Translations under genes and position numbers: made by a program
IMG/VR virus record: IMGVR_UViG_3300020183_005033
Coordinates: 58,437 to 122,436 of that record
DNA length: 64,000 nt
From: a virus
Reading direction: 5' to 3' (one strand)
Notes under the pieces: model-generated
The model's input: only the letters and a program-made list of their open reading frames with translations
What the model was told of the DNA's origin: nothing
Database searches by the model: none
Shown here: piece by piece, positions 1 to 64,000 of the stretch
How the letters are laid out: each line of letters begins with the position of its first letter
How positions within the stretch are numbered: the stretch's first letter is position 1

Positions 1-27
1 AACGTCAAGCAACGCCGCCGTATCTAA
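1..27 (+). CDS. possible 3' end of an upstream gene (partial)
   Basis: Reading frame 1 is open from the window edge and gives NVKQRRRI followed by TAA at 25-27. The basic tail and the terminator just downstream fit the end of a gene that begins outside the window. Eight codons are too few to prove coding, and another frame stays open slightly longer. Confidence 0.3.
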   Translation, partial: NVKQRRRI

Positions 28-41
28 TCTACTGATTAGAT
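22..41. other. short perfect inverted repeat
   Basis: ATCTAATC (22-29) and GATTAGAT (34-41) are perfect complements around TACT. It lies at the end of the possible upstream gene and just before the terminator. It could be a protein-binding site or a small RNA hairpin. No T-tract follows it directly. Confidence 0.4.
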
Positions 42-51
42 TCAAGAAAAG

Positions 52-75
52 GCCACCCTTAGGGGTGGCTTTTTT
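52..75 (+). terminator. rho-independent terminator
   Basis: GCCACCC (52-58), loop TTAG, GGGTGGC (63-69), then six T. It closes the transcription unit that enters from the left edge and separates it from the gene starting at 105. Confidence 0.85.
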
Positions 76-104
76 ATGACCCACGTTTTAAAGAGAACAA
101 GACC

Positions 105-365
105 ATGCTAAAAAATGGAATTAAAATAAATTTTGAATTAACCAAAGACGACATTAGGGTCGACGTTGCGGCAGGAGCCCTTGGGTATGTTGTGAATTTT
201 AGTATAGACTTAAAGCGCTGGAAAGTTAAATTTCAAAAAAAATCCTATTCCGTAATGGCTTGTGTCGGTCCGTTTATGCTCAGAATTACAAGTCTTGAAA
301 AGATTGGGCAGTTTATCAATAATGTTTTAAAAGAAAATGAAGATAAGTTGCATTCCGAGATGTAA
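105..365 (+). CDS. hypothetical protein, 86 aa
   Basis: I do not recognise this family. The product is a small basic protein with no signal peptide, membrane segment or cysteine motif. Its middle (residues 25-60) looks like alternating beta strands and its end is a charged helix. The start is the first ATG after the terminator, with only a weak purine stretch (AAAGAGAA) upstream. The next gene follows after 29 bp in the same direction, so the two are probably co-transcribed. Confidence 0.6.
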   Translation: MLKNGIKINFELTKDDIRVDVAAGALGYVVNFSIDLKRWKVKFQKKSYSVMACVGPFMLRITSLEKIGQFINNVLKENEDKLHSEM

Positions 366-394
366 TATATGTAAACAAGCAGGAGAAGATAGAC

Positions 395-763
395 ATGAAT
401 AAAAAAAATTTAGCGTTTAAAAGATACTCAGACTTTTATATTAAATACCCCCTACATGTTACTAAAAAAGTAATCAATGGTGCTGGTCCGCAAGGCAAAG
501 GAAAATTCATCAGAGACACTTTATTTTATAAATTTAGTGTAACAGAAGCTGCTAACATGCATGATTTTTTATATTCAGAATATGCTCCTAAGCAAATTGT
601 CAGAAAAGATGCCGATGATTTATTTTTAGAAATGATGCTCAGAAAGCTAAAAACGCATTCAGTTGCGTCAAGAATTATAAATAAACCCTTAGTGTATGTG
701 TATTATTTTGCTGTACGGGTATTTGGTAAATCTTTTTGGACAAAAGAAAAAATTGAATGGTAA
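395..763 (+). CDS. phospholipase A2-like / DUF1353-like small protein
   Basis: 122-aa basic protein. Visible motifs are GAGPQG at residues 29-34, the pair HDFLY at 56-60 (H56, D57, Y60) and RKDADDLF at 70-77, in the order Gly-rich loop, HDxxY helix, DxxF helix. That order is seen in bacterial and viral phospholipase A2-like domains and in the phage family DUF1353, where the His-Asp pair is the catalytic signature. The disulfide cysteines of secreted PLA2 are missing. If active, it could act on host membranes at entry or lysis. Function is inferred from motif order only. An AGGAGAAGA ribosome site precedes the ATG. The gene ends 2 bp from the stop of the convergent ClpX-like gene. Confidence 0.55.
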   Translation: MNKKNLAFKRYSDFYIKYPLHVTKKVINGAGPQGKGKFIRDTLFYKFSVTEAANMHDFLYSEYAPKQIVRKDADDLFLEMMLRKLKTHSVASRIINKPLVYVYYFAVRVFGKSFWTKEKIEW

Positions 764-764
764 A

Positions 765-1679
765 TTAAAATCTCCATTCAGGAGTCCCCGTTTTAACGCA
801 CCAGCTATTTAAAACAAGCTGTTTCGGTTTTGGATGCATGCTCGGTGCATCAAATTGCGCTATTAGAAATACATCGTCAAGAACATTTTGCAATCCCCGT
901 GCGCCGAGCCCCTTAGTCAAAGCATTTTGTATAATTTCGTTTATTGCGCTTTCTTCGACAATCAGTTCTATATTTTCGCCTTTAAACCATTCGTCATATG
1001 ATGTTAATACGCTTTCTTTGGAGTTTGTTAAAATTGACTTTAAGTCTTCAGCCTTTAAAGCTTCCAAAGAGGCTACAATACTAAATCTTCCTAGAAATTC
1101 AGGAATCATTCCGTATTTGATTAAAGAATCCGTTTTGTGTTCCTCCAATCCAACAAAAGCCCCAGAGCAAATAAATAATATATCTTTTGTGTGCAGCTTT
1201 CTCGGAGTGTGGTTGATTTCGTACCCTATTTCGCTTCCTTCTAATAACTTTAATAAGCTTTGTTGGACGCCAATTCCATTAATATCAGGAGAGCCGTCAT
1301 TACTAGATTTGCGTTTAATTTTGTCAATTTCATCAATATAAACAATTGCTTTTGATGCAATATCATCATTAAATTCGCACATTGCACATAATTCGCTAAT
1401 AATTTCCGTAACGTCTTTGCCAACATAGCCAGCACTTGTAAACTGAGTTGCGTCAACCGTCATAAATTTTGCACTTAAAAATTCTGCAAGTTTTTGAACG
1501 GTGTAGGTTTTTCCACTTCCGCTAGGCCCAATCATAAGTATGTTAGATTTTTTAATTTTTGCTCCATAATAAGCCCTTTTGTAGTGATTGTAGGCAGCAA
1601 CGGCTAAAGCTTTTTTGGCTTTGTCTTGGCCGATAACATAGGTATCTAGGTAGTTTTTGACATCTTTAGGAGTGAACAC
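765..1679 (-). CDS. ClpX-like AAA+ unfoldase without zinc domain and IGF loop
   Basis: 304-aa AAA+ ATPase of the ClpX type, about 120 residues shorter than bacterial ClpX. Visible are Walker A GPSGSGKT (51-58), pore loop GYVG (84-87), Walker B IVYIDE (112-117), arginine finger in IPEFLGR (R198) and sensor 2 GARG (R261). It starts directly at the AAA+ module, so the N-terminal zinc-binding adaptor domain is absent. Between GAFVGL (173-178) and LIKYGMIPEF only a few residues remain, whereas ClpX carries about 40 there, including the IGF loop that docks to ClpP. It probably unfolds or remodels proteins without ClpP. The start is GTG with AAGGA upstream. It is a lone minus-strand gene in this part. 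Confidence 0.88.
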   Translation of the reverse strand: MFTPKDVKNYLDTYVIGQDKAKKALAVAAYNHYKRAYYGAKIKKSNILMIGPSGSGKTYTVQKLAEFLSAKFMTVDATQFTSAGYVGKDVTEIISELCAMCEFNDDIASKAIVYIDEIDKIKRKSSNDGSPDINGIGVQQSLLKLLEGSEIGYEINHTPRKLHTKDILFICSGAFVGLEEHKTDSLIKYGMIPEFLGRFSIVASLEALKAEDLKSILTNSKESVLTSYDEWFKGENIELIVEESAINEIIQNALTKGLGARGLQNVLDDVFLIAQFDAPSMHPKPKQLVLNSWCVKTGTPEWRF

Positions 1680-1692
1680 TTTTAATTTTTCC

Positions 1693-1721
1693 TTGCGTCA
1701 GTGACTTTGATGTTTTACTAT
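1693..1721 (+). promoter_or_regulatory. putative sigma-70 promoter
   Basis: TTGCGT (1693-1698), 17-bp spacer, TACTAT (1716-1721), 19 bp before the ATG of the gene at 1740. It lies in the gap between the minus-strand ClpX-like gene and the plus-strand small genes. Both boxes deviate from consensus. Confidence 0.4.
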
Positions 1722-1739
1722 AAACGGGTGGAGGAGTCT

Positions 1740-1874
1740 ATGGTTATAGAAGATAGAATCAAGAAAGCTCTTCTTAAGTTAAAAAAAATACCCCAAAAGG
1801 CACACAAAAAAAGATTCATCAAAATGATAATGAAACGTCTTAGGGGGAAAGATGGGGATAAAGATGAAGGGTAG
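1740..1874 (+). CDS. small very basic protein, 44 aa
   Basis: ATG at 1740 is preceded by a strong GGAGGAG ribosome site. The product begins MVIEDRIKKALLKLKK and is rich in Lys and Arg, with a helix-like heptad of Leu and Ile in the first half. It overlaps the next gene by 23 bp in another frame, as expected for translational coupling. It could bind nucleic acid, but no family is recognised. Confidence 0.55.
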   Translation: MVIEDRIKKALLKLKKIPQKAHKKRFIKMIMKRLRGKDGDKDEG

Positions 1875-2121
1875 ACTGACAGACAAAGAAAAGGAAGAAT
1901 TGCGTAAACTTTTGGAAGAACAAGAAAAACCCCAAGACACGACTTGGCTGATGGTTGATTATTATGCCAAGTTATCAAAAAAGGAAAATCCGCTTAACTT
2001 AGGGTGCAAGCTCTGCGCTAAAACTCATTTTCCCAAAGATTGCCCTAATAGAAAAAAAGAAACTTCAAAAAATACATATACTTATACGTCTTATAACCAT
2101 GATGACAGTGAAGGATACTAA
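1852..2121 (+). CDS. small protein with a zinc-knuckle-like motif
   Basis: 89 aa. A charged helical N-terminal half is followed by CKLCAKTHFPKDC (about residues 52-64). This has C-x2-C-x3-H-x4-C spacing, one residue shorter than the classic CCHC zinc knuckle (C-x2-C-x4-H-x4-C). Zinc knuckles commonly bind single-stranded nucleic acid. The tail is rich in Thr, Tyr and Asp. ATG 1852 has AGGGGGAAAG upstream, and ATG 1864 is an alternative. It overlaps the upstream 44-aa gene and is followed 2 bp later by the next gene. Confidence 0.65.
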   Translation: MGIKMKGRLTDKEKEELRKLLEEQEKPQDTTWLMVDYYAKLSKKENPLNLGCKLCAKTHFPKDCPNRKKETSKNTYTYTSYNHDDSEGY

Positions 2122-2123
2122 AC

Positions 2124-2426
2124 ATGCCACTTGTAGCCGAAAAGCTTAAGAGTAAGCTCAAAGAAACCATTGAAAAAAATCTTAAAGACCAGTTTGCTAA
2201 AGAAGCTAAAGATAACCCTAAAGGTCAAGAAATGTGGACAAAAATGGCCGAGGCTATATCTCACATAGCAACGGACATAGTTAGTGCGTTACAGCAAGAC
2301 GCTGAAGTGGCTCCGGGAATATCAATCGTTGTTAATCCTGGAATACCAACGGCAGGTAGCCCCGCTGCCCAGACAACAGTAGGACCGGGGACTGGAGCAA
2401 CAACAGCTCCGGGGAAGATTCTTTAA
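2124..2426 (+). CDS. hypothetical protein, possible minor virion protein, 100 aa
   Basis: The N-terminal 55 residues are a charged amphipathic helix region. The C-terminal 40 are a low-complexity stretch of Pro, Gly, Thr and Ala without charge until the last Lys. Such a helix-plus-Gly/Pro/Thr-tail layout is common in small phage structural proteins, but I cannot name a family. It follows the zinc-knuckle gene by 2 bp and is the last gene before the sigma-28-like promoter at 2434. Confidence 0.55.
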   Translation: MPLVAEKLKSKLKETIEKNLKDQFAKEAKDNPKGQEMWTKMAEAISHIATDIVSALQQDAEVAPGISIVVNPGIPTAGSPAAQTTVGPGTGATTAPGKIL

Positions 2427-2433
2427 AAAACGC

Positions 2434-2460
2434 TAAAGGTTTTTAAAAGACCTCCGATAA
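2434..2460 (+). promoter_or_regulatory. sigma-28 (FliA)-type promoter, near consensus
   Basis: TAAAGGTT (2434-2441), exactly 11 bp, TCCGATAA (2453-2460). Each box matches 7 of 8 bases of the FliA consensus TAAAGTTT-N11-GCCGATAA. It is intergenic, and a GGGGGTG ribosome site and ATG 2482 follow. Three other near-copies in the window share spacing, position and the following G (GATAAG). Confidence 0.75.
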
Positions 2461-2481
2461 GAATAATAATGGGGGTGAACC

Positions 2482-2976
2482 ATGAGAAACAACTGGGCAC
2501 AAAGATTGGCAGCAGCTTTTGAGCATCCAGTGGGTGATTACACCCTTGTGGACATTTCTAAGGGTGAATCATCATGTGCTTGCGGCACCCGCATCAAGAA
2601 CGTCTACACGGTAGCTTGCTCAGGCCACACTGTTCAACTTGGCTCTGAGTGCATTCAAAGCTACACAGAGCTTGAAAGCATTCAGGCTCAGGTCAAGGCT
2701 GCCGAAGAGCGCAGCAAGGCTGAGAAGAAAGCTCATCTAGAGCACCTGCAGACTAAAGAGCTTCAGGCTCTCATCAACGAATACGCTGAGCTGCTCCGTC
2801 CTTACAGAGAGCAGATTGCCAACAGAAAGAGAATTGACTACCCTATTTGGGAACACTGCGCAGGCAAGCGTCTGCGCATTAGCAAGCTTAAGTCTCTTAA
2901 AGGAAAGATTAAAGCAGTCCAAACAGCCCTTGACCATCTTAGGAAACTCATTAATTCAGAGGAGGAAGTGGCATGA
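2482..2976 (+). CDS. zinc-binding, coiled-coil hypothetical protein
   Basis: 164 aa. The N-terminal part holds four cysteines, a CACG pair (about 32-35), then ACSGH and GSECI, in the layout of a small treble-clef or zinc-ribbon domain seen in many phage proteins of unknown function. Residues 70-130 form a long charged helix, probably a coiled coil, and the tail is basic. It is the first gene after the sigma-28-type promoter at 2434, with GGGGGTG before the ATG. Codon use here is richer in C-ending codons than in the genes before 2426. Role unknown. Confidence 0.7.
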   Translation: MRNNWAQRLAAAFEHPVGDYTLVDISKGESSCACGTRIKNVYTVACSGHTVQLGSECIQSYTELESIQAQVKAAEERSKAEKKAHLEHLQTKELQALINEYAELLRPYREQIANRKRIDYPIWEHCAGKRLRISKLKSLKGKIKAVQTALDHLRKLINSEEEVA

Positions 2977-3107
2977 AGCCCAACATTACAGTTGCTACAG
3001 CTATTGCTATTCACGTTATTATTCAGTTAGCTGCTATAGTAGCGCTAGCCGTTTATGCCCCATTATGGATTGCCATTCCATTGATTGTTTTAATGATTGC
3101 AGCTTAA
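2973..3107 (+). CDS. small hydrophobic membrane protein, possible holin
   Basis: 44 aa, beginning at the ATG that overlaps the previous stop (ATGA arrangement) after a GGAGGAAG ribosome site. Almost the whole chain is hydrophobic, with room for two short membrane helices (residues 6-26 and 30-43) and a Pro-Leu-Trp turn between them. The small size, lack of other domains and nearby transglycosylase gene make a holin or other lysis role possible, but the sequence does not decide this. Confidence 0.6.
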   Translation: MKPNITVATAIAIHVIIQLAAIVALAVYAPLWIAIPLIVLMIAA

Positions 3108-3117
3108 GGAGATGACT

Positions 3118-3396
3118 ATGCGTTTCACTTACATAACAGAAACTATTGGCAACCAACCTGTAACTACTATTCAAGAGACAGCCGGAGTGTTCTCTGGCTA
3201 CACAACAGAACAGGTAGCTGCCATTGCAGAAGACTTCTACCCCAATTACCAGTCCAACAACATGTCTAATATCTTTTCAGACATCCACTTCAACTATTGC
3301 CTTAGAAAGCTACTAAACGGCGAAAAGCTGCCTAATACTCATGTTTCTAGTAAGATTAAACAAAGACTAAATGAAATCAACGAGTTAGACGAATAA
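3118..3396 (+). CDS. hypothetical protein, 92 aa
   Basis: Start chosen at ATG 3118 because AAGGAG lies 6 bp upstream. ATG 3112 is too close to that site. The product is soluble, with no signal or metal motif; the central YPNYQSNNMSNIF stretch and the acidic C-terminus are its only notable features. It follows the small membrane protein by 10 bp and ends just before a sigma-70-like promoter. Not recognised. Confidence 0.6.
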   Translation: MRFTYITETIGNQPVTTIQETAGVFSGYTTEQVAAIAEDFYPNYQSNNMSNIFSDIHFNYCLRKLLNGEKLPNTHVSSKIKQRLNEINELDE

Positions 3397-3409
3397 GCAT
3401 TAAAAACAA

Positions 3410-3438
3410 TTGACTTATTCAATCAAATCAACTATAAG
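3410..3438 (+). promoter_or_regulatory. sigma-70-type promoter
   Basis: TTGACT (3410-3415), 17-bp spacer, TATAAG (3433-3438). It lies between the stop at 3396 and the AGGAGG ribosome site of the gene at 3462, so it should drive the membrane protein, transglycosylase and dUTPase group. Confidence 0.7.
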
Positions 3439-3461
3439 TTTATTTAGGAGGTAATTGTATT

Positions 3462-3683
3462 ATGATTGAAGGGCTTTTTGCAGCAGGACTTTTGGCTCTT
3501 TTTGTTGGAATTTCACACAAGACGCCCGAAGTAGACAACAAGAACACACAATATTGTGTGGCGGCTCCGACTCGCTCTAATCCCAAACAAGAGCAATCTG
3601 TCTCGACAGGCAAGTGCTCTAAAGGCACAATGACCGCAGAGCCATCCAAGCGTACTCCACTTTCAGAACGGAAATCTAAATAA
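3462..3683 (+). CDS. small membrane-anchored protein, possible lysis accessory
   Basis: 73 aa. Residues 3-18 form one hydrophobic segment (GLFAAGLLALFVG), followed by a polar, Ser/Thr/Lys-rich tail with two cysteines. This suggests an inner-membrane anchor with a periplasmic tail. A strong AGGAGG site precedes ATG 3462. The stop TAA overlaps the ATG of the transglycosylase by one base, so the two are translationally coupled, which supports a lysis-related job (holin regulator or inner spanin). No family is recognised. Confidence 0.65.
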   Translation: MIEGLFAAGLLALFVGISHKTPEVDNKNTQYCVAAPTRSNPKQEQSVSTGKCSKGTMTAEPSKRTPLSERKSK

Positions 3684-4564
3684 TGCTAAAGTATATTGCT
3701 TTGGCAGCATCAGTTCTATCTCTGAGTGCTTTTGCACAAGAGCGAGTAGAGCTGACTCCGCCAGAATGTTTGCAGTCAAATATTGACTTTTGGTATGACG
3801 TTTATACTAAGTACACGCGCCACGATATTATCGTCTATAACCAAAAGACGATGGAAGTCTACAACGTCTACCCTAGACCAAAGGGAAGCAAGAAGGCGGT
3901 CAAAAGATATAAGAAGCAGTTATTTAACAAATATGCAAAACTAATACCTAAAGAAAAAAAGAACATCGCCGTCAAGACAGGAGCAAGGGGGTTTTTCGAG
4001 AAGGGCTTCGAGAGAATGCACGAACATTACCCCAAGATTGCCGAAAGACTAGAACAACAGGGGATGCCCCATCAAATAGCCTTCTTGCCATTCGTAGAGT
4101 CTTCGTACTCACATAAAGCCACGAGTCCAGTCGGGGCGGTAGGCATGTGGCAAATCATGCCGGCAACAGGGAGGCTATTTGGAGTTAAGAAGAGAGTCAG
4201 GCTCAGAGACAATAGGGTAGCCACCGACGTAGCCATCAAGCTCCTTAAGTTTAACTATGAAATGCTAGGCGACTGGACTCTAGCCATTAATGCCTATCAC
4301 TCTGGCACAGGAAGGTTGCTCAAAGCGTCTAACATAGCAAATTCAAAGGATATTTGTGAAATATTCAACTATCTCGACGAAAATGACGTAAAGATAAAAG
4401 GCTACAAGTTCTACAGTAGAAACTACGTAGCTCAGTTATTTGCTATTGACAAGGCTGTGACAGAACGGCTAAACCCTCGTGTAGAGGACGAGGCCGAAGA
4501 AACAGAAGAGGGGGAAAATTATGGATCAGAAGAAGTTACTATCCAAATTCCAGAAGAATATTGA
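3683..4564 (+). CDS. MltD-like lytic transglycosylase, exported (probable endolysin)
   Basis: 293 aa. A Sec signal peptide (about 1-18, cleavage after AFA) precedes an SLT-type domain. The catalytic glutamate is E139 in PFVESSYSHKATSPVGAVG, followed by MWQIMPATGR (about 155-164) and INAYHSGTGR, the usual motifs of the MltD/Slt70 family. The enzyme cuts murein between MurNAc and GlcNAc, giving 1,6-anhydro ends. The signal peptide means the host exports it, so release need not depend on a large-hole holin. LysM repeats of cellular MltD are absent and the tail is acidic. Coupling to the membrane protein at 3462 suggests a lysis cassette. A tail-borne role is less likely because of the signal peptide. 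Confidence 0.85.
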   Translation: MLKYIALAASVLSLSAFAQERVELTPPECLQSNIDFWYDVYTKYTRHDIIVYNQKTMEVYNVYPRPKGSKKAVKRYKKQLFNKYAKLIPKEKKNIAVKTGARGFFEKGFERMHEHYPKIAERLEQQGMPHQIAFLPFVESSYSHKATSPVGAVGMWQIMPATGRLFGVKKRVRLRDNRVATDVAIKLLKFNYEMLGDWTLAINAYHSGTGRLLKASNIANSKDICEIFNYLDENDVKIKGYKFYSRNYVAQLFAIDKAVTERLNPRVEDEAEETEEGENYGSEEVTIQIPEEY

Positions 4565-4934
4565 TTTAAGAAGCCCAAACGGAACTGTTCTTTATCTTGA
4601 AAATATTAAAAGTCTACGTTCAGTTCAAGTGTATGATACGGGCGACGCTGATAATATTTTCAAAGTAGACGTGGTCGATGTGGACGGTGTTTTTCGTCAA
4701 GATTACACATGTAGTCATGATTGCCTTGCCCTTATTTGTGCAATGCTTTATTCAGAGGGCGACGCCGAAGATAAGACAATTGTTACAATATCTTTCGAGG
4801 CGCTTGTTAATGCATTAACCATGTCTCGTAATTTAGGCTACACTGATGCTTCCAAAAGTCTTCTCGAAGATGAATATGAAGAAGATGCTATGGAAGAGTA
4901 TGCAAATCGTGAAACTAATGTCACATTAAATTGA
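4521..4934 (+). CDS. hypothetical acidic protein, 137 aa
   Basis: It starts inside the transglycosylase gene (44-bp overlap in another frame) at an ATG with a strong GAGGGGG ribosome site. The protein is soluble and very acidic toward the C-terminus (LLEDEYEEDAMEEY). The N-terminal half looks like beta strands (TVLYLENIKSLRSVQVYD). No family is recognised. The overlap and short spacing to dUTPase (7 bp) place it in the same operon. Confidence 0.65.
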   Translation: MDQKKLLSKFQKNIDLRSPNGTVLYLENIKSLRSVQVYDTGDADNIFKVDVVDVDGVFRQDYTCSHDCLALICAMLYSEGDAEDKTIVTISFEALVNALTMSRNLGYTDASKSLLEDEYEEDAMEEYANRETNVTLN

Positions 4935-4941
4935 GGTTTTT

Positions 4942-5502
4942 ATGAAAGTTTCAGAAGAAGCGCTTAACCACTTAAAATCACTGCAGGTAGATCCAACTAA
5001 GTTGTCTGAAGAGGAATACTTCATGGCAACTCATATTCAAATGCCTAGACTTGTGTACAGAGGATTTTATGCAAATCCTTTGCCTGCCTATCAGACAGAG
5101 CAGTCAAGTTGTTTTGATATTTTGGCAGATGATAATGCAGTTATTCGGCCCAACTCTTATGCAATCATTAAGACTGGCCTCTATCTGACCATGGAAGACG
5201 CCGCTCATTTCATTAATCTTAACCCCGCAGTCATGAACCTAGCTCTAGTTCTTAGAGAGCGTTCTGGCTTGGCGGCCAGAGGGATTGGACTAGGGGCAGG
5301 CGAGATTGATAGAGACTACCTTGTTGAAAATAATCCAGAGAATGAAATTAAAGTCATTCTTAGGAATTTTTCAAATGAAACACATTTTGTTAAGATTGGA
5401 GACAGAATCTGTCAGGCCAAATGGGAACTAGTCCTCAAAGACCCATTCCTTGAAGTTAAGACAGTTAAGCGTATTGGCGGCATGGGAAGCACCGGCACAT
5501 GA
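4942..5502 (+). CDS. dut: dUTPase (deoxyuridine 5'-triphosphate nucleotidohydrolase)
   Basis: 186 aa with the five trimeric-dUTPase motifs in order: SSCFDIL (55-61, motif I), RSG (107-109, II), GAGEIDRDY (118-126, III), GDRICQ (153-158, IV) and RIGGMGSTG (177-185, V). It hydrolyses dUTP to dUMP and pyrophosphate, keeping uracil out of phage DNA and supplying dTTP synthesis. Motif I is atypical (CFD rather than GYD), and residues 83-100 form an insertion compared with the usual 150-residue enzyme. The key Asp of motif III is present. It overlaps the next gene by 4 bp. Confidence 0.88.
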   Translation: MKVSEEALNHLKSLQVDPTKLSEEEYFMATHIQMPRLVYRGFYANPLPAYQTEQSSCFDILADDNAVIRPNSYAIIKTGLYLTMEDAAHFINLNPAVMNLALVLRERSGLAARGIGLGAGEIDRDYLVENNPENEIKVILRNFSNETHFVKIGDRICQAKWELVLKDPFLEVKTVKRIGGMGSTGT

Positions 5503-5891
5503 AGACAAAGAAAATCCCCAAAGACTCAGGGCTACCTCTTTATATTGTCTCCCCGGAGGCAAGAGAGAAGAACGCCGTTCCTGCTTCATGGAAGAAGCTC
5601 GTCCTGTATGTCTTTGAGGAAAAGCTGTCTCATAGGTCAGCACCGACCCAATACATCGTTGCCTACGATTCCTTAGTGGAAAACGCCGCCCCAACAAACC
5701 TATATTACGAAGGTTTAGCGGAGACTACATATAGTGGACGCATTAGGATTAGGTCTGAAGAAGAGTATCTATTTGTTTTGACTGGAAAAAAAACATTGCG
5801 TTCTATCCACTTTAGTCAAAAAACCCTTGAAAAATGGACACTTGTAAACATAATTATAGATAAAGATGAAATTAATTCCATTCTAGCTTGA
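5499..5891 (+). CDS. hypothetical protein, 130 aa
   Basis: Starts at the ATG overlapping the dUTPase stop. A mixed alpha/beta, soluble protein with many aromatic residues (YIVSPE, WKKLVLYVFEE, YLFVLTGKK). It has no metal, signal or nucleotide-binding motif. The overlap argues for co-translation with dUTPase. It is the last gene before the tail module and its promoter. Not recognised. Confidence 0.65.
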   Translation: MKTKKIPKDSGLPLYIVSPEAREKNAVPASWKKLVLYVFEEKLSHRSAPTQYIVAYDSLVENAAPTNLYYEGLAETTYSGRIRIRSEEEYLFVLTGKKTLRSIHFSQKTLEKWTLVNIIIDKDEINSILA

Positions 5892-5935
5892 TTTAACTAG
5901 CACAACTTTAATAAAATTGTTAAGATTCAAGAACA

Positions 5936-5965
5936 TTCAGGTTTTTGCAAAAAATCTGATAAAAT
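5936..5965 (+). promoter_or_regulatory. promoter of the tail module (sigma-28-like or extended -10)
   Basis: Two readings overlap. TTCAGGTT (5936-5943), 11 bp, TCTGATAA (5955-5962) resembles the sigma-28-type sites in this window, with 5 and 6 of 8 matches. TGATAAAAT (5957-5965) is an extended -10 box for sigma-70. Either would start transcription in the 113-bp gap before the tail sheath. Confidence 0.5.
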
Positions 5966-6004
5966 CTGTATGTAGCGTTTGGCCACAAAATTAGGAGCCA
6001 TAAG

Positions 6005-8824
6005 ATGACAATAGCGTTTTCAGTAGGCGGGTCGAGAGTTGTTACCCCCGGTGTTTATTCAGTATTTAAGGTGCAGGATTCGCTACTTAACGTAGTCGCG
6101 TCTGCCCGCAACGTTCTTCTTATTGGCGAAGCTTCTGAAGGCGTTCCAGGCAACATGCTCGATCCAACCTCTGCTTTTTTTAGTGATTACCCAACCATGC
6201 AAGCTTTTTTCACTTCAGGGCCGGTTGTCGATGCGGCGCGTCAGTTGTTCACTGTGCAACCATCCGCTGTGTTTACTGGCTCCGTTGGTCGTGTATATGT
6301 ACAGCAAACCAATCAGGCTACCCGTGCAGAAAAAGTAATTACCTCTCCCTCCGCTTATGGTAAAGTTGTTGCAACTAAATTTGGCGAATCCGGAAATTTT
6401 GTTAAATCGCAAATTGTTGCTTCTGCAGAAGTTTTGCCGGCCATTTCTTTTCAAGTTCTTCCTCTTTCTGTAAATATGGAAGCAGCTGTTTCCGGTGACC
6501 AATCTGTCGGTACAGCAGCGATGTCTTTTGCGGGAGTTGAAAGCTTTGCAAGTAATCTTGCAGCTCTGTTAGGAGCTAAAGCAACCGTTGCGGGCGGAGT
6601 GCTTTTAAATGTAGTGCCTACCGCAACAGATCTTACTCTTTCTGTCTCCGGAATGGACGTTATTATTTCTAGCTCTTTGCCTTGGTCTCTTGTGCCAAAA
6701 GTCGGAGAAGTTGCAATTATTCCACACTCCTCACAGTTGGTCGGAACCTCTGAAAGAAACATCGGCTCTTACGTTGTAAAGGCCGCAACTTCAACCACAG
6801 TAACTCTTGAAAAAGTTCGCCAGATGGATAGCTCAGGTGCCAATCCGGTTGCTTGGGGCAGTCCAGAAGCTGTTTCTACTCCCGTCACAGCAGGGACAGC
6901 TCCATTTACATACGCCACTGGTGATGTTATTTTTGTTGATTCGGTTTCAGTTCAAGTAACTGAGGCAGCTAAAGAAGGTGCAGGAGCCTCTCTTGAGTTG
7001 GCTGCCGCTTCCGCTTCTCTCTTGGGGGTTGCCGCTGCTGCTCGTATGTCAGCTCGCTCAAACCTTCTTAACGCAGCTAATGCTTCTTTTGGAACCATAT
7101 CAGCGGTTGCTTCTGCCGATCAACTTACCGTTTCTCTTGGTGCCGGTGCCGTGTGGGTTTCTGCTCCAAAGTTAGGCGATGTTGCTTATATTTCTCCATC
7201 TTCTTTAATTGCTGGAGGAAGTAGGCAAAATATTGGTCTTCACGCCGTAATGTCAGCTTCTCCCTCTTCGGTTGTACTTAAGCGCCTTGACGGCGGCGTT
7301 GCGGCTACAGTATCTTCAACGGCTCTTGCTGGAAAAGAAGACACCGTACAAGTCATGCCTGCGCTTGTCAGCTCTTCAGTCATGGCGAAGAAAGCTGTTT
7401 CTTCAAAAGAAGCCCAAGTGTCAATGAATAGTCTCAATACCGTCAGTGGTGAAAGATTCCCTTCAGACAAAGTTGGCGGAAAAGTTGTTCTTGAAGTTTC
7501 CTACTCAGGTTCGGCGGCAGTTGCTAAAGTGTCGATTGATACAAGCCGTCGCATGAAGCTTGTTGCGGGTACCGACGAGGTTGTTTTGCCAACTCTCAAG
7601 TATCCAACGCTCGCTGCTCTAGCTGAAAAAATTAGTGCGCAGTCAGGATGGGCAGCTCGCGTTGTGGATGCTGGTATGAACTCAGCTTCTCCATCCGTAT
7701 TGGATATGGTTGATGAGATTGGCTGTATGTCTCTTACTTCTGAGCACGCATTCTCAGGTCGCCTTAAGAATGATTATTCGGCTTGGAGCTCTTTCTTTGC
7801 TGATACCGTATCTGTGCTTGACTTTGTTGCTGGTGCTCGTTCAACTAAAGCTGGTTTGCCAGCAGGCGAAGCCTCACAGACATTCTTGTCAGGTGGAGCT
7901 AAGGGCGCTACTTCAAATGCAGACATTCAAGCTGCTCTTGATGTTGGCCTCAAAATCCCAACTGTTCAAGTTCTCCCATTGTTTTCACGCGACGCATACC
8001 TTGACGTTGCTGACGGCCTAACTGAGCCAGAGTCAACCTACTCTATCGACTCAGTTCATGCAGCCCTCAGAGCACATGTTGCTACTGGATGGTCAAGTGC
8101 TATCCGTCGTGAACGGTTTGGTCTAGCTTCTTTCTTCGGTTCATTCGAGGATTCTAAGGCCAAAGCTCAGGCAATGAATTATGAAAATGTTTCTATGGCG
8201 TTCCAGTTGGCTCGCGCCACAGGTGCAGATGGTAATGCTCAATGGTTCCTCCCATGGATGTTCCAGTGCTGCATGGCCGCAGGTCGTTCGCAAGCAACTC
8301 TTGGAACACCTATGCTTCGTAAATCGTTTAACGTTCTAGACGTTAAGCATATTCCTGAATCTTCAATTTACTCAGACACACTTATGCGTGACTTCGATCC
8401 AGCAAGTAAAGCTATGCTCGACGAAGCTATCGAAGCTGGTCTGTTGACAATGGGCGTTGTTGAGGGCGCAGGACTCCGTTTGGTATCTCCAGACCTCTCA
8501 ACTCGCAGCCGCGTTAATGACCCGAAAGCTTGGGTGTATGAGCGCAACAACGTATCGTTTATCTTTATTGAAATGATTCAGACTCTCAGAAGCGTTCTTG
8601 AGAACTACATTGGCGAGCGTACAACAGACGTTACTACGGCTGAAGTTGCTTCGACTGTTGTCAACGTCCTTGGTTCATTTGTTACTAGCGGAGCAATTGT
8701 TGCTTTCAACCGCTCACCTCTAGTTACAAACCTTGGAAACGGCTACGCAGTTCAAGTTCAAATACGCCCTGCTGAAGCTCTCGAATTTATTTCACTTGAT
8801 GTAACAGCAACGAGAAATCTTTAA
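6005..8824 (+). CDS. contractile tail sheath protein
   Basis: 939 aa. The N-terminus has the sheath hallmark TPGVYS (about residues 14-19), followed by a nucleotide-binding-like stretch (RNVLLIGEASEGVPG). The C-terminal part (about 640-939) has the conserved sheath region, ending in VNVLGSFVTSGAIVAF and a strand that should exchange with neighbours. Many copies surround the tube and contract to drive it through the envelope. It is longer than T4 gp18 (659 aa), with the extra length as Ala/Ser/Val-rich beta domains between about 130 and 560, probably surface-exposed. TAGGAG precedes the ATG. The three tube-like genes follow. Confidence 0.88.
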   Translation: MTIAFSVGGSRVVTPGVYSVFKVQDSLLNVVASARNVLLIGEASEGVPGNMLDPTSAFFSDYPTMQAFFTSGPVVDAARQLFTVQPSAVFTGSVGRVYVQQTNQATRAEKVITSPSAYGKVVATKFGESGNFVKSQIVASAEVLPAISFQVLPLSVNMEAAVSGDQSVGTAAMSFAGVESFASNLAALLGAKATVAGGVLLNVVPTATDLTLSVSGMDVIISSSLPWSLVPKVGEVAIIPHSSQLVGTSERNIGSYVVKAATSTTVTLEKVRQMDSSGANPVAWGSPEAVSTPVTAGTAPFTYATGDVIFVDSVSVQVTEAAKEGAGASLELAAASASLLGVAAAARMSARSNLLNAANASFGTISAVASADQLTVSLGAGAVWVSAPKLGDVAYISPSSLIAGGSRQNIGLHAVMSASPSSVVLKRLDGGVAATVSSTALAGKEDTVQVMPALVSSSVMAKKAVSSKEAQVSMNSLNTVSGERFPSDKVGGKVVLEVSYSGSAAVAKVSIDTSRRMKLVAGTDEVVLPTLKYPTLAALAEKISAQSGWAARVVDAGMNSASPSVLDMVDEIGCMSLTSEHAFSGRLKNDYSAWSSFFADTVSVLDFVAGARSTKAGLPAGEASQTFLSGGAKGATSNADIQAALDVGLKIPTVQVLPLFSRDAYLDVADGLTEPESTYSIDSVHAALRAHVATGWSSAIRRERFGLASFFGSFEDSKAKAQAMNYENVSMAFQLARATGADGNAQWFLPWMFQCCMAAGRSQATLGTPMLRKSFNVLDVKHIPESSIYSDTLMRDFDPASKAMLDEAIEAGLLTMGVVEGAGLRLVSPDLSTRSRVNDPKAWVYERNNVSFIFIEMIQTLRSVLENYIGERTTDVTTAEVASTVVNVLGSFVTSGAIVAFNRSPLVTNLGNGYAVQVQIRPAEALEFISLDVTATRNL

Positions 8825-8854
8825 TACATAGAGAGTAAAATCTCTTTATGTATT
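8823..8854 (+). other. stable RNA hairpin between sheath and tube genes
   Basis: AATACATAGAGAG (8823-8835) pairs with CTCTTTATGTATT (8842-8854) through 13 pairs with one G-U, around the loop TAAAAT. No T-tract follows, so it is not a simple terminator. It sits 16 bp before the tube ATG. Likely roles are mRNA processing, protection or translation control. TAAAAT in the loop is also a -10-like box, but no -35 lies at the right distance. Confidence 0.6.
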
Positions 8855-8870
8855 AATAATGGAGTCATAA

Positions 8871-9422
8871 ATGGCAAACAAATTACCATCATTTCTCGAC
8901 GGAGCCAGACTCGTCATCAAGGTAGACGGTAAGCCGTTTGCTTTCTGCGAGGCTCTTAGCTTTTCAGACAATATGGCTTCTCAATTGACTATGGCGATTG
9001 GTTCATACAGCCCTCACACCAACGAGCCATTAATTTATTCCGCTCAGGCATCAATGAGAATCTTGCGTTATACAAAGTCGGCTCTTGGAGGGTCTAAGGA
9101 TATTCCCAACATGAAAGGAAAAGTAGACGCAATCAAAGCAACCGCAGGGCAGACAAAAGACAGGGCATCCGATGGTAACTCCATGATGATGCTCAATAGC
9201 TTTTCTCCTGTTAAGATGCTTCTTGAGTCCACCTTTGATGTAGAAGTCTTTACTCGTGTTGGAGAGAAGAATGCTCTTTCGGCCGTTCCCACTTACGTAA
9301 TGAGAGACTGCTTAATCACAGACCTTTCAATTCGTTTTTCTGTAGGTTCTTTGGTATCGGAAGACGTGTCTCTTCTTTGCCGTATGATTGAAGATAACGA
9401 TGAACGAATCACTAAGGCATAA
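8871..9422 (+). CDS. tail tube protein (paralogue 1)
   Basis: 183 aa directly after the sheath, the usual position of the tube gene. It begins with FLDGARLVIKVDGKPFAF, a beta hairpin shared with the next gene (FMSGPRLLLKIDGVKVAY), and both share a later FDVEVF/FDIEVW strand. The fold expected for tube proteins is a beta barrel that stacks as hexamers. A GGAG ribosome site follows the hairpin at 8823. Its abundance and position make it the best candidate for the main tube subunit. Confidence 0.72.
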   Translation: MANKLPSFLDGARLVIKVDGKPFAFCEALSFSDNMASQLTMAIGSYSPHTNEPLIYSAQASMRILRYTKSALGGSKDIPNMKGKVDAIKATAGQTKDRASDGNSMMMLNSFSPVKMLLESTFDVEVFTRVGEKNALSAVPTYVMRDCLITDLSIRFSVGSLVSEDVSLLCRMIEDNDERITKA

Positions 9423-9434
9423 AGGTAATTAACG

Positions 9435-10115
9435 ATGGCAGCTCAAACTCCATTTTTCATGTCTGGCCCACGCCTCCTCCTGAAGATTGACGGAGTTAAG
9501 GTTGCATACGCTGTTGGCCTAGACCTCCGAGTCAGCCGTAACGTACAGATTGTTAATACGCTCGGAAGTTTTGCTTCTGTAGCTATCCAAGCAACTATGT
9601 ATAACGGTGTATCTGGCAGTATGCAGATTGTTCGTCTTTTAGATAGTGATTCTCGTACAAAAACAGTTGCCGCTGCATCTGCAGCAGGAAAACAAAAATC
9701 AAACCCCGCTCTTTCCGCTGCCCCCGAACCAGCCTTGACGGGAATCAAAAATTCTGTAACAGACAGCGATTCGGCCTCATCAAATTCTTTGATTGCTGCT
9801 ACAGAGAATCTCAAAAAACACCTAGACCCTGCTTCTGTCTTGGCCTCATCGACATTTGATATCGAAGTATGGCAAATGTACCCAACAACTGATACGGTAG
9901 AGGCAGGAAAAGAACCTAGTTTGAACAATAAGGGAGTCCTAGTAAAACACTTTACTGTGCAAAATTGCAGACTCAACTCTCGTTCATCTAGTATTTCTGC
10001 TGGTCAGCTCTTGACTGAGTCGTTCAGCTTTACAGGCACTTTGTTGGTATCTGAAGACAGAAACGAGGGAGCAAGAGACGAAGCTGACTTATCAGGTTTT
10101 GGTTCGGCGGTCTAA
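9435..10115 (+). CDS. tail tube-like protein (paralogue 2)
   Basis: 226 aa, homologous by eye to the protein at 8871: the same N-terminal hairpin (SGPRLLLKIDG) and the same STFDIEVW strand after a central insertion rich in Ala and Ser (about 75-130). It is probably a tube or tube-end subunit. The terminator at 10149 ends the sheath-tube-tube transcript just after it, so these three genes may form a high-expression unit. Confidence 0.65.
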   Translation: MAAQTPFFMSGPRLLLKIDGVKVAYAVGLDLRVSRNVQIVNTLGSFASVAIQATMYNGVSGSMQIVRLLDSDSRTKTVAAASAAGKQKSNPALSAAPEPALTGIKNSVTDSDSASSNSLIAATENLKKHLDPASVLASSTFDIEVWQMYPTTDTVEAGKEPSLNNKGVLVKHFTVQNCRLNSRSSSISAGQLLTESFSFTGTLLVSEDRNEGARDEADLSGFGSAV

Positions 10116-10121
10116 TTCGGC

Positions 10122-10151
10122 TTGACTCTTTAGTGCCCAATACGCTAAAAT
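10122..10151 (+). promoter_or_regulatory. sigma-70-type promoter overlapping a terminator
   Basis: TTGACT (10122-10127), 18-bp spacer, TAAAAT (10146-10151). The expected start point, about 7 bases after the -10 box, lies inside the first arm of the terminator at 10149-10185. New transcripts would thus lack a full hairpin and escape termination. Confidence 0.6.
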
Positions 10152-10185
10152 ACCCTTAGACAGCCTCTAAGGGTATTCTTTTTTT
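10149..10185 (+). terminator. strong rho-independent terminator
   Basis: AATACCCTTAGA (10149-10160), loop CAGCC, TCTAAGGGTATT (10166-10177), then C and seven T. It ends the sheath-tube transcript after 10115. Confidence 0.9.
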
Positions 10186-10196
10186 GGAGTCATATC

Positions 10197-10520
10197 ATGA
10201 AGTTAGTACAACTGCCTAGAAACACTAGCAATAAATACTCTTCATCAGATACGACTCTAAAAACATTTGTCGTCCATCTAGTTGATGGCTCTGAATTGCA
10301 TGTGCGCGCAGTTAGTTGGCTTGTTGGTGACTATGGCAAAGTTTGTTTTTACATGCAATCTCCAGAAGAGATTGCAAAAATGAGCATGAAAGCTCAAGAG
10401 CCAATCGCTGTTTATGCAATTAAGCGCGGCCTCGTTGAAAGCGTTGCCGAAGAAGGCGCGGTGACTGTTACAGTTAAGAAACGTACTGCACGTAAAACAA
10501 AAAGAAGAGTTAAAAAATAA
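10197..10520 (+). CDS. hypothetical tail-module protein, 107 aa
   Basis: A small protein with a beta-rich core (LKTFVVHLVDGSELHVRAVSWL) and a very basic end (KKRTARKTKRRVKK). The tail may contact DNA or RNA. It follows the nested promoter-terminator, with GGAG before the ATG. Its stop overlaps the start of the third tube-like gene by one base, so the two are coupled. A connector or tail-completion role is possible, but not shown by the sequence. Confidence 0.65.
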   Translation: MKLVQLPRNTSNKYSSSDTTLKTFVVHLVDGSELHVRAVSWLVGDYGKVCFYMQSPEEIAKMSMKAQEPIAVYAIKRGLVESVAEEGAVTVTVKKRTARKTKRRVKK

Positions 10521-11044
10521 TGGCTTCATTCAGAAGTGTAATAAATAAAACACTAGACGATAGAATCTTGGCTGAAAATGACGCTGCCAGTCAGGGTAAA
10601 AACGTCGACGTTGTTTTTCCAAAATACTTCTCAGGTGCCAGAGCATATGTGACCGTCTCGGGAGAATTATTGGCTGTCTGTCAAGATTTTAACTATACGG
10701 TTGAGATTACCCCTGAAGAAACAAGAACAATTGATACCCATGTTCCATGGGATATTTCTGTAGGACAGGTATCTATTAGAGCGTCCCTTAGACAACTTGT
10801 AGATCCCGCAGACTCTCCGGAATCTCAAGGACTATGGTCAAACATGGCTGCAATTATTCATCAGCCATTGATCGAGCTTGAAGTGTTTGATAAGTTAGGT
10901 CAGAAAATGTTTTATGCACGTGGGATGTTTACTCGCATCTCAGGCAGTGTAACAATTGGGGCTTTGTCAAACAGAAGTATTGATTTTGTTGGAACGGCAT
11001 ATGCTCATAACGTGACTCAGAGTTTTGTTCCCTATAAAAAGTGA
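10520..11044 (+). CDS. tail tube-like protein (paralogue 3)
   Basis: 174 aa. YFSGARAYVTVSGELLAV mirrors the N-terminal hairpins of the two upstream tube proteins, and the IELEVFDK strand matches their FDVEVF strand. The GARAYVTVSGE-type start and the C-terminal beta strands fit the tube fold. With three related genes, this one could be the main tube, the tube initiator on the baseplate or the tail terminator. Sequence alone does not decide. Confidence 0.62.
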   Translation: MASFRSVINKTLDDRILAENDAASQGKNVDVVFPKYFSGARAYVTVSGELLAVCQDFNYTVEITPEETRTIDTHVPWDISVGQVSIRASLRQLVDPADSPESQGLWSNMAAIIHQPLIELEVFDKLGQKMFYARGMFTRISGSVTIGALSNRSIDFVGTAYAHNVTQSFVPYKK

Positions 11045-11066
11045 TTTTTAATTTTGCAGGTGCATT

Positions 11067-11450
11067 ATGGAACCGTACTTGGCCGAACGTATAGAGGCCG
11101 CCAAGAAAAAAGCCAAACAAATTATTGACGGCAAGATTGATGACGAGAACGACTTGAGGCTCGTCTTTCAGTTTGTTTTGTGTCAAAAATACAGCATACC
11201 AATATTCTCGCCTTACTTTGAAGAAAGAACTCTTGACGAACTTATGTTTGAAGTCTATCTTCATAAAGAAGCCACTGTTAAGTCAGACCCAGAACTCGCC
11301 AAAGAAGAGGCTGCCGATTTTGTAAGAGAAGAGGCAAACAAAGACGAGTATTGGGAGGACTTAGACATGCAGACGGACGACGAGTTTTTGGAACAAGCAA
11401 AGAGAGATTTTGCAGCAAGAAAGGAAGGCGCAGATGAGCAGTCCACTTAA
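11067..11450 (+). CDS. probable tail assembly chaperone, first protein
   Basis: 127 aa, helical and strongly acidic after residue 75. It lies between the tube genes and the tape measure gene, the place where tail assembly chaperones (lambda gpG/gpGT type) are found. The last 17 bases overlap the next gene, which is in the +1 (equivalently -2) frame. Fusion by -2 slippage occurs in Mu-like phages, but I see no clear slippery sequence here. The assignment rests on position, size and acidity. Confidence 0.5.
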   Translation: MEPYLAERIEAAKKKAKQIIDGKIDDENDLRLVFQFVLCQKYSIPIFSPYFEERTLDELMFEVYLHKEATVKSDPELAKEEAADFVREEANKDEYWEDLDMQTDDEFLEQAKRDFAARKEGADEQST

Positions 11451-11961
11451 TCCTGTAATTTTTGTTGAGTTGGATGTTGTTGGTACAACGACGGGCGAGA
11501 AGTACCAAGGTGTATTTGAACTCAAGAAATTCCTTTCTCACAGAGACATGACTGAGTCGTCCCGCGTAGCCAATAGGCTCTCAACTGGCTTGCGCCGCCC
11601 GCCATCCTACAGCGTGCCCAGCCTCTTGGCGGGCATCAAGGATGCCCTACAGAACATCCATGATGAAGTAGCTAACGGTCTTGATAACAAGGATAAGGTA
11701 GCTTTGGTGGCAAGTGACGAGGCAATCCGCCGCGTTATTGAAGGTATCTTGCCAGAATTAAAAGACATTGACCCACAAGCTGAGTTTATTCAGATGCTTG
11801 CAGTCCTCAATGCTCACGTCGTTAAGGCTCCTGATTGGTGGAAACCTAAAAATGAAGAACTAGGTGGCTATCACCTTCTTGACTATACACCCATTTTGGA
11901 ACTAAACCGTCAGTTGGCCGAGGCTCAACGCCCTGCCACTAAAGAAGAAAAAGACGAGTAA
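11434..11961 (+). CDS. probable tail assembly chaperone, second protein
   Basis: 175 aa from ATG 11434, which has AAGGAAGG upstream; the frame is open further upstream, with a TTG at 11410. The N-terminus (VIFVELDVVGTTTGEKYQG) looks like a beta hairpin, followed by helices and a Trp-Trp-Lys-Pro segment near residue 135. It is directly upstream of the tape measure gene and overlaps the acidic protein at 11067. The pair therefore probably keeps the tape measure soluble during tail assembly. Confidence 0.5.
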   Translation: MSSPLNPVIFVELDVVGTTTGEKYQGVFELKKFLSHRDMTESSRVANRLSTGLRRPPSYSVPSLLAGIKDALQNIHDEVANGLDNKDKVALVASDEAIRRVIEGILPELKDIDPQAEFIQMLAVLNAHVVKAPDWWKPKNEELGGYHLLDYTPILELNRQLAEAQRPATKEEKDE

Positions 11962-11991
11962 GCCTTAAAATAAAAGCTGAGGAGAATCAGC

Positions 11992-14900
11992 TTGAGTCGC
12001 ATAAACGTAGACTTATCAGAATTACTAGCCCCCATTAGGCAGATGCGCGAAGAAATTCAGAAGATGAATGACGCGCTACGTCAAACCGTACAACTGCAAG
12101 CACAGATGGCCGCTCACCAAAGACAGGCGGCTAACTCTTATTCTCCCACCAAAGCTGGACTTTCTCTTCAAGTTCAAGATATGGTTGCTGTTCGTGGCGG
12201 CCCTACCTCCAATGTCTACTCTATTGGAACTGGCACTCCAATTCCGCCGTCTAATATTAACCCAACAGGCACCTCATTAGGTTCGCCACTCCCTAGTGCT
12301 CAGTGGCAATTATCTCGTGGGGGGGTGGGAATTGCCGCTGCGTTTGCAGGACAAGCGGGCTTTCAAAATGACTTGGCAGCCAAGAGAGAGCGTGAAGAGG
12401 CTGTTAAGATTCTGTCTGGTAGTGCAAACACAACTGCCAAGATTCTATTAGACGTATCTAAAAAATTTGAACAAGAAAGAGCGGCCGCCTCTGATGCCCT
12501 TAAAAAAGCAACGGAAGAATATGGACAGGCTTCTGAAGCGGGAGCCAAAGACCTAGCTAAATTTGCCAAAGAATTAGACCAAGCAGCAAAAAATTTTAAT
12601 AAAGTAAATCAAAAAGTTGAGCAGTTTTCTGAAACTGTAGATGACTTTATCAAACAAGGCGGCGGAGACGGTGGGGAGCCTCCTAAGCCACCTCCCACTT
12701 TGCGTGATTTGTTTGGAAATTTAACGGGCGGCGAAAAAGCTTTAGCTATTGGCGGCGGTTTAGCAAAAATCGCTTCAATTGGATTGAAGGGGTATGGGGA
12801 ATATCAAGGCTTTAGAGCCTTGGGAATGGAGCAAGATGTTTCGGTTAGGTCAGGATTGGCCAGAGACATTGTTTCTGTAAATCAAGCCAGATATCAAGAA
12901 TATATGGCGCAAGTGGCTCCAACCACGGGAGAGCAGTTTTTACGTGCTTATGGAAATCTTTTAACCCCTGGTAAAAATACATTTAAATTTTTAGGAGTTG
13001 GAAATAGAAATAGATTACAAAACGAAGCCTCTTATTATGCCAACTTAGACCGACAAGCAGAAAAAGCGCGACTTGATGAAGAGTTTTATAAGGGAGCCGG
13101 AGGAGTAGCGGGAGCTGCAGGCGCTGCCGGATTGGGTACCTTTTTGGCAACCAAGGGCGGTCAGCAGCTTATTCAAACTCAGTTGGCAAAAATGGCAGCC
13201 AAGGCTGGAGCGGGAACCGTACTTGGCACTATTGCACCCGGTGTTGGTAACTTTATTGGTGGAATTGGTGGAACGACACTCGGACTAGCGTCCGGTGCGT
13301 ATGCTCTTTATCAAGGTTATCAACTTTATAAGACTTCTGAACAAAGAGCAGCTACGACAAGAACAGGACTAGAGGGGGGCGGAACTTCCTTTGCCGGCGC
13401 TCCTGAAATGGCAATTCGCGGTCAACAAATTGCCAGAATGGCCGAAGTCGAAAAATTAAAAGAAGAGTATAGACAAGAAGAGTTGTCAACAATTCAAGCC
13501 AAAAGATTGTCAATGGGGCTTGACGAAAACATAGCTGCAATGAGAATGAGGACTGCTGCTACTGTTATGGCAGGCGGCGCAGCAGTTTCTGGTTTTGAAA
13601 TGTTTAGAGGAATGCCACAAGCCAGAGCCGAAGCGATTGCCGATAGATACGCAAGGCTAGGTTATTCAGTTCCAGAAGTTGGGCAAATCTATAATACCTA
13701 TGCAGGTATGATGGGTACGACTCGCGGAGCGGATAGGCTCCTTGGGTTAAGTCGTGCAGGCGTCGGTTCCGTAGAACAAATGGCATCAACCGTATTAGGC
13801 ATTTCAGCAGTATCAGGTAAACAAGGTGACACCAAACAGCTAGAGAATATCTTTGCTAAGGCTTTTGAGTCTGGACTTAAGGGTGCTCCAGCTATTCAAA
13901 GATTCTCCCAAGCAGCTATGGAAATGTCCCAAGCTTTAAAGATTCAGTCAGCCACAGGAGCTGCAGGATTCTTGTCTCAATTGACAGGAGCGATGAGAGG
14001 AACAAGCGGCTCAGCCATGATGTACATGGAAGAGGCTAAGTCTGGTTTGGCAGGACTTGCCGGAGTTACCGGAGCCACAACTGGCCTCATGGGAACATTA
14101 AAAGTTCTTTCTGGAGCAGGCGCTGGCTTGACCATGGGGACAGGTCTTGGCCTAGTTAGTCGTTCTAATGTCGTTCAGGTTCAGGAAGCATTGCAACAAT
14201 TATCTGCAGGCGGCGACTACAAAAAATTAACAGGTCTTGCGCGTGAAATGGTCGGTGCTCAGATTTCTTCAGGAGCTACACCAGAAGCAGCCATGGCAAA
14301 TGTTCGTAGACAATTACAAGCTCAGTCTGCGGCTCAAGTATCTCCATTTGCTGCAGATTTTAAAAGAAGAACAGGACGAGACTTTTCATCAATACAAGCG
14401 GAGGCCAAAGCACTTCTTAAGAAGGGAGATGCCGAAGGTCTTAAAAACCTGATGGCACACTTCAAAGATGTATCCACTGGAATGGCGGGATTAGAGGCTG
14501 AAGGTTCTGCAGCGGCTCTTTTGTTGTCAGGCGTAGACCCCGGCGATTTTAAAAAAGGCAAAAATATACTCGCTCAAGAAAAGGGCAAGGGCGCTGCTGT
14601 AGCTGCAGCAGACTTTACTACTGTTAACTACAAAAGAATGCTTAATAAGGCAGCTATTGATGCCTCTAGCGGAATAAATAGAGACGTAACAGATAAAGAG
14701 CTAATTGAAACGGCTAAGGGAATGGGTCTTAAAGGAACTGACCAAGAGTTAATTCAACAACTCAAGGGTGCTGCTGGAGTTAAGCCCGGAGAGCAGATGA
14801 CTTTCTCAAAGTTAACAACAGCAATGTCTCTTCTCTCCGATACCGAAGGAGTTCGTGCTCAGAATACAGTCATTCAGAGTTTTGGTGATAAGGCTTTAGA

Positions 14901-15033
14901 ACAACTTGCAGACGCCATGAAAGGCAAAGCGTCGGGCGGAGGCTTAAACACTAAAGCAGGAGTTGGCGCAAACCCACTTCCTAATTCAGATTTTGCTAAA
15001 GATAGGGTAGACTTTTTGAAATCATTAAAATAA
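11992..15033 (+). CDS. tape measure protein
   Basis: 1013 aa, starting at TTG with GAGGAG 7 bp upstream. Residues 1-50 and 120-225 are coiled-coil-like (Glu, Lys, Gln, Ala). A short proline stretch (PPKPPPT) follows, then Gly/Ala-rich hydrophobic segments near 370-450 (GGVAGAAGAAGLGTF) that could form membrane helices. The rest is a long Ala-rich helical region. Tape measure length sets tail length; at the usual 1.5 angstrom per residue this predicts a tail of roughly 150 nm. It may also form the channel for DNA entry. Position after the chaperones and before the hub supports the call. Confidence 0.85.
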   Translation: MSRINVDLSELLAPIRQMREEIQKMNDALRQTVQLQAQMAAHQRQAANSYSPTKAGLSLQVQDMVAVRGGPTSNVYSIGTGTPIPPSNINPTGTSLGSPLPSAQWQLSRGGVGIAAAFAGQAGFQNDLAAKREREEAVKILSGSANTTAKILLDVSKKFEQERAAASDALKKATEEYGQASEAGAKDLAKFAKELDQAAKNFNKVNQKVEQFSETVDDFIKQGGGDGGEPPKPPPTLRDLFGNLTGGEKALAIGGGLAKIASIGLKGYGEYQGFRALGMEQDVSVRSGLARDIVSVNQARYQEYMAQVAPTTGEQFLRAYGNLLTPGKNTFKFLGVGNRNRLQNEASYYANLDRQAEKARLDEEFYKGAGGVAGAAGAAGLGTFLATKGGQQLIQTQLAKMAAKAGAGTVLGTIAPGVGNFIGGIGGTTLGLASGAYALYQGYQLYKTSEQRAATTRTGLEGGGTSFAGAPEMAIRGQQIARMAEVEKLKEEYRQEELSTIQAKRLSMGLDENIAAMRMRTAATVMAGGAAVSGFEMFRGMPQARAEAIADRYARLGYSVPEVGQIYNTYAGMMGTTRGADRLLGLSRAGVGSVEQMASTVLGISAVSGKQGDTKQLENIFAKAFESGLKGAPAIQRFSQAAMEMSQALKIQSATGAAGFLSQLTGAMRGTSGSAMMYMEEAKSGLAGLAGVTGATTGLMGTLKVLSGAGAGLTMGTGLGLVSRSNVVQVQEALQQLSAGGDYKKLTGLAREMVGAQISSGATPEAAMANVRRQLQAQSAAQVSPFAADFKRRTGRDFSSIQAEAKALLKKGDAEGLKNLMAHFKDVSTGMAGLEAEGSAAALLLSGVDPGDFKKGKNILAQEKGKGAAVAAADFTTVNYKRMLNKAAIDASSGINRDVTDKELIETAKGMGLKGTDQELIQQLKGAAGVKPGEQMTFSKLTTAMSLLSDTEGVRAQNTVIQSFGDKALEQLADAMKGKASGGGLNTKAGVGANPLPNSDFAKDRVDFLKSLK

Positions 15034-15057
15034 AGTGATTATTAAATAGAGGTTTTT

Positions 15058-16950
15058 ATGAAAGTAAAATATGTAACAAACTCAACAAGATGGGACATAA
15101 TCTTATTTGATTATGTTGATGACGTTCCTGAGCCAACAACAAACCCAAATGTAAAAGTTTATAGCGGTAACAGAGGAGTTGTGTCAGTTGGTATTTCTCG
15201 CTCTAAAGCTTCTATACAAAATACTGCTAGTATTCAGGTGGTCGGTGACCTAAACGCCGCTTACTCAATTGGTAATTGGGTAATCATTAAATCAAAAGTT
15301 GGAAAATTTACAGAAAAAGAAGATTCTAGTTTTCCGGGAGTGTCGCCTCTTAAGGAAGGTATTATTCGTTTTGTTGGACAAATTACAACCATTGAAAATA
15401 CCTATGCGGTTCAAAGTTCTGGACTTTTGACCAAACAGGCAACCATTCATATTAGAGAGTGGTCAAGCTTGCTCAACATCCCTGTTAGAATTGATGCTTA
15501 TTCTTTTTCTAGCTTTTTCAATCAGACGAAGGAAGTGATAGGTCGTACTGACGTAATCTCCGCTGCATTAAAATCCCCTCAGATTAATGTAGGAGAGTTG
15601 GCTGGTAAACTAGTTGACCCCTTCATGGGAGCGGGTATGGTTTTGGCCATTATTGGCGGCCTAAATACAGACCCACAAACAGGTGCCAATCTTGGAGCAG
15701 AGCTAGGAGAATTTTCAAAGCTCATCAGTGTATCTAAATTAACATCTAGAATGCCCTGTGTCCCTAGAGAGCTTTTAGATTATCTAAAACTACCTAAATC
15801 AACTCAGACAAATAATGCTTTTTCTACAGGTTTTACAAACACGCTTTTAGGCGTTATGTACGCAAACACAACTTTTGAAGCCTCAAAAAAGGGAACGCTA
15901 GGGGGATATAGCGAAGAAAAACGTGACCCCAAGTCATTTAAGGGGTATTTTAAAAGTTATGACCAGCTTAAGTCAATGTTTTCTAATTATCAAGATAGGC
16001 CAGTAAATACAAACTTTTTTTCTACCCTGGGAAATGGCTCATCGGCCTGGAGTCTTATCCAAGAGCACATAGATACGACTTTTAATGAAGCGTTTACTGA
16101 TATTTGGTATTTTAAAACCGAATCAGGAGAGACAACGTCTTTACCCATGATTGTTTTAAGAGACAAACCTTTTGCCCTTAAAGCTTTTTTAACAGACCCA
16201 GACAATCAAATTAAGCACACAAAATGGACAGCTTTTGACGATTTGCCCAGAATCTTTGTAGATGATGCACATATTCAGGCTGTATCGACAACTAATACGT
16301 TTTTTACAAGTCCTAACTTTATTATGCCCGACATTCAGTCTGGTAATGTGGGGGCATCTAGACCGGATGACCCCGTAATTGCTTATACAAATGCAGCTCA
16401 TCGTATTGTAGACGAAGGCGCTATTGATAGATTTGGAACTATTGAACACTATTGGAATACTGTCTATAGTGCTCCAATTTCAAAAATAAAAGAAGCGGGA
16501 CAGGACGTTGTTTACACTCCTTGGTTTGAGGATACCAAAAAACTAATGTATTACTGGCACGCATTGAGTTACCGATTTGGTAATGCTCAGTTAGCCATGA
16601 AAGATAATGACTTGCCAATTATGGTTGGTTGTAATATGTCTTTTCCGATGGGCGAGAATGTTTTGTGCGGCCATGTGGAGTCAGTTCGCTGGAGTTTTAG
16701 TATTGCTATGGACGGAACGGCCTCAACATCAACAAGTGTTCAGTTGTCTTACTTGTGCAAGGTAAAAGACGATGGAGAACTGACTCTAATTGGCCCGGCA
16801 GGTTTTACAGACTTGTTTGACCCAGAACTTGCTGATCAGGATATTAAAGAAACATTTAAGTTTCCTGAATTTAAAGGAAAGGTTCCAGAGTTAGACAATT
16901 TAATGTCAAAATTAAAAGTACCTAAAATACCGAAAGTGCCGTTTTCATGA
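15058..16950 (+). CDS. probable baseplate hub protein (gp27/gpD-like)
   Basis: 630 aa, between tape measure and spike, the position of the hub in T4 (gp27) and P2 (gpD). The beginning has beta strands (WDIILFDYVDDV, VVSVGISRSKASIQN, IRFVGQITTIENTY) that resemble the first barrel of hub proteins. The middle is aromatic-rich and the C-terminus ends in Lys/Pro repeats (LKVPKIPKVPFS). The stop overlaps the start of the spike gene by 4 bp, as expected for partners that form one complex. Called from position and strand pattern. Confidence 0.65.
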   Translation: MKVKYVTNSTRWDIILFDYVDDVPEPTTNPNVKVYSGNRGVVSVGISRSKASIQNTASIQVVGDLNAAYSIGNWVIIKSKVGKFTEKEDSSFPGVSPLKEGIIRFVGQITTIENTYAVQSSGLLTKQATIHIREWSSLLNIPVRIDAYSFSSFFNQTKEVIGRTDVISAALKSPQINVGELAGKLVDPFMGAGMVLAIIGGLNTDPQTGANLGAELGEFSKLISVSKLTSRMPCVPRELLDYLKLPKSTQTNNAFSTGFTNTLLGVMYANTTFEASKKGTLGGYSEEKRDPKSFKGYFKSYDQLKSMFSNYQDRPVNTNFFSTLGNGSSAWSLIQEHIDTTFNEAFTDIWYFKTESGETTSLPMIVLRDKPFALKAFLTDPDNQIKHTKWTAFDDLPRIFVDDAHIQAVSTTNTFFTSPNFIMPDIQSGNVGASRPDDPVIAYTNAAHRIVDEGAIDRFGTIEHYWNTVYSAPISKIKEAGQDVVYTPWFEDTKKLMYYWHALSYRFGNAQLAMKDNDLPIMVGCNMSFPMGENVLCGHVESVRWSFSIAMDGTASTSTSVQLSYLCKVKDDGELTLIGPAGFTDLFDPELADQDIKETFKFPEFKGKVPELDNLMSKLKVPKIPKVPFS

Positions 16951-17819
16951 GTAATATACCTTACACTCCATCTATTTCTGTAGGTGAGATAGTCGCTGTT
17001 CAGGAGCCGACTTCCGATACAGATACTATATTAAAGTATCTTGTTAGAATTGAGATAACAAATGGTGCAAGCACTTTTGTCTCAAGTGTTATATCGTCAA
17101 CAGCTATTGGTGGCATTGCAGACGGTCTTAAGGTATACAGAAGACCAACCGTCGTAGATGGTAAATCTTATGCCGTAGACGACAAAACACCCTTCGGCGT
17201 TGGCGAGAGAGTTATTGTCGCCTTCATTAATAATGATATGCGACGTGGTGTAATTATTGGTGGATACAACAGAGTTATAGACCTTATTGAGCTTCCGGAA
17301 CCAGAAGAGAAGAAGCCTCAGATGAGGTTTCAGTATCTTGGTATGATTTTTGATATTGACACCAAGGGTCAGCTCACGATTACTCATACAGGTGCTCCCA
17401 AAATTACAAGTAGCCCAAAAGATGTGCCTAAAATTGATGAGAAAAAAGTCTCAACTCTAATATTTAAAGACGACTCTAGTTTTGTGTTTGTTGACGCCAA
17501 TAAACAGTCTATTAAAGTTGACTCAACTAATAAAAAAATTGAACTGACCTCAGACAAAGAAAAAGTCTCTATAGACCAAAAGGGCACCATCAAAGTCGAA
17601 GCTTCTAAACAGGTTATTGTCAAGGCTCCCAAGGTGGCTTTGGGTACGTCTTCGACGGAATTACTTGATTTAATTGATAAATTGTTAGAGGCACTTCAGA
17701 AAGCTGCACCTCAGCTAGTACAGACCGCGGTAGGCCCAGGAGCCATGGACCCTAATCTCATCTCAGCAATCGTAGAAACAAAGACAAGCCTTGCCAAAAT
17801 TAAAGGCAAGGTAGAATGA
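16947..17819 (+). CDS. baseplate central spike protein (gpV-like)
   Basis: 290 aa. Residues about 8-105 fit an OB-fold domain (YLVRIEITNG, GVGERVIVAFINNDMRRGVIIGG), typical of gpV/gp5-type spikes, including the GERV-VAF and RRGVIIGG turns. Residues 125-225 are short repeats alternating Lys, Val and Ser (SIKVDSTNKKIELTSD, TIKVEASKQVIVKAPK), the pattern of the trimeric beta-helix needle. The last 60 residues form a helix. The protein sits at the tip and pierces the outer membrane. No lysozyme domain is inserted, unlike T4 gp5. Confidence 0.82.
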   Translation: MSNIPYTPSISVGEIVAVQEPTSDTDTILKYLVRIEITNGASTFVSSVISSTAIGGIADGLKVYRRPTVVDGKSYAVDDKTPFGVGERVIVAFINNDMRRGVIIGGYNRVIDLIELPEPEEKKPQMRFQYLGMIFDIDTKGQLTITHTGAPKITSSPKDVPKIDEKKVSTLIFKDDSSFVFVDANKQSIKVDSTNKKIELTSDKEKVSIDQKGTIKVEASKQVIVKAPKVALGTSSTELLDLIDKLLEALQKAAPQLVQTAVGPGAMDPNLISAIVETKTSLAKIKGKVE

Positions 17820-17853
17820 ACCATGTCTCTTAAAATAGATATGGGGAGTAAAG

Positions 17854-18927
17854 ATGAACTTAAAGTCATTAATAAAACAAGGCGTTGATAAGCTAAAAAG
17901 CAAACTAGGCGCTAAGCCAAAAGACGACCCCAATTCAGTTGGCAAGTTACTTAAATCTGCCTATCCAGACAAAAGTGGCTTTTATACTGTTACAGCTGAA
18001 GATTGGTATAAAACCTATCCTTATAGATTCAAAATGATTATTAAAGGTAAGCCCACTTATTATTCGCTTCCTATTCCGCCAGAAGCTTTAAGCTATCAAA
18101 TGGTGTCGGCTTCTCAGCTTATCCCCACTCTTGGCGGAGTTGTTGAAGAAACATCTAAAACAGTCTTTTGGCAAATTGCTTTGTCAGGAACAACCGGAAT
18201 TGGAATTAGTCGTCCTTACACCGAAGATAAAGATATTTTGGATAAACCTGCGTCCGGTGAAAGCAACTTTAGAACAGTCTTAAAGGGTGGCCTACTTGCA
18301 AATACTTTTAACAAAGCCGTCAATGCAGTAGATGCCGTTAAGGGTGCTTGGGGACAAGGAGCTGAGGGTGCTGCTTTTGGTTTGTTGGAAGGATTGGCCT
18401 CAACAGCCCAAAGATACAACACGTCTGCCGTCCGAAATGCTATTCCGGAAGAGAGTACAGGCTCAAGACTCGCCAGCGCTGTCGGACTTGACTTTTCTCG
18501 CTTTCAAACTCTTAAGCCAAACGCAACTAATGGCTATGTTGAGATTCATCTTCTTCATTCTTTTTTGAACGCATATTCGCATCTTAAAGAAAATGATACA
18601 GAAAACGTAAGTCTTTATTTTGAATCACAAAAAGATAATATGCAATGGCAAGTCATCATAAAGAATTTTGCATTTCAGAAAAACGCAAATCAGCCTTATT
18701 TGTACAAATACAACATTGTGCTGCAAGGTTTTGACCTTAACCAAGTTGGCGGAACGGCCAGAGTCGCTGTAGATAGATTTGGAGCAGATGGTGACCTTGG
18801 AAGCGTTAGTTCGTTTACCTTAAGCGGCTCGCTGCAAAGAGCGAAAGCTCTTCAAAGAAAACTCGAAGGCGCTCAAAGCGTTGGCGGCTACGTCGGACTA
18901 ATTTCATCTAAACCACCAATTATTTAA
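17854..18927 (+). CDS. baseplate protein, 357 aa, unassigned
   Basis: Begins with a basic helix, then a strand-rich part (YPYRFKMIIKGKPTYYSLPIPPEALSYQ). A Gly/Ala-rich segment (about 145-190) follows, then a second strand-rich part (GYVEIHLLHSF, NMQWQVIIKNFAFQ, LYKYNIVLQGFDL). The PIPPEALS motif and a DxxQWQVIIK strand also occur in baseplate proteins near LysM or gp53-like genes of other large myophages, but I cannot fix a name. It lies between spike and gp25-like genes and uses a GGGGAG ribosome site. Confidence 0.6.
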   Translation: MNLKSLIKQGVDKLKSKLGAKPKDDPNSVGKLLKSAYPDKSGFYTVTAEDWYKTYPYRFKMIIKGKPTYYSLPIPPEALSYQMVSASQLIPTLGGVVEETSKTVFWQIALSGTTGIGISRPYTEDKDILDKPASGESNFRTVLKGGLLANTFNKAVNAVDAVKGAWGQGAEGAAFGLLEGLASTAQRYNTSAVRNAIPEESTGSRLASAVGLDFSRFQTLKPNATNGYVEIHLLHSFLNAYSHLKENDTENVSLYFESQKDNMQWQVIIKNFAFQKNANQPYLYKYNIVLQGFDLNQVGGTARVAVDRFGADGDLGSVSSFTLSGSLQRAKALQRKLEGAQSVGGYVGLISSKPPII

Positions 18928-18935
18928 GGTTTTCA

Positions 18936-20492
18936 ATGTTTTACACGTATTTGGATCAAGTAATGACCGACTATCTTGGATATGCTCAAGTATCCAAAAA
19001 TGCTCCGTTTGCTTTAGCCAATGTTCAGACTATCGCAATTAATAGGTGGGATTGGTTTGTTCAAAACTGGGAAAATAAACTAAAACCAGAATTTAATAAA
19101 AGTCTTCCTAAGTCTGATTTTTTTATTAATCTTCTTAAGGATTTAAATAACGAAATTGTTACGCAAAAATTATTTCCTACAACTAGCACCAACCCGTTTA
19201 TTAATTTAAACAAATTTATTAAATATAAGCCTATATTATCTTATATTTCCTTATCTGACATTTCTCTTACTCCCTCTGAGTCCTTAGTGCTTAAAGAGGA
19301 GCAAAAACGACTAGCTAATCTTTCTGTTTCAGACTTTAAAAATATGGCATATTTTTTACGCAGCAGTGCCGCAACAGCCGCACAAATCGTTGGTCTTGGT
19401 GACAATGATGGAGCCGCTGTACAAGGCTTTCCTATTACATCGGCTCAAAGGGGATACTCTCCTCAAGAGTTGGAGCAGATTGGCGATATTTTTGATTTAG
19501 CCGACGAAATTGATGGGATTATTTATTATCTTCAGCAGCAAACCGTTAAGCAACCTAACCTTTTGGCCGTTGCTAATAAAAACACAGACGCTGACTCTCA
19601 AGTTGTCTTTAATCAGTCGTATACGACAGCCGTCTCGCTCCCTTTTGTGGAATCCTTAGAGTATATGGCTGAGCAGTTTATGGGGTCAAAAGATTTTTGG
19701 TTTGAGATTGCAACGCTCAATAACCTTCAACCACCATATGTCGACAAAACGGGAACAAAAGAATATCTTTTGGGGCCAGGTACGCTCGCTTCTGTAAAGA
19801 TTTCCACTAATCGAGCAAATGAAGTAAAAGTTGGAACAAAAATTAAGATTGGTTCGTATACCGTAAGAGAAGAAACTCGGTCTGTTTTAAAGATCGTTAA
19901 GTTTGATGATGGCACGATGATTCTTTCTTTGTCCGGTGCAGCCAATCTGTCTAAGCTGAAGATTTCGGAAAAAGCATATGTCAAAATCTATAAACCACAG
20001 ACAGCAAACGAAGACTCCCTCCTTCTTATCCCCGTAGACGCAGAATCAGCCTTAATTGAAGGAAAGCAGCCGTCTCTCGATGTTCTGAAAAGGCTCGATA
20101 GGGCATTGCTAGACTTTGGCGTAGATGCTCGTCGAGATGAGAAAACAGGCGAGATTCAGATTGGCAAAAACGGTGATTTTGACATTATTTATGGAATGCC
20201 CGCCGTTCGTCAGGCAATTCATTCCCTAATGTCTACAAATATCGGTGAGTTACCGTTTCACCCGGACTACGGAATACCGTTTGCTAATTCAATTGGCGAG
20301 CGTTTTTACGGCAATGTTGAGCTGGCGGCAGCTTTTTCTGAGATATTACAAGAAGTTATATTATCTGACGGCAGGTATTCAGACGTTGTTGTTCAAGACT
20401 TAACAGTTACGGAAACATCTATCTCAATCAATATGATTGTGACCGTAGATGGCTCTAATGTCATAATTCCGTTAAGCTTTGTTTCAACGTAA
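18936..20492 (+). CDS. baseplate wedge protein: LysM-like segment fused to gp25-like domain
   Basis: 518 aa. Around residues 238-265 the sequence SLEYMAEQFMGSKDFWFEIATLNNL fits a LysM-like module as in gp53-type wedge proteins. The C-terminal 120 residues match the T4 gp25/gpW family: FDIIYGMPAVRQAIHSLMST, NIGELPFHPDYGIP, then helices and closing strands. gp25-like proteins join inner wedge and tail sheath at the baseplate, and usually stand alone at about 130 aa. Here the domain is fused to a long N-terminal part that may add the gp53 role. The next gene is the J-like wedge, as expected. Confidence 0.8.
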   Translation: MFYTYLDQVMTDYLGYAQVSKNAPFALANVQTIAINRWDWFVQNWENKLKPEFNKSLPKSDFFINLLKDLNNEIVTQKLFPTTSTNPFINLNKFIKYKPILSYISLSDISLTPSESLVLKEEQKRLANLSVSDFKNMAYFLRSSAATAAQIVGLGDNDGAAVQGFPITSAQRGYSPQELEQIGDIFDLADEIDGIIYYLQQQTVKQPNLLAVANKNTDADSQVVFNQSYTTAVSLPFVESLEYMAEQFMGSKDFWFEIATLNNLQPPYVDKTGTKEYLLGPGTLASVKISTNRANEVKVGTKIKIGSYTVREETRSVLKIVKFDDGTMILSLSGAANLSKLKISEKAYVKIYKPQTANEDSLLLIPVDAESALIEGKQPSLDVLKRLDRALLDFGVDARRDEKTGEIQIGKNGDFDIIYGMPAVRQAIHSLMSTNIGELPFHPDYGIPFANSIGERFYGNVELAAAFSEILQEVILSDGRYSDVVVQDLTVTETSISINMIVTVDGSNVIIPLSFVST

Positions 20493-20499
20493 ATTCTTC

Positions 20500-20528
20500 T
20501 TGAAAAATAACACAGTCCATCTTAAAAT
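20500..20528 (+). promoter_or_regulatory. sigma-70-type promoter
   Basis: TTGAAA (20500-20505), 17-bp spacer, TAAAAT (20523-20528) in the 70-bp gap before the giant baseplate gene. The same -35/-10 style is found at 42092 and 55583. Confidence 0.6.
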
Positions 20529-20562
20529 AAAGTCACCTGAATCTTATTGAGGAGTTGGGCGC

Positions 20563-23500
20563 GTGACAGTTACTATTAAATCCAAGGAGCAATTGCTGGG
20601 CACTTGGGTCAGAAGAATCAAGAATAATACTGATATTACTGACTTTCAAACAGGCGGCGCTCTTGTTACATTAATGGAAGCTGTCGCTCAACAGGTTTAT
20701 CAGGCGCAGCTATCCGTGCTAAAAGTGCTTGAAGTTACTGAAGTTGATAATCTTGTTGGCGAAAGACTCGATGATTTGGCCGAGTCTCTTAAAATTCCAA
20801 ATGGTCAGGGCGGAGTGGGTCGTCAAGCGGCTATTCAGGCTACCGGTACCGTAACGATTGGTTCTGAGTTTAAAAAAATATCAACTCGCGCTTATGCCGG
20901 CAGACCCGCTCCGTATGCAGGCTCAACAGTTCTTTATGTTCAAGATGCCTCAGAAATGTTTGCAGCCGCTCCGGTTAATGGAAAAGTTTATCTTGGTCGC
21001 AATACGGTTGATTCGTTTGAAGGACCTATTTTATATACGAGTATTTCTTCAACCGGAACGTATTGGATTATTAATCTTGCTGACCCTCTTACAAAAGATC
21101 ATCCCTATACCGACGAAATTGTGTTGGCGCAGGGAGGAGATAGAACTATCAACGCCTCTACCGTTGTACAGGTGCCAGCGTCCGCAGAGTCTCCTGCTAT
21201 TCAGCTTACGGTAGATGCGGCAGTCATTTTGCCAGACGGAGAGGATTCTGTTACTGTTTCCGTAACTTGCTCTCAGTTTGGCGTTACGGGGAATGTTGCT
21301 TCAGGTGCTGTTACAGAATTTTCCGCAAAACCTTTTGTTGGCGCCACTGTTATCAATAAGCAGCCATTCGTTAATGGTTTTGATACAGAATCAGACGCCT
21401 CTCTTCGTCAGCGAATTAAAGATTATCCAAATACACTTGCTCGTGGAACTGTTGGGGCGATTAATTCCGCACTCTTGACAGTTGTAGATGCCGACACCAA
21501 GAAAAAAGTTGTTTCAGCGTCTGTTATTCGCCCTTTAGAAAAAGGCGAACCAACAACGGTTTACGTTGACGACGGATCTCTACTTGAACCCGTTTTTCTT
21601 GGCCAGGACTATGAACTATTGCTAGCAAAGGCATCTGGATTAGAGCAAAGTTTTAGAACTGCTCAAGCTCCGGTGACTCCCGCCGTTGTAGCGGGCGCAC
21701 AGCAGGCTCCGTATGTGCTACAGGCGGGCATGTCCATTACGTTTCTTATTGATAATATTCCCTACGTATACACAATCGCCCCTTCAAATTACAAAGATTT
21801 GACTGCAGCTACAGCTTACGAAATTGTTCGTGATTTAAATTCAGACGCTGAAGGTATTCTTGATTTTCGCGTTACTGAAAATGGTACAAAAATCGTTGCG
21901 ATAGACAGAACAAATACTGCGGAAGAGATACGTGTAATTCCGGGCGAATTGCAAAGCGTATTGGGTTTCCCAACCGTAACTCAGCGGCCTATTTATTTGT
22001 ATAAAAACGGAATTTTGCAATCCTTCAAGGGAAAAACAGCAACAATTTCATCCAATCCTTTTTCAAATTGGTCTATTACCGGAGCTTCTTATACAGGACT
22101 ACAGGTAATCGTTGACGGCGTAGCTGTGGCCGTTGCTGATATTACCAATACAGACTTTTTGTCGCGTTTTGGCGTTGCTATGACTGCAGCAACTGCCGAA
22201 AACTGGCGAGAGGTTTTGCAAGCGAAAATTCCCGGCGTTACCGTAATCTTTCAAGATAATAGATTTATTATTAGTTCAAATAAAGAAAATAATTCCTCCA
22301 GTGAAATCACAATCAGCGCCGGCGGTTGGATTGGGCCAGCTTCTATTTTTTCTACAGAGCCAGAAGAAAGAACATCGGTAGGCGCCTCAAAGGATTATAC
22401 CTTTAATAGATATACCGGAGATATTCGCTTTATTTCGCGATTGCAGGCCGGAGATATTATTGAGATAGCTTCGGTTAATACTCGTGCATTTGTTAAGTCT
22501 ACGACCACATCTACTGGTCTGTATGATTTATCAAATGACTATCCTGGATTTGGTCAGTCTAAGTTTATTGTTGCTTTGGACGGTGACGTACAGGTTAAAA
22601 CAACGGGAAGCATTACGAACGGCTTAATCGAAGTTACAGAAATTGATTCAAGTGGTTTGACCGTATCTCTTCAAGATTATTTAGGAAATGGACTTTTTAT
22701 CAATGCCGAAATTAATGACTATATCTACTTAGCGGCAGTTAAGGAAACTGAAACTACTCCAATTTCTGGATTTTCTTCTTTTTCCGACGAAGCCATAGGT
22801 TTTTATAAAATTAAAAAAATTGTGCGCGGCACGGTTCCTGCAAACTCTGACACAATCGTCGTAGAGGTGTCTTCCTATCAGGCAGCGGCTGCTTTTATTC
22901 TTGGAGATAGGTACGACACTTCATATTTGGGTGCGCCAACATTTAAGTTATTCTCTTCCACCGTTGTCCCGCAAGTTGTATCGCTAGTTCCAACGGCAGC
23001 GGCAATAGTAGAGGAGGTGGCGAATCAAATTAACGAACAAATTGTCGGCGGCGTTGCGGAAAGAAGCTCCGGACAGTATTTCTTTTTAAGAACAAATACT
23101 TACACAGACGGACAGATTTCAATTATTGCAACTTTTGGAAAAGCGAACAATCTATTCACCTCGTCAGCTGGATCTGCTTTGCAATCTCACGTTGGATCGT
23201 CCTCCTCCGTGTATTTGGATGGTGGTTTCCCCGTTGTAGCAGAAACAGTTTTGCCTTCCGATCCCGCAGCCGGATATGCGGCTCGTGATTATTTAAAAGT
23301 TGCTCCAAACTATACAGAAGTAACACAAACAACAACCAACCCAATTGCTCAGGCTGCCTCCATTGTTAGTACCTATCCAGTTGGATTTCAGGAAACTTGG
23401 GTCACAGGAAAGCTGTCAGGATGGACAGGGCGCGTTTACAACACAGAAACAATTGCACCATTTGAAGGTTTTTTAAGAACAGATAGCGCAATTAAGCCAA

Positions 23501-26500
23501 TTGGCTCGGTGAATGTTACCTCGGAAACCCTGGACAGATATTCTAATATTTCCCTTAGGTTGCAAGATTTATCCATTACCCCCTTTGATAAATTCGTTGT
23601 TGAGATGGATTTAGATTCAGCCAACAAAACAATTACTTTGCCTTTATACAAAAAAGCTATTATTTCAGATGAGCAGCAGATTGCGATTTCTGGAAAAGGT
23701 CAAAAATTTCAATTTACTTTAAAAGATCCAGAAGATTTTGATAAAGAGTTTTTTGACGTTACAAGCCCATTTAGAGATTTTGATTTTAACGATTTTAAAG
23801 TAGTTGGTAAGTCAGTCGGTGTTTATAAGTTAAATAGCGCGGGTATGGGCTCGAATGAGCCGGCACTGGCTATTCGCTCTACTTCTTTTGGCGGCGCCAA
23901 TAGAGTTAAACTAAATGTTCTTTATCCCCAGTCTCCATCAAAGGGTGAAATTACAATTAGTCACTCAAATGTGTACGAAAATGAAGAGGTTCAGACTGTA
24001 GTTGTTGCAGAGATGGCGTCTCAAGCGGCCATTCCCTCTACAATTTTTAATTCCGGCACTTATAAAGTGACTAATTCGTCTACATCTAACAATCTTACAG
24101 ACATTACTTTGTCAACATTTCAGCCATCAATTACTGCAGTTGCTAAATTTGAATCACTTAGTCCTTCTTTTGGCTTTTCTTTTGGGGCACGTTCTGCAAA
24201 TTATCCGGGAGTGCTAGGAAATAGCATCGAACTCGTTATTCAAGATAGCGGTAAACTGGGCACAACGGCAGAATTAGTTCAAATGATCGCTCAGTCAACT
24301 AAAAAAGTAATTCTTGATTTAAGAGGTTCTGCCCCCACTAGCGCTCAGCTAGCCGCCGCGTTAAGTGTCAGTACATATTTAGAAACAGTAACCGAAACAG
24401 TCGTGGGAAGTGTCTTATCGCTCGTGAAGATTCCAAATACATATGGCTACATACCAGAAGTTTCGGCAAAAATTTCAAATCCATATTTTACCATTTCCTT
24501 CAATCAGGTGGACTACAGTCCGCGCTTACGCGGAGCTGCGGGCAATTCATGGTCATTTAAATGTATAAGCACTGGCACGGGTACACCAATTGTAACTATC
24601 AATACTGCTCAAAAAATAATCGAAGTTAATTTAAGAGGCTCTCGCCTTTTGTTAACCGACTTAGAGAATTTGCTTAATGGCTCGTCTGGTTTTAATGCCA
24701 ACATAATTAAAGTAGAGGTCTCAAGCGGAGACCAGTATTTAGCTCCGTTTGGCCCTTCTTTCTTCTCCGGTGGAGTAACCGTCTCCAATACAATTTATAC
24801 GTCAGATGGGGCAGATGAGACAAATGGTGTTTTTGATGGTTTGTATTTAGTCAACAATTTATTACAGGTCAACGGAACACAATCCACTGTTTCCATGCCA
24901 ATTGGGGTTTGGCCAATTGTTGATAAGCCGACTGCAGCGGAATTAACAATCCGTGTTCCTAATTACGTTGGCCTATCTTCGGCTACAGCAGTTAATACTA
25001 TTTTCAATGCTGCCAACTATCAGCTTCAGTCTTTTCCCGTCGAGGCAAAAACACTCAAAGATCTGGCAGATGCAATTAACGCCTATTTGCCAGAAACACC
25101 AGTCGTTACTGCAGCTATTTTGGGATTAGAAACCACCAACGCTCTTATGCCGGGAGGTGCTCAGATCCCTCGGGCTACGTATATTAATTACACAAACCCA
25201 AACGCCTTGCCTGGTACCGTTGATAGCTCAAGCTCAGCATTGTCATTCCATGCTTTTTGGGCAAATCGTTCAGAAGGTTGTTCGATTTATGATTATGATT
25301 TGCTTGGAAATGCAATTAAGTCGGTTGTCCAGTCAAATGATGCAATGTTCCCTAGCGGAAATGCTATTTTGGGTACGGCATATTCTTCGGTGGGCGAAGA
25401 GGTTTATCTTCTTCCAACAAATGCGGCTACTTTTAGTAGATGGGCAAATTTTGCGCCAGCTTCTTCGTTGCCAATTCAGGCTGATATTGTTCGAGCCGAA
25501 GGCGCTGCAAAAGTTCAAATTTCTTCAAAGCTTCGAGGAACAAAAGGATCTGTGTATCCAAAAGATACACTTGCAAATAATTATAAAACAGTCACACTTG
25601 AGGCCGCCTCAGCTGAGAATGGTTCGGTTTACTTTCCCCTGTTGGTATCGCAAACAAAACAGCTACCAAGAGGCTCAATCGTAAAAGTAAAGAATGCGCT
25701 TGTTTCTGAATTATTAAGGCCATTTAGGGTTGCCTCCCCTCTTGCAAACTTAACTCCGGCCAATACTGCAAACGAAAAGACTTGGTTCAGAACAGGAACA
25801 AATATTGTTTATGAGCAGGCCAGTTCAACACGTGGGCGATTGTATTTCTTGAGACACGGGCAGTCAGCTACAATTGGTAGCATTTCGGTGACCGACACTG
25901 AGCCATTAGCTTCAGGTACAGAAATTAATATTACGTACAATACTCCCTCTGTAGGCTTAGCGACTATTACTTGCTCAGCGGGAACGCTTTCGGCTCGAAT
26001 TGGCGATATGCTTTATATTCGTTCGGCGGGATTTCCTGCCGAAGTAAACTGCCCCGCTCTTGATAGCGGTCTAGTTATGAACAGCAGCCTTTATGATAAC
26101 CCCTATGGTCTAACAGGTTATGTGGGCTATCCAGTAGTTCAGGTCAATGACTCAACAAGCTGTTGCGTCATTGCTCCAAATTTGACTCAAAATCACACAC
26201 TTACCCTTGCCGCATCGACAGATCTTGTTTTTGTTCCTACTGTTTATACAGAAAAAAACATCAAGACACAGCATAAGGCGGGCTCACAAGGGGTCGAGGT
26301 TCTTGGAAATGTGGCAACTCAGGGAACCCATGCAGAGTCTATTTCGGGTGTTTGCTCATACGGAATCGTAAAAAAACTGTCAGATGGGTTTTCCGCCCTG
26401 ATTCTTTCTAACACCTCCGACGGCACAACGCCTCCAGATCGCTTAAACGACACAATGCTACTCGCAGAGTGCGGTGTAAATACCGACGATTATGTGTTTT

Positions 26501-27558
26501 TAAATGGATTTGGTCAAGGAGTTGATGGTCAGTACCAGCTTGTAGCGCACGACGGAAAAAATACGGCTATTCTTTATAACTCAGTTCTTCCGATTCAAGA
26601 CGTTGTTCAGGATAGTGTCACACGCTCAGTCAATGTAGGTAAAAATTGGTGGGGCAAAGAATTGCAAATTGTCGATAATGATTCGGCTGATTATACAATT
26701 GACCCTCGCGTAGTTCGTATTGTGGATGCTGAGTCTGTTTTGCCCGGATGTAAGATATCAATTGCTTCGGCTGCTGAAGGTACAAGTAATTGGTTCCCGC
26801 AAGCGCTCGTAGGGATTTGGACAGTAACAGAGATTGGTTTTTATGGCCCTTCGGCTAGTATCTGTCCGTATATTGAATTTGATATGCCAGCCGGGGCTCC
26901 CGCCGCAGCACAACTTGTTACTATTGCGGCCGCGAATGAAGAGAATATTGGGTTTTTGGAAAAAGAACCATTTTCTGCTTTTAGGCTTGTTCAGGGATGG
27001 GCAATTGATCCTAAAAATGCAGAAAACGCTCAAGCCTATCTGACTCCAGCTAAATCTTATCAAAAAATTTCAAATTACCTGGGATCAGAAATTGAATGCG
27101 TTCATAAACTAGGATACGAAACTGTACCTAAAACCGGTATCGACGGATATAAAATTTTTGGTGGCCTTATTCGAGAGGCTCAAAGAACTGTAGATGGCGT
27201 TCCTACTTCAATTAGCAGATATCCCGGTGTTAAGTCTACGGGAACCGATGTATCGGTATTGCCTCCAATTCCTCGTTCAGTTTCAGTTTCTTTCCGAGTT
27301 CGCGCTCGTGATGGTATTTCGATTAACACAATCGCAGCCGTCGTTCGCTCTGCCGTAGTATCTTTTATTGGCGGATTGGGGATCGGTCAATCTGTAATTT
27401 TGTCCGAGCTTATAGGATTGGTTCAAGACATTCCCGGTGTTGTTTCTGTAGAAATTATCGAAACTCTCCCCTTTGCAGTTGACGGGCGTATTCCGGTTGC
27501 GGATAATGAAAAGGCAGTGGTGATAGATTCGGCATCTAACATTAGCGTTGGGCAATAA
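20563..27558 (+). CDS. giant baseplate J-like (gp47-like) wedge protein
   Basis: 2331 aa, GTG start after GAGGAG. Residues 1-350 match the baseplate J family: an N-terminal helix with DFQTGGALVTLMEAVAQQ, then DNLVGERLDDLAESLKIP, the strand domain with GVTGNVASGAV, and SDASLRQRIKDYPNTLARGTVGAI, the family's best-known motif. The C-terminal 90 residues return to the J fold (RSVSVSFRVRARDGI, VVSFIGGLGIGQSVI, IPGVVSVEII). Between them lie about 1900 residues of repeated beta-rich, immunoglobulin-like or carbohydrate-binding-like domains. Usual family members are 300-500 aa. The insertion probably projects from the baseplate edge and may contact the host. No intein or nuclease motif is seen in it. 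Confidence 0.85.
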   Translation: MTVTIKSKEQLLGTWVRRIKNNTDITDFQTGGALVTLMEAVAQQVYQAQLSVLKVLEVTEVDNLVGERLDDLAESLKIPNGQGGVGRQAAIQATGTVTIGSEFKKISTRAYAGRPAPYAGSTVLYVQDASEMFAAAPVNGKVYLGRNTVDSFEGPILYTSISSTGTYWIINLADPLTKDHPYTDEIVLAQGGDRTINASTVVQVPASAESPAIQLTVDAAVILPDGEDSVTVSVTCSQFGVTGNVASGAVTEFSAKPFVGATVINKQPFVNGFDTESDASLRQRIKDYPNTLARGTVGAINSALLTVVDADTKKKVVSASVIRPLEKGEPTTVYVDDGSLLEPVFLGQDYELLLAKASGLEQSFRTAQAPVTPAVVAGAQQAPYVLQAGMSITFLIDNIPYVYTIAPSNYKDLTAATAYEIVRDLNSDAEGILDFRVTENGTKIVAIDRTNTAEEIRVIPGELQSVLGFPTVTQRPIYLYKNGILQSFKGKTATISSNPFSNWSITGASYTGLQVIVDGVAVAVADITNTDFLSRFGVAMTAATAENWREVLQAKIPGVTVIFQDNRFIISSNKENNSSSEITISAGGWIGPASIFSTEPEERTSVGASKDYTFNRYTGDIRFISRLQAGDIIEIASVNTRAFVKSTTTSTGLYDLSNDYPGFGQSKFIVALDGDVQVKTTGSITNGLIEVTEIDSSGLTVSLQDYLGNGLFINAEINDYIYLAAVKETETTPISGFSSFSDEAIGFYKIKKIVRGTVPANSDTIVVEVSSYQAAAAFILGDRYDTSYLGAPTFKLFSSTVVPQVVSLVPTAAAIVEEVANQINEQIVGGVAERSSGQYFFLRTNTYTDGQISIIATFGKANNLFTSSAGSALQSHVGSSSSVYLDGGFPVVAETVLPSDPAAGYAARDYLKVAPNYTEVTQTTTNPIAQAASIVSTYPVGFQETWVTGKLSGWTGRVYNTETIAPFEGFLRTDSAIKPIGSVNVTSETLDRYSNISLRLQDLSITPFDKFVVEMDLDSANKTITLPLYKKAIISDEQQIAISGKGQKFQFTLKDPEDFDKEFFDVTSPFRDFDFNDFKVVGKSVGVYKLNSAGMGSNEPALAIRSTSFGGANRVKLNVLYPQSPSKGEITISHSNVYENEEVQTVVVAEMASQAAIPSTIFNSGTYKVTNSSTSNNLTDITLSTFQPSITAVAKFESLSPSFGFSFGARSANYPGVLGNSIELVIQDSGKLGTTAELVQMIAQSTKKVILDLRGSAPTSAQLAAALSVSTYLETVTETVVGSVLSLVKIPNTYGYIPEVSAKISNPYFTISFNQVDYSPRLRGAAGNSWSFKCISTGTGTPIVTINTAQKIIEVNLRGSRLLLTDLENLLNGSSGFNANIIKVEVSSGDQYLAPFGPSFFSGGVTVSNTIYTSDGADETNGVFDGLYLVNNLLQVNGTQSTVSMPIGVWPIVDKPTAAELTIRVPNYVGLSSATAVNTIFNAANYQLQSFPVEAKTLKDLADAINAYLPETPVVTAAILGLETTNALMPGGAQIPRATYINYTNPNALPGTVDSSSSALSFHAFWANRSEGCSIYDYDLLGNAIKSVVQSNDAMFPSGNAILGTAYSSVGEEVYLLPTNAATFSRWANFAPASSLPIQADIVRAEGAAKVQISSKLRGTKGSVYPKDTLANNYKTVTLEAASAENGSVYFPLLVSQTKQLPRGSIVKVKNALVSELLRPFRVASPLANLTPANTANEKTWFRTGTNIVYEQASSTRGRLYFLRHGQSATIGSISVTDTEPLASGTEINITYNTPSVGLATITCSAGTLSARIGDMLYIRSAGFPAEVNCPALDSGLVMNSSLYDNPYGLTGYVGYPVVQVNDSTSCCVIAPNLTQNHTLTLAASTDLVFVPTVYTEKNIKTQHKAGSQGVEVLGNVATQGTHAESISGVCSYGIVKKLSDGFSALILSNTSDGTTPPDRLNDTMLLAECGVNTDDYVFLNGFGQGVDGQYQLVAHDGKNTAILYNSVLPIQDVVQDSVTRSVNVGKNWWGKELQIVDNDSADYTIDPRVVRIVDAESVLPGCKISIASAAEGTSNWFPQALVGIWTVTEIGFYGPSASICPYIEFDMPAGAPAAAQLVTIAAANEENIGFLEKEPFSAFRLVQGWAIDPKNAENAQAYLTPAKSYQKISNYLGSEIECVHKLGYETVPKTGIDGYKIFGGLIREAQRTVDGVPTSISRYPGVKSTGTDVSVLPPIPRSVSVSFRVRARDGISINTIAAVVRSAVVSFIGGLGIGQSVILSELIGLVQDIPGVVSVEIIETLPFAVDGRIPVADNEKAVVIDSASNISVGQ

Positions 27559-27559
27559 A

Positions 27560-30091
27560 ATGTCAAATGTTCGTCAGTATTTACCGTTAGTTGCAAAGCC
27601 AAATAAAGAACAGGCGCCAAAAATAAACGCCTTGCTCGATGGCGTTGATGACATAGTTGATCAGCTTGAAAAATACACGGAATATGCGCAAAATCAATTT
27701 TTCTTTACAACCGCAGACGCTGAGTATGTTTTTAAGCTCGCAGCTCGAAGTGGTTTTTATTTGCCAAGAGACGCTGGTTTAAATATCGAGGGACTTAAAC
27801 CACTTGCCCCATTAATGATCAATCAACCAAAGACATCTTTGGAAATTTTGTTGCGCGTTTTAGAAATTTATTTTTCTCAGACTTTAACCAGGCCAAGTGT
27901 TATTTCTGCTCAGGCTGAGCCATACAGATTAAAAGAAAAAGATGATTTGATTGTAAAAACAAGAGACGCTGAACACTGTTTGACTGTCGATAAGTCAATG
28001 TTTTCTGATATTAAAAACGTATCCGCTTCGGAGTTAGCAACTTATATAAATTCCGTTCAATATCATTATATTGCAACCGTTTTTTACGACAGAATCGTCG
28101 AGAAAAACAAAATTCGACTTACACCGAATGGCTCTGGTCTAAATGAAATTATTCAAGTAATTGGCGGAACCCTTCAAAATTTATTACTTTTTCCAAACAT
28201 TATCCCAACGACAAACTCTTTTCAAACACGTTGGCTTGTTTCTAAGGTTGCTGAATATTCCGACATAGTAACCTTCACATATTTAGACGGGCCGCCACCG
28301 TCTATTCATTTAGCAAAAATTGGCGACATTGTGACAATAAGGGGTCAGTTTGATGTAGGAACTTCCGGAGCTGCACAAATACCGGTGCAAGATATCTTCG
28401 GAAATGATGTGATTGATAATTATGGTAACCTGGTAACTGTATTAGTTTATCTAATACAAGGAAATTATTCTGTTTTAAACGGCACTTATGAAATTATTGA
28501 TGTGGGTTACGATTACTTTAAAATTAGAAATAAATATTTAAGGTTACCTACCGGAAATATTGGAGAAGTAGTACAGCTTTCCCAAAGAGACATTATTTTT
28601 ACCGAAAATATACCACACAGGGTTTACGATCAAGAGACATTTTCTTATATAACAGAAATGACAGACGATGAGTTAAGCGTTACCGTTCCGGCAGTTCCTC
28701 CAATCGTAAAACGTTTTTTGCAGGGTGCTTGGCACGCTTATGGGGCTAAGTACACAGTAGCGGACTTTACCAGAAATACTGTAAGAATAGAAAGCTCTCC
28801 AAATGTGCAATTACCCACACAGGGCGCAAGTTTTGTTTTAGAATCTGATACTTTTGCTGCAAATTATGCACAAAAAAGGTTTAAGATTCTAAATACTAAT
28901 CCCTCCAACGGAATTATCACTTTAGAAAACTCAGACGAATATAATGTTTTGCCTTACACAACCCCTACCTTAATTGGAAAAAATAACCCATTCTTTTGTG
29001 ATATCAATTCGGATGTCGTGGAGATGGATTTTAATTATCGTCATGGATTATTTTCAGGGTCAGAAATTATTATCAATTCTGCTGCGATTAATTTGGAAAG
29101 CAATATAGATGTTAATGGGTCTTGGGTGGTAGATAGGGTTTTGTCGGATACAAAAATATCTTTTAAAATCAATCAAAAAAATATTGGCACACCTTCTGCT
29201 AGTTCTGCGGTTTTGTATTCCCTTGGTAATAAAAAATATCGTCTGCAGTTTTCCTCAACGACGACTCTTAATTTGTCTAAAATAAATGTAGTCGGTAAAT
29301 TTTTTGAATTTTACGAAGATGGCACCGCAAATATTTTTAATCCCTACACTTGGCAAAAACTAAAAGCTAGGTGCTTTAAGACGCTCAGCGTAGGAAGTAC
29401 CAGCGTCGATTTTGAAACACTTGAAGATTGGTCTGTGTTGCCAAACGAAACAATTGCTTCAAATGTAAGAGTAAGGACAACCCAAGTCGCGTGGGGGGAA
29501 GACACCTCTTCTTATTATTTTGACAAAACATCGGCACGCAATCAAGAAGTTTTTATGAATAATTTAACAATGACGGCTGCTGATTACATTAAGCCAACTA
29601 GTCCATTATATTTGGGTTCTTATTTGTACGATCCGCAAGGATTAGTAACTAGGTATCTTCCCAGTGCCACAGGCGCTGCTGCGGAGATAGCGATTTTAAG
29701 AGGCGAAAGCGGAGTCCTTGTAACTGTTGATTCTGCTTTGGAATTTAGCCAAAACGGAGGGTATGTGGTATTTGAGTACGGAACCTCGCTCCAAGAGGGG
29801 CCGGTACCGTACATAACTCTTTCGGGAGGCCAAATTGTTATTGACCCAGCGTATGTTTTTAAAAAAACTCACTCAAAGGGAGCTACAGTTAGGCAGGTAA
29901 AAAGATTAGAGCCACTTATGCCAGCCCCTAATGGATTGATGTTTCAGCCATTTTTAACAGGAACCTCAAAAGCCCGAGATAGTTTTTTTGAAATTATTAA
30001 AAAAATAATTTCCGCTGGAGTTTTTGTTACAGACGATGTATTGTACCCAGAGCTGCGGTTTGCTGACGAAAGTATTGAGCCATACAAGTAG
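27560..30091 (+). CDS. baseplate wedge protein, 847 aa, unassigned
   Basis: Start set at ATG 27560, just after the stop of the J-like gene; a TTG 12 bases upstream is also in frame. The first 120 residues are helical (NALLDGVDDIVDQLEKY, SLEILLRVLEIYF) and resemble the tail-protein-I or gp48-like partners that follow gpJ. The rest is a chain of beta domains. RGLFSGSE-type turns and Tyr/Phe-rich strands suggest outer baseplate surface. Position after gpJ and before the 824-aa protein supports a wedge role, perhaps like T4 gp7. Family not certain. Confidence 0.65.
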   Translation: MSNVRQYLPLVAKPNKEQAPKINALLDGVDDIVDQLEKYTEYAQNQFFFTTADAEYVFKLAARSGFYLPRDAGLNIEGLKPLAPLMINQPKTSLEILLRVLEIYFSQTLTRPSVISAQAEPYRLKEKDDLIVKTRDAEHCLTVDKSMFSDIKNVSASELATYINSVQYHYIATVFYDRIVEKNKIRLTPNGSGLNEIIQVIGGTLQNLLLFPNIIPTTNSFQTRWLVSKVAEYSDIVTFTYLDGPPPSIHLAKIGDIVTIRGQFDVGTSGAAQIPVQDIFGNDVIDNYGNLVTVLVYLIQGNYSVLNGTYEIIDVGYDYFKIRNKYLRLPTGNIGEVVQLSQRDIIFTENIPHRVYDQETFSYITEMTDDELSVTVPAVPPIVKRFLQGAWHAYGAKYTVADFTRNTVRIESSPNVQLPTQGASFVLESDTFAANYAQKRFKILNTNPSNGIITLENSDEYNVLPYTTPTLIGKNNPFFCDINSDVVEMDFNYRHGLFSGSEIIINSAAINLESNIDVNGSWVVDRVLSDTKISFKINQKNIGTPSASSAVLYSLGNKKYRLQFSSTTTLNLSKINVVGKFFEFYEDGTANIFNPYTWQKLKARCFKTLSVGSTSVDFETLEDWSVLPNETIASNVRVRTTQVAWGEDTSSYYFDKTSARNQEVFMNNLTMTAADYIKPTSPLYLGSYLYDPQGLVTRYLPSATGAAAEIAILRGESGVLVTVDSALEFSQNGGYVVFEYGTSLQEGPVPYITLSGGQIVIDPAYVFKKTHSKGATVRQVKRLEPLMPAPNGLMFQPFLTGTSKARDSFFEIIKKIISAGVFVTDDVLYPELRFADESIEPYK

Positions 30092-30123
30092 TAAAATCGC
30101 TGTATTAAGCAAGAGGAGCTAAA

Positions 30124-32598
30124 ATGTCAGTTCAGTCAAGAGTCAATTGGTTGGGTGGTCAACGCATTGATCTTCCTGATTTGTTAGCAATTGATTCATA
30201 TGTTGTCAACGACATCCGCAATTTGCTTATGTCTCTCACCGGCGGCTCTTCGTTCGTTGTCAGTGGATTGGAAATAACTGAATGGGCTGGCCTGACGGTA
30301 AGCGTAAAGGTTTCGGATTGTTTAGTTTTTTGTCCCGGCAATTCAATTGCACCTTTTTATAAAGGTCTTCCGGGGGACTCAAACCTTTCTATTTCTCTTC
30401 AGTCTAACTCAGAAATATTTTTAGAACTTGTTTTAGAAACCTCGACTAGCGGCTCAGTTTCAAAGGGTTTTTGGGATTCTTTGGCAATTACGCCCGATTC
30501 TGCAGCGGGATCAGAATATGTAGAAACCGTTGACGCTCAGAAAATTATAATTCCAAAATTAGTTCAAAGATTTGGCGGGTTTACGCCAAACTCTATTAAA
30601 ATTGCAAAAATTAAGACAGGCGCTTCCGACGTTACCGAGGTTGTAGATTCAAGAGAGTTGTTTTTTAGGCTAGGATCAGGGGGTTCTGTTCCTAATCCTT
30701 CATATTCTTTTCCTTGGGACTCGACTTCGAGACAGGAGTCGCCTCAAAAATCGGATATCGCTTCTCGGCTGGCATCCACAGATCCCGCCTCGATTTACTA
30801 CTCAAACACAACCGACGGGACCGTACTCAACGATAAGGGTTTAAAGACTTTTAAAGATTGGCTGAACGCAACCATGTCGGTTTTGCGTGAAATTAAGGGT
30901 ACTCCGACTTGGTATCAAGATGCTGCAAGTTCCGTTGGTTTTCCTTTAAATTTATCTCTTTTGTCTTTGTTTCTTGATTCTACCGCTGGTCATTCTATTT
31001 TGGCTATTCCTTCGGCCACTGTTTTTTGGGGCTCTACGACGGGGGCTTTGGGAAACAAACTACACAGCGACGGTACATCTACAATTCAGTGGCAGGCCAA
31101 CTATGGATACACTCTTAAGTGGCAGCTCGGCGGAACCTACTCCTCTAATCGCATTTATGATAATGTTAATTTCATGTCGCCAGAAATCGACGAGGGCGAT
31201 GCTCTTTATTTGGCTTTACAGAGAAATGTTCGATTGACAGAAACGCCCGTTTTGTGGCGCCCAACCGTTTCCCCTGGCGGCGGACTGGATGCTGAAAAAT
31301 CCGTTGAAGGAAATGGATTGTTTATTGGCGTTGCGATTGGCGACTATATTAAAAAAGAATCCGAAGGGATTCTTGCGTATTACAGAGTTACAAAATTGTA
31401 TGACGGTTTGACGGTTGTAACCGCAGAAGGCTCTGTAGCGGGTCTTTCCGTCAGAGCCGTAGAAGTCGACCGAACTATCAATTCACAATCTACCGAGCAA
31501 TACAGGTATTTTAGATCTAGGTATTCTAATATTGATTTATATGTTCGCGGCTCGGGCGATGTTCCACCCAATGATGTAGATTGGTATTGGCTTGGAAGAA
31601 GAACTGGTTCTAGTTTTTATTTTAGGGATTATGGCAATCTTTCTCAAGGGGAAGAAATAGAAATTGTTGATCCCGGAGCTACAGACGAAAGTCAAAATGA
31701 TTTTGGAGTAGAGCCTATTTTGGCGCTACATCCGGACGTTGCCTACAAACTAAACACTCTCGGATTCGCTCCAAATCCGGATATGTCTGTTCCTGCAGAT
31801 GGATTGGTTTTAACTTTTTATAAACGAAAAACAAACAACAGGGTTAATTCTGATTCTACTCAAAATCCGACGATTTTTTCTTATGAACTAAACACCGCTA
31901 TTACCTTAAATGCGAATCAAGAGCTTTGGGTAAAGATTTCAGATTTGTATTCTGCCGCTCCGTATTCTTTGGCCGCCGGTGATGTAACAGACGTTACAAC
32001 AACAAACGTCTATCAAGTCAGAGATGCTACGGACTCTCCTTTAAGAAACTATGACAACCGTCAAGTATTTATGCTTGCCAAGCAAATAACTATCGGCTCG
32101 GCCTCATATGTTGTTTTCTTTGACGGAACCGTCGTGGGGGCTAAAGGCCGAGCTACTCCACAAAGACTCCAGGTAGAAAATGTTTGGATTCATGACACTG
32201 AAGTCGACGTGACAACAACTGTAACTCCTGCTCGTCTATTTGAAAACGCAAACGCAATCAAAATTGGTCAGGCCAATAGCGTTATTCGTATTGAGGGTGC
32301 TCAGTCTGTAAAAAGAGCAAATGTTTCAGGAACTTATTCTGTTTTATCCACAGATCACATTCTTTCTGTTGACACCTCTTCCGCAGCTGCTACGATTACT
32401 TTACCGGTAATTAGCGCAGTCGGGGATGGTCATACAGTAATCGTAAAAGATAAGTCAAACAATTCTTATACCAATACGATTACTCTTACACCTAGCGGCG
32501 GAAATACGGTAGACGGTCAGTCTTCTTTTGTAATTCAGTCAGATGGAGCGGCTTTCGTGCTTGTTGCAAATGCAGCCGGAGACTGGGAACTTATGTAA
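30124..32598 (+). CDS. baseplate or short-tail-fibre structural protein, 824 aa
   Basis: N-terminus VNWLGGQRIDLPDLLAIDSYV is followed by beta-rich domains with many Ser, Thr and Gly. The last 60 residues (VIVKDKSNNSYTNTITLTPSGG, then DGAAFVLVANAAGDWELM) look like the trimeric ends of phage fibres, where a signal over rows of N/T/S packs as a beta prism. It closes the long tail operon begun at 20563, with AGAGGAG before the ATG. It probably attaches fibres or forms short fibres. No enzymatic motif is visible. Confidence 0.6.
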   Translation: MSVQSRVNWLGGQRIDLPDLLAIDSYVVNDIRNLLMSLTGGSSFVVSGLEITEWAGLTVSVKVSDCLVFCPGNSIAPFYKGLPGDSNLSISLQSNSEIFLELVLETSTSGSVSKGFWDSLAITPDSAAGSEYVETVDAQKIIIPKLVQRFGGFTPNSIKIAKIKTGASDVTEVVDSRELFFRLGSGGSVPNPSYSFPWDSTSRQESPQKSDIASRLASTDPASIYYSNTTDGTVLNDKGLKTFKDWLNATMSVLREIKGTPTWYQDAASSVGFPLNLSLLSLFLDSTAGHSILAIPSATVFWGSTTGALGNKLHSDGTSTIQWQANYGYTLKWQLGGTYSSNRIYDNVNFMSPEIDEGDALYLALQRNVRLTETPVLWRPTVSPGGGLDAEKSVEGNGLFIGVAIGDYIKKESEGILAYYRVTKLYDGLTVVTAEGSVAGLSVRAVEVDRTINSQSTEQYRYFRSRYSNIDLYVRGSGDVPPNDVDWYWLGRRTGSSFYFRDYGNLSQGEEIEIVDPGATDESQNDFGVEPILALHPDVAYKLNTLGFAPNPDMSVPADGLVLTFYKRKTNNRVNSDSTQNPTIFSYELNTAITLNANQELWVKISDLYSAAPYSLAAGDVTDVTTTNVYQVRDATDSPLRNYDNRQVFMLAKQITIGSASYVVFFDGTVVGAKGRATPQRLQVENVWIHDTEVDVTTTVTPARLFENANAIKIGQANSVIRIEGAQSVKRANVSGTYSVLSTDHILSVDTSSAAATITLPVISAVGDGHTVIVKDKSNNSYTNTITLTPSGGNTVDGQSSFVIQSDGAAFVLVANAAGDWELM

Positions 32599-32610
32599 GG
32601 AGTTATTTTT

Positions 32611-33027
32611 ATGAACAATGTTATTGACTTAAATAAAAAAATTAGACAAAAGACACTTGCATCAATTATTCGCCGAGAAACTCTCGGCGTAGACCTTACT
32701 CAAAATCAAATCTACAAGTTGCGAGTCGGCACATCATTATGGTTTGACGCAGATGATGCTATAGTCGTTGTTCAAAAGAACGGAGACGACTTTAAAGTAT
32801 TATTATGTCCTGTCAACAGAGACTTGCTCGAAGGAAAGTGGGAAAACTTTGGTTTGTTGAGTTGGCTTTGGCTCCGCCACATCAAGCTCAAGAGAGTCGG
32901 CAAGCACAGGGCATCTTCAGATGAGTTCAAAGTGCTACTTCAAAGGACTACCGGAGTTGACGCAGACATTGAGTTTGTGAGAACATTGCCTCAACTACCG
33001 GAAATCAATCCGGCTTATTCGATGTGA
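32611..33027 (+). CDS. hypothetical protein, 138 aa
   Basis: Basic, soluble protein (pairs of Lys and Arg along the chain) with a Trp-rich centre (WENFGLLSWLWLRHIKLKR). AAGGAG precedes the ATG, 12 bp after the previous stop. The next gene, a probable small terminase, starts 4 bp after its stop. No known family. Position suggests it bridges tail and packaging genes; a DNA-contacting role would fit its charge, as an inference only. Confidence 0.6.
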   Translation: MNNVIDLNKKIRQKTLASIIRRETLGVDLTQNQIYKLRVGTSLWFDADDAIVVVQKNGDDFKVLLCPVNRDLLEGKWENFGLLSWLWLRHIKLKRVGKHRASSDEFKVLLQRTTGVDADIEFVRTLPQLPEINPAYSM

Positions 33028-33031
33028 GATT

Positions 33032-33712
33032 ATGGCCAAGGTGACCGAACAACAACTAGCTCAGCAGAAACTCTTGAAAGAACTACAAGAGTCATACGAG
33101 CGTGATTATGCTTGGCTAAACGACGAAGAGCGCAACATTGCTGAGAGAGCGCTCGCTGCCCAAAAGACGTTGGTTGTTAGTCCTTCTCAAGAAGCCGCCT
33201 TGTTTGGCGTGTACGCGATGGGCAGAACTTGTGTTCAGATTGCTAGGCAGTCAGGTCATCTTCCTGAGACTATTGTATTGAGTATGCTTCGGTACAACTG
33301 GTGCCTTAGAATGCAGATGGCCAATCAACAAGCCGATGGCAGCGTCTTGGAAGTCTTTGGTAAAGAGGCTATCGACACAATCTTTACTATGACTAAGATT
33401 GCTATTGAGAATGACTTGAAAAAAGTCTTAGCTGGCGAGATGGCGGCGGGCGACTCTGGCTTTGTTCCTAAGAACATAAAAGAGATGAAAGACTTTCTAG
33501 GAATTGTTGGAGAAGTTCATAAGATTGATGCCTTCATGCGTCTCGGAGCCAAGCAGCCTTTGGTCAATGTCAGCAACCAGACGTTGACTCTTAATGGCGG
33601 CCAATCTCAAACGCAGACTCAAGTCACAGATGCTCAAACAGTTGAGCTGCTGGAAACATCAGAAAAACGAATTGAAGCTTTAAAAGCATTGGAAGAAGAT
33701 AGTAAAGAATAG
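33032..33712 (+). CDS. probable terminase small subunit
   Basis: 226 aa. A helix-turn-helix-like stretch at about residues 55-90 (ALFGVYAMGRTCVQIARQSGHLP, then ETIVLSMLRYNW) is followed by a helical core (DTIFTMTKIAIENDLKKVL, MKDFLGIVGEVHKIDAFMRL). The end has a Gln/Thr-rich linker and a charged helix. HTH plus helical oligomer core plus tail is the layout of small terminases, which recognise phage DNA and regulate the large subunit. The large terminase lies 5.5 kb downstream, unusually far. Another HTH regulator is possible. Confidence 0.5.
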   Translation: MAKVTEQQLAQQKLLKELQESYERDYAWLNDEERNIAERALAAQKTLVVSPSQEAALFGVYAMGRTCVQIARQSGHLPETIVLSMLRYNWCLRMQMANQQADGSVLEVFGKEAIDTIFTMTKIAIENDLKKVLAGEMAAGDSGFVPKNIKEMKDFLGIVGEVHKIDAFMRLGAKQPLVNVSNQTLTLNGGQSQTQTQVTDAQTVELLETSEKRIEALKALEEDSKE

Positions 33713-33725
33713 TTAGGAGAATTTT

Positions 33726-33986
33726 ATGTTTAAGTATTTAATTTTGTTTGTTTTGATTGCTTGTCAGTCTACTCCTGCCCCACAGCCACAGCCGTCTCCA
33801 GCAGAAATGGCATGTGCGACCGTTTATGACCCTCATATTTGTCTTATTACTATTGACAGTACGACGTTTGCAGGGCATGGTCAAAACAGGTGCCAAGCTC
33901 TCAGAAAGCTTCGTGCCACACTAACTGAGCGCGGCCACAACCCGCTAATCGCTCAAAGAGCCGAGTGTGGCAGAGTTTTTGAGTAG
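33726..33986 (+). CDS. small lipoprotein, 86 aa
   Basis: Signal peptide MFKYLILFVLIAC with lipobox LIAC; the lipid-modified cysteine would be residue 13. A Pro/Gln linker (APQPQPSP) spans to a small domain with four more cysteines, possibly two disulfides, and a basic helix (CQALRKLRATLTERGH). It should sit in the host envelope. The outer spanin of a lysis system and superinfection exclusion are both possible; nothing decides. Three more lipoproteins lie within 4 kb. AGGAG precedes the ATG. Confidence 0.7.
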   Translation: MFKYLILFVLIACQSTPAPQPQPSPAEMACATVYDPHICLITIDSTTFAGHGQNRCQALRKLRATLTERGHNPLIAQRAECGRVFE

Positions 33987-33999
33987 TCAGGAGATTCTT

Positions 34000-34854
34000 A
34001 TGAACAACGAAACTCAAGAAGAACAAAAACAAGAATGCTTTAGCAAAAGAACTGGCTACAAAATGGCCGACAGGCAAGTTGGCTATCGAGGCAAAAAGTT
34101 TGAAAAGAAATGCTTTCAGAGGCAACTAAGAGAAAAATACGAATCCAATGAAGTTATACCCCTAGGGGACATAGAGATAAAAGAAATCCCATTTAAAGAG
34201 GCTCAAGATTTTATCTTGAAGTATGAGTGGCTTGGCACGATGGGTACGACAAAATTTTCAATAGGAATTTTTTGCAAAAATATACTATGTGGCGTTGCAT
34301 GTTTTGGCCTTACGGCGGGAACAGCTTCTCTATCAGAGCCATTTGGAGAAGAGTATAAAAACAAAGGAATTGTTTTGGTTAGGGGTGCGTGCGCAAGTAA
34401 TGCTCATCAGCACTGCGGAAGCTATCTAATTGGCAAATGCAAAAAGATATTAGAAGAAAAAGGATATCTTTTTTGTATAGCGTATTCAGACCCAGAGGCT
34501 GGAGAAATAGGCACGATATATCAGGCAACTAATTGGAATTTTTACGGTTTCACAAGCAAAGTAAACTACCTTGTCAGACCCGACGGAAAAAGAGTAGACC
34601 CAAAAATTATTCATAAGTATTCAAAAAAACACAAAATATCATACTCAGAGCAAAAAGAACTCTTTTTAAAAGAGGGTTATTACTTTGAAAAAGGTAATAA
34701 AAAAATGAAATACCTTATGTATTTTGGTAACAAAAGAGAAGTTAAACAAATGCTTAAGCATAAAAAAGTCAAATTTTATCAATACTTAAAAAGAGAGCAT
34801 TTTGAAACCTTAGATTTAATATACGAAACTAGCCTCGTTGAAAAAAACACCTAA
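34000..34854 (+). CDS. Mom-like DNA modification protein (GNAT fold)
   Basis: 284 aa from ATG 34000 (CAGGAG upstream). The core resembles phage Mu Mom and its relatives: YEWLGTMGTTKFSIGIFCKN, the R-x-A segment VLVRGACASNAHQHCGSYL, and IAYSDPEAGEIGTIYQATNW, in which family members carry (T/S)YADxxxGHxGxIYxATNW. Mu Mom turns adenine into N6-(methylcarbamoyl)adenine and shields phage DNA from restriction. Here the His of GHxG is replaced (AGEIG), which may matter for chemistry. The C-terminal 100 residues are Lys-rich and could hold DNA. Another GNAT acyltransferase with a different substrate is the main alternative. Confidence 0.65.
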   Translation: MNNETQEEQKQECFSKRTGYKMADRQVGYRGKKFEKKCFQRQLREKYESNEVIPLGDIEIKEIPFKEAQDFILKYEWLGTMGTTKFSIGIFCKNILCGVACFGLTAGTASLSEPFGEEYKNKGIVLVRGACASNAHQHCGSYLIGKCKKILEEKGYLFCIAYSDPEAGEIGTIYQATNWNFYGFTSKVNYLVRPDGKRVDPKIIHKYSKKHKISYSEQKELFLKEGYYFEKGNKKMKYLMYFGNKREVKQMLKHKKVKFYQYLKREHFETLDLIYETSLVEKNT

Positions 34855-34878
34855 AGGTTTTTGTTGACCCTCCGATAA
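34852..34878 (+). promoter_or_regulatory. sigma-28 (FliA)-type promoter, near consensus
   Basis: TAAAGGTT (34852-34859), 11 bp, TCCGATAA (34871-34878), each 7 of 8 matches to the FliA consensus. It begins at the stop codon of the Mom-like gene and drives the gene at 34911. A TTGAC inside the spacer is badly placed for sigma-70. Confidence 0.75.
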
Positions 34879-34910
34879 GACTTATGTAAGTCAACTACGG
34901 GAGGTGCTGC

Positions 34911-35132
34911 ATGTACACAGTTCTTATTGAGTCTGATGTTGCTCCAATGACCATGCCTAACTGGACAATTGACCAATCCTTTGAGGCTGAGTTTGACACA
35001 CTAGGCGAAGCGGAGTCCTACGTGCGCTCATTGGAGCGTTGGTCCGCAGCAGATGCTCATGATGAGCTATGGGCTTGGCACGGTCCACAATTTAGAATCT
35101 TTTCAGAAGAGGCAGGAGACTTTTGTGATTAA
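34911..35132 (+). CDS. hypothetical protein under sigma-28-type promoter, 73 aa
   Basis: Acidic, Trp-rich small protein (WTIDQSF, RWSAADAHDELWAWHGPQFRIF). The middle DTLGEAESYVRSLERW looks like a helix found in small phage proteins that modify strands of the YTVLIE type. GGGAGGTG precedes the ATG, close to the -10 box. Function unknown. A stop at 35132 and 13 bp gap lead to the lipoprotein at 35146, probably on the same transcript. Confidence 0.7.
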   Translation: MYTVLIESDVAPMTMPNWTIDQSFEAEFDTLGEAESYVRSLERWSAADAHDELWAWHGPQFRIFSEEAGDFCD

Positions 35133-35145
35133 AAGGGGATTGATT

Positions 35146-35508
35146 ATGTTTAAGTATTTGAGTTTATTTGTGTTTTTGGTTGGTTGTGGCGCTCCGCAAA
35201 CTCCAGACGAAGTCAAAGCAGACAACTTCTTGCAAGAGTTTGTGGGCGACTGTAAAAAAGTCCATGGAGACAGGTGCGATGTTCCCATGACAGTTCACAG
35301 CCTTAGCGAGTCTGCCGACGAGCAGACTTGTTGGACAGAAGACGGTAATCCTATTAGGTCTGTGGTGCTTCATAGGGAGGCGGTGACCCGAGGCAACAGG
35401 GCGGCTGTCTACCAAGAGTTGTTTTATTGCAGCCTGAATTTAAGCACGCTTCAGAGTGACCTGTTGAGTTTAGAAGAGTTTGCCAAGGCTATTGGTCTAA
35501 GTAAATAA
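35146..35508 (+). CDS. lipoprotein, inactive-looking paralogue of the metallopeptidase at 37360
   Basis: 120 aa from ATG 35146 (AAAGGGGA upstream). Signal MFKYLSLFVFLVGC, lipid cysteine 14. It aligns with the lipoprotein at 37360: EFVGDCKKVHGDRC against EFAGYCDKFGTSTKC, then a TCW/KCY turn, and AVYQELFYC (87-95) against LIAHELAHC. The zinc-ligand histidines of HELAH are Gln and Tyr here, and the IMN turn is gone. So it should fold similarly but not cut. It may bind the same target as a regulator, immunity factor or decoy. This relation is read by eye and needs an alignment. Confidence 0.7.
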   Translation: MFKYLSLFVFLVGCGAPQTPDEVKADNFLQEFVGDCKKVHGDRCDVPMTVHSLSESADEQTCWTEDGNPIRSVVLHREAVTRGNRAAVYQELFYCSLNLSTLQSDLLSLEEFAKAIGLSK

Positions 35509-35509
35509 T

Positions 35510-35560
35510 CTATAATAAGGATTTGGTTTATTATAGTCTACGCTCGTAGCCTATAATAAG
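35510..35560. promoter_or_regulatory. cluster of CTATAATAA repeats and a nested hairpin
   Basis: CTATAATAAG occurs at 35510-35519 and 35551-35560, and its inverse TTTATTATAG at 35527-35536. Between them lies CTACG-CT-CGTAG (35538-35549). Each arm contains TATAAT, but no -35 box is at the right distance. It looks like an operator array, or a stem-loop that ends the lipoprotein transcript without a T-tract. Confidence 0.5.
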
Positions 35561-35605
35561 CTCATGGACAAAGTTTTACAAAAATGAAGTTTAGATGACG
35601 TGCAG

Positions 35606-35734
35606 ATGAAATCTATTGACCATTTTAGTGTTGGTTGGTCAATAGAAGTCATTAGAATGGCCAATAGGCGGTCAATAGAAAATGATTGGCCAGTTGAGCA
35701 GGTGTTGTATGCTTGTTTGAGGTGGGACTTGTGA
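35606..35734 (+). CDS. doubtful 42-aa reading frame
   Basis: Part of the 430-bp stretch 35509-35938, which has no clear intact gene. From ATG 35606 it reads MKSIDHFSVGWSIEV and ends at 35734. There is no good ribosome site, and the DNA carries the direct repeats GGTCAATAGAA (35636-35646, and a GGTCAATAGAAA copy near 35680). It might be the remains of the N-terminal part of the antitoxin-like gene at 35751, in another frame. Confidence 0.2.
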   Translation: MKSIDHFSVGWSIEVIRMANRRSIENDWPVEQVLYACLRWDL

Positions 35735-35750
35735 GTTACCGAGAAATACT

Positions 35751-35894
35751 TTGCTTCATGACTCGGAAGAACAGGCCATCCAGTTTCTTGATACACCGAC
35801 TCATGTTTTGTTTGACAAGACCCCTAATGAGCATATAAAAGATGGTTACGGCCAGACGGTCATCGAGTGGCTGAATGAGTTGGTCGGACGTTAA
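35751..35894 (+). pseudogene. MbcA/ParS/Xre antitoxin C-terminal domain (DUF2384-like), short or decayed
   Basis: Frame open from 35721 to TAA 35892-35894; the first possible start is TTG 35751. The product contains DSEEQAIQFLDTPTHVLFDK, then TPNEHIKDGYG and VIEWLNELVGR. This fits the toxin-binding domain of MbcA/ParS antitoxins (A..WL.TPN..L...TP.E....  G...V...L). The usual N-terminal HTH is not in frame; a stop lies at 35718. Either this is a stand-alone toxin-binding domain or a frame-shifted remnant. No RES or other toxin gene is next to it, so it could block a host toxin. Confidence 0.4.
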
Positions 35895-35938
35895 TAGCAT
35901 TCTAAAGAATATTAATAACATTCCATGGAGAACAAAAA

Positions 35939-36151
35939 ATGACAGAATCTCAATGGCTTGACGCTCAGAAGGCTTACGACAGAGTTAGGGCATTATTAGT
36001 TCAAGATGGCCAAACAATGGAACAGGCTCAAAAGACTCTTGAGACTCTTGTACTGTTTGTGATGGGAAGTAAACTCAATAAAGAAGAAAGCAACGTCCAT
36101 TTGGCCAAGTTTTTAGAGGCTATGTTGAAGGGCGATAAGCCACAGTGTTAA
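35939..36151 (+). CDS. hypothetical helical protein, 70 aa
   Basis: All-helical, soluble small protein (AQKAYDRVRALLVQDG, MEQAQKTLETLVLFVMG, NVHLAKFLEAMLKG). GGAGAA precedes the ATG after the 430-bp stretch. The helix pattern would suit a dimer. It has no HTH signature that I can identify. Role unknown. The lipoprotein at 36194 follows after 42 bp of AT-rich sequence. Confidence 0.6.
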   Translation: MTESQWLDAQKAYDRVRALLVQDGQTMEQAQKTLETLVLFVMGSKLNKEESNVHLAKFLEAMLKGDKPQC

Positions 36152-36193
36152 ATAGTTTGAAATGTTTCTATTTTTTTCTAACTAGGTATTTTT

Positions 36194-36526
36194 ATGAAAA
36201 ACTTATTTTTATGTGTGCTATTGGTTGGTTGCGCTTCATCTCCGCAGGTTCCAAATTCTGCTCCGCAGCCAACACCCACCCCCACTCAAGCACCTAAGCG
36301 TCAGCCAAAATATAAGATAGGCGACTGCCTCATGATTGTTGACTTGCCAAACGGAGAGACTAAGTCTCGCCATAGAGTCAGAGTTGAGAAAGTCGGCGTT
36401 GACCGTTATTACTACAGATGGCTTCTTGACGATGGGCGCTGGGATACAGAACTATCTAGTAATGTAGGCAAATTTGAAGTTTTAGAAAAAATTTCAAAAA
36501 AAGTGTTTGACTGCCCTAAAGGTTAA
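36194..36526 (+). CDS. lipoprotein with SH3-like domain, 110 aa
   Basis: Signal MKNLFLCVLLVGC with lipobox LVGC; lipid cysteine 13. A Pro/Thr/Gln linker (about 18-38) follows, then a small beta domain (YKIGDCLMIVDLPNG, HRVRVEKVGVDRYYYRWLLDDG) with the look of an SH3-like barrel or Tudor-like fold. It ends with a Cys that could pair with the one in GDC. Envelope location is clear, function is not. The gene's end overlaps the sigma-28-type promoter at 36517. A weak ribosome site (TAGGTA) precedes the ATG. Confidence 0.68.
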   Translation: MKNLFLCVLLVGCASSPQVPNSAPQPTPTPTQAPKRQPKYKIGDCLMIVDLPNGETKSRHRVRVEKVGVDRYYYRWLLDDGRWDTELSSNVGKFEVLEKISKKVFDCPKG

Positions 36527-36543
36527 CGCTAGACAGCCGATAA
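36517..36543 (+). promoter_or_regulatory. sigma-28 (FliA)-type promoter, best copy
   Basis: TAAAGGTT (36517-36524), 11 bp, GCCGATAA (36536-36543). The -10 box is a perfect match to the FliA consensus and the -35 box has 7 of 8. It overlaps the last codons of the lipoprotein gene at 36194. ATG 36564 follows with GGAGGTG. Confidence 0.78.
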
Positions 36544-36563
36544 GTATTGTAATGGAGGTGATT

Positions 36564-36761
36564 ATGAAGAACCTAGCAAGCGAAATCAAAAAGGCAGTTA
36601 ACGCTAAATGTGCGCCCAATGGTAGGGCAAATCTTATTGTCCACCTTAAAGACGGACAGCGCATCAAAATAGAAAAAGTAAATGCGGGTGACTTTTACAC
36701 ACCCATGGTCATTGCTGAGTCTTTTCCAAATGTGGCCAAGGCAGAATTAGAAGTTTATTAA
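36564..36761 (+). CDS. hypothetical protein under sigma-28-type promoter, 65 aa
   Basis: Start chosen at ATG 36564 because GGAGGTG lies 6 bp upstream and the promoter at 36517 rules out earlier in-frame codons. The product (MKNLASEIKKAVNAKC, then ANLIVHLKDGQRIKIEKV) has a helix followed by two strands, a layout seen in small RNA- or DNA-binding proteins. It carries one Cys. No named family. A 29-aa membrane peptide gene follows 9 bp later. Confidence 0.7.
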   Translation: MKNLASEIKKAVNAKCAPNGRANLIVHLKDGQRIKIEKVNAGDFYTPMVIAESFPNVAKAELEVY

Positions 36762-36770
36762 GGAGGTTTT

Positions 36771-36860
36771 GTGACTGAGTATCAATTGTTTCTTATGTTT
36801 GCTACTTTCATGGCAGTTCTTTTTGGGACAGGACTGCTTGTTAATATCCTTCAGGACTAA
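36771..36860 (+). CDS. membrane mini-protein, 29 aa
   Basis: GTG start with a strong AAGGAGG ribosome site 5 bp upstream. The product has one hydrophobic helix (FLMFATFMAVLFGTGLLVNIL) with short polar ends. The tight spacing on both sides (9 and 11 bp) and the ribosome site support a real gene. It probably sits in the inner membrane under the sigma-28-type promoter at 36517. Confidence 0.5.
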   Translation: MTEYQLFLMFATFMAVLFGTGLLVNILQD

Positions 36861-36871
36861 GGAGTCTTGCC

Positions 36872-37159
36872 ATGGCTAACCACAAAATCATGCTCCAAGC
36901 CTCTAGCTACCTGACTCAAATGGGCATCCCATTCCAGTCAGTCAAGATGTTTGGCAAGCTGTTGGTTATCCATACCAACGACCACCATGCTGCAAAAATC
37001 ATTCAAAGTATTCTTAGCGGCTCTGGCGTCAATAAAACAGGAATTGAAGAGCCAGACAGAATGAATGACGACTACGTTGTAACTGGTCTTATTGATGATG
37101 CCATCAATGAAGCTCTCGAAGAGTTTGACGATATAGACTATGGGGATGAAGAGCAATGA
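36872..37159 (+). CDS. hypothetical acidic protein, 95 aa
   Basis: Soluble protein with an alpha/beta start (LTQMGIPFQSVKMFGKLLVIHTND), a helix, and a very acidic C-terminus (EALEEFDDIDYGDEEQ) such as is found in proteins that mimic DNA. AAGGAG precedes the ATG. The stop overlaps the next gene by 4 bp. Not recognised; DNA mimicry (for example against restriction) is only a thought based on charge. Confidence 0.62.
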   Translation: MANHKIMLQASSYLTQMGIPFQSVKMFGKLLVIHTNDHHAAKIIQSILSGSGVNKTGIEEPDRMNDDYVVTGLIDDAINEALEEFDDIDYGDEEQ

Positions 37160-37347
37160 AGTTAATTTATCTCATTATCCTATTTCAAATCTGCGGCAAC
37201 ACTATGGCTATTTTTGAGGATGGTGAGCCTACTTTAGCTTGTCATCTAGTTAAGCAACAATGTGTGAGTCTGTCTATTGCGCAACTTATGATGCTGCGCC
37301 AGACTTCATCTTGTACAAAACTTAAAGAGTTTAAAGTGGTTGAGTAG
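37156..37347 (+). CDS. small exported or membrane-anchored protein, 63 aa
   Basis: A hydrophobic N-terminus (MKLIYLIILFQICGNTMA) fits a signal peptide or anchor; the ICG site is a poor lipobox, so cleavage after TMA is more likely. The mature part is 45 residues with three cysteines. It overlaps the previous gene by 4 bp and precedes the metallopeptidase lipoprotein by 12 bp, so it may be a partner of that envelope protein. Confidence 0.58.
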   Translation: MKLIYLIILFQICGNTMAIFEDGEPTLACHLVKQQCVSLSIAQLMMLRQTSSCTKLKEFKVVE

Positions 37348-37359
37348 TTAGGGGGACTT

Positions 37360-37962
37360 ATGCGTTTTGTCTTTATGGCTATATTGTTGGTTGGATGTGG
37401 GACAGGTCTTGGAACTACAGAAGTAGAAAAGATTGTGGAAGTCCCCCAACCCTTTTATATTGACACCCATAAAGTAGACGCCAAACTTCTTCCCCACGTT
37501 ATGGAATTTGCCGGATATTGTGACAAGTTTGGAACATCTACCAAGTGCAAGGAAAACTTTAATAAAATCAAGTCAATACGGATTGTAGAGTCTTTTCCTG
37601 AAAAGTTTGTTATTGGCAAGTGTTATGTATCTTCCTCAAAGCGCTGGGTCGAGGTTCTTGACTGGCAGGACTCAGACTCTTTTTCAACTAAAGCTTTGAT
37701 TGCGCACGAGCTGGCTCACTGCGCCCTTGGCGACCCCTTTTCTCACTACGACGAGGAAGATGACATCATGAATAGCTACTTAATCTCAGACCAGACCATC
37801 TTTCGTAGCTGGCCACAGCTCATTAAAGCTATGTTTTTACGCGCTGGCGGCTCTTTACCGTTGACACAAGAAGAAAATGCTTCTACAGTTACTCAGTCAA
37901 TCATTACTGAGACAGGAGAGGTGGCTTGTGAAACCAGAGAAAATTCAATACCAAGACATTGA
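37360..37962 (+). CDS. lipoprotein zinc metallopeptidase
   Basis: 200 aa. Signal MRFVFMAILLVGC gives lipid cysteine 13. The catalytic motif is HELAH (116-120), followed by H129 and an IMN turn (136-138). That is the order of metzincin-like enzymes (HExxH, third ligand, Met-turn), here as HELAHCALGDPFSH. Four cysteines (54, 63, 88, 121) may form disulfides. The enzyme should sit in the host envelope and cut a periplasmic or outer-membrane protein, perhaps to block superinfection or help lysis. A paralogue without zinc ligands lies at 35146. GGGGG precedes the ATG. Its end overlaps the next gene by 35 bp. Confidence 0.8.
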   Translation: MRFVFMAILLVGCGTGLGTTEVEKIVEVPQPFYIDTHKVDAKLLPHVMEFAGYCDKFGTSTKCKENFNKIKSIRIVESFPEKFVIGKCYVSSSKRWVEVLDWQDSDSFSTKALIAHELAHCALGDPFSHYDEEDDIMNSYLISDQTIFRSWPQLIKAMFLRAGGSLPLTQEENASTVTQSIITETGEVACETRENSIPRH

Positions 37963-38299
37963 AGACAAGTTTCCGCAGCTCTTAAGGTGTGGTTTAGAAG
38001 TCAACGAGGGTTGGTTATCATTAATTTGGGACATGTGTGAGCATCTTTTAGCCTCAAGAGAGGCTATTGGTGTTCCCATTTCAGAAGAAAATCCTCTGCA
38101 CTTTACACAAATTAAAGAAAAGTTTGGAACTCTTCGGGCATATGCAACTACGTCTACAGAAGAAGACGAGAGAATTATTTCTATGTTTGAAGATATGAGT
38201 CAGTTTGTTTGTTCTGTTTGTTCTAAGCCAGGACAAATTAAAGGAAAGCATTGGCTTTATGTTGCTTGCGATGAGCATACGAGTCCTTCTGATAAGTAA
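37928..38299 (+). CDS. phage protein of unknown function with zinc-ribbon-like end
   Basis: 123 aa from GTG 37928, which has GGAGAGG upstream; the frame is open further upstream inside the peptidase gene. It carries the common phage motif FTQIKEKFGTLRAYA, then a helix (IISMFEDMSQF) and VCSVCSKPGQ plus a late VACDEH, a likely Cys/His metal site. Proteins with IKEKFGGLR and CxxCGKPG are widespread in phages and lack a known role. It lies 8 bp before the fructose-bisphosphatase gene. Confidence 0.72.
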   Translation: MKPEKIQYQDIEDKFPQLLRCGLEVNEGWLSLIWDMCEHLLASREAIGVPISEENPLHFTQIKEKFGTLRAYATTSTEEDERIISMFEDMSQFVCSVCSKPGQIKGKHWLYVACDEHTSPSDK

Positions 38300-38307
38300 G
38301 GAATTTT

Positions 38308-39207
38308 ATGGATTATTTTAAATTTTTAAAGGTTACTGAGGCTGCGGCTATTGCTAGTTCTAAGTGGATTGGAAAAATGGATAAGAATGCAGCAGATGGG
38401 GCTGCTGTAGACGCCATGAGAGCCGAATTTGATTCTATTAACTTTAGAGGGATTGTGGTCATAGGTGAAGGTGAACTCGACGAAGCTCCTATGTTGTACG
38501 TTGGAGAAAAACTTGGCACAGGCCGTGGCGACAAGTACGATATTGCTGTAGACCCACTTGAAGGAACTGAGTTAGTCGCCAAAGGCAAGCCTAATGCTCT
38601 GTCTGTTATGGCAGTAGGAGAATGGTACAGCCTTATGAGCGCACCTGACTGCTATATGGACAAGATTGTCGTAGGCTCTAAAGCCAAAAACGCCTCTATA
38701 TCATTATTCAAAACAACCGAAGAAAATCTCAAAGAAGTCTCAGCTCATCTTAAAAAGCCAATTGAAGAAATGACAGTCTGTGTCCTCGATAGGCCGAGAC
38801 ATGCTGATTTGATTAAAGAAATTACCCAACTAGGAGCTAAAATATCACTTATCAGCGACGGAGACGTGCTGGCAGCTATTGGTGTCTGCATGGGCAAGTA
38901 CGACATGTTGATGGGGATTGGCGGCGCTCCGGAGGGTGTTGTCTCGGCTGCCGCTATTAAGAGTCTTGGGGGGAAGATACTAGGTCGATTAGTATTAGAT
39001 ACTCCAGAACTTAAAGAACGAGCAGCTTTTATGCACAAAACAGACGAAAAAGAGTACGATACTGACAGGATGGTTAGCGGAAAAGCGGCTTTTATTGCAA
39101 CAGGAGTGACTGACTCATTCCTACTTGATGGAGTGACTCACAACCAAACTCATTCAGTTATTTTGACTCCAAAGGAAAAAAGATTTATAAAGACGACTTA
39201 TGGCTAA
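38308..39207 (+). CDS. glpX: class II fructose-1,6-bisphosphatase (GlpX family)
   Basis: 299 aa. Signature motifs of GlpX are intact: DKNAADGAAV (25-34, metal-binding Asp30), VIGEGELDEAPM (51-62), AVDPLEGT (80-87), SDGDV (183-187) and GIGGAPEGVVSAA (203-215, Glu209). The enzyme removes the 1-phosphate of fructose-1,6-bisphosphate (often also sedoheptulose-1,7-bisphosphate), feeding gluconeogenesis and the pentose phosphate route. It is about 37 residues shorter than E. coli GlpX, mainly between GRLVL and the FIATGVT motif. It overlaps the large terminase by 8 bp, so it is a true member of the late operon. It probably shifts host carbon to ribose for nucleotides. Activity is inferred. Confidence 0.9.
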   Translation: MDYFKFLKVTEAAAIASSKWIGKMDKNAADGAAVDAMRAEFDSINFRGIVVIGEGELDEAPMLYVGEKLGTGRGDKYDIAVDPLEGTELVAKGKPNALSVMAVGEWYSLMSAPDCYMDKIVVGSKAKNASISLFKTTEENLKEVSAHLKKPIEEMTVCVLDRPRHADLIKEITQLGAKISLISDGDVLAAIGVCMGKYDMLMGIGGAPEGVVSAAAIKSLGGKILGRLVLDTPELKERAAFMHKTDEKEYDTDRMVSGKAAFIATGVTDSFLLDGVTHNQTHSVILTPKEKRFIKTTYG

Positions 39208-41182
39208 GAAAAAAGAACCTGAAATTACAGAAGAGCAAAGGGTGCGCATTGAAATGCGTAAACGTCTTTTGTTTACTGTTTGTGAAACAAAAGAAGAGCT
39301 TCAACAATTCATTAAGACTTTCCTTAAGTTAGACTTGCCAGACTGTACAGTAGACGAAATGTCTACTTCTAATCCCATGGAAGCTGTCTGGCAAATTTAC
39401 CTCACAATGAAGACCAACAAGGGTGCCCACCGTGTAGTCGTGGCAGCCTCTCGTAACTCGATGAAGACAGTTATGTCGGCGGTGATTCATTGGTTGGCAA
39501 TGATTCATTTTAGAAGGTCATGTCTACAGATTGCCGCCATTAAAGACCAATCTTACAAAGCAATCAAGTACCTTAAAAAGTTCCTCCGTATTCCAGAACT
39601 TCAAGAACATTTTGAAACAAACCGAGCGGGAGAGCTACGACTCTTTAATTTGCCTCCAAATTCGTATACAGCAAAAGACGATGCCGACGTTTTTGTAACA
39701 GCAGCTACACTAGAGGGTGCTAACTCATCCCGCGCTTCTATTATTATTCGAGACGAATGTGACCTAACCCCCAGAGAGATTCTCTCAGAAGTCGCCATGG
39801 TTGCCGACCCCACGCAAGATGAGCACGGCTTTGAGCCAATCACCATCTCGCTGTCTTCTCGCAAGACTTCTCAAGGACCTTTGCAGGAACTGATGGAAGA
39901 GGCCGAAAAGGGCGACGACCCAGATATTAGACTAGACAAGTGGTCGGCTGTGGATTTTATGAGGAAATGTTTGCCAGAGACTCACGGAGAAAAGAGACTC
40001 AAGGCATATCTTCATACAGAAAACCTCAAAGTCAGATGGGATGAAGAGCTATTCCAAGAAGAACCAGAAGCAATCAAAGTTAAGTACAAAGAAATATTAG
40101 CTTATGAAGGATGTATGACATGCCCTGCGTTTATTGCCTGTCAGGCTCGCGCCCCCAAACAGACAGGCAAATCTAAGACATTAAGAACTATTGCCTTCAT
40201 TGGTAACTTCATTAAAGAGACAAAAGAAGCCAACAAAATTATTGCTCAGATTCTCAACTGGCGTCCAGAAACAGGCGGCTTAGTTTTCCCTACGTTCAAC
40301 AGAATGAATCACGTCCGTAGCCCCGCTGAGACTTGGTTTTGGATGACTGGTCAACAGTGGAAGAATAATAGAAAATGTACTAAACAGGATATTTATGCTT
40401 GGGCAGTGACTAATAAATGGGAAGTAAGTTTTGGTATTGACTGGGGCGTTCGCGACCCCGCAGTGGTCGTTGTATATCTGTACTCTCAATCTCAGACTAG
40501 AGCCATTTTGCTTCATGCGCGGTCAGCTACTGGCTACCCCAACTCTCAGTGGGCACAAACAGTTAGAGAAAAAGAATGCCTAATGTTTCCTCCAGACATT
40601 ATTTGCCCTGATACAGCCGATGCTGGTTCTGCTCATTACTTTCAGCCTTTTGGGTTTGCTGTTAAGCCCAAGAAACCGACTCATATTGAGACTGGAGTAG
40701 TTCAGATTCAGTCTTTGCTTTGGAATGTAGAAAGACAAGAGTCAGACATGATTCTTTGTAAAGAAGAAAACGACAGCGGGATAGAGTATGCTATTGAATC
40801 TTTTACCAACTGGATGCACAAGAAAGACCCCCGTGGAGAGTTTGATACAAGTCGATTTGAAGACGATGATTGGACTCACACGAATGACGCAAGTCGGTAT
40901 GCACTAGACAAATACCGCACCGCAGTCGAAATTAAGATTAGTAGCGCCTCTAAACACATCGGCACTGCCGCCCCCATGAGCCGCGAACAGCAATACCAAA
41001 AAGAGCTAGAGTCTGCCATGTATGATACCTATAAAGATATGGGTGTACCCATCATGCCGTCGCAACTAGCTGATATGACTATGGATGCTTACAGAAAAGC
41101 AGGCATGGGTCACCTCATCGAAGGTGATTCCAAAGGCCCTGCCCCCGAACCAAAGAAAAAATTAATTAAATTTAGTATTTAA
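39200..41182 (+). CDS. terminase large subunit
   Basis: 660 aa. The ATPase half has a deviant Walker A, ASRNSMKT (83-90; usual form x-SRx-x-GKT/S), and a Walker B IIIRDEC (181-187, D185, E186). Between them the DNA-translocase core is recognisable (LQIAAIKDQSYKAIKYL). The nuclease half has FGIDWGVRDPAVVV (first Asp), CPDTADAGS and WTHTNDASRYAL (last Asp), the RNase H-like site. It cuts and pumps DNA into the prohead through the portal. The Met in place of Gly in Walker A is odd, but Lys and Thr are kept. The C-terminus is Lys/Pro-rich. Confidence 0.87.
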   Translation: MAKKKEPEITEEQRVRIEMRKRLLFTVCETKEELQQFIKTFLKLDLPDCTVDEMSTSNPMEAVWQIYLTMKTNKGAHRVVVAASRNSMKTVMSAVIHWLAMIHFRRSCLQIAAIKDQSYKAIKYLKKFLRIPELQEHFETNRAGELRLFNLPPNSYTAKDDADVFVTAATLEGANSSRASIIIRDECDLTPREILSEVAMVADPTQDEHGFEPITISLSSRKTSQGPLQELMEEAEKGDDPDIRLDKWSAVDFMRKCLPETHGEKRLKAYLHTENLKVRWDEELFQEEPEAIKVKYKEILAYEGCMTCPAFIACQARAPKQTGKSKTLRTIAFIGNFIKETKEANKIIAQILNWRPETGGLVFPTFNRMNHVRSPAETWFWMTGQQWKNNRKCTKQDIYAWAVTNKWEVSFGIDWGVRDPAVVVVYLYSQSQTRAILLHARSATGYPNSQWAQTVREKECLMFPPDIICPDTADAGSAHYFQPFGFAVKPKKPTHIETGVVQIQSLLWNVERQESDMILCKEENDSGIEYAIESFTNWMHKKDPRGEFDTSRFEDDDWTHTNDASRYALDKYRTAVEIKISSASKHIGTAAPMSREQQYQKELESAMYDTYKDMGVPIMPSQLADMTMDAYRKAGMGHLIEGDSKGPAPEPKKKLIKFSI

Positions 41183-41191
41183 TGTTAAAAT
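41183..41191 (+). promoter_or_regulatory. possible extended -10 promoter
   Basis: TGTTAAAAT (41183-41191) just after the terminase stop fits an extended -10 box, with no clear -35. AAGGAGATATG of the gene at 41218 follows. The same box occurs at 53439. Confidence 0.35.
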
Positions 41192-41217
41192 GTACCCTAG
41201 TTCTAACCCAAGGAGAT

Positions 41218-41286
41218 ATGAACATGGCTCTATCAGATAAAGCAAAAGATGAGAGCGGAGAGTCTTTCGGGCCTAGCACTCTATGA
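41218..41286 (+). CDS. mini-protein coupled to the HNH gene, 22 aa
   Basis: ATG 41218 follows AAGGAGAT. It reads MNMALSDKAKDESGESFGP and stops at 41286. Its TGA overlaps the ATG of the HNH gene (ATGA), so it may work as a leader that couples translation. A second in-frame ATG is at 41224. Good ribosome site, but very short. Confidence 0.45.
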   Translation: MNMALSDKAKDESGESFGPSTL

Positions 41287-41621
41287 GTCTTTTTAAACAC
41301 GCTAAAGATGTTGTTAAGGGAAAAGCTAAGCTTTTTTCAAGACGTTCGTCTAAATGGCCGTCATTGCGCAAGTCTTTTTTAGAAACTCATGGCTCTTGTG
41401 CAGCTTGCGGTTGCACAGAGTTTTTAGAAGTACATCACATTGAGCCATTTCACGTAAATCCCTCCTTAGAGCTAGACCCTAACAATCTCATAACGCTGTG
41501 TGATAAGCCTGGGAAAGACAATTGTCACCTAGAGATAGGACATTTGGGCAGCTTTAAAAGCAAAAACCCCAACGTCCGAGAAGACGCAGAAAAAGCCCTT
41601 AAAGCAAAAACTAAAAAATAA
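41283..41621 (+). CDS. HNH endonuclease
   Basis: 112 aa. Visible are the first zinc pair CAACGC (about residues 38-43), EVHHIEPF (49-56) with the catalytic His, NNLITLC, and CHLEIGH, the classic HNH arrangement with the second zinc-binding pair. HNH genes next to the terminase often encode a nuclease that helps the terminase cut at the packaging site (as in HK97 gp74), which this position supports. A homing nuclease is less likely, since no gene is interrupted. The first residues are basic. It starts at the ATGA overlap with the mini-gene. Confidence 0.85.
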   Translation: MSLFKHAKDVVKGKAKLFSRRSSKWPSLRKSFLETHGSCAACGCTEFLEVHHIEPFHVNPSLELDPNNLITLCDKPGKDNCHLEIGHLGSFKSKNPNVREDAEKALKAKTKK

Positions 41622-41638
41622 CGACAGCCACCCGATAA
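41612..41638 (+). promoter_or_regulatory. sigma-28 (FliA)-type promoter, weaker -35
   Basis: TAAAAAAT (41612-41619, 5 of 8), 11 bp, CCCGATAA (41631-41638, 7 of 8). It overlaps the end of the HNH gene and is followed by the gene at 41657. GATAAG and the GGGGGTGG ribosome site match the site at 2434. Confidence 0.65.
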
Positions 41639-41656
41639 GAAATCATGGGGGTGGCT

Positions 41657-41761
41657 ATGAACTTTGTCCTAACGGCAATCGCTTTAACGGTTGGTTATTA
41701 CACTATTAAATTTTTTATGTTTTTGGTCAGCATATTAGTGTGGATTTCTAATTTACTATAA
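41657..41761 (+). CDS. small membrane protein under sigma-28-type promoter, 34 aa
   Basis: ATG 41657 follows GGGGGTGGCT. The product, beginning MNFVLTAIALTVGYY and ending in VWISNLL, is one long or two short hydrophobic helices. It is placed 26 bp after the -10 start, as in the other sigma-28-type units. Size and hydrophobicity fit an inner-membrane peptide. Function unknown. Confidence 0.5.
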   Translation: MNFVLTAIALTVGYYTIKFFMFLVSILVWISNLL

Positions 41762-41796
41762 AATTAAATTGGCTGTTCAACCAACAAGGTTTGTTA

Positions 41797-42117
41797 ATGA
41801 AAAACATCTATGTGTGTGCTCCGTGGCGTGACCCAAACTCTATCCTGCAGTTCAAACAAATTTCTAATAAAATCATTAGTATGGGTCAAAATCCTGTTAG
41901 TTGGGCAGTTATGTACTCATCAGTTCTTGACTTCTCTGATTATAAAGACAGAGATAAAGCGGTCACCATGGGGCTTATGCTTATGAGCGCGTGTCATGAA
42001 GTGTGGGTGTTTGGAATGAAAACCCCCTCTATGGTAAAAGAGATTGAGCTGGCTCAAGAAAAGGGACTTACAGTTGTTGAGTATTCTTTGCTTGACTTTC
42101 TCCATGGTTCGAGGTAA
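41797..42117 (+). CDS. DUF4406-like / nucleoside deoxyribosyltransferase-fold protein
   Basis: 106 aa from ATG 41797; ATG 41791 is an in-frame alternative. The start NIYVCAPWRDPNSIL, the helix with NKIISMGQNPVSWA, the segment DRDKAVTMGLMLMSACHEVWVFG and the end MVKEIELAQEKGLTVVEY match the DUF4406 family, a Rossmann-like fold related to nucleoside 2-deoxyribosyltransferases. A role in nucleotide metabolism is inferred, as these families handle nucleosides. The promoter at 42092 lies inside its 3' end. Confidence 0.6.
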   Translation: MKNIYVCAPWRDPNSILQFKQISNKIISMGQNPVSWAVMYSSVLDFSDYKDRDKAVTMGLMLMSACHEVWVFGMKTPSMVKEIELAQEKGLTVVEYSLLDFLHGSR

Positions 42118-42120
42118 AAT
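42092..42120 (+). promoter_or_regulatory. sigma-70-type promoter
   Basis: TTGACT (42092-42097), 17-bp spacer, TAAAAT (42115-42120). It should drive the structural gene at 42147 and the portal gene. Among the window's sigma-70-type sites this is the closest to consensus. Confidence 0.7.
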
Positions 42121-42146
42121 AGGCAGGACTATAGGAGTTTTTTAAC

Positions 42147-43130
42147 ATGTCCTATCTATCCTTGTCTCTAAATACAGCGGCTTCTTCTGTTGAAAATCCG
42201 CTTAAATCAACGTCTGCAGCCTCTATGGCTTTTGATGTCTCTGGCCTAGCCTTAGACATTGCAGAAGGATTTTCAGTCGTTCTTGACCCCAGAGAAGAAA
42301 GAGTCGTTGCGTCTACGCGCAAGGCTATCTCTCTTGATTCGACAACTGAACTCCAAGTTACTCAGCCTTATAACAGCCTAACTCAAGAAACAACTTGGCG
42401 TGTCCGTTGGACTGGTAATGGGACTAACCCTAATTTTCGCGTTCGCAGGTCACTAACAGTTAATAGCACAACGACTGTAGGCATTACTCGCTTGAATGAC
42501 ACAGTTGCTCGCGTTCAGTTTTCAGGAGCCATTGGCTCTAACGCCAAAATTAATGACATTCTCCTTTTGGAAAAAGACAACGACATTGGCCTCCTCTCTC
42601 CTTTCAATGCCGGCAACCAAGGCATTCCTGTCAGGATTGTAGGAGTAGGCTCTAACTTTTTGGACGTTGACGACTCCGGAGTTCTTGTTAACGAGATAGC
42701 AGTCCTCCTCGGAGTTGATTACTTAGACGTACTCAAAGTCTTTTCTTCGTCTGGAGTTCAAACTACAGACGTTCTTAAGATTAGTTCTCCTGCCTTTAAC
42801 TATGGTAGTAGAGGGTCTTACAAGGTTATCTTTGTGTCAGCAGACTATATTGATATCGAAACGCCTTCTCTTGTGCCAGAGACTGTATCTGGGATTACTG
42901 AAGGGTTTCAAGTATTTTCAAACACAATTCACTACTTTGCAGTTAAAGCAAAGGGTGCTATTCAACTTATAGTTGATGAAAAAGTTCTTGACCTTTCTTT
43001 GTTAGGTGATACAGCTATATTTGCGGCTGCAATCAGTTGTTCAGAAGTTATCGTTAGAAACTCGTCTGACGGCAACTTGAGTGTCGAAGGATTGTGGTGT
43101 GCAGCAGGGTTAAATGGAACTGCTTGTTAA
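42147..43130 (+). CDS. probable virion structural protein, 327 aa
   Basis: Beta-rich, Ser/Thr/Val-rich protein without cysteines until the end, with its own promoter and placed just before the portal gene. Strands such as TWRVRWTGNG, VPVRIVGVGSNFLDVDD and YKVIFVSADYIDIETPS resemble the beta domains of the giant baseplate protein. It may be a head fibre, decoration or tail-attachment protein. I do not take it as the major capsid protein, because it lacks the HK97-fold features (long spine helix, P-domain). Confidence 0.55.
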   Translation: MSYLSLSLNTAASSVENPLKSTSAASMAFDVSGLALDIAEGFSVVLDPREERVVASTRKAISLDSTTELQVTQPYNSLTQETTWRVRWTGNGTNPNFRVRRSLTVNSTTTVGITRLNDTVARVQFSGAIGSNAKINDILLLEKDNDIGLLSPFNAGNQGIPVRIVGVGSNFLDVDDSGVLVNEIAVLLGVDYLDVLKVFSSSGVQTTDVLKISSPAFNYGSRGSYKVIFVSADYIDIETPSLVPETVSGITEGFQVFSNTIHYFAVKAKGAIQLIVDEKVLDLSLLGDTAIFAAAISCSEVIVRNSSDGNLSVEGLWCAAGLNGTAC

Positions 43131-43145
43131 TAATAGGAATTTTAC

Positions 43146-45143
43146 ATGTCAGACGATAAAAAAATTACTGTCAAAATAGCTCAAGGCGACGTATCAGAAG
43201 ACATTAACGTCAACTCTATTGATGATGTTGCGGGAATCATTAAGCAACGCCTTGGTAGAACTATGCTCAGTAAGTCTGATGTTCAAAAGATTGCCGAAGA
43301 AGACTTTAAGAAGCGCAAGTACAAACAATCTAAAGTCAAGTTTGGTTCTAGGTTTAATACTCGCATGGGGGTTGGCGACTCTCTTTCAAAAGAACCTAAG
43401 CGTCTCTCTGATGCAGAACTTAAAGAACTTTCTCTTATTGACCCCTACATTGGGGCAATCATCAACACTCGCGTAGCGCAGATTTCTAGCTTTGGTGCTC
43501 AGTCTGAGTCTAAGTTTGACAAGGGTGTTCGCGTCCTCGACCTAGACGAAATTCGCCGCGAAGACTTTGAAAACGAAGAAGCTTTTGAACGCGAACTCAA
43601 ACTCCGTGAAGCCGAAAAGAAAGCAATTCTTGAATGGGTTTTGCATTGTGGTACGTCGGACAAGAAAGTCTTAAACGAAATCTACGAAGCCGCCGACCCA
43701 ACATTTAAGCACTGCTCACTCAAAGACTACTTCCAAGCACAGACTCGCGCATTGTTGACGTTTGGCCGTAGTGCTCGCCAGAATCTACTGAACTCTGATG
43801 GCACCATCGTAGCCTTCAGACCAACTCCTATTGAGACTATCAAGCAAGTCAAGTTTGGCTCTAGGGTTCATGTGACCGCAGTGTCAGATATTGCTCAGCA
43901 GTCAGAAGTAGACGCTCAAGAGTACAACAAGATTCCAGTCAACAACAAACCAATCGCTTACGTTCAAGAAGTAGACGGCGTCCAGACAGGATTCTTTACA
44001 GACGAAGACCTTAAAGTAGTCTACTATCAAGTCCAATCATTCCTAGACTTGAACGGCTACCCTATGGGACCAATCGAGTTTGCTCTATTCTTGGTTTACA
44101 TTCATCAGCACACGTTGAGCTATCTACGCAATCAGTTTGTTAAAGGTCAGCTCAGCAAGAGTATGATTGTTGTCAGACCTACTGACCCATCAGTCAAAAT
44201 CTCTGACGAAGATATTGAATCTTTTAAGATGGAGATTCAAAACCTAGCTACAAGAACTGACAACTCTAGTGTCATTCCTGTTATCGGCGGCCCAGTAGAG
44301 CTAGAACTCATCAAGACGACCGAGACTCCAAAAGACATGGAGTGGATGCAGGTCGAGCAAACAGTCATTCGCGCCCTCTGTTCAGCCTTTCAGATTTCCC
44401 CCACAGAAGCTGGCTTTGGCCAGTTGGGCGACACTGCCGGCATGGGTCAAGGTTCGCGTGACTATGAACTAGTCCAAGGCGAAGAGCGCGGTCTTAGACT
44501 ACTTGTAGATATTCTAGTAGAAGATATCAATGATGCTGTTTATCAGAACTTCCCAGAAGCCAAAAAACGCTATAAGGTAGCTGCTTTCGGAATTGGTAAC
44601 GAGACACGCGAAGGTGTTATTCAGCGTCAGACACAAGAGCTACAAACGACGGCAACCCTAAATTCTCTGTTCAGCGATTCTGACAAAAATAGACAGTTTG
44701 AGTTTGGTGGAGATGTTCCTTTGTCTCCCTTGTTTCATCAGAACGTAGCCCGCTACATGACTTATGGAAAGTTTATGGAGAGCTACTTTGGGATGGAAGG
44801 TGCAAGCAAGCGCCCTGAACTAGACTTTATTATTGACCCTAGCCTCAATCAAGCGTATCAGCAGCTCAAGATGGGTATGCAGCAAATGCAGGCTCAGCAG
44901 CAGGCATTAGGACTGCAAGGCCAACAGATGCAGCTTGAAATGCAGCAAGCCCAAATGCAGCAGGCAGCCCAGCAGCCAAATGTGCCACAACAGGTGGCAC
45001 AAAGTCAGGGGCAGCCAGAAGAGCAGCAGAAGTCTGAAGACGTAGAGCTAGAGAAGGCTTGGGAGGAATCTATGAAGGCTAACCATGAAACTTTACTGAA
45101 ATCGTGGCTTAGGCTCCATGATTTAAAGATTGACGAAGAATAA
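43146..45143 (+). CDS. portal protein
   Basis: 665 aa. The core fits portal proteins: LIDPYIGAIINTRVAQIS, then a clip/stem region (YIHQHTLSYLRNQFVKGQLSKSMIV), the turn-like segment EQTVIRALCSAFQISPTEAGFG with GLGDTAG-like text, and DILVEDINDAVYQNFPE. Twelve copies form the DNA channel at one head vertex, where the terminase docks. The C-terminus (about 575-625) is a Gln/Met-rich repeat (QQMQAQQQALGLQGQQ) and then acidic. This tail is unusual and may contact DNA or scaffold. Confidence 0.85.
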   Translation: MSDDKKITVKIAQGDVSEDINVNSIDDVAGIIKQRLGRTMLSKSDVQKIAEEDFKKRKYKQSKVKFGSRFNTRMGVGDSLSKEPKRLSDAELKELSLIDPYIGAIINTRVAQISSFGAQSESKFDKGVRVLDLDEIRREDFENEEAFERELKLREAEKKAILEWVLHCGTSDKKVLNEIYEAADPTFKHCSLKDYFQAQTRALLTFGRSARQNLLNSDGTIVAFRPTPIETIKQVKFGSRVHVTAVSDIAQQSEVDAQEYNKIPVNNKPIAYVQEVDGVQTGFFTDEDLKVVYYQVQSFLDLNGYPMGPIEFALFLVYIHQHTLSYLRNQFVKGQLSKSMIVVRPTDPSVKISDEDIESFKMEIQNLATRTDNSSVIPVIGGPVELELIKTTETPKDMEWMQVEQTVIRALCSAFQISPTEAGFGQLGDTAGMGQGSRDYELVQGEERGLRLLVDILVEDINDAVYQNFPEAKKRYKVAAFGIGNETREGVIQRQTQELQTTATLNSLFSDSDKNRQFEFGGDVPLSPLFHQNVARYMTYGKFMESYFGMEGASKRPELDFIIDPSLNQAYQQLKMGMQQMQAQQQALGLQGQQMQLEMQQAQMQQAAQQPNVPQQVAQSQGQPEEQQKSEDVELEKAWEESMKANHETLLKSWLRLHDLKIDEE

Positions 45144-45144
45144 T

Positions 45145-45172
45145 TAAAGTTTTGTTTGTGTATGTCTGATAA
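45145..45172 (+). promoter_or_regulatory. sigma-28-like promoter with 12-bp spacer
   Basis: TAAAGTTT (45145-45152) is a perfect FliA -35 box; TCTGATAA (45165-45172) has 6 of 8 matches, with 12 bp between. ATG 45193 follows at 28 bp from the -10 start, the same distance as in the other sigma-28-type units. Confidence 0.5.
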
Positions 45173-45192
45173 TTAAAGTGGAGGTACCTGTT

Positions 45193-45492
45193 ATGAGTAA
45201 GGCTCAGGAGGCGCGTGAGATGGCAGATAGCTTCAACCAACCAGAACATAAAGCCAAGCGTATGGCTGAGTTGGTTAGTCACATTGTGGATATTCTGATT
45301 GAAGATGCCTTGGCAGCGGCCAAGCGTGGTCTTTACGACATGTCTTACAAGATGGAAGAAATGGAAAAAGAGCGTATCCGCCTTGCCAACCTTCAAGAAG
45401 CAGATATCACTAAAGAAGTTATTGAGAAGATGAATCAGCTTGGTTTTCAAGCAGGCTTTAGTCGTCCCTATATTAACGTCTCATGGAAATAA
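45193..45492 (+). CDS. hypothetical helical protein, 99 aa
   Basis: ATG 45193 is chosen because GGAGG lies 8 bp upstream; a GTG at 45178 would put the site inside the gene. The chain is helical and charged (AREMADSFNQPEHKAKRMAEL, LYDMSYKMEEMEKERIRL), likely a coiled coil. Repeated Met and Glu/Lys pairs suit a small scaffold-like or regulatory protein. It overlaps the next gene by 10 bp. Not recognised. Confidence 0.65.
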   Translation: MSKAQEAREMADSFNQPEHKAKRMAELVSHIVDILIEDALAAAKRGLYDMSYKMEEMEKERIRLANLQEADITKEVIEKMNQLGFQAGFSRPYINVSWK

Positions 45493-45719
45493 ATGAGACT
45501 CTCGACCAGCTTGTTGAGTTGGTCAAAACTATTTTGTCCAAAAAGAAAACAAAAGTAATTGGAATTGATGATTTAAGTCGAACTGCCGGGAAAGCCGGCC
45601 TAAAGATTTCTCTTGACGAAGACAATGTTGCAGAGTTATGTTTTAGGTTGCGAGAAGAAAATATTATTTGTAGGCCGCAAGGTATCGGAATATTTAAGCA
45701 TATTAGGATTATTGAATGA
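45483..45719 (+). CDS. small winged-helix-like protein, 78 aa
   Basis: Helix (ETLDQLVELVKTILSK), then IGIDDLSRTAGKAGLKI, then NVAELCFRLREENIIC and two strands (RPQGIGIFKHIRIIE). Helix-helix-helix-wing order hints at a winged-helix DNA-binding domain, but the signal is weak. It overlaps the previous gene by 10 bp and the next by 4 bp, so it is translated with them. A transcription or packaging regulator is possible. Confidence 0.58.
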   Translation: MEINETLDQLVELVKTILSKKKTKVIGIDDLSRTAGKAGLKISLDEDNVAELCFRLREENIICRPQGIGIFKHIRIIE

Positions 45720-46327
45720 AACCTAACCTCCCTACAGTTACATTGATTATTGCAGATAGTGTCGATTATGACAGAGCTAAGCTGTCTTTTGACCATTCTA
45801 GAGCATCGTGCAACTTTGGGGAGGCCAAGCTTCTAACTCACTTTGATACTCAAGATTCACATGTGGTCAAAATCCCTCAAATCAAGTCTATTGAAGAATA
45901 CTCTCATTTCATGATTAAAGACTTAGCTAACTATTTTGACACTCAACACGTCTTGGTGGCTCAATGGGATGGGTTTGTTTGGAAGCCAGAACTATGGGAC
46001 AACAAGTTCCTGCAGTATGACTACATTGGCGCCCCGTGGCCAGAAAGTGTTCTATTCAAGGGAGTTCCTAAGCATTTCAACGTCGGTAATGGTGGATTCT
46101 CTTTAAGAAGTAAAAGACTTCAAGATTTTTTACGAGATGACCATAAGATTACTATGCACAGGGCAGAAGATGTAGCCATATGTCAGCTCAATAGGGCATA
46201 CTTGGAGGCCAAAGGATTTACGTTTGCTCCATTTGAGCTGGCTAAGAAGTTTAGTTGGGAATGTTTAGAAATGAGTCCAGCTTTTGGCGTTCATGCTAGG
46301 CTAAGGCTGGTTAAGAAGGGGGAATAA
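45716..46327 (+). CDS. DUF5672-type putative glycosyltransferase
   Basis: 203 aa. It carries the DUF5672 core: YSHFMIKDLANYFDTQHVLV, then AQWDGFVWKPELWD (DGF motif), FLQYDYIGAPWPE (YDYIGAPW), FNVGNGGFSLRSKRL (GNGGFSLRS) and RAEDVAICQLN (ED). These motifs resemble the sugar-nucleotide and acceptor sites of GT-A enzymes, and the family is annotated as glycosyltransferase-like in bacteria and phages. The target may be phage DNA, a virion protein or host surface sugar. It overlaps the preceding gene by 4 bp. With a GT2-like and a GT9-like gene nearby it may be one of a set. Confidence 0.78.
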   Translation: MKPNLPTVTLIIADSVDYDRAKLSFDHSRASCNFGEAKLLTHFDTQDSHVVKIPQIKSIEEYSHFMIKDLANYFDTQHVLVAQWDGFVWKPELWDNKFLQYDYIGAPWPESVLFKGVPKHFNVGNGGFSLRSKRLQDFLRDDHKITMHRAEDVAICQLNRAYLEAKGFTFAPFELAKKFSWECLEMSPAFGVHARLRLVKKGE

Positions 46328-46329
46328 TT

Positions 46330-46551
46330 ATGAAGGTTTATGCGATTAGGTGGGGTGGCTTTATGAATGGTAGCCACATGCCGTTGTTCTTGACTAGAGA
46401 GAAAGCAGAAGCAAGAGCCGAAGCTATTGTCGAACATCATAGAAAAGCTATTAAAGTAGCTGACGAAGAAAAAGAAAAATTAGGTTTGCTCTACAAAACA
46501 CGCGATATGAGCCACACGATAGAAATTATTGAGCTTGACGTAGAAGAGTAA
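46330..46551 (+). CDS. hypothetical protein, 73 aa
   Basis: Short alpha/beta protein: strand KVYAIRWGGF, helix REKAEARAEAIVEHHRKAI, charged linker, and a final strand HTIEIIELDVEE. Such a layout (beta-alpha-beta) is common in small phage proteins of unknown role. AAGGGGG precedes the ATG, 2 bp after the previous stop. It is probably co-transcribed with the glycosyltransferase-like gene. Confidence 0.6.
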   Translation: MKVYAIRWGGFMNGSHMPLFLTREKAEARAEAIVEHHRKAIKVADEEKEKLGLLYKTRDMSHTIEIIELDVEE

Positions 46552-46574
46552 TTTACTAAAAAGGGGCAATAGTT

Positions 46575-46838
46575 ATGATTTTTGAGAAGATGATACCAGA
46601 AGTAAAAGAGACTTTGACGGAACACGAACACCGCAAGATTCTTGCCAAACGAATTGATGAAGTCACCGAGCTTTTGTGGAGAGCACACATTGGCCTAAAT
46701 GGAAGTGTGCGTAAATCAGAAAATGTTTTAGATACTTATGAAAATGTTTTGTTCAATATTAATCAAGCTATAAACTTACTGCCATCTATTGTTAGGTCGT
46801 TGGAAGAAGGTAAAAAATCTTTTGATAACAAAAAGTAA
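46575..46838 (+). CDS. hypothetical helical protein, 87 aa
   Basis: Entirely helical, with a long first helix (VKETLTEHEHRKILAKRIDEVTEL) that may be a coiled coil and a second part rich in Asn, Ile and Leu. AAAGGGGC precedes the ATG. It has no metal, membrane or nucleotide site. It is part of the run of small genes between portal and MuF-like protein, where scaffold or head-completion factors would be expected. Confidence 0.58.
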   Translation: MIFEKMIPEVKETLTEHEHRKILAKRIDEVTELLWRAHIGLNGSVRKSENVLDTYENVLFNINQAINLLPSIVRSLEEGKKSFDNKK

Positions 46839-46855
46839 TTATTTTAGGGGGTTAA

Positions 46856-47014
46856 ATGTTTTACACTATTACAGCCACTATTGATGATGAAGAGTTGGTT
46901 CTTGTTAGAGACGTTCCAGACGAGGAGCTAGAAGGTGAACTAAATCATTTAACCCGCAGACACGAATTAAAAAATGTAACTCGCTTTGAGATTTGTCTAC
47001 AAGAAGACAATTGA
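46856..47014 (+). CDS. hypothetical acidic protein, 52 aa
   Basis: ATG 46856 follows AGGGGG at good distance. The product starts MFYTITATIDDEELVLV and continues as a charged helix and a final strand (TRFEICLQEDN). Same direction and close spacing (17 bp) to the neighbours, and sensible composition, support a real gene. Function unknown. Confidence 0.55.
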   Translation: MFYTITATIDDEELVLVRDVPDEELEGELNHLTRRHELKNVTRFEICLQEDN

Positions 47015-47031
47015 TTTCAGCCCGCCTCAAA

Positions 47032-47060
47032 TTGACAAAACATTAGACATTGTTTAGCCT
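47032..47060 (+). promoter_or_regulatory. possible sigma-70-type promoter
   Basis: TTGACA (47032-47037) is a perfect -35 box with a 17-bp spacer, but the -10 box TAGCCT (47055-47060) is poor. It lies in the 68-bp gap before the gene at 47083 and may need an activator. Confidence 0.4.
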
Positions 47061-47082
47061 TATCTTAAAGGAGAGGCGAACA

Positions 47083-47385
47083 ATGTCTGATTTACTTAAT
47101 AATCTCGACTCAGTCGAACAAGACGCGGAAAAACAACAAGAGTTCTTCAAGATGCTTGACGAGATGGTGTCTTCTTATGGCCACCTTCTCATGGAAGTTC
47201 AATCTATGGGTCAGAAGCTCCAAGAGTTAGCTGGCTTGGCTCATTGGTCAAAAGAGCATATCGAATATCTCCTAGCTAAAGACGAAGAGTATATGGCTGC
47301 TGTCAAGGCGTACATGGAATCGAAAGGAAGCGACAATGGCAGCGAAGCCAACGAGGTTTCAGCAGACTTGTCCGAGAAAGCTTGA
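47083..47385 (+). CDS. hypothetical coiled-coil protein, 100 aa
   Basis: Start at ATG 47083 with AAAGGAGAGG upstream; earlier in-frame codons precede this site. Long charged helix (LDSVEQDAEKQQEFFKMLDEM, MEVQSMGQKLQELAGLA), typical of coiled coils, and an acidic Ser/Ala-rich tail. It overlaps the next gene by 50 bp in another frame. A scaffold-type or adaptor role would suit it, but this is not shown by the sequence. Confidence 0.6.
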   Translation: MSDLLNNLDSVEQDAEKQQEFFKMLDEMVSSYGHLLMEVQSMGQKLQELAGLAHWSKEHIEYLLAKDEEYMAAVKAYMESKGSDNGSEANEVSADLSEKA

Positions 47386-47983
47386 TAAGCTTCCGGCAAC
47401 TGCTTGTCCTCTCGCAGTAGAGTCTATAGAGGCCATTAAGGCTGGGCAGCCTGAGAAAGTCACCTGCCCATTCTTTGTTAACGACCTTCATTCAAACTAC
47501 TGTTTTTGGAAATTCATGGATGAAGACGGAGAGGCGATTGACTCTGCCCGCCGCCTCGCTCAACTTAACGTCATGCAAGAAGCAGAAGTTAAGGAGATTG
47601 TCGGTAGAGCCGGCGAGATACTCTCCAATGCTGTTGATGCAGAAAACCTACAACTCTTTAAAGAAGCTGTCTACGAAGCCATGCCCGAAGTCACTGCTGA
47701 TATCTACACTCAAGAGTCTTGGGTGGAAGAAGTTATTGGGGCTGACGGCATTCCACAAGAACCTGGGAAACCGGGGCGTAAGAAAAAAGCCAAGATTCAG
47801 GCTCCAAAAGGGTTTTCAGGTGGACACGCTCTACACAAGTCTGGGAAAAGAACTCAGTTGACAGGACTCAGTGCCAAGTGGCATGAACATGTTAAGGAGT
47901 TCCAGAAGGGTGATACCCCTATTCGCATGAGTTCTAATACTATGGCGAAGAAAAAGAAAGACGAAAAAGATGAAGAATCATGA
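47336..47983 (+). CDS. putative HTH regulator with CPxxVNxxxxNYCFW motif
   Basis: 215 aa. After two N-terminal Cys-Pro pairs, residues about 44-60 read CPFFVNDLHSNYCFWKF, a motif I know from phage proteins in which it precedes a sigma-region-4-like helix-turn-helix. Here LAQLNVMQEAEVKEIVGRAGEI follows and could be that HTH. The second half is a basic linker (KPGRKKKAKIQAPKGF) and a Lys-rich tail. If the reading is right, it is a DNA-binding transcription factor and a possible partner of the unusual promoters of this phage. The call rests on motif memory and needs profile search. Confidence 0.5.
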   Translation: MAAKPTRFQQTCPRKLDKLPATACPLAVESIEAIKAGQPEKVTCPFFVNDLHSNYCFWKFMDEDGEAIDSARRLAQLNVMQEAEVKEIVGRAGEILSNAVDAENLQLFKEAVYEAMPEVTADIYTQESWVEEVIGADGIPQEPGKPGRKKKAKIQAPKGFSGGHALHKSGKRTQLTGLSAKWHEHVKEFQKGDTPIRMSSNTMAKKKKDEKDEES

Positions 47984-48176
47984 AGCAATCCAAAAGCTAA
48001 AATCCGAGATACCAGATGTCCGTGAAGACGGCATTTGGGTTTTGTACGTTAATGCCATTCATGCTTATAAGACTTTGGAACACCACGCCAAAAACGAGCC
48101 TGACTGGAAACTAAGAGACTTATTGAACAAAATGTTAAATGATTTTAGGATTTTACATGACAAAGAAAACAGTTAA
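47970..48176 (+). CDS. hypothetical helical protein, 68 aa
   Basis: Begins in the end of the previous gene (14-bp overlap). Short helices with many His, Asn and Lys (NHEAIQKLKSEIPDV, IHAYKTLEHHAKNEP, DLLNKMLNDFRIL). It also overlaps the MuF-like gene by 20 bp, so all three are translated together. No known domain. Confidence 0.55.
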   Translation: MKNHEAIQKLKSEIPDVREDGIWVLYVNAIHAYKTLEHHAKNEPDWKLRDLLNKMLNDFRILHDKENS

Positions 48177-49302
48177 AAATACAAAACCAGTCTTAAAAGT
48201 CGTTCAACACCTCAAGTTTATTAAACAACTTGAGAAGAACGCCAACATGTCTTACGAAATTGTCGTAGACAGGATGATTGACGATATTATTAAACACTTA
48301 AAAGCAGAAAAACTAGCCAAGTCCGAAGACCCCCTAGACCCAGTCAACCTTCCGTCTAACTGGCAAAGACAAGTTCCAAGAATCACAGTCAATTTCAATA
48401 AGACTATCGGACCTATTATTGAAAAGTACATGTTGGTTTTGAAGTATGCCCTGTTGGGCAAGGCTGCTGGTCAAGATGCTGAAGATGCTGTCGAAGAGCT
48501 GGGGCTTAAGACTTATTTGCCTAAAGGCATTTTGTTTCAAGGCTTCTTCGATGCAGTAGACACTCACGATGACTACTTCTCCAAAGCCCTCAAGATTCCC
48601 AAGCCACGAATTAAAGCAAAGAAAGATCCTTTCTTAGAATACACGTTCAAATTTATTCAAGAGAAGACAGCTCGGTACGTAGACAAGAGTCTAGTCGAGA
48701 TGAAAGTAAAGGCTCTGACGGCTCTTGAGAACTTAGTGACAGACCACAACCATGACAATATGTCTAACGTACATAGAGTCGCCCATAACTTGGCTGAAGG
48801 TCTTAAAGAGACGCAGAAGAAGAAAGAAGCCGTTAAAGATGCAGTTAGAGCAGTAGCTGAGCAGAGACTTAGTCTTACTAAAGCCAAACAGACTCTTAAA
48901 GACACATTCAAAGACTACAGCACAAATTGGGACTTGGTTGTAAAGACTGAAGTTGGTATGGCATCTGCTGTAGCAACAAGTCAGACAATCCTCCATCACG
49001 CTGGCTCGTCCAACAGAGATGTCATTGTGACTATTGTCTCGATTGAAGACGATAGAGTCTCTAAAGAGTGCAAAGATTGGAGCCGCAATGAAGATGGCTC
49101 ACTGAAATACTTTAGGCTGACTGCTCTAAAACCGCCGGGGTATAACTTAGGTAAGAAAAAAGCTCAGTGGGAAAATTGTCAACCATTAAGGCACTTTAGG
49201 TGTAGATGCACTCTTGTGTGTGTCCCCAAGGGCTACAAGGTAGATAACTTTGGCTCGTTGGTAAAATTGAGTGAAGGTGAAGAAATCAAGATAGAGAATT
49301 GA
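48157..49302 (+). CDS. MuF / SPP1 gp7-like minor head protein
   Basis: 381 aa from ATG 48157. Its C-terminal third has the MuF-domain pattern: VKTEVGMASAVATSQTILHH, the D-x-RVSKECKDWS segment, PPGY, and finally CQPLRHFRCRCTLVCVP, which is the H-x-RCRC signature. The N-terminal two thirds are helical. MuF-like proteins bind the portal and enter the head in a few copies; some are ejected with the DNA. The position, some 3 kb after the portal, fits. No toxin domain is fused. ATG 48157 has a weak AGGA site. Confidence 0.75.
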   Translation: MTKKTVKNTKPVLKVVQHLKFIKQLEKNANMSYEIVVDRMIDDIIKHLKAEKLAKSEDPLDPVNLPSNWQRQVPRITVNFNKTIGPIIEKYMLVLKYALLGKAAGQDAEDAVEELGLKTYLPKGILFQGFFDAVDTHDDYFSKALKIPKPRIKAKKDPFLEYTFKFIQEKTARYVDKSLVEMKVKALTALENLVTDHNHDNMSNVHRVAHNLAEGLKETQKKKEAVKDAVRAVAEQRLSLTKAKQTLKDTFKDYSTNWDLVVKTEVGMASAVATSQTILHHAGSSNRDVIVTIVSIEDDRVSKECKDWSRNEDGSLKYFRLTALKPPGYNLGKKKAQWENCQPLRHFRCRCTLVCVPKGYKVDNFGSLVKLSEGEEIKIEN

Positions 49303-49303
49303 G

Positions 49304-49870
49304 ATGATTGTTACAGTAATAACTCCATCAATAGGCAGGCCGACTCTCAAAGAAGCCTTGGAGTCACTACAAAGCCAATCTAATCCTAAATGGTTATCGC
49401 TCGTTGGGTTTGACGGCGTTAATCCTCCTCAACCTGTCCAAGACAACAGAATCACCTATGTCTATCTGACTAAGGCGGGCGGCGGCAAAAACCATGGCGG
49501 CGGAGTTAGAAACAAACTTATTCCGTTAGTCATGACCGATTGGCTGTGCTTCTTGGATGACGATGATAGCTTTCGGCCACACTATGTGGATGCTTTGGCA
49601 GCAGAATTGACTACCAACCCAGACGCTGACTGCGTTATCTTTAGGATGAGTTACGACGATAAAGACTCTAAAGTGCTGCCACCAGCTCACTTAAAGAATA
49701 TTCAGGCTTGTCTTGTTGGGATTTCTTGTGCAGCCAGGAAAGAGTTTTTAGTGCAAAACGGAATTGAATTTAAGAACGGACCCCTAGAAGATTATCACTT
49801 CTTAAGGCAGATTGAAGACAAGCGGGGCAAAATCGTCTTCTCTAAAGAGATTACTTACAACGTCAGGTAG
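49304..49870 (+). CDS. glycosyltransferase family 2 (GT-A fold)
   Basis: 188 aa. IVTVITPSIGRPTLKEALES is the N-terminal nucleotide-binding strand and helix of GT2 enzymes. WLCFLDDDDSF (about 81-91) holds the metal-binding DxD, and LEDYHFLRQI gives the ED acceptor-side acid. The substrate would be a nucleotide sugar. Acceptor unknown: virion protein, modified base or host glycan. The gene starts 1 bp after the MuF-like stop, so it belongs to the head operon, and it ends in an 8-bp convergent overlap with the minus-strand operon. Confidence 0.82.
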   Translation: MIVTVITPSIGRPTLKEALESLQSQSNPKWLSLVGFDGVNPPQPVQDNRITYVYLTKAGGGKNHGGGVRNKLIPLVMTDWLCFLDDDDSFRPHYVDALAAELTTNPDADCVIFRMSYDDKDSKVLPPAHLKNIQACLVGISCAARKEFLVQNGIEFKNGPLEDYHFLRQIEDKRGKIVFSKEITYNVR

Positions 49871-50141
49871 CAATCACTTCTTTAAAAACCACTACTCGAA
49901 TAGACATCCAAGTCTCTAGTCCATCATAATTAAAGCTACGGCGATGCTTAATTTGGTCTGGAGCGCGTCTATAGACTCTTCTTTGCGGCGTTTGTTCTGG
50001 CACAGAAACAGACTTGATTGGCGCGATTAGCTCTTCGGTTTTCCAGTCACAACTAAACGTGTTTTGAAACTCAATGGGGTTAAAGGAGCGGCTTAGCACT
50101 TCGTCCGCACTAACTAATGTAATTTCAATAAAATCTGTCAT
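49863..50141 (-). CDS. hypothetical protein, last gene of the helicase operon, 92 aa
   Basis: Strand-rich N-terminus (FIEITLVSADEVLS), a stretch of Arg/Tyr (QRRVYRRAPDQIKHRRSFNY) that could contact nucleic acid, and a final strand (WMSIRVVVFKEVI). It overlaps its upstream neighbour by 4 bp, which supports a real gene in a polycistronic unit. Not recognised. Confidence 0.6.
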   Translation of the reverse strand: MTDFIEITLVSADEVLSRSFNPIEFQNTFSCDWKTEELIAPIKSVSVPEQTPQRRVYRRAPDQIKHRRSFNYDGLETWMSIRVVVFKEVIAT

Positions 50142-50401
50142 GCGTCATCTTCCCTGCTTTTAATGACTAGAATCTTTTCTTGTTTTAAATAAGTTGTAAA
50201 AACTTTGGCTAAATGTTTATTCACAGCGTCTTTCCAAACTTGACTAAGAGGCTCTAAAGTTTTTGGATTACCCTGCTGGGCATTAAAGGCAACGGCTTGG
50301 GCAAATTTAACAAGATCCTGAGAATGGATAACAAGATGATAATTTCCTGTTTCTTCGTTTTCTGCAAGTGTATTAATTTCTTCTTTTGAGTAAATCTTCA
50401 T
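50138..50401 (-). CDS. hypothetical protein, 87 aa
   Basis: Short alpha/beta protein starting MKIYSKEEINTLAENEETG, with a strand YHLVIHSQDLV, helices, and a final strand KILVIKSRED. It overlaps both neighbours by 4 bp (ATGA type), showing tight translational coupling in the minus-strand operon. No domain is recognised. Confidence 0.62.
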   Translation of the reverse strand: MKIYSKEEINTLAENEETGNYHLVIHSQDLVKFAQAVAFNAQQGNPKTLEPLSQVWKDAVNKHLAKVFTTYLKQEKILVIKSREDDA

Positions 50402-50721
50402 TTAGTGCCCTTTTTTTGATCGACTTTTGTTTTAATCATGTTTTTCACTTCGATCCACTTTTCTTTTGAAATACGCATTTCTCTTTCAGATAGACCTACC
50501 ATATCCCACTTGCCATCTATACTAGACAGAGACACTCTTCCAAACTTAAGGACTTCGTCCCCTTCTGTCAATACAAAAATAGCCATCTTTGTCAAAGAGA
50601 CAATTAAGCCAACTTGTGTCTCATCTTCTTCATTTGCCATCTCGATGGTATCGCCTAGCTCAGCCCCTATAAGCTGTAGCTCGTCGTGCGCCCATGGCGT
50701 TGCTGATGTGTCTAAGTTCAT
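50398..50721 (-). CDS. hypothetical protein, 107 aa
   Basis: The middle part forms strands (TIEMANEEDETQVGLIV, MAIFVLTEGDEVLKFGRVSL), then a charged helix (EREMRISKEKWIEVKNMIKTK) and a Lys-rich end. An SH3-like barrel before a helix is a possible reading. A GAGAGGAA site precedes the ATG. It overlaps the next gene by 4 bp. Not recognised. Confidence 0.62.
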   Translation of the reverse strand: MNLDTSATPWAHDELQLIGAELGDTIEMANEEDETQVGLIVSLTKMAIFVLTEGDEVLKFGRVSLSSIDGKWDMVGLSEREMRISKEKWIEVKNMIKTKVDQKKGTK

Positions 50722-50730
50722 AAATTCCTC

Positions 50731-51006
50731 TCACGGAGCTGGTTCAAATCTCCAAAGTGGTTTATTGCTTGAGCCGTTGTAAATTAAAATTTTTTTGTAG
50801 TACCAACCATCGGGGCGTTCCACCCTAAGATTGTCAATATATTCTGCTGAATAGCCATCTAGTTCGTCTGCTTTTCTCAAAGCCTCAATCACTTCATCTC
50901 TTGATGGCATAGAAGACATCATTGCGTCTGCCCTGTAGTCATCCTGACCATCTACCCAATAAGCAGGAATCATTAGCTTATAGCGATGTGGCTGTGAAAA
51001 GCTCAT
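50731..51006 (-). CDS. hypothetical protein, 91 aa
   Basis: Start set at ATG 51006, with GTGAGG 7 bp upstream; a TTG at 51021 is also in frame. It contains YKLMIPAYWVDGQDDY, the helix DEVIEALRKADEL, and WYYKKILIYNG. Aromatic-rich and small. It lies 8 bp downstream of the GT9-like gene in the same operon. No known family. Confidence 0.6.
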   Translation of the reverse strand: MSFSQPHRYKLMIPAYWVDGQDDYRADAMMSSMPSRDEVIEALRKADELDGYSAEYIDNLRVERPDGWYYKKILIYNGSSNKPLWRFEPAP

Positions 51007-51014
51007 AACTGACC

Positions 51015-51938
51015 TCACCAAATCTTTAATTGGTTTAAAGCATCTATAAACTTTTTACTAGTCATTTTTGTAACACACTCTGCAAGCTCCATTTTGCGAG
51101 GACAGTTTGCAAAATTCCAGTAATTTAGTGACCAGTCTGACTCACAAAAACCGCAGGCAATATTGGGAGTAATTGAAATGGTGGGAACTCGTCCTCTGTA
51201 TGGAATCCGGAGCTCAGGTTTAATAGTCGTAAATCCGCAAACAACGGGAGTTTGGGTTGTCCAAGCAATGTGCATAGGGCCGCCGTCCATTCCCACGATG
51301 GCTTTAGACTGATTCATAATAGTTGCAAGCTCCCTAAAAGACGTATCGTCTCTTAAGTCTACTCCAAAGCCCGGATACTCAAAATCACTTACAGCGAGAC
51401 TGCTTTTCCAAATAGAAATAGCTCCTCTTTTGCCTACGTATACAGGAGTTAGCCCTTTTGAATAAACATATTCGGCAATTTTAGTAATTTCGTCTGATAG
51501 AATTGTACGCTGCTTGTCTCTGTAAGTAGTAATAATAATTACAGATTTACTAAAATCTACGCCGTAACGGCTTACGTCCGTTGGTAAAAGCGGAACGTAC
51601 TGGGCGTCGATGTCATCTAGTACGCGCCCCAGTAAACCAATAGAGGCGTATTGGGTCAGTTTCATGCGAGACGGAGTTAGCTTACAAACATGGTTACCAA
51701 CTCCGAGCATATTTAAATGCCTAATTGAATATCCCTTAGGGTACTGAGCCGTAACTTCGGTAAATTTACTTTCAGGAATAAAATGAAAAAAATCTTTAAA
51801 ATCCGGATAAACTCCTACAAGGTAATCGTCCGTTCTTTTGTGAAAATTTTCGGTAGCGTATTTTAAAGAAGGAGCGGCAGCTATTAGATCACCCACTGCA
51901 GCAGAGTTCAAACAATATACGACTTTATCTGCAATCAT
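51015..51938 (-). CDS. glycosyltransferase family 9-like (heptosyltransferase fold)
   Basis: 307 aa from ATG 51938 (AAGGAC upstream; a TTG start at 51959 would overlap the helicase gene). The start VYCLNSAAVGDLIAAAPSLKYA mirrors the GT9 opening (GDxxxxxPxL). SVIIITTYRDKQR begins the second Rossmann domain. AIVGMDGGPMHIAWTTQTPVVCGF is the GT9 nucleotide-sugar motif (D-GP-HxA). A cluster of four cysteines near the end (CGFCESD, NCPRKM, ECV) suggests a metal site. GT-B enzymes of this family add heptose or other sugars to lipopolysaccharide, so remodelling of host surface or of virion sugar is plausible. Confidence 0.78.
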   Translation of the reverse strand: MIADKVVYCLNSAAVGDLIAAAPSLKYATENFHKRTDDYLVGVYPDFKDFFHFIPESKFTEVTAQYPKGYSIRHLNMLGVGNHVCKLTPSRMKLTQYASIGLLGRVLDDIDAQYVPLLPTDVSRYGVDFSKSVIIITTYRDKQRTILSDEITKIAEYVYSKGLTPVYVGKRGAISIWKSSLAVSDFEYPGFGVDLRDDTSFRELATIMNQSKAIVGMDGGPMHIAWTTQTPVVCGFTTIKPELRIPYRGRVPTISITPNIACGFCESDWSLNYWNFANCPRKMELAECVTKMTSKKFIDALNQLKIW

Positions 51939-51939
51939 C

Positions 51940-53391
51940 TTAAATGTCCTTATAAACAATGTCTTCGGTTATCGTCTCATAAACACTATATCTTGACTTA
52001 GCATACTGTTTAAAAATATCAAAGAACTTTTCGCTATCGCTATTCCAAACCCCATAGCCAGCGGTTGTAATGTCGATAAAGATTAGTTTCTTGCCTTTTT
52101 TATACCGAAGGCCACGGCCAATAACCTGCCGAGTTAAGGCTTCTGCCGAGTTTTGAACACAACTAATCATAAAGTCAACGTCGGGCAAGTCGATACCTTC
52201 TCCCAACAGACTGCTATTAGACACTAGGAGATTCGTCTTACCATCTTTAAATTGATAAAAAGGATTGCGGTATCCGCTATGAGCAGGCTCGCAGGCGACC
52301 CCCATTTCAGACGCATACTCACAAAACTCGGCTGACGGCTCGACTGTCTTAAACAACACTAAGACCTTAAGTCCCTTGTTTAGTCCGCTCTTAACTAGGT
52401 TAAGCACCGTATGGAGCGACTTTTCGTGAGTAGAAAGCATCTTGTAGGCTGTCTGCTGATGAGTCGTCTCTCTAATGCGGCCTAAACCAGTAATCGTTAG
52501 GCAGGTAATGGCTACGGGGCAAAGGAACTCATTGTCAATTGCCCACTTACTGTCTTTTTGAAAGACAATAGGCCCGACAATCCCATGGAAGCCAAGTTCC
52601 AAGTTGTCTGCTCTGACTGGAGTTGCCGTAAAGCCATAGATATACTTGGCTCGACTTCCAAAGATAGCCAATTCTTTATACATGTTAGAAGAGGAGTGGT
52701 GAGCTTCGTCAATAATAATAGCATCAAAGATGTCTGAGTAGTTACGGCCACTGTTGACAGTGGCAATAGCAACATCAACACCCTCTTTGAATTTGTGCTT
52801 GCCACCGATGCCGCAGCTCTTGGGGGCAATCTGTTTAATGTCTTTAAGCATCTGAGAGATAAGTTCGATAGTAGGGACAACAATGAGGACTCTGAGGCCA
52901 CGCTCGACGAGGGCACGACTCAGTAGGCTGATACACATTGACTTGCCTGTTCCTGTCGGCAAAACAATACAGCCCCTCTTATAGCCAAGAGCAGTCTTGA
53001 CGGCTTCAGCCTGATAGTCTCTTGGAACTTTAGGACCTACGGGAGACAGATTGAGTTCTCTATCTTTTTCTTTATGGCCTTCCATGTTAGGAACGAGCCA
53101 CCAGAACCCAGGGGGTACACTGAGAGTCCCATCATCATTTTCGCCGTAATATTCTACTTTAGTCTCTAGTTCTAGTTGGGCAAGCTCAAGCTTAATCTTG
53201 ATGGCGTGCTTTTCGTTGTAGGGCTTTTGACGCTTAAGGAGCTTAATTTTTGAAATTACACCCTTATTTTCAACTGTTAGGAGATTTCTAACAGTTGCGA
53301 GTACGTCTGAAGTGCCTGACAGAGTGATTTCATTGTTCTTATACTCGCCCCTAAGGCCGCGTATGGGTTCAAAAGTATTATCTTTAGCCAT
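51940..53391 (-). CDS. superfamily 2 DEAD/DEAH-box helicase (UvsW/type III R-like)
   Basis: 483 aa. Motifs in order: RDYQAEAV (Q-like, 124-131), LPTGTGKS (I, 144-151), VVPTIELISQM (Ia), IIDEAHH (II), GFTATP (III), SNSSLLGEGIDLPDVD (V) and QVIGRGLRYKKGK (VI). The N-terminal 110 residues form a separate domain such as is found in T4 UvsW, which rewinds and branch-migrates DNA. A role in replication, recombination or late repair is likely. It leads the minus-strand operon, with its own promoter at 53410. GGAG precedes the ATG. Confidence 0.87.
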   Translation of the reverse strand: MAKDNTFEPIRGLRGEYKNNEITLSGTSDVLATVRNLLTVENKGVISKIKLLKRQKPYNEKHAIKIKLELAQLELETKVEYYGENDDGTLSVPPGFWWLVPNMEGHKEKDRELNLSPVGPKVPRDYQAEAVKTALGYKRGCIVLPTGTGKSMCISLLSRALVERGLRVLIVVPTIELISQMLKDIKQIAPKSCGIGGKHKFKEGVDVAIATVNSGRNYSDIFDAIIIDEAHHSSSNMYKELAIFGSRAKYIYGFTATPVRADNLELGFHGIVGPIVFQKDSKWAIDNEFLCPVAITCLTITGLGRIRETTHQQTAYKMLSTHEKSLHTVLNLVKSGLNKGLKVLVLFKTVEPSAEFCEYASEMGVACEPAHSGYRNPFYQFKDGKTNLLVSNSSLLGEGIDLPDVDFMISCVQNSAEALTRQVIGRGLRYKKGKKLIFIDITTAGYGVWNSDSEKFFDIFKQYAKSRYSVYETITEDIVYKDI

Positions 53392-53402
53392 AAGTTCTCC
53401 GT

Positions 53403-53420
53403 TTTGTTATCTATAACAAA
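53403..53420. promoter_or_regulatory. 8-bp perfect palindrome, putative operator
   Basis: TTTGTTAT (53403-53410), CT, ATAACAAA (53413-53420). It covers the -10 box and start region of the helicase promoter, where a dimeric repressor would block it. It lies 34 bp from the divergent protease promoter. Confidence 0.65.
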
Positions 53421-53438
53421 GACAAATGTGTGAGTCAA
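53410..53438 (-). promoter_or_regulatory. sigma-70-type promoter of the helicase operon
   Basis: On the minus strand TTGACT (53438-53433), 17-bp spacer, TATAGA (53415-53410). Transcription would start near 53402, leaving a leader of about ten bases before the helicase ATG. Confidence 0.68.
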
Positions 53439-53447
53439 TGTTAAAAT
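53439..53447 (+). promoter_or_regulatory. extended -10 promoter of the protease gene
   Basis: TGTTAAAAT directly next to the -35 box of the divergent helicase promoter, 29 bp before ATG 53476. No -35 is evident, as is common for extended -10 sites. Confidence 0.45.
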
Positions 53448-53475
53448 ACAACGAGTATGTCATAGGGGTTAAGAC

Positions 53476-54258
53476 ATGGGACTCAAAGTCTTTGGATTGG
53501 GCGCAGTACAATCAGTCGATAAACAAGGCGAACTGATTGAAATTGCTAATATTGATACATCCAATCTACGCATGATTACAGACGAACACAACTCCGACCA
53601 AAAGGGAGCTTGGTGTATTGTTGGCGGAATTACTGCCCACAAAAAGATTATGTCTGAAAAAGACTGCGAGACTCCCCGCCAGAAGAAATGTTGGGACTTA
53701 GTCAAAGTTCCTTACCTTTATGTCGAAGGAGAACTTGCCGATGGACACCCAAATGCTGATGCTGCTGCTGCTCTTATTAGGTATACTGCCGCTAATCCTG
53801 ATTTACCCCTAAGAATTGGGATGTCAATTGAAGGTCTTATCCTAAAGCGTGGCGGACCGGAAGGTTCAGCAGAACACAAAGTCATCAAGCAGTCTTCGGC
53901 AGATGCTATTGCTATTACGGCTAAACCCTGCAACCCACAGGCTCAGATGTTCCCCATGAATGACCTCATGAAGTCATCTGCAGAGCCGCCCCCCGCTGAG
54001 TATCTACAAAAGTTTATGAAATCCGAGAGCGCAACTCAGTCTTTTAAGCACCGTCCAGAGATTCGCCTCAAACAAAAGCTCGAAGAGTTGAAAAAGTCTT
54101 TGGAAGATGTTTTAAAGGGTGGAGTGTGTTCTGTTAAGTGCTGGAACTGCGGCGACACTGAGAGAATGTTCAAAGCGTCGCGCGAGTGGAGTAATCGCTG
54201 CAAGAAGTGCGGAGATGCTCGAAGTATGCAAGATATCTGGAAAGCTTTAAACCAATAA
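53476..54258 (+). CDS. prohead protease with C-terminal zinc ribbon
   Basis: 260 aa. Features of the phage prohead serine protease group: MITDEHNSDQKG (His38), WCIVGGIT, YLYVEGELADGHPNADAA, then LRIGMSIEGLIL (Ser117) and SSADAIAITAKPCNPQAQ. The His-Ser pair with this spacing, GMSIEG and the AITxxPxNP stretch agree with T4 gp21-like enzymes, which mature the scaffold and capsid. Residues 222-250 add CWNCGD and CKKCGD, a four-cysteine ribbon not usual in this family. It may bind DNA or scaffold. No capsid gene follows at once, so gene order is uncommon. Confidence 0.72.
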   Translation: MGLKVFGLGAVQSVDKQGELIEIANIDTSNLRMITDEHNSDQKGAWCIVGGITAHKKIMSEKDCETPRQKKCWDLVKVPYLYVEGELADGHPNADAAAALIRYTAANPDLPLRIGMSIEGLILKRGGPEGSAEHKVIKQSSADAIAITAKPCNPQAQMFPMNDLMKSSAEPPPAEYLQKFMKSESATQSFKHRPEIRLKQKLEELKKSLEDVLKGGVCSVKCWNCGDTERMFKASREWSNRCKKCGDARSMQDIWKALNQ

Positions 54259-54267
54259 GAGGTTGAT

Positions 54268-54645
54268 ATGCCAAACATTTTTTCTGATAACGGCGTGGGT
54301 GGATTAAAATTAGATTACGGCGAAGCGACAAAAGTTGCTTTGGCCGCCGCTACAGAGCTTGCGCCAGCAATGTTAATTACATTGGCAGATCAGTCTCATA
54401 AAATTATTTTTCACAACGACTCGGATCAAGAAGTACAAGTTTTAATTGCAAATCCTTCTAGCTTAGAAGGAGCTTGGCAAAAAATACTTTGTCTTGCCCC
54501 CGGACAAAGCTTACCGATTGAAAACTATGCTGGGCCTATGTGTTTATTTCCGCCTCGCACCAAGTTTGCGGCGTATTCATTGGCCACTCACATAGGAATT
54601 GGCAACCCAGATGGAAAGTGTAGAGTTTACTGCTGGTTAGCGTAA
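54268..54645 (+). CDS. possible head decoration protein, 125 aa
   Basis: It has no charge-rich helices; instead a compact beta domain (HKIIFHNDSDQEVQVLIAN, WQKILCLAPGQSLPIENYAGPMCLFPP). The last part contains Ala/Gly/Cys strands (YSLATHIGIGN, CRVYCWLA). Such small beta barrels decorate phage heads, and it follows the protease by 9 bp and ends in a strong terminator. AGAGG precedes the ATG. Position-based guess. Confidence 0.5.
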   Translation: MPNIFSDNGVGGLKLDYGEATKVALAAATELAPAMLITLADQSHKIIFHNDSDQEVQVLIANPSSLEGAWQKILCLAPGQSLPIENYAGPMCLFPPRTKFAAYSLATHIGIGNPDGKCRVYCWLA

Positions 54646-54652
54646 ATATCTA

Positions 54653-54677
54653 GGGGGCTTGAAGCCCCCTTTTTTTT
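54653..54677 (+). terminator. strong rho-independent terminator
   Basis: GGGGGCTT (54653-54660), G, AAGCCCCC (54662-54669), then eight T. It ends the protease unit. The T-tract is only on the plus strand, and the minus-strand AP2-like gene stops right next to it. Confidence 0.9.
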
Positions 54678-55194
54678 ATTTCTTAACAAGTCTCGCCACT
54701 TCATGAACAATAACATTAAAGACAGTTGTCTGCCTTTCGTCAGCCAGCTCAACTAGATAATTAAGAATTAAGTCAAGAGTTTTTTGCGCTAATTGCTTGT
54801 TAAGGGCTGCCTCATCAATTCCCTTGACTGTCAATTCTCCTGTGGGTGTTCCTACGGCGGATTTTGAAGAAGACTTAATCTTTGATGGTTTTTTGGTTGT
54901 TACGTGTGATTTATTATTAAGTACGAACACATCGGGCTTAGGGGTAGATTTAGCCACAGATACTTTCTTTTTATTAGACTTTTTGGTAGGAGCAAACTGC
55001 GCTCTAATAGAGTTCAAGATAGGGGTATTACTGTCTTGTGTTTGCTCTGGTTCTTCATGTGCCCTAAGAGCAGCTTGAGCTTCTTCTAAAGAACTAAACC
55101 GTCCCAAGTAGACCGTCTTAGAATCTTTGTAAGTTCTAACCAAATACTTGCGCTCAGTCTTGCTATAAGAAATACCGTTAATGCCAATTTTCAT
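54676..55194 (-). CDS. AP2-like DNA-binding domain protein
   Basis: 172 aa. Residues about 3-46, INGISYSKTERKYLVRTY, then VYLGRFSSLEEAQAALRAHE, are a compact AP2/ERF-like domain (three strands and a helix with the LGxFxxxEEAxxA motif), known in phage nucleases and integrases as a DNA-binding module. The middle is a Lys/Ser/Thr/Pro-rich linker (about 60-125) and the end is helical (LDLILNYLVELADERQ). No HNH part is seen. It probably binds DNA as a regulator or is a remnant of a mobile nuclease. It overlaps the upstream gene by 4 bp. Confidence 0.72.
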   Translation of the reverse strand: MKIGINGISYSKTERKYLVRTYKDSKTVYLGRFSSLEEAQAALRAHEEPEQTQDSNTPILNSIRAQFAPTKKSNKKKVSVAKSTPKPDVFVLNNKSHVTTKKPSKIKSSSKSAVGTPTGELTVKGIDEAALNKQLAQKTLDLILNYLVELADERQTTVFNVIVHEVARLVKK

Positions 55195-55475
55195 AACTTC
55201 TCCTTTTTAATAAAATCTCTTAACTCTGGATTCCACTCACCAAGCATTCCATCTTCTGCAAAACGTCTATTATTAGTTACAGGGTCTCCTGCGTGTAAAT
55301 GAGACAGTTCTAAGCTGTCTAGCTTATGGACGGCCAGATTGAACATACTGGGCGCATACGTAGACCGCCCGTCTACGTACCTAAAGGCCATCCACATAGT
55401 GTCCTGAATGATTTGTTTTAAAACTTCATTCTCCTCTTTGAGTTTTTTCATCGTCACGAGAAACCTCTCTGTCAT
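55191..55475 (-). CDS. hypothetical protein, 94 aa
   Basis: Starts at ATG 55475, or at ATG 55451 (MKKLKEENEVLK), neither with a clear ribosome site; the GAGAGG before the second is 12 bp away. The first part is a coiled-coil-like helix, the middle has HLHAGDPVTNNRR and the end WNPELRDFIKKEK. Middle member of a three-gene minus-strand operon, with overlaps on both sides. Not recognised. Confidence 0.55.
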   Translation of the reverse strand: MTERFLVTMKKLKEENEVLKQIIQDTMWMAFRYVDGRSTYAPSMFNLAVHKLDSLELSHLHAGDPVTNNRRFAEDGMLGEWNPELRDFIKKEKL

Positions 55476-55545
55476 TAATCGTCATAAGCAGCATTAATGA
55501 AGATACCAAAATAACCCCCAACATTGCAAGAAGAATATTTTGCAT
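55426..55545 (-). CDS. small membrane protein, 39 aa
   Basis: ATG 55545 follows a strong AAGGAGGA site. The product starts MQNILLAMLGVILVSSLMLLM and continues with a charged tail (NDREVSRDDEKTQ), so one N-terminal membrane helix and a soluble tail. It overlaps the next gene by 50 bp. The ribosome site makes it credible despite its size. A minor inner-membrane role is inferred. Confidence 0.55.
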   Translation of the reverse strand: MQNILLAMLGVILVSSLMLLMTINDREVSRDDEKTQRGE

Positions 55546-55582
55546 GACTTGTCCTCCTTATACCCTTCTATTCGGAAATTGC

Positions 55583-55611
55583 TTGAGAAACTTTAGTCAT
55601 TATTGTAAAAT
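55583..55611 (+). promoter_or_regulatory. sigma-70-type promoter of the fibre module
   Basis: TTGAGA (55583-55588), 17-bp spacer, TAAAAT (55606-55611), 42 bp before the fibre ATG. Same style as the sites at 20500 and 42092. Confidence 0.65.
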
Positions 55612-55652
55612 AATCCTATATCGTTCTACCTAAATTTCCCTAAGAGGGCGAA

Positions 55653-58600
55653 ATGGCTGAAATTTTACATAAAGACCTAATCGGCGAAGACATTCACGAA
55701 TTGCGTATTACAATTGGGTCAACCGCCCCCTCTTCCGTTCCACTGTTTGTGGGACAAGGGTATTATGATATTGTCGCTAAAAAGCTTTATATATCCCAGG
55801 GAACGTCTACCGTTGCAGATTGGGTCACAACTGAAATCCCAGCATTTGTAAATCTCATAGACACTCGAACCGTTTCGTGGACTTCCACCGTTATTGGGAG
55901 TCAAATCGCATATAGAGCAAACGTTGAAGAGGCTGAGTTAATATTGACCTCTTCAAATGTTACGGATTTCGCCACCGCCGTTTTAACAATTCCTCAAATT
56001 GTTTCTCTTTTGGCCGACCAGCATACTCGTTTAGTTATGAGAACCGGGGCAGAACCTCAGCCAAGCGTTTGGAATCCATCTTTTTTTAATGGTCTGGAGT
56101 TAGATGCCGATTCTCAAAAAATTAAATTATCGCAAAATTTATCTGACACCGGAAATCCAACTTTTGACGAAATCACGTTAACCGTCAAAACAAAAACACC
56201 GATTTTAACGCTTACCCCGGGCGGCACTCCTACTTCCGCTTCGCTCTATCTAGATCCCGTAAAAGGTATGGTTTCAAGTGGGTACGCCGGCTCTACGTCT
56301 AGTTTTGTTTTGGAAAATGAATTAGGCGCGACCGTTCTTTCTAATCCAATCGGCACCGATCAGCTGGTGGTGCCTTCTCTGGGAGCCGGAATTAACACTC
56401 CCGGAGTTGTACACACAAATAGTAATGGATTACTTAGCTCTTCAAAAATAATTGATGTCGATGTGGGAGTTAATGCCGCCATTCAGGGAACAAAAATTAT
56501 CCCTGACTTTGGTTCACAGAACGTTCAGACAACCGGCGCCCTTTTTGTTGATACAATCGAGTCGGATACCGATGATATTAGTGTTTTGGCGGGCAACACA
56601 AATAAAAACATTTCAATTGGTACGGGTATTGGATACAATACAATTACAATCGGTGGACTTAATTCTACCGTAAATATCTCGGGAGCCACATATACAACCC
56701 CGGTTGAATATGTCTCCGAAGATAAAAATATTGTTGTAAATTTCAACGCTTCTGGACAAGATTCTCAGGAATCTGGACTGTACGTTCAAGAAGAATATGC
56801 CGGTGCGCATATTGATTTGTTAGATGCTATTTGGCAATCTGGAAATACAGTTAGATATATAGTCGATGGTGCCGGAAGTGGCGTTGATGGATTAGCTGCT
56901 GGCGAATATATTCGCGTGACAAATTTTTTAAATAACCAAAACAACGGTACTTTTAAGGTAACTACGGTCAACGTTGGTTATGTGGACGTAGTTAACCCTC
57001 AAAGAACAAACGCTTCTTTGGATGAAACGGGCGTTTCTGGAGCAAGTGGCGCTCGTTTGTTATTAAATGGATATGTTCACGTTGGCGCTACGCGCATGAG
57101 TTGGGAGGTTAGGGCACCTGCTCATTCAGGCATAATTGATTTAAAGCCACAAGCTTTGGCAAAAACCCTGCTTTTAACCAGCGAATCGACAGATAATGTA
57201 ACAGTTAAGTTTAATACGAACTTAACTATTGATCAGGATTTGCAAAAAACATCGTCGGCTGAGTTTTCAAATTTAAAGCTTTCTAGCTTTGGAACCGGCA
57301 TAGTGCGATCAGATGTTGACGGACAGCTATCATCTTCTTTAATTCAAAATTCAGACATTGACGGCGCTGCCGGAATTTCAGGAACAAAAATTATCCCTAA
57401 CTTTGGTTCACAGAACATTCAGACAACCGGAGACTTATCGGCTGGTTCTGTAAAAATTACAGGATTTGAACCAATTTCTGGAGCAAATCTTTTTAAATCA
57501 ACAACAAATGGTTTGGTTTTAAGGGGAATTGCGGGCACAGCTGCATCATTTAAACTAATTAGCGAACTCGGAGTAAATTTAGTAACAATTACCGATAACG
57601 GAACTGTTACTTTTCATGAACTAACAAATGGAATCGTGAAGGCTTCTGCCGCTGGAGTTTTAAGTTCAAGTTTAATAACAGACGCTGACGTTGGTGCCGC
57701 CGCGAACATACAGGGTAGCAAAATTCAGGAAGCCAGTACCACTGAGCCTGGAATAGTTACAATATCTTCTCAGTCTTTTTCGGGGAACAAGACATTTACA
57801 GGAAATGTTGCTGTTTCCGGTTTATCTACGGTCGGTGTTGTTCATAATGATGTCGCCGGCTTGCTTTCAACGTCTCTAATTATGGATGCTGATGTTAACC
57901 CATCTGCGGCAATTTCTGCCTTCAAAATTTCAATTCAACCGGGCGGAAACATCACGTCAATAGACGCTCAGGCTGCAATCGATGAGCTAGATGAGAAAAA
58001 AGTCGCAAAAACGGGCGACAGTATGTCCGGATCTTTAACTTTTTCAAGCGGATTTGGCATAGAATCAACAGCGCCGTCCGCTGCACTAAATGTCGGAGCA
58101 ACCTCAAATACGTCTGTTTTGAATCTTGGAACAGGCAGCTCTACCAAAACTATTAACTTGGGTACTGGCTCGGGCGCAACAACAATTAATATTGGTGGCT
58201 CTGGCGATACTATTAATATTGTTGGAACCTTAAATAGCGTTAATGTTACCGATATGGAGGTTACCGACAAAAATATTACCCTCAATAAACAAGGTGCATC
58301 CTCTTCTGGAGACGGAGCTGGTCTTGGTATTGAGGAAAATGCAAGTATTGTCGGCTATGCAAAAATTGGTAATAGCAGAACTAGTTGGGAATTTAAGGCT
58401 CCCGCAGGTTCTGGCAACATTAGGTTAACTCCCTCCACCGAAGCTTATGCCGCAGAGTTTAAAATTCCTAGCCTGACCTCTTCGGTTGTTTATAGCTTTC
58501 CCGCAATTACAGAAACTTTGGTGGGCAGAAGCACAACGGACAATCTTTCTAATAAAACGTTGTTTAATCCAATTATTGATCAGATCACGCCCTATAACGT

Positions 58601-60566
58601 CGACAAAACAATTGCGATTAGTAGTACCGCTGCTTTAAAAATTCCAGTTGGTACAAACACAGAACGGTCTGCCTTTACGGCGACAGACGGAATGGTAAGA
58701 TACAACTCAACGGATTCTTTTTATGAGGGGTATTCCGACGGAAATTGGTCTTCATTGAGTGCTATCAAGATTCTTACAATTTCTTCCGCTACCGTTTTGT
58801 CCAAACAAACTAAATATTTAGCTAATACTTTTGCAGGCTCTTTTTCTGTTACTCTTCCCCTCGGCAGCGCAAACTCTAGAATTGAGATTAAAGACGCTAA
58901 CTTTACCTGGCAAACAAACAACCTAACGATCATTCCAGCCTCTGGACAAAGAATCCATAATCTAGCTATTAACGAACCCCTCGTGTGCGATGTTAATGGC
59001 GGTTGGGTTGGTTTGGACTGGGATTCTGTAAATTCTCGGTGGGTTTTAGCCACAAGCGCAATTGTAGACCTAAACGATACGTATGCGACTGAACTATACG
59101 CAGGGGTTGTTAGTACAGGAACTCAAACGTTTTCGGGCACAAAAACATTTAGTGACGGAATTGTATTAAAAACTAACGCAACGCCTGCAATTGCTCCGGC
59201 AGACGGGATTCAGGTTTATGCTAAAGCAGACAGTAAACTTTACACCTTAAACTCATCGGGCACCGAACAAGCCGTTGGTTCGGGCGGTTCAGTTTTATCG
59301 ATTACGCAAGCATCCCACGGATTTACTTCGGCTGATGTTGGTCGTCCGTTGTATCTTAACGGTTCCGCATATGCATTTGCAAAAGCCGATATTGAGGCTA
59401 CTGCCGAAGTTTCTGCGCTTATTAGCAGGGTAATCGATTCAAATAAGTTCGAGGTTTGTCTCGGCGGCGAAGTATCGTCGGTTGGAGCTAACCTTATTGT
59501 TGGCGGCGGGTTTCTCACGCCCGGAGAAGTGTATTTCCTCTCCGCATCCGAAGCTGGTAAAATTTCAACCACTCCACCTTCCGTTGTGGGTCAAATTTCC
59601 AAGCCCGTTGGTATTGCCCGTACTACGACTGCGCTTGATTTCTTCAATATGACCGGTTCTACAATTGGTGGAACAAATGCATATACGCAGATTGGTCTTA
59701 CCAATAACGCAGTTACGACTATTCAGAATGCTTCGGCATATGATAATGTAGAGTTGACTGGTTGGGTTTATATTAACGCAACTACCCCGCTGCGTTTTGG
59801 TATCAAAGTTCAGGTTACTAAGAATGGTGCTGGAACAAACTATCTTGTCAGTAACCAAACTACGGGCGATACTCCGCCACTTGGGTTTGACGTTGACGCC
59901 ACAGCGGCTGGTCTTGTTCAGATTACTTTACCTTCGATTGCGGGATTTACGTCTGCGGTTGTGCAGTTTAGCTTGAATGGACCTGCGGTTGGTGCGAGTT
60001 TGCCGTTGCAGATTGAGTCAACAAACGTAAGTTTTAGTACAGTTCAGGCTAAAGATACAAATGGTATCGCTTTCCGAAATTCAGCTGGTACAGGAATTGG
60101 TTCCCTAACGAATGCGGGATATCTATTAACACCAAATATTCCCGCATTTTATGCGTGGCAAACAGGGGGGATAGCTAGCACACTAACCGGTGCATTTGGT
60201 ACTATTGCCCCTAAATTTGGAAACACTAGATTAAATGTAAATGGCTGCTATGACACATCAACTGGTCGTTTTACCGCTCCTGTATCCGGGATATACGAAT
60301 TTCATTTTGGTATAACTCATCGATATTCTTCTGCAGCTGGTCAACTTGAGCCTACTTTTTATTTAAATGGATCGAATATTTCACCTCGTGGTTGTGCCTA
60401 TAGTTGGGTAACCCAAAGTAATGATCATGATTGGGTGCTTGCACATATGATGTTATCGCTAACTGCGGGTCAGTATGTGCAATGCGGAATACATGCGTGT
60501 GCCGCAGGTGTTGATTATTATTACGGAGAAAATTTAGGGTATTTTTCAGGCAAACTAATAGGTTAA
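55653..60566 (+). CDS. long tail fibre protein with C-terminal C1q-like domain
   Basis: 1637 aa. A short N-terminal attachment part is followed by many fibre repeats: variations of D-V-xxx-AAIxGTKI (for example near 270, 570, 690, 750) and TFSGTKTFSDG segments, which typify trimeric fibre shafts. Residues about 1500-1637 form a C1q/TNF-like jelly roll (FYAWQTGGI, LNVNGCYDTSTGRFTAPVSG, IYEFHFG), the receptor-binding head. A 50-bp near-identical repeat (56487 and 57381) shows recent duplication. It is the main host-recognition fibre, at the head of the block and with its own promoter. AGAGGG precedes the ATG. Confidence 0.85.
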   Translation: MAEILHKDLIGEDIHELRITIGSTAPSSVPLFVGQGYYDIVAKKLYISQGTSTVADWVTTEIPAFVNLIDTRTVSWTSTVIGSQIAYRANVEEAELILTSSNVTDFATAVLTIPQIVSLLADQHTRLVMRTGAEPQPSVWNPSFFNGLELDADSQKIKLSQNLSDTGNPTFDEITLTVKTKTPILTLTPGGTPTSASLYLDPVKGMVSSGYAGSTSSFVLENELGATVLSNPIGTDQLVVPSLGAGINTPGVVHTNSNGLLSSSKIIDVDVGVNAAIQGTKIIPDFGSQNVQTTGALFVDTIESDTDDISVLAGNTNKNISIGTGIGYNTITIGGLNSTVNISGATYTTPVEYVSEDKNIVVNFNASGQDSQESGLYVQEEYAGAHIDLLDAIWQSGNTVRYIVDGAGSGVDGLAAGEYIRVTNFLNNQNNGTFKVTTVNVGYVDVVNPQRTNASLDETGVSGASGARLLLNGYVHVGATRMSWEVRAPAHSGIIDLKPQALAKTLLLTSESTDNVTVKFNTNLTIDQDLQKTSSAEFSNLKLSSFGTGIVRSDVDGQLSSSLIQNSDIDGAAGISGTKIIPNFGSQNIQTTGDLSAGSVKITGFEPISGANLFKSTTNGLVLRGIAGTAASFKLISELGVNLVTITDNGTVTFHELTNGIVKASAAGVLSSSLITDADVGAAANIQGSKIQEASTTEPGIVTISSQSFSGNKTFTGNVAVSGLSTVGVVHNDVAGLLSTSLIMDADVNPSAAISAFKISIQPGGNITSIDAQAAIDELDEKKVAKTGDSMSGSLTFSSGFGIESTAPSAALNVGATSNTSVLNLGTGSSTKTINLGTGSGATTINIGGSGDTINIVGTLNSVNVTDMEVTDKNITLNKQGASSSGDGAGLGIEENASIVGYAKIGNSRTSWEFKAPAGSGNIRLTPSTEAYAAEFKIPSLTSSVVYSFPAITETLVGRSTTDNLSNKTLFNPIIDQITPYNVDKTIAISSTAALKIPVGTNTERSAFTATDGMVRYNSTDSFYEGYSDGNWSSLSAIKILTISSATVLSKQTKYLANTFAGSFSVTLPLGSANSRIEIKDANFTWQTNNLTIIPASGQRIHNLAINEPLVCDVNGGWVGLDWDSVNSRWVLATSAIVDLNDTYATELYAGVVSTGTQTFSGTKTFSDGIVLKTNATPAIAPADGIQVYAKADSKLYTLNSSGTEQAVGSGGSVLSITQASHGFTSADVGRPLYLNGSAYAFAKADIEATAEVSALISRVIDSNKFEVCLGGEVSSVGANLIVGGGFLTPGEVYFLSASEAGKISTTPPSVVGQISKPVGIARTTTALDFFNMTGSTIGGTNAYTQIGLTNNAVTTIQNASAYDNVELTGWVYINATTPLRFGIKVQVTKNGAGTNYLVSNQTTGDTPPLGFDVDATAAGLVQITLPSIAGFTSAVVQFSLNGPAVGASLPLQIESTNVSFSTVQAKDTNGIAFRNSAGTGIGSLTNAGYLLTPNIPAFYAWQTGGIASTLTGAFGTIAPKFGNTRLNVNGCYDTSTGRFTAPVSGIYEFHFGITHRYSSAAGQLEPTFYLNGSNISPRGCAYSWVTQSNDHDWVLAHMMLSLTAGQYVQCGIHACAAGVDYYYGENLGYFSGKLIG
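56487..56536 (+). repeat. 50-bp direct repeat, copy 1 (fibre gene)
   Basis: The 50 bp starting GGAACAAAAATTATCCC and ending TTCAGACAACCGG recur at 57381-57430 with two G/A differences, both in the same reading frame. High DNA identity in an otherwise diverged gene suggests recent duplication or gene conversion. Confidence 0.85.
57381..57430 (+). repeat. 50-bp direct repeat, copy 2 (fibre gene)
   Basis: Second copy, 894 bp downstream of the first. Recombination between the copies would remove or add a 298-residue shaft segment and keep the frame, since 894 is a multiple of three. Confidence 0.85.
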
Positions 60567-60577
60567 CGGAGAAAAAC

Positions 60578-61042
60578 ATGGCAAAAGTACCATTAATACA
60601 AAGCAGTTACCCTGTTTTTCCTGAACGCCCTTCTTTTTTTATAGGGTGGCCTGGGGCAATGTCTTTAACAGGAACCGCTGCTCTTCCTCCTACAGGAGGA
60701 ACGGTAAAATTTAATAATGGCTCTCATTTTAATACGTCAACAATGCGATTTACTTGCCCTGTTGCTGGACTGTATTTAATAGGTGCAAGCTATTTGCGAC
60801 AAAATGCAAACAATGTTGTAGTTCGTATGAATGCTTATAAAAACGGAACTAATGAAAACCAACAGCTGCGCTCTACCGAAGCATATACTGGTTTTAATTA
60901 TACAGCCGGACAATGGTGGTTATTAAAAGCAAATGTTGGCGATATTTTAGATGTTAGGATTTCGGCAGATGCTGCAACCTCGTTGTACGCGGACGGAGGA
61001 AACGGTGAATATAATTGGATTTGTGGATATTTAGTGGGGTAA
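60578..61042 (+). CDS. separate C1q-like fibre tip module
   Basis: 154 aa. RPSFFIGWPGAMSLTGTAAL, then VKFNNGSHFNTSTMRFTCPV and AGLYLIGASYLRQNANN, match the C1q-like jelly roll at the end of the preceding fibre (FNxG-x-xNTSTxRFTxPVAGLY). It has no shaft, so it could replace or complement the tip of the long fibre, or bind as a trimeric adhesin. GGAGAAA precedes the ATG, 11 bp after the fibre stop. Confidence 0.75.
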   Translation: MAKVPLIQSSYPVFPERPSFFIGWPGAMSLTGTAALPPTGGTVKFNNGSHFNTSTMRFTCPVAGLYLIGASYLRQNANNVVVRMNAYKNGTNENQQLRSTEAYTGFNYTAGQWWLLKANVGDILDVRISADAATSLYADGGNGEYNWICGYLVG

Positions 61043-61045
61043 CAT

Positions 61046-61753
61046 ATGTCATCATCAGTAATTAAACAGCAATCTTCGGGTATTGCGACAGAAACGCAAA
61101 GTGGACTGGTTAGCACAGGGACACAATCGTTCGGTGGCGACAAAACGTTTGCGGGCACTAAAGTAGTGGTAAATGGCAATGTTGGAGTGGGCACTGCAAC
61201 GCCGGGCGCTAAAATGCAACTTTCCGCAGGAGATGCTTCGTATGCTTGGTACGGCCCAAATACAACATGGGGTGGATTTCTTATAGTTGGTGCATGTCCG
61301 AATCAAGTTACTACACTTAAATCACAAATCATTTCAACCGATGGAAATGTGCATTTAGATTCAGCAACATCAAAAAGTGCTTATATAAATTATTACTCAC
61401 AAGGAAATACATATATTAATGGGCAAGCCGGAAATGTTGGAATAGGAACATTAACGCCTAGTTATAAATTACATGTGAACGGTTCTGGATTTTTTAGTTC
61501 AAACGTTTTTTGTAATAAAGGTGGATTTTCAAGCGGAGATGGAAACTTTCTTAACGGATTAGACGGATTCTACGGTTCAAGTTACGATGGTTATTATCTT
61601 ATGTCTCGACCAGGGTATAGTAGTGCATTTTGGCAACATGACCATGGTGGTTCTACGGGAACTATTCAATGGGCAACTTCGTACAATTCAGCTTTATATA
61701 GAAGAAATCGAACTGATAATAATACTTGGACAGCATGGAGGCAGGTGGACTAA
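61046..61753 (+). CDS. second tail-fibre protein, 235 aa
   Basis: A fibre-like protein: the N-terminus has QSGLVSTGTQSFGGDKTFAG, the shaft motif also present in the large fibre (STGTQTFSGTKTF), then GVGTATPGAKMQLSAG and VGIGTLTPSYKLHVNG, repeats known from fibre and chaperone-tipped proteins (VGIGTxxPxxKLHVxG). The end NNTWTAWRQVD is typical for fibre distal parts. It starts 3 bp after the C1q gene, with no strong ribosome site. Probably an exchangeable distal module. Confidence 0.78.
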   Translation: MSSSVIKQQSSGIATETQSGLVSTGTQSFGGDKTFAGTKVVVNGNVGVGTATPGAKMQLSAGDASYAWYGPNTTWGGFLIVGACPNQVTTLKSQIISTDGNVHLDSATSKSAYINYYSQGNTYINGQAGNVGIGTLTPSYKLHVNGSGFFSSNVFCNKGGFSSGDGNFLNGLDGFYGSSYDGYYLMSRPGYSSAFWQHDHGGSTGTIQWATSYNSALYRRNRTDNNTWTAWRQVD

Positions 61754-62100
61754 TGATTTTATATTTAAACATTAAAGAAAACAGAATAGAAGCCATCTTA
61801 AAACGTCCAGATCCTAACAACCCTTTTAAACTATATTGTAAGGAGTTAGAACTTCCGGATGATTTTAATATTCAAGTTGAATATTTAAATGCTGAGGGGG
61901 AATCTCGTCTTAGAGAAATGACGGTCGAAGAGTTAGAAACTGCGTTGAGCTACAGAGAACGAAGATATAATAATTATCCAAAACTTGCAGAACAGATGGA
62001 TATGCTTTGGCATGCTATGGACAAAGGGGAATTACCCAAGGTTGAATCTTTTTACAATGCTATTAAACAAGTTAAAGAACAATATCCTAAAGATAACTAA
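61753..62100 (+). CDS. tail fibre assembly-like protein, 115 aa
   Basis: ATG 61753 overlaps the stop of the fibre piece by one base. The C-terminal half YRERRYNNYPKLAEQMDMLW, then HAMDKGELP and FYNAIKQVKEQYPK, is the motif (R-x-x-x-YPxxxEQLDxLW, IxxVKxxYPK) of small phage proteins that follow tail fibre genes. They are thought to help fibre folding or act as attachment factors. The first half is a strand-rich domain. Confidence 0.72.
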   Translation: MILYLNIKENRIEAILKRPDPNNPFKLYCKELELPDDFNIQVEYLNAEGESRLREMTVEELETALSYRERRYNNYPKLAEQMDMLWHAMDKGELPKVESFYNAIKQVKEQYPKDN

Positions 62101-62165
62101 TTTTGGACTATTTGTGGACTTGGCAATTGCTAAAGGTTGGGCTACAGTGGCATCGGAGGTATCAA

Positions 62166-62561
62166 ATGGCTAATTTAAGTTTAATTTCTACTGCGGGTAG
62201 GGATTTTCAAGATGGCGGATATAAGATTAATTACGGCGTTTATAGCCCAACAGTAACCACAGTTTCTGGAGTTGCGGACGCAAATCTTGGAAACTCTTTT
62301 AGAGACATGAGAACAGGTAACAGAACAATTGCCGTTCATAATCTTAAAGATGGTCAATCTTTAACGGTTTTAGTTCAGGGTGCGCTAAACGATATTGTCA
62401 CCATAACTGTATTTGGTGATGCGGGGATTACTTCAGTGCCCGTAAAATACGGAGCAGGACAAAGCGGAACTATGGCTTCTACGTATTCTCTTTTTACAGT
62501 TTATCGCGTTGGGGGGGATTTAAATTTTGCAGTGATTGGTCCAATTCACGGGATAGTATAA
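62166..62561 (+). CDS. tail-fibre-region structural protein, 131 aa
   Basis: Start set at ATG 62166, since GGAGGT lies 6 bp upstream; the frame is open up to 62103. Beta-rich chain (YKINYGVYSPTVTTV, TIAVHNLKDGQSLTVLVQG, DIVTITVFGDAG) with Gly/Ser/Thr turns, like the tip domains of fibres. It sits between the assembly-like protein and the glycine-rich protein, separated by one base from the latter. An adhesin partner is plausible. The 65 bp before it holds only a doubtful frame. Confidence 0.6.
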   Translation: MANLSLISTAGRDFQDGGYKINYGVYSPTVTTVSGVADANLGNSFRDMRTGNRTIAVHNLKDGQSLTVLVQGALNDIVTITVFGDAGITSVPVKYGAGQSGTMASTYSLFTVYRVGGDLNFAVIGPIHGIV

Positions 62562-62562
62562 T

Positions 62563-63957
62563 ATGTTTTTTAATAATGCCGTTGGCATGCTGGCAACACA
62601 AAAAGCGATTGAAACGGAAGAAAAAATTACATCTTCTACAACAAAAACAATGTCGTCTGCTTACGTTCCCCAAAGCATTAAAGTCTGGGGAATTGGCGGG
62701 GGAGCCGGTGGATCCAATGGGGCAAATGGGGCAAATGGTAATGTCGGCGGCTCAGGAGTAAACGGAGGTACCGGTATAGCTGGATCCGGAGACAGCGGAG
62801 GTCGTGGCTGGTCGAGCGGCGGATACGGTTACGGTGGAGCCGGCGGAGCTGGCGGAGCCGCTGGCAACGGAGGAGCAGGCGGAGCCGGGGGGGCAGGCGG
62901 AGCAGGCGGTGGAAAAGGATCCGGAAATTTAAATAATTACATTTCTGAAAATTACAATACATATGATTTTTTTTCTGATTTTATTGGCGGGGTTGATATC
63001 GCAATCGTTGTTGGAAACGGAGGGAATGCTCAAACAAACGGAAGTTTATCTGGCGTAAGTATTAATGGGATTCAAAAAATTATGTATTCAGGTGGGCTCA
63101 TAAACCAATCACCTGGAACACCGGGAGCAAACGGAACAAACGGTACGGCTGGCAGCGGGGGAGCCGGTGGAGCCGGGGGTGCGCTCGTTGGAGGATCTGG
63201 AGTAAATGGCGGAGGCGCAGGAGGAGGAGCAGGCGGAGCTGGTGGTAGCGGACGAGGAGTCGGTGGAAGTGGGGGCACCGGGGGGATCGGCGGAAGCATG
63301 AGCATTGGTTTCGTCTTAGGTGGTATAGAATACGGAACCGGAGGCGCCGGCGGAAACGGTGGAATTGGCGGAATTGGTGGAATTGGTGGAATTGGTGGAA
63401 TTGGTGGAAACGGTGGAAATGGTTACGGAGGAGGAGGCGGAGGACAGTCTGTTTATCAAACAGATTTTTTCCACCCTTACGCTGGAAACTCCGGAGGCTG
63501 GGGTTGGGGCGGCGGTGGCGGTAGCGGAGCGGCCTCTACCTTCACAAATTTAGCCGGAGGAAACGGAGGCTCTTCGGTAAATGGATATAGTGGAGGAGCA
63601 GCAGGTAGTTTTCCACCCAATGGTTTTGGAGGAGGTTGTGGTGGCGGTGGCGGTGCCGGCTCCGGTGGAAATGGCGGCGGCGGTGGCGCTGGATATTATT
63701 TAAACGGTATATACTATCCGGGCGGCGGTGGCGGCGGAGGTTGGGGCGGCGGAGGAAATGGCGGACGAGGACAAGGATATTTGGGGCCATATTCCGGAGG
63801 TTCGGAAAGCGGCTATGGCGGTAGCGGTGGAGGATATGGAGGAGCAAGCGGAGCCGGGGGTGCTTCTGGTGGTGCAGGAACATCCGGAACTGCCGGTCAA
63901 GCTGGACAATCTGGCAAAAATGGCATAATAATATTAAGGTATAAAACATTTCAGTGA
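62563..63957 (+). CDS. glycine-rich adhesin-like protein
   Basis: 464 aa, about half glycine. The N-terminal 45 residues (TKTMSSAYVPQSIKVWGIGGG) have the entry strand of phage glycine-rich domains. Then come runs of Gly-Gly-X (GAGGAGGAAGNGG, GIGGIGGIGG) broken by short aromatic loops, and an exit strand NGIIILRYKTFQ. The layout resembles the polyglycine-II helix bundle of the phage S16 gp38 tip adhesin, where loops recognise the host receptor. Here the loops carry Tyr, Trp and Asn. It should be the outermost receptor-binding part. GC-rich codons reflect Gly content. Confidence 0.72.
   Translation: MFFNNAVGMLATQKAIETEEKITSSTTKTMSSAYVPQSIKVWGIGGGAGGSNGANGANGNVGGSGVNGGTGIAGSGDSGGRGWSSGGYGYGGAGGAGGAAGNGGAGGAGGAGGAGGGKGSGNLNNYISENYNTYDFFSDFIGGVDIAIVVGNGGNAQTNGSLSGVSINGIQKIMYSGGLINQSPGTPGANGTNGTAGSGGAGGAGGALVGGSGVNGGGAGGGAGGAGGSGRGVGGSGGTGGIGGSMSIGFVLGGIEYGTGGAGGNGGIGGIGGIGGIGGIGGNGGNGYGGGGGGQSVYQTDFFHPYAGNSGGWGWGGGGGSGAASTFTNLAGGNGGSSVNGYSGGAAGSFPPNGFGGGCGGGGGAGSGGNGGGGGAGYYLNGIYYPGGGGGGGWGGGGNGGRGQGYLGPYSGGSESGYGGSGGGYGGASGAGGASGGAGTSGTAGQAGQSGKNGIIILRYKTFQ
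63361..63414 (+). repeat. 9-bp tandem repeat in the glycine-rich gene
   Basis: Five in-phase copies of GGAATTGGT (first ends in C) followed by GGAAACGGT, coding Gly-Ile-Gly units. Slippage here would change helix length by three residues without a frame change. Confidence 0.8.
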
Positions 63958-63982
63958 TATTATTTTTTATAAGGAGTTTTAA

Positions 63983-64000
63983 ATGTTTATTAGTTTAATT
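63983..64000 (+). CDS. start of a further gene (partial)
   Basis: ATG 63983 is preceded by AAGGAG at 63971-63976. The first six codons read MFISLI. The gene runs beyond the window. Confidence 0.5.

Follow-up and report, generated by a model that had tools for sequence, protein, structure and literature searches.

The glpX gene and its neighbourhood

The window analysed here, a stretch of 64,000 nucleotides, comes from an IMG/VR virus record (G000, 122,436 bp), and in it a gene for a class II fructose-1,6-bisphosphatase (FBPase; glpX) runs directly into the gene for the large terminase subunit (TerL). The features around this junction are the following, in coordinates of the window.

33032-33712, + strand: tentative small terminase, 226 aa; L107, a phage without glpX, has a homologue a short way upstream of its TerL gene
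33726-38299, + strand: cargo stretch from the probable small terminase to glpX; gene content varies between relatives
37877-38299, + strand: ORF of 140 aa, separated from glpX by a gap of 8 nt; a counterpart lies upstream of glpX in relatives
38308-39207, + strand: glpX, class II fructose-1,6-bisphosphatase, ATG start, 299 aa
within glpX: catalytic-site residues D30, E54, D58, D82, E85, T87, Y116, R162, R164, D184, D186 and E209
39200-39207, + strand: 8-bp overlap in which glpX ends and TerL begins, ATGGCTAA
39200-41182, + strand: TerL, terminase large subunit, 660 aa; 29% identity to the TerL of phage Mx1, 85-88% conserved in the phage clade
43146-45143, + strand: portal protein (Pfam/PHROG match); 24% identity to the Mx1 portal

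The ORF at 39200-41182, which has no match in Pfam or PHROG, is identified as TerL by its sole match in 50,697 phage records, a protein annotated as large terminase in Myxococcus phage Mx1 (29%, E 5e-48). Mx1 is the nearest cultured phage by both TerL and portal, and a distant relative only. The probable small terminase (33032-33712) likewise has no family match in Pfam or PHROG. A preliminary description of this DNA had quoted five GlpX motifs and a stretch shared with the large terminase gene; all five motifs are present in the ORF at 38308-39207, and the overlap is indeed exactly 8 bp, the neighbour being recognised as TerL through its similarity to Mx1.

Upstream, glpX forms the downstream end of the cargo stretch that separates the tentative small terminase from TerL, and which holds a Mom-like protein in the window and a DUF2827 protein in the relative L005. 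The Mom-family protein of the window (33967-34854; PF25680, 1.8e-22) is a possible DNA-modification enzyme. Tail sheath and baseplate families are present among the other ORFs of the window, and glpX therefore sits amid phage genes (TerL, portal, tail and baseplate) on a phage contig, away from any host boundary. GT2- and GT9 (heptosyltransferase)-like proteins are encoded downstream of the portal gene (47336-53391), and a DEAD/ResIII-type helicase is also encoded in the window.

Catalytic site and predicted fold

The phage protein matches PF03320 with 370 bits (E 7.9e-111; Pfam cutoff 27 bits) and the glpX equivalog family TIGR00330 with 310 bits (NCBIfam cutoff 259), and it is 45% identical to E. 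coli GlpX in a structure alignment. Ten catalytic residues are known for the E. coli FBPaseII (D33, E57, D85, E88, T90, Y119, K164, R166, D188 and E213), and the list also covers the M. tuberculosis enzyme (PMC5892879). All ten have counterparts in the phage protein (D30, E54, D82, E85, T87, Y116, R162, R164, D186 and E209); specifically, R162 takes the position of E. coli K164 and matches Arg159 of M. tuberculosis (PMC5892879), and T87 takes that of the threonine described as essential in Francisella (T89) and M. tuberculosis (T84) (PMC10289334). These ten residues are invariant in the five phage alleles introduced below and, with one conservative exception, in nine aligned cellular relatives. 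All five phage alleles also keep two further site residues, D58, which corresponds to E. coli D61, and D184, which corresponds to the Asp that opens the DGD motif.

An AlphaFold model of the phage protein (pLDDT 93.2, pTM 0.91; 48-row alignment) superimposes on E. coli GlpX with bound substrate (3d1r) at a TM of 0.94. As the alignment included cellular relatives, the model shows compatibility with GlpX and is no proof of the site. Among the viral structures in BFVD none resembles the phage protein at E <= 0.001. Bacterial GlpX enzymes (E. coli 3d1r, M. tuberculosis 6ayy and Francisella 7js3) share with it the full catalytic site and the predicted fold (TM 0.92-0.94, 43-45% identity), whereas the phage-encoded version is shorter (299 aa against roughly 320-340), carries deletions of five and two residues near the C-terminus and lacks the C-terminal tail. 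The structural match with the lowest E-value is a cyanobacterial dual FBPase/SBPase, an enzyme type of the same family (Synechocystis 3roj and T. elongatus 5a5l, 41-42% identity). The Synechocystis enzyme binds AMP with C-terminal residues (PMC5892879), and these apparently have no counterpart in phage GlpX, as judged from the missing tail and not from a direct alignment. Overall, phage GlpX is very probably a catalytically competent FBPase. The enzyme itself is ordinary, and it is the stable residence in one phage lineage that is rare.

Conservation beside TerL in one phage clade

In scans of 2.9 million viral contigs, with the clade defined by a TerL of at least 85% identity, the clade TerL was found in eight records beyond the window's own. 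GlpX adjoins TerL in all seven clade records that reach the junction (the window's and six more), so the survey of related phages proposed in the preliminary description does recover the gene pair. The seven records represent five lineages. The first comprises the window and two records nearly identical to it, and the other four have GlpX alleles at 82, 80, 77 and 57% identity. The overlap with TerL is 8 bp in L003, L004 and L005, as in the window, and 17 bp in L010. That glpX is fixed beside TerL, and is not there by chance, had been argued from the overlap; conservation across five lineages bears the claim out, but the 8-bp overlap alone would be insufficient as proof. Upstream of TerL, glpX is absent from the more distant phage L107 (TerL 46%) and from Mx1. 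The other two of the eight further records, L008 and L009, come from different metagenomes and start inside TerL at the identical base (window 39216), which looks like an assembly fork at the glpX/TerL junction; this common break fits a variable junction, without proving one.

Other relatives differ in TerL itself, which is about 1030-1080 aa long in three of them (L004 10896-14126, L107 9983-13222 and L108 5284-8385). The long versions contain an insert with intein hallmarks (a first residue Cys in two of the three, and the end (H/Q)NC), which in L004 and L107 occupies one and the same site, close to the nuclease domain; the TerL of the window has no such insert. Between TerL and an HNH gene, L004 (14207-20635) and L005 (12940-18840) also have an ORF of about 2000 aa that is absent from the window.

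The search for further carriers relied on motifs. Alignment-based scans of the viral contigs chose narrow patterns and gave no extra GlpX carriers, and degenerate DNA motif scans were therefore adopted. Strict scans with GIGGAPEGV and EGExDEAPM returned 9 and 11 contigs, respectively, and these two scans of 2.9 million viral contigs yielded no convincing phage GlpX outside the clade; as exact motifs may miss divergent genes, there may be more lineages with a phage GlpX than these scans show. Among the contigs set aside, six (L020, L021, L023, L149, L150 and L153) lack a GlpX-like match, and two were identified by reading the sequence: L151 resembles a bacterial chromosome flank and L152 looks like a chimera that joins an RNA-phage replicase to GlpX. 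Of the INPHARED matches, two are Salmonella genome records and the rest are short unannotated records, likely of bacterial origin.

Such cases illustrate that a bacterial glpX can be misbinned or joined to phage sequence, since the IMG/VR and INPHARED matches beyond this clade have the look of bacterial flanks or records, or of chimeras. For the clade itself, however, the same junction is found in independent contigs from different metagenomes, with synteny on both sides, and the phage alleles form a clade of their own. The base composition of the gene is also that of the phage (GC 0.434 against a phage mean of 0.427; GC3 0.378 against 0.390), which makes a long residence probable. Host-DNA contamination is refuted by the recurrent junction, and we give it practically no weight.

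Phage glpX is under purifying selection in all five lineages (dN/dS about 0.09-0.16). Among the four closer ones dN/dS is about 0.09-0.11 (0.086-0.103 for the computed pairs of window, L003 and L005, with L004 similar); against L010, at a distance that saturates synonymous sites, it is 0.13-0.16. A tree of 51 proteins groups the five alleles in a single clade (bootstrap 99, SH-aLRT 98) that sits on a long stem and falls outside all of the Bdellovibrionota, Myxococcota, Alphaproteobacteria and Acidobacteria sampled. All of them have the 5-residue deletion and the 2-residue deletion and have lost the C-terminal tail, which supports a single acquisition. As to the donor, AU tests reject neither a grouping of the phages with Bdellovibrionota (p 0.215) nor one with Myxococcota (p 0.149), but they do reject trees that separate L010 from the remaining phages and join it to Bdellovibrionota (p 0.009), and trees that join the remaining four alleles to Parvibaculum (p 4e-5). 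L010 is 57% identical to the window in GlpX but 87% in TerL, and its nucleotide identity rises from 0.63 to 0.83 at the junction. The glpX allele that L010 carries at this site has diverged deeply, which we read as an exchange of glpX alleles within the slot; faster divergence would be the alternative.

The lineage-specific deletions, the missing tail, the long stem and the adjacency to TerL would also suit a protein that has kept the fold while its main substrate became another sugar or polyol phosphate, or whose role is non-metabolic. Against this speak the substrate- and metal-binding residues of the FBP site, all of which are kept in the five alleles, the low dN/dS and the lack of any link between GlpX and packaging, and we consider such a change of function improbable. 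The shared deletions and the missing tail could nevertheless change the oligomerisation or specificity of phage GlpX.

Earlier surveys already report viral glpX or fbp, and the gene is thus not a first. Specifically, glpX appears as an auxiliary metabolic gene (AMG) of viruses from contaminated soils, from trench sediment and, in the table of a review, from the gut (PMC12615777, PMC12448302, PMC12713726), and fbp has been described in rumen viruses with the same carbon-to-nucleotide argument (PMC5704599). The surveys that were read name these genes as viral metabolic genes but follow no single lineage that keeps them. What is new here is an uncultured clade of large phages in which glpX is fixed, and under selection, at a hallmark-gene junction.

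Possible roles during infection

Viral carbon AMGs also include talC, zwf and gnd in cyanophages. Phage glpX resembles the known viral carbon AMGs in being a carbon gene of the host type, carried by a phage and proposed to redirect carbon to precursors; it differs from them in its clade-wide fixation beside TerL, in its monophyletic gene tree and in the lack of transaldolase-type and transketolase genes in the records searched.

We somewhat favour an active FBPase that serves to redirect carbon towards nucleotides, a reading in which we infer the activity, the direction of flux, the nucleotide link and the timing. A bacterial glpX would have been gained once by a large, apparently lytic phage lineage (no integrase was found in four records, possibly incomplete) and kept against TerL as an AMG. 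Its product would be a metal-dependent class II FBPase, possibly also using sedoheptulose-1,7-bisphosphate (SBP), which would remove the 1-phosphate from fructose-1,6-bisphosphate (FBP) to give fructose-6-phosphate (F6P), or from SBP to give sedoheptulose-7-phosphate (S7P), and thus push the FBP/F6P step one way, towards F6P. From there carbon could enter the non-oxidative pentose-phosphate pathway, in which host transketolase and related enzymes would yield ribose-5-phosphate (R5P) as input to a set of nucleotide-making enzymes that the phage itself encodes. The latter comprises the two subunits of ribonucleotide reductase, dUTPase, dCMP deaminase, dNMP kinase and a NUDIX protein. Neither transaldolase nor transketolase was found in the four, possibly incomplete, records, so that the downstream steps would depend on host enzymes.

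The benefit to the phage may lie in control. Loss of the C-terminal tail could free phage GlpX from regulation by the host, and a gluconeogenic enzyme fixed in a clade with its own deletions offers a system in which to test if a phage drives the FBP/F6P step and if it removes host control of that step. In Bdellovibrionota, one possible host phylum, 176 of the 192 sampled genomes have a GlpX of their own, and an extra copy must therefore add something, for example dose or escape from regulation. In a Bdellovibrionota-like host the phage would thus gain dose or deregulation and no new reaction. A search for the phage TerL, run without a positive control, found it in 0 of 291 Bdellovibrionota and 0 of 195 Myxococcota genomes. 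The position beside TerL suggests, as a hypothesis, late transcription of glpX; a promoter scan gave results at chance level.

The route to R5P put forward in the preliminary description is plausible but not unique. Apart from the missing transaldolase and transketolase, the genome encodes a GmhA-like isomerase, which leaves a route to heptose open too:

G000:55083-55721, upstream of the window: GmhA-like SIS protein; PRK13936 phosphoheptose isomerase, 1.6e-66

S7P could enter heptose through this protein, which scores 194 bits against a solved phosphoheptose isomerase and has a counterpart of 82% identity, in the same order, in a 163-kb relative, with a PLP aminotransferase nearby in both. 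Proteins similar to GT9 heptosyltransferases, GT2 and DUF5672 are encoded downstream of TerL. Some GlpX enzymes are SBPases, and GlpX paralogues of B. methanolicus differ in SBPase activity (PMC7092467); the lowest-E fold match, an FBP/SBPase, points the same way. However, an HldE-type nucleotidyltransferase (PF01467) was not found in four records, the GT9 match is weak, glpX and gmhA lie about 41 kb apart, and many phages have gmhA, itself among the well-characterised viral AMGs, without glpX (PMC9238414). The isomerase also falls below the gmhA cutoffs (TIGR00441, 207.2 against 209.45 bits; PRK13936, 223.8 against 276). It is labelled GmhA-like only, the cutoffs being narrowly missed although every one of the closest solved structures is a phosphoheptose isomerase. 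Entry of S7P into heptose by this protein seems rather unlikely, and unlikely too is the fuller scheme in which the trimmed GlpX would act as a deregulated FBPase/SBPase whose product the isomerase would take to heptose, instead of or alongside nucleotides.

In G299 the GmhA-like isomerase lies at 157022-157399, near a PLP aminotransferase, and the arrangement is syntenic in two lineages. A divergent GroEL/Cpn60-like chaperonin is likewise phage-encoded (G000:27069-28682, - strand).
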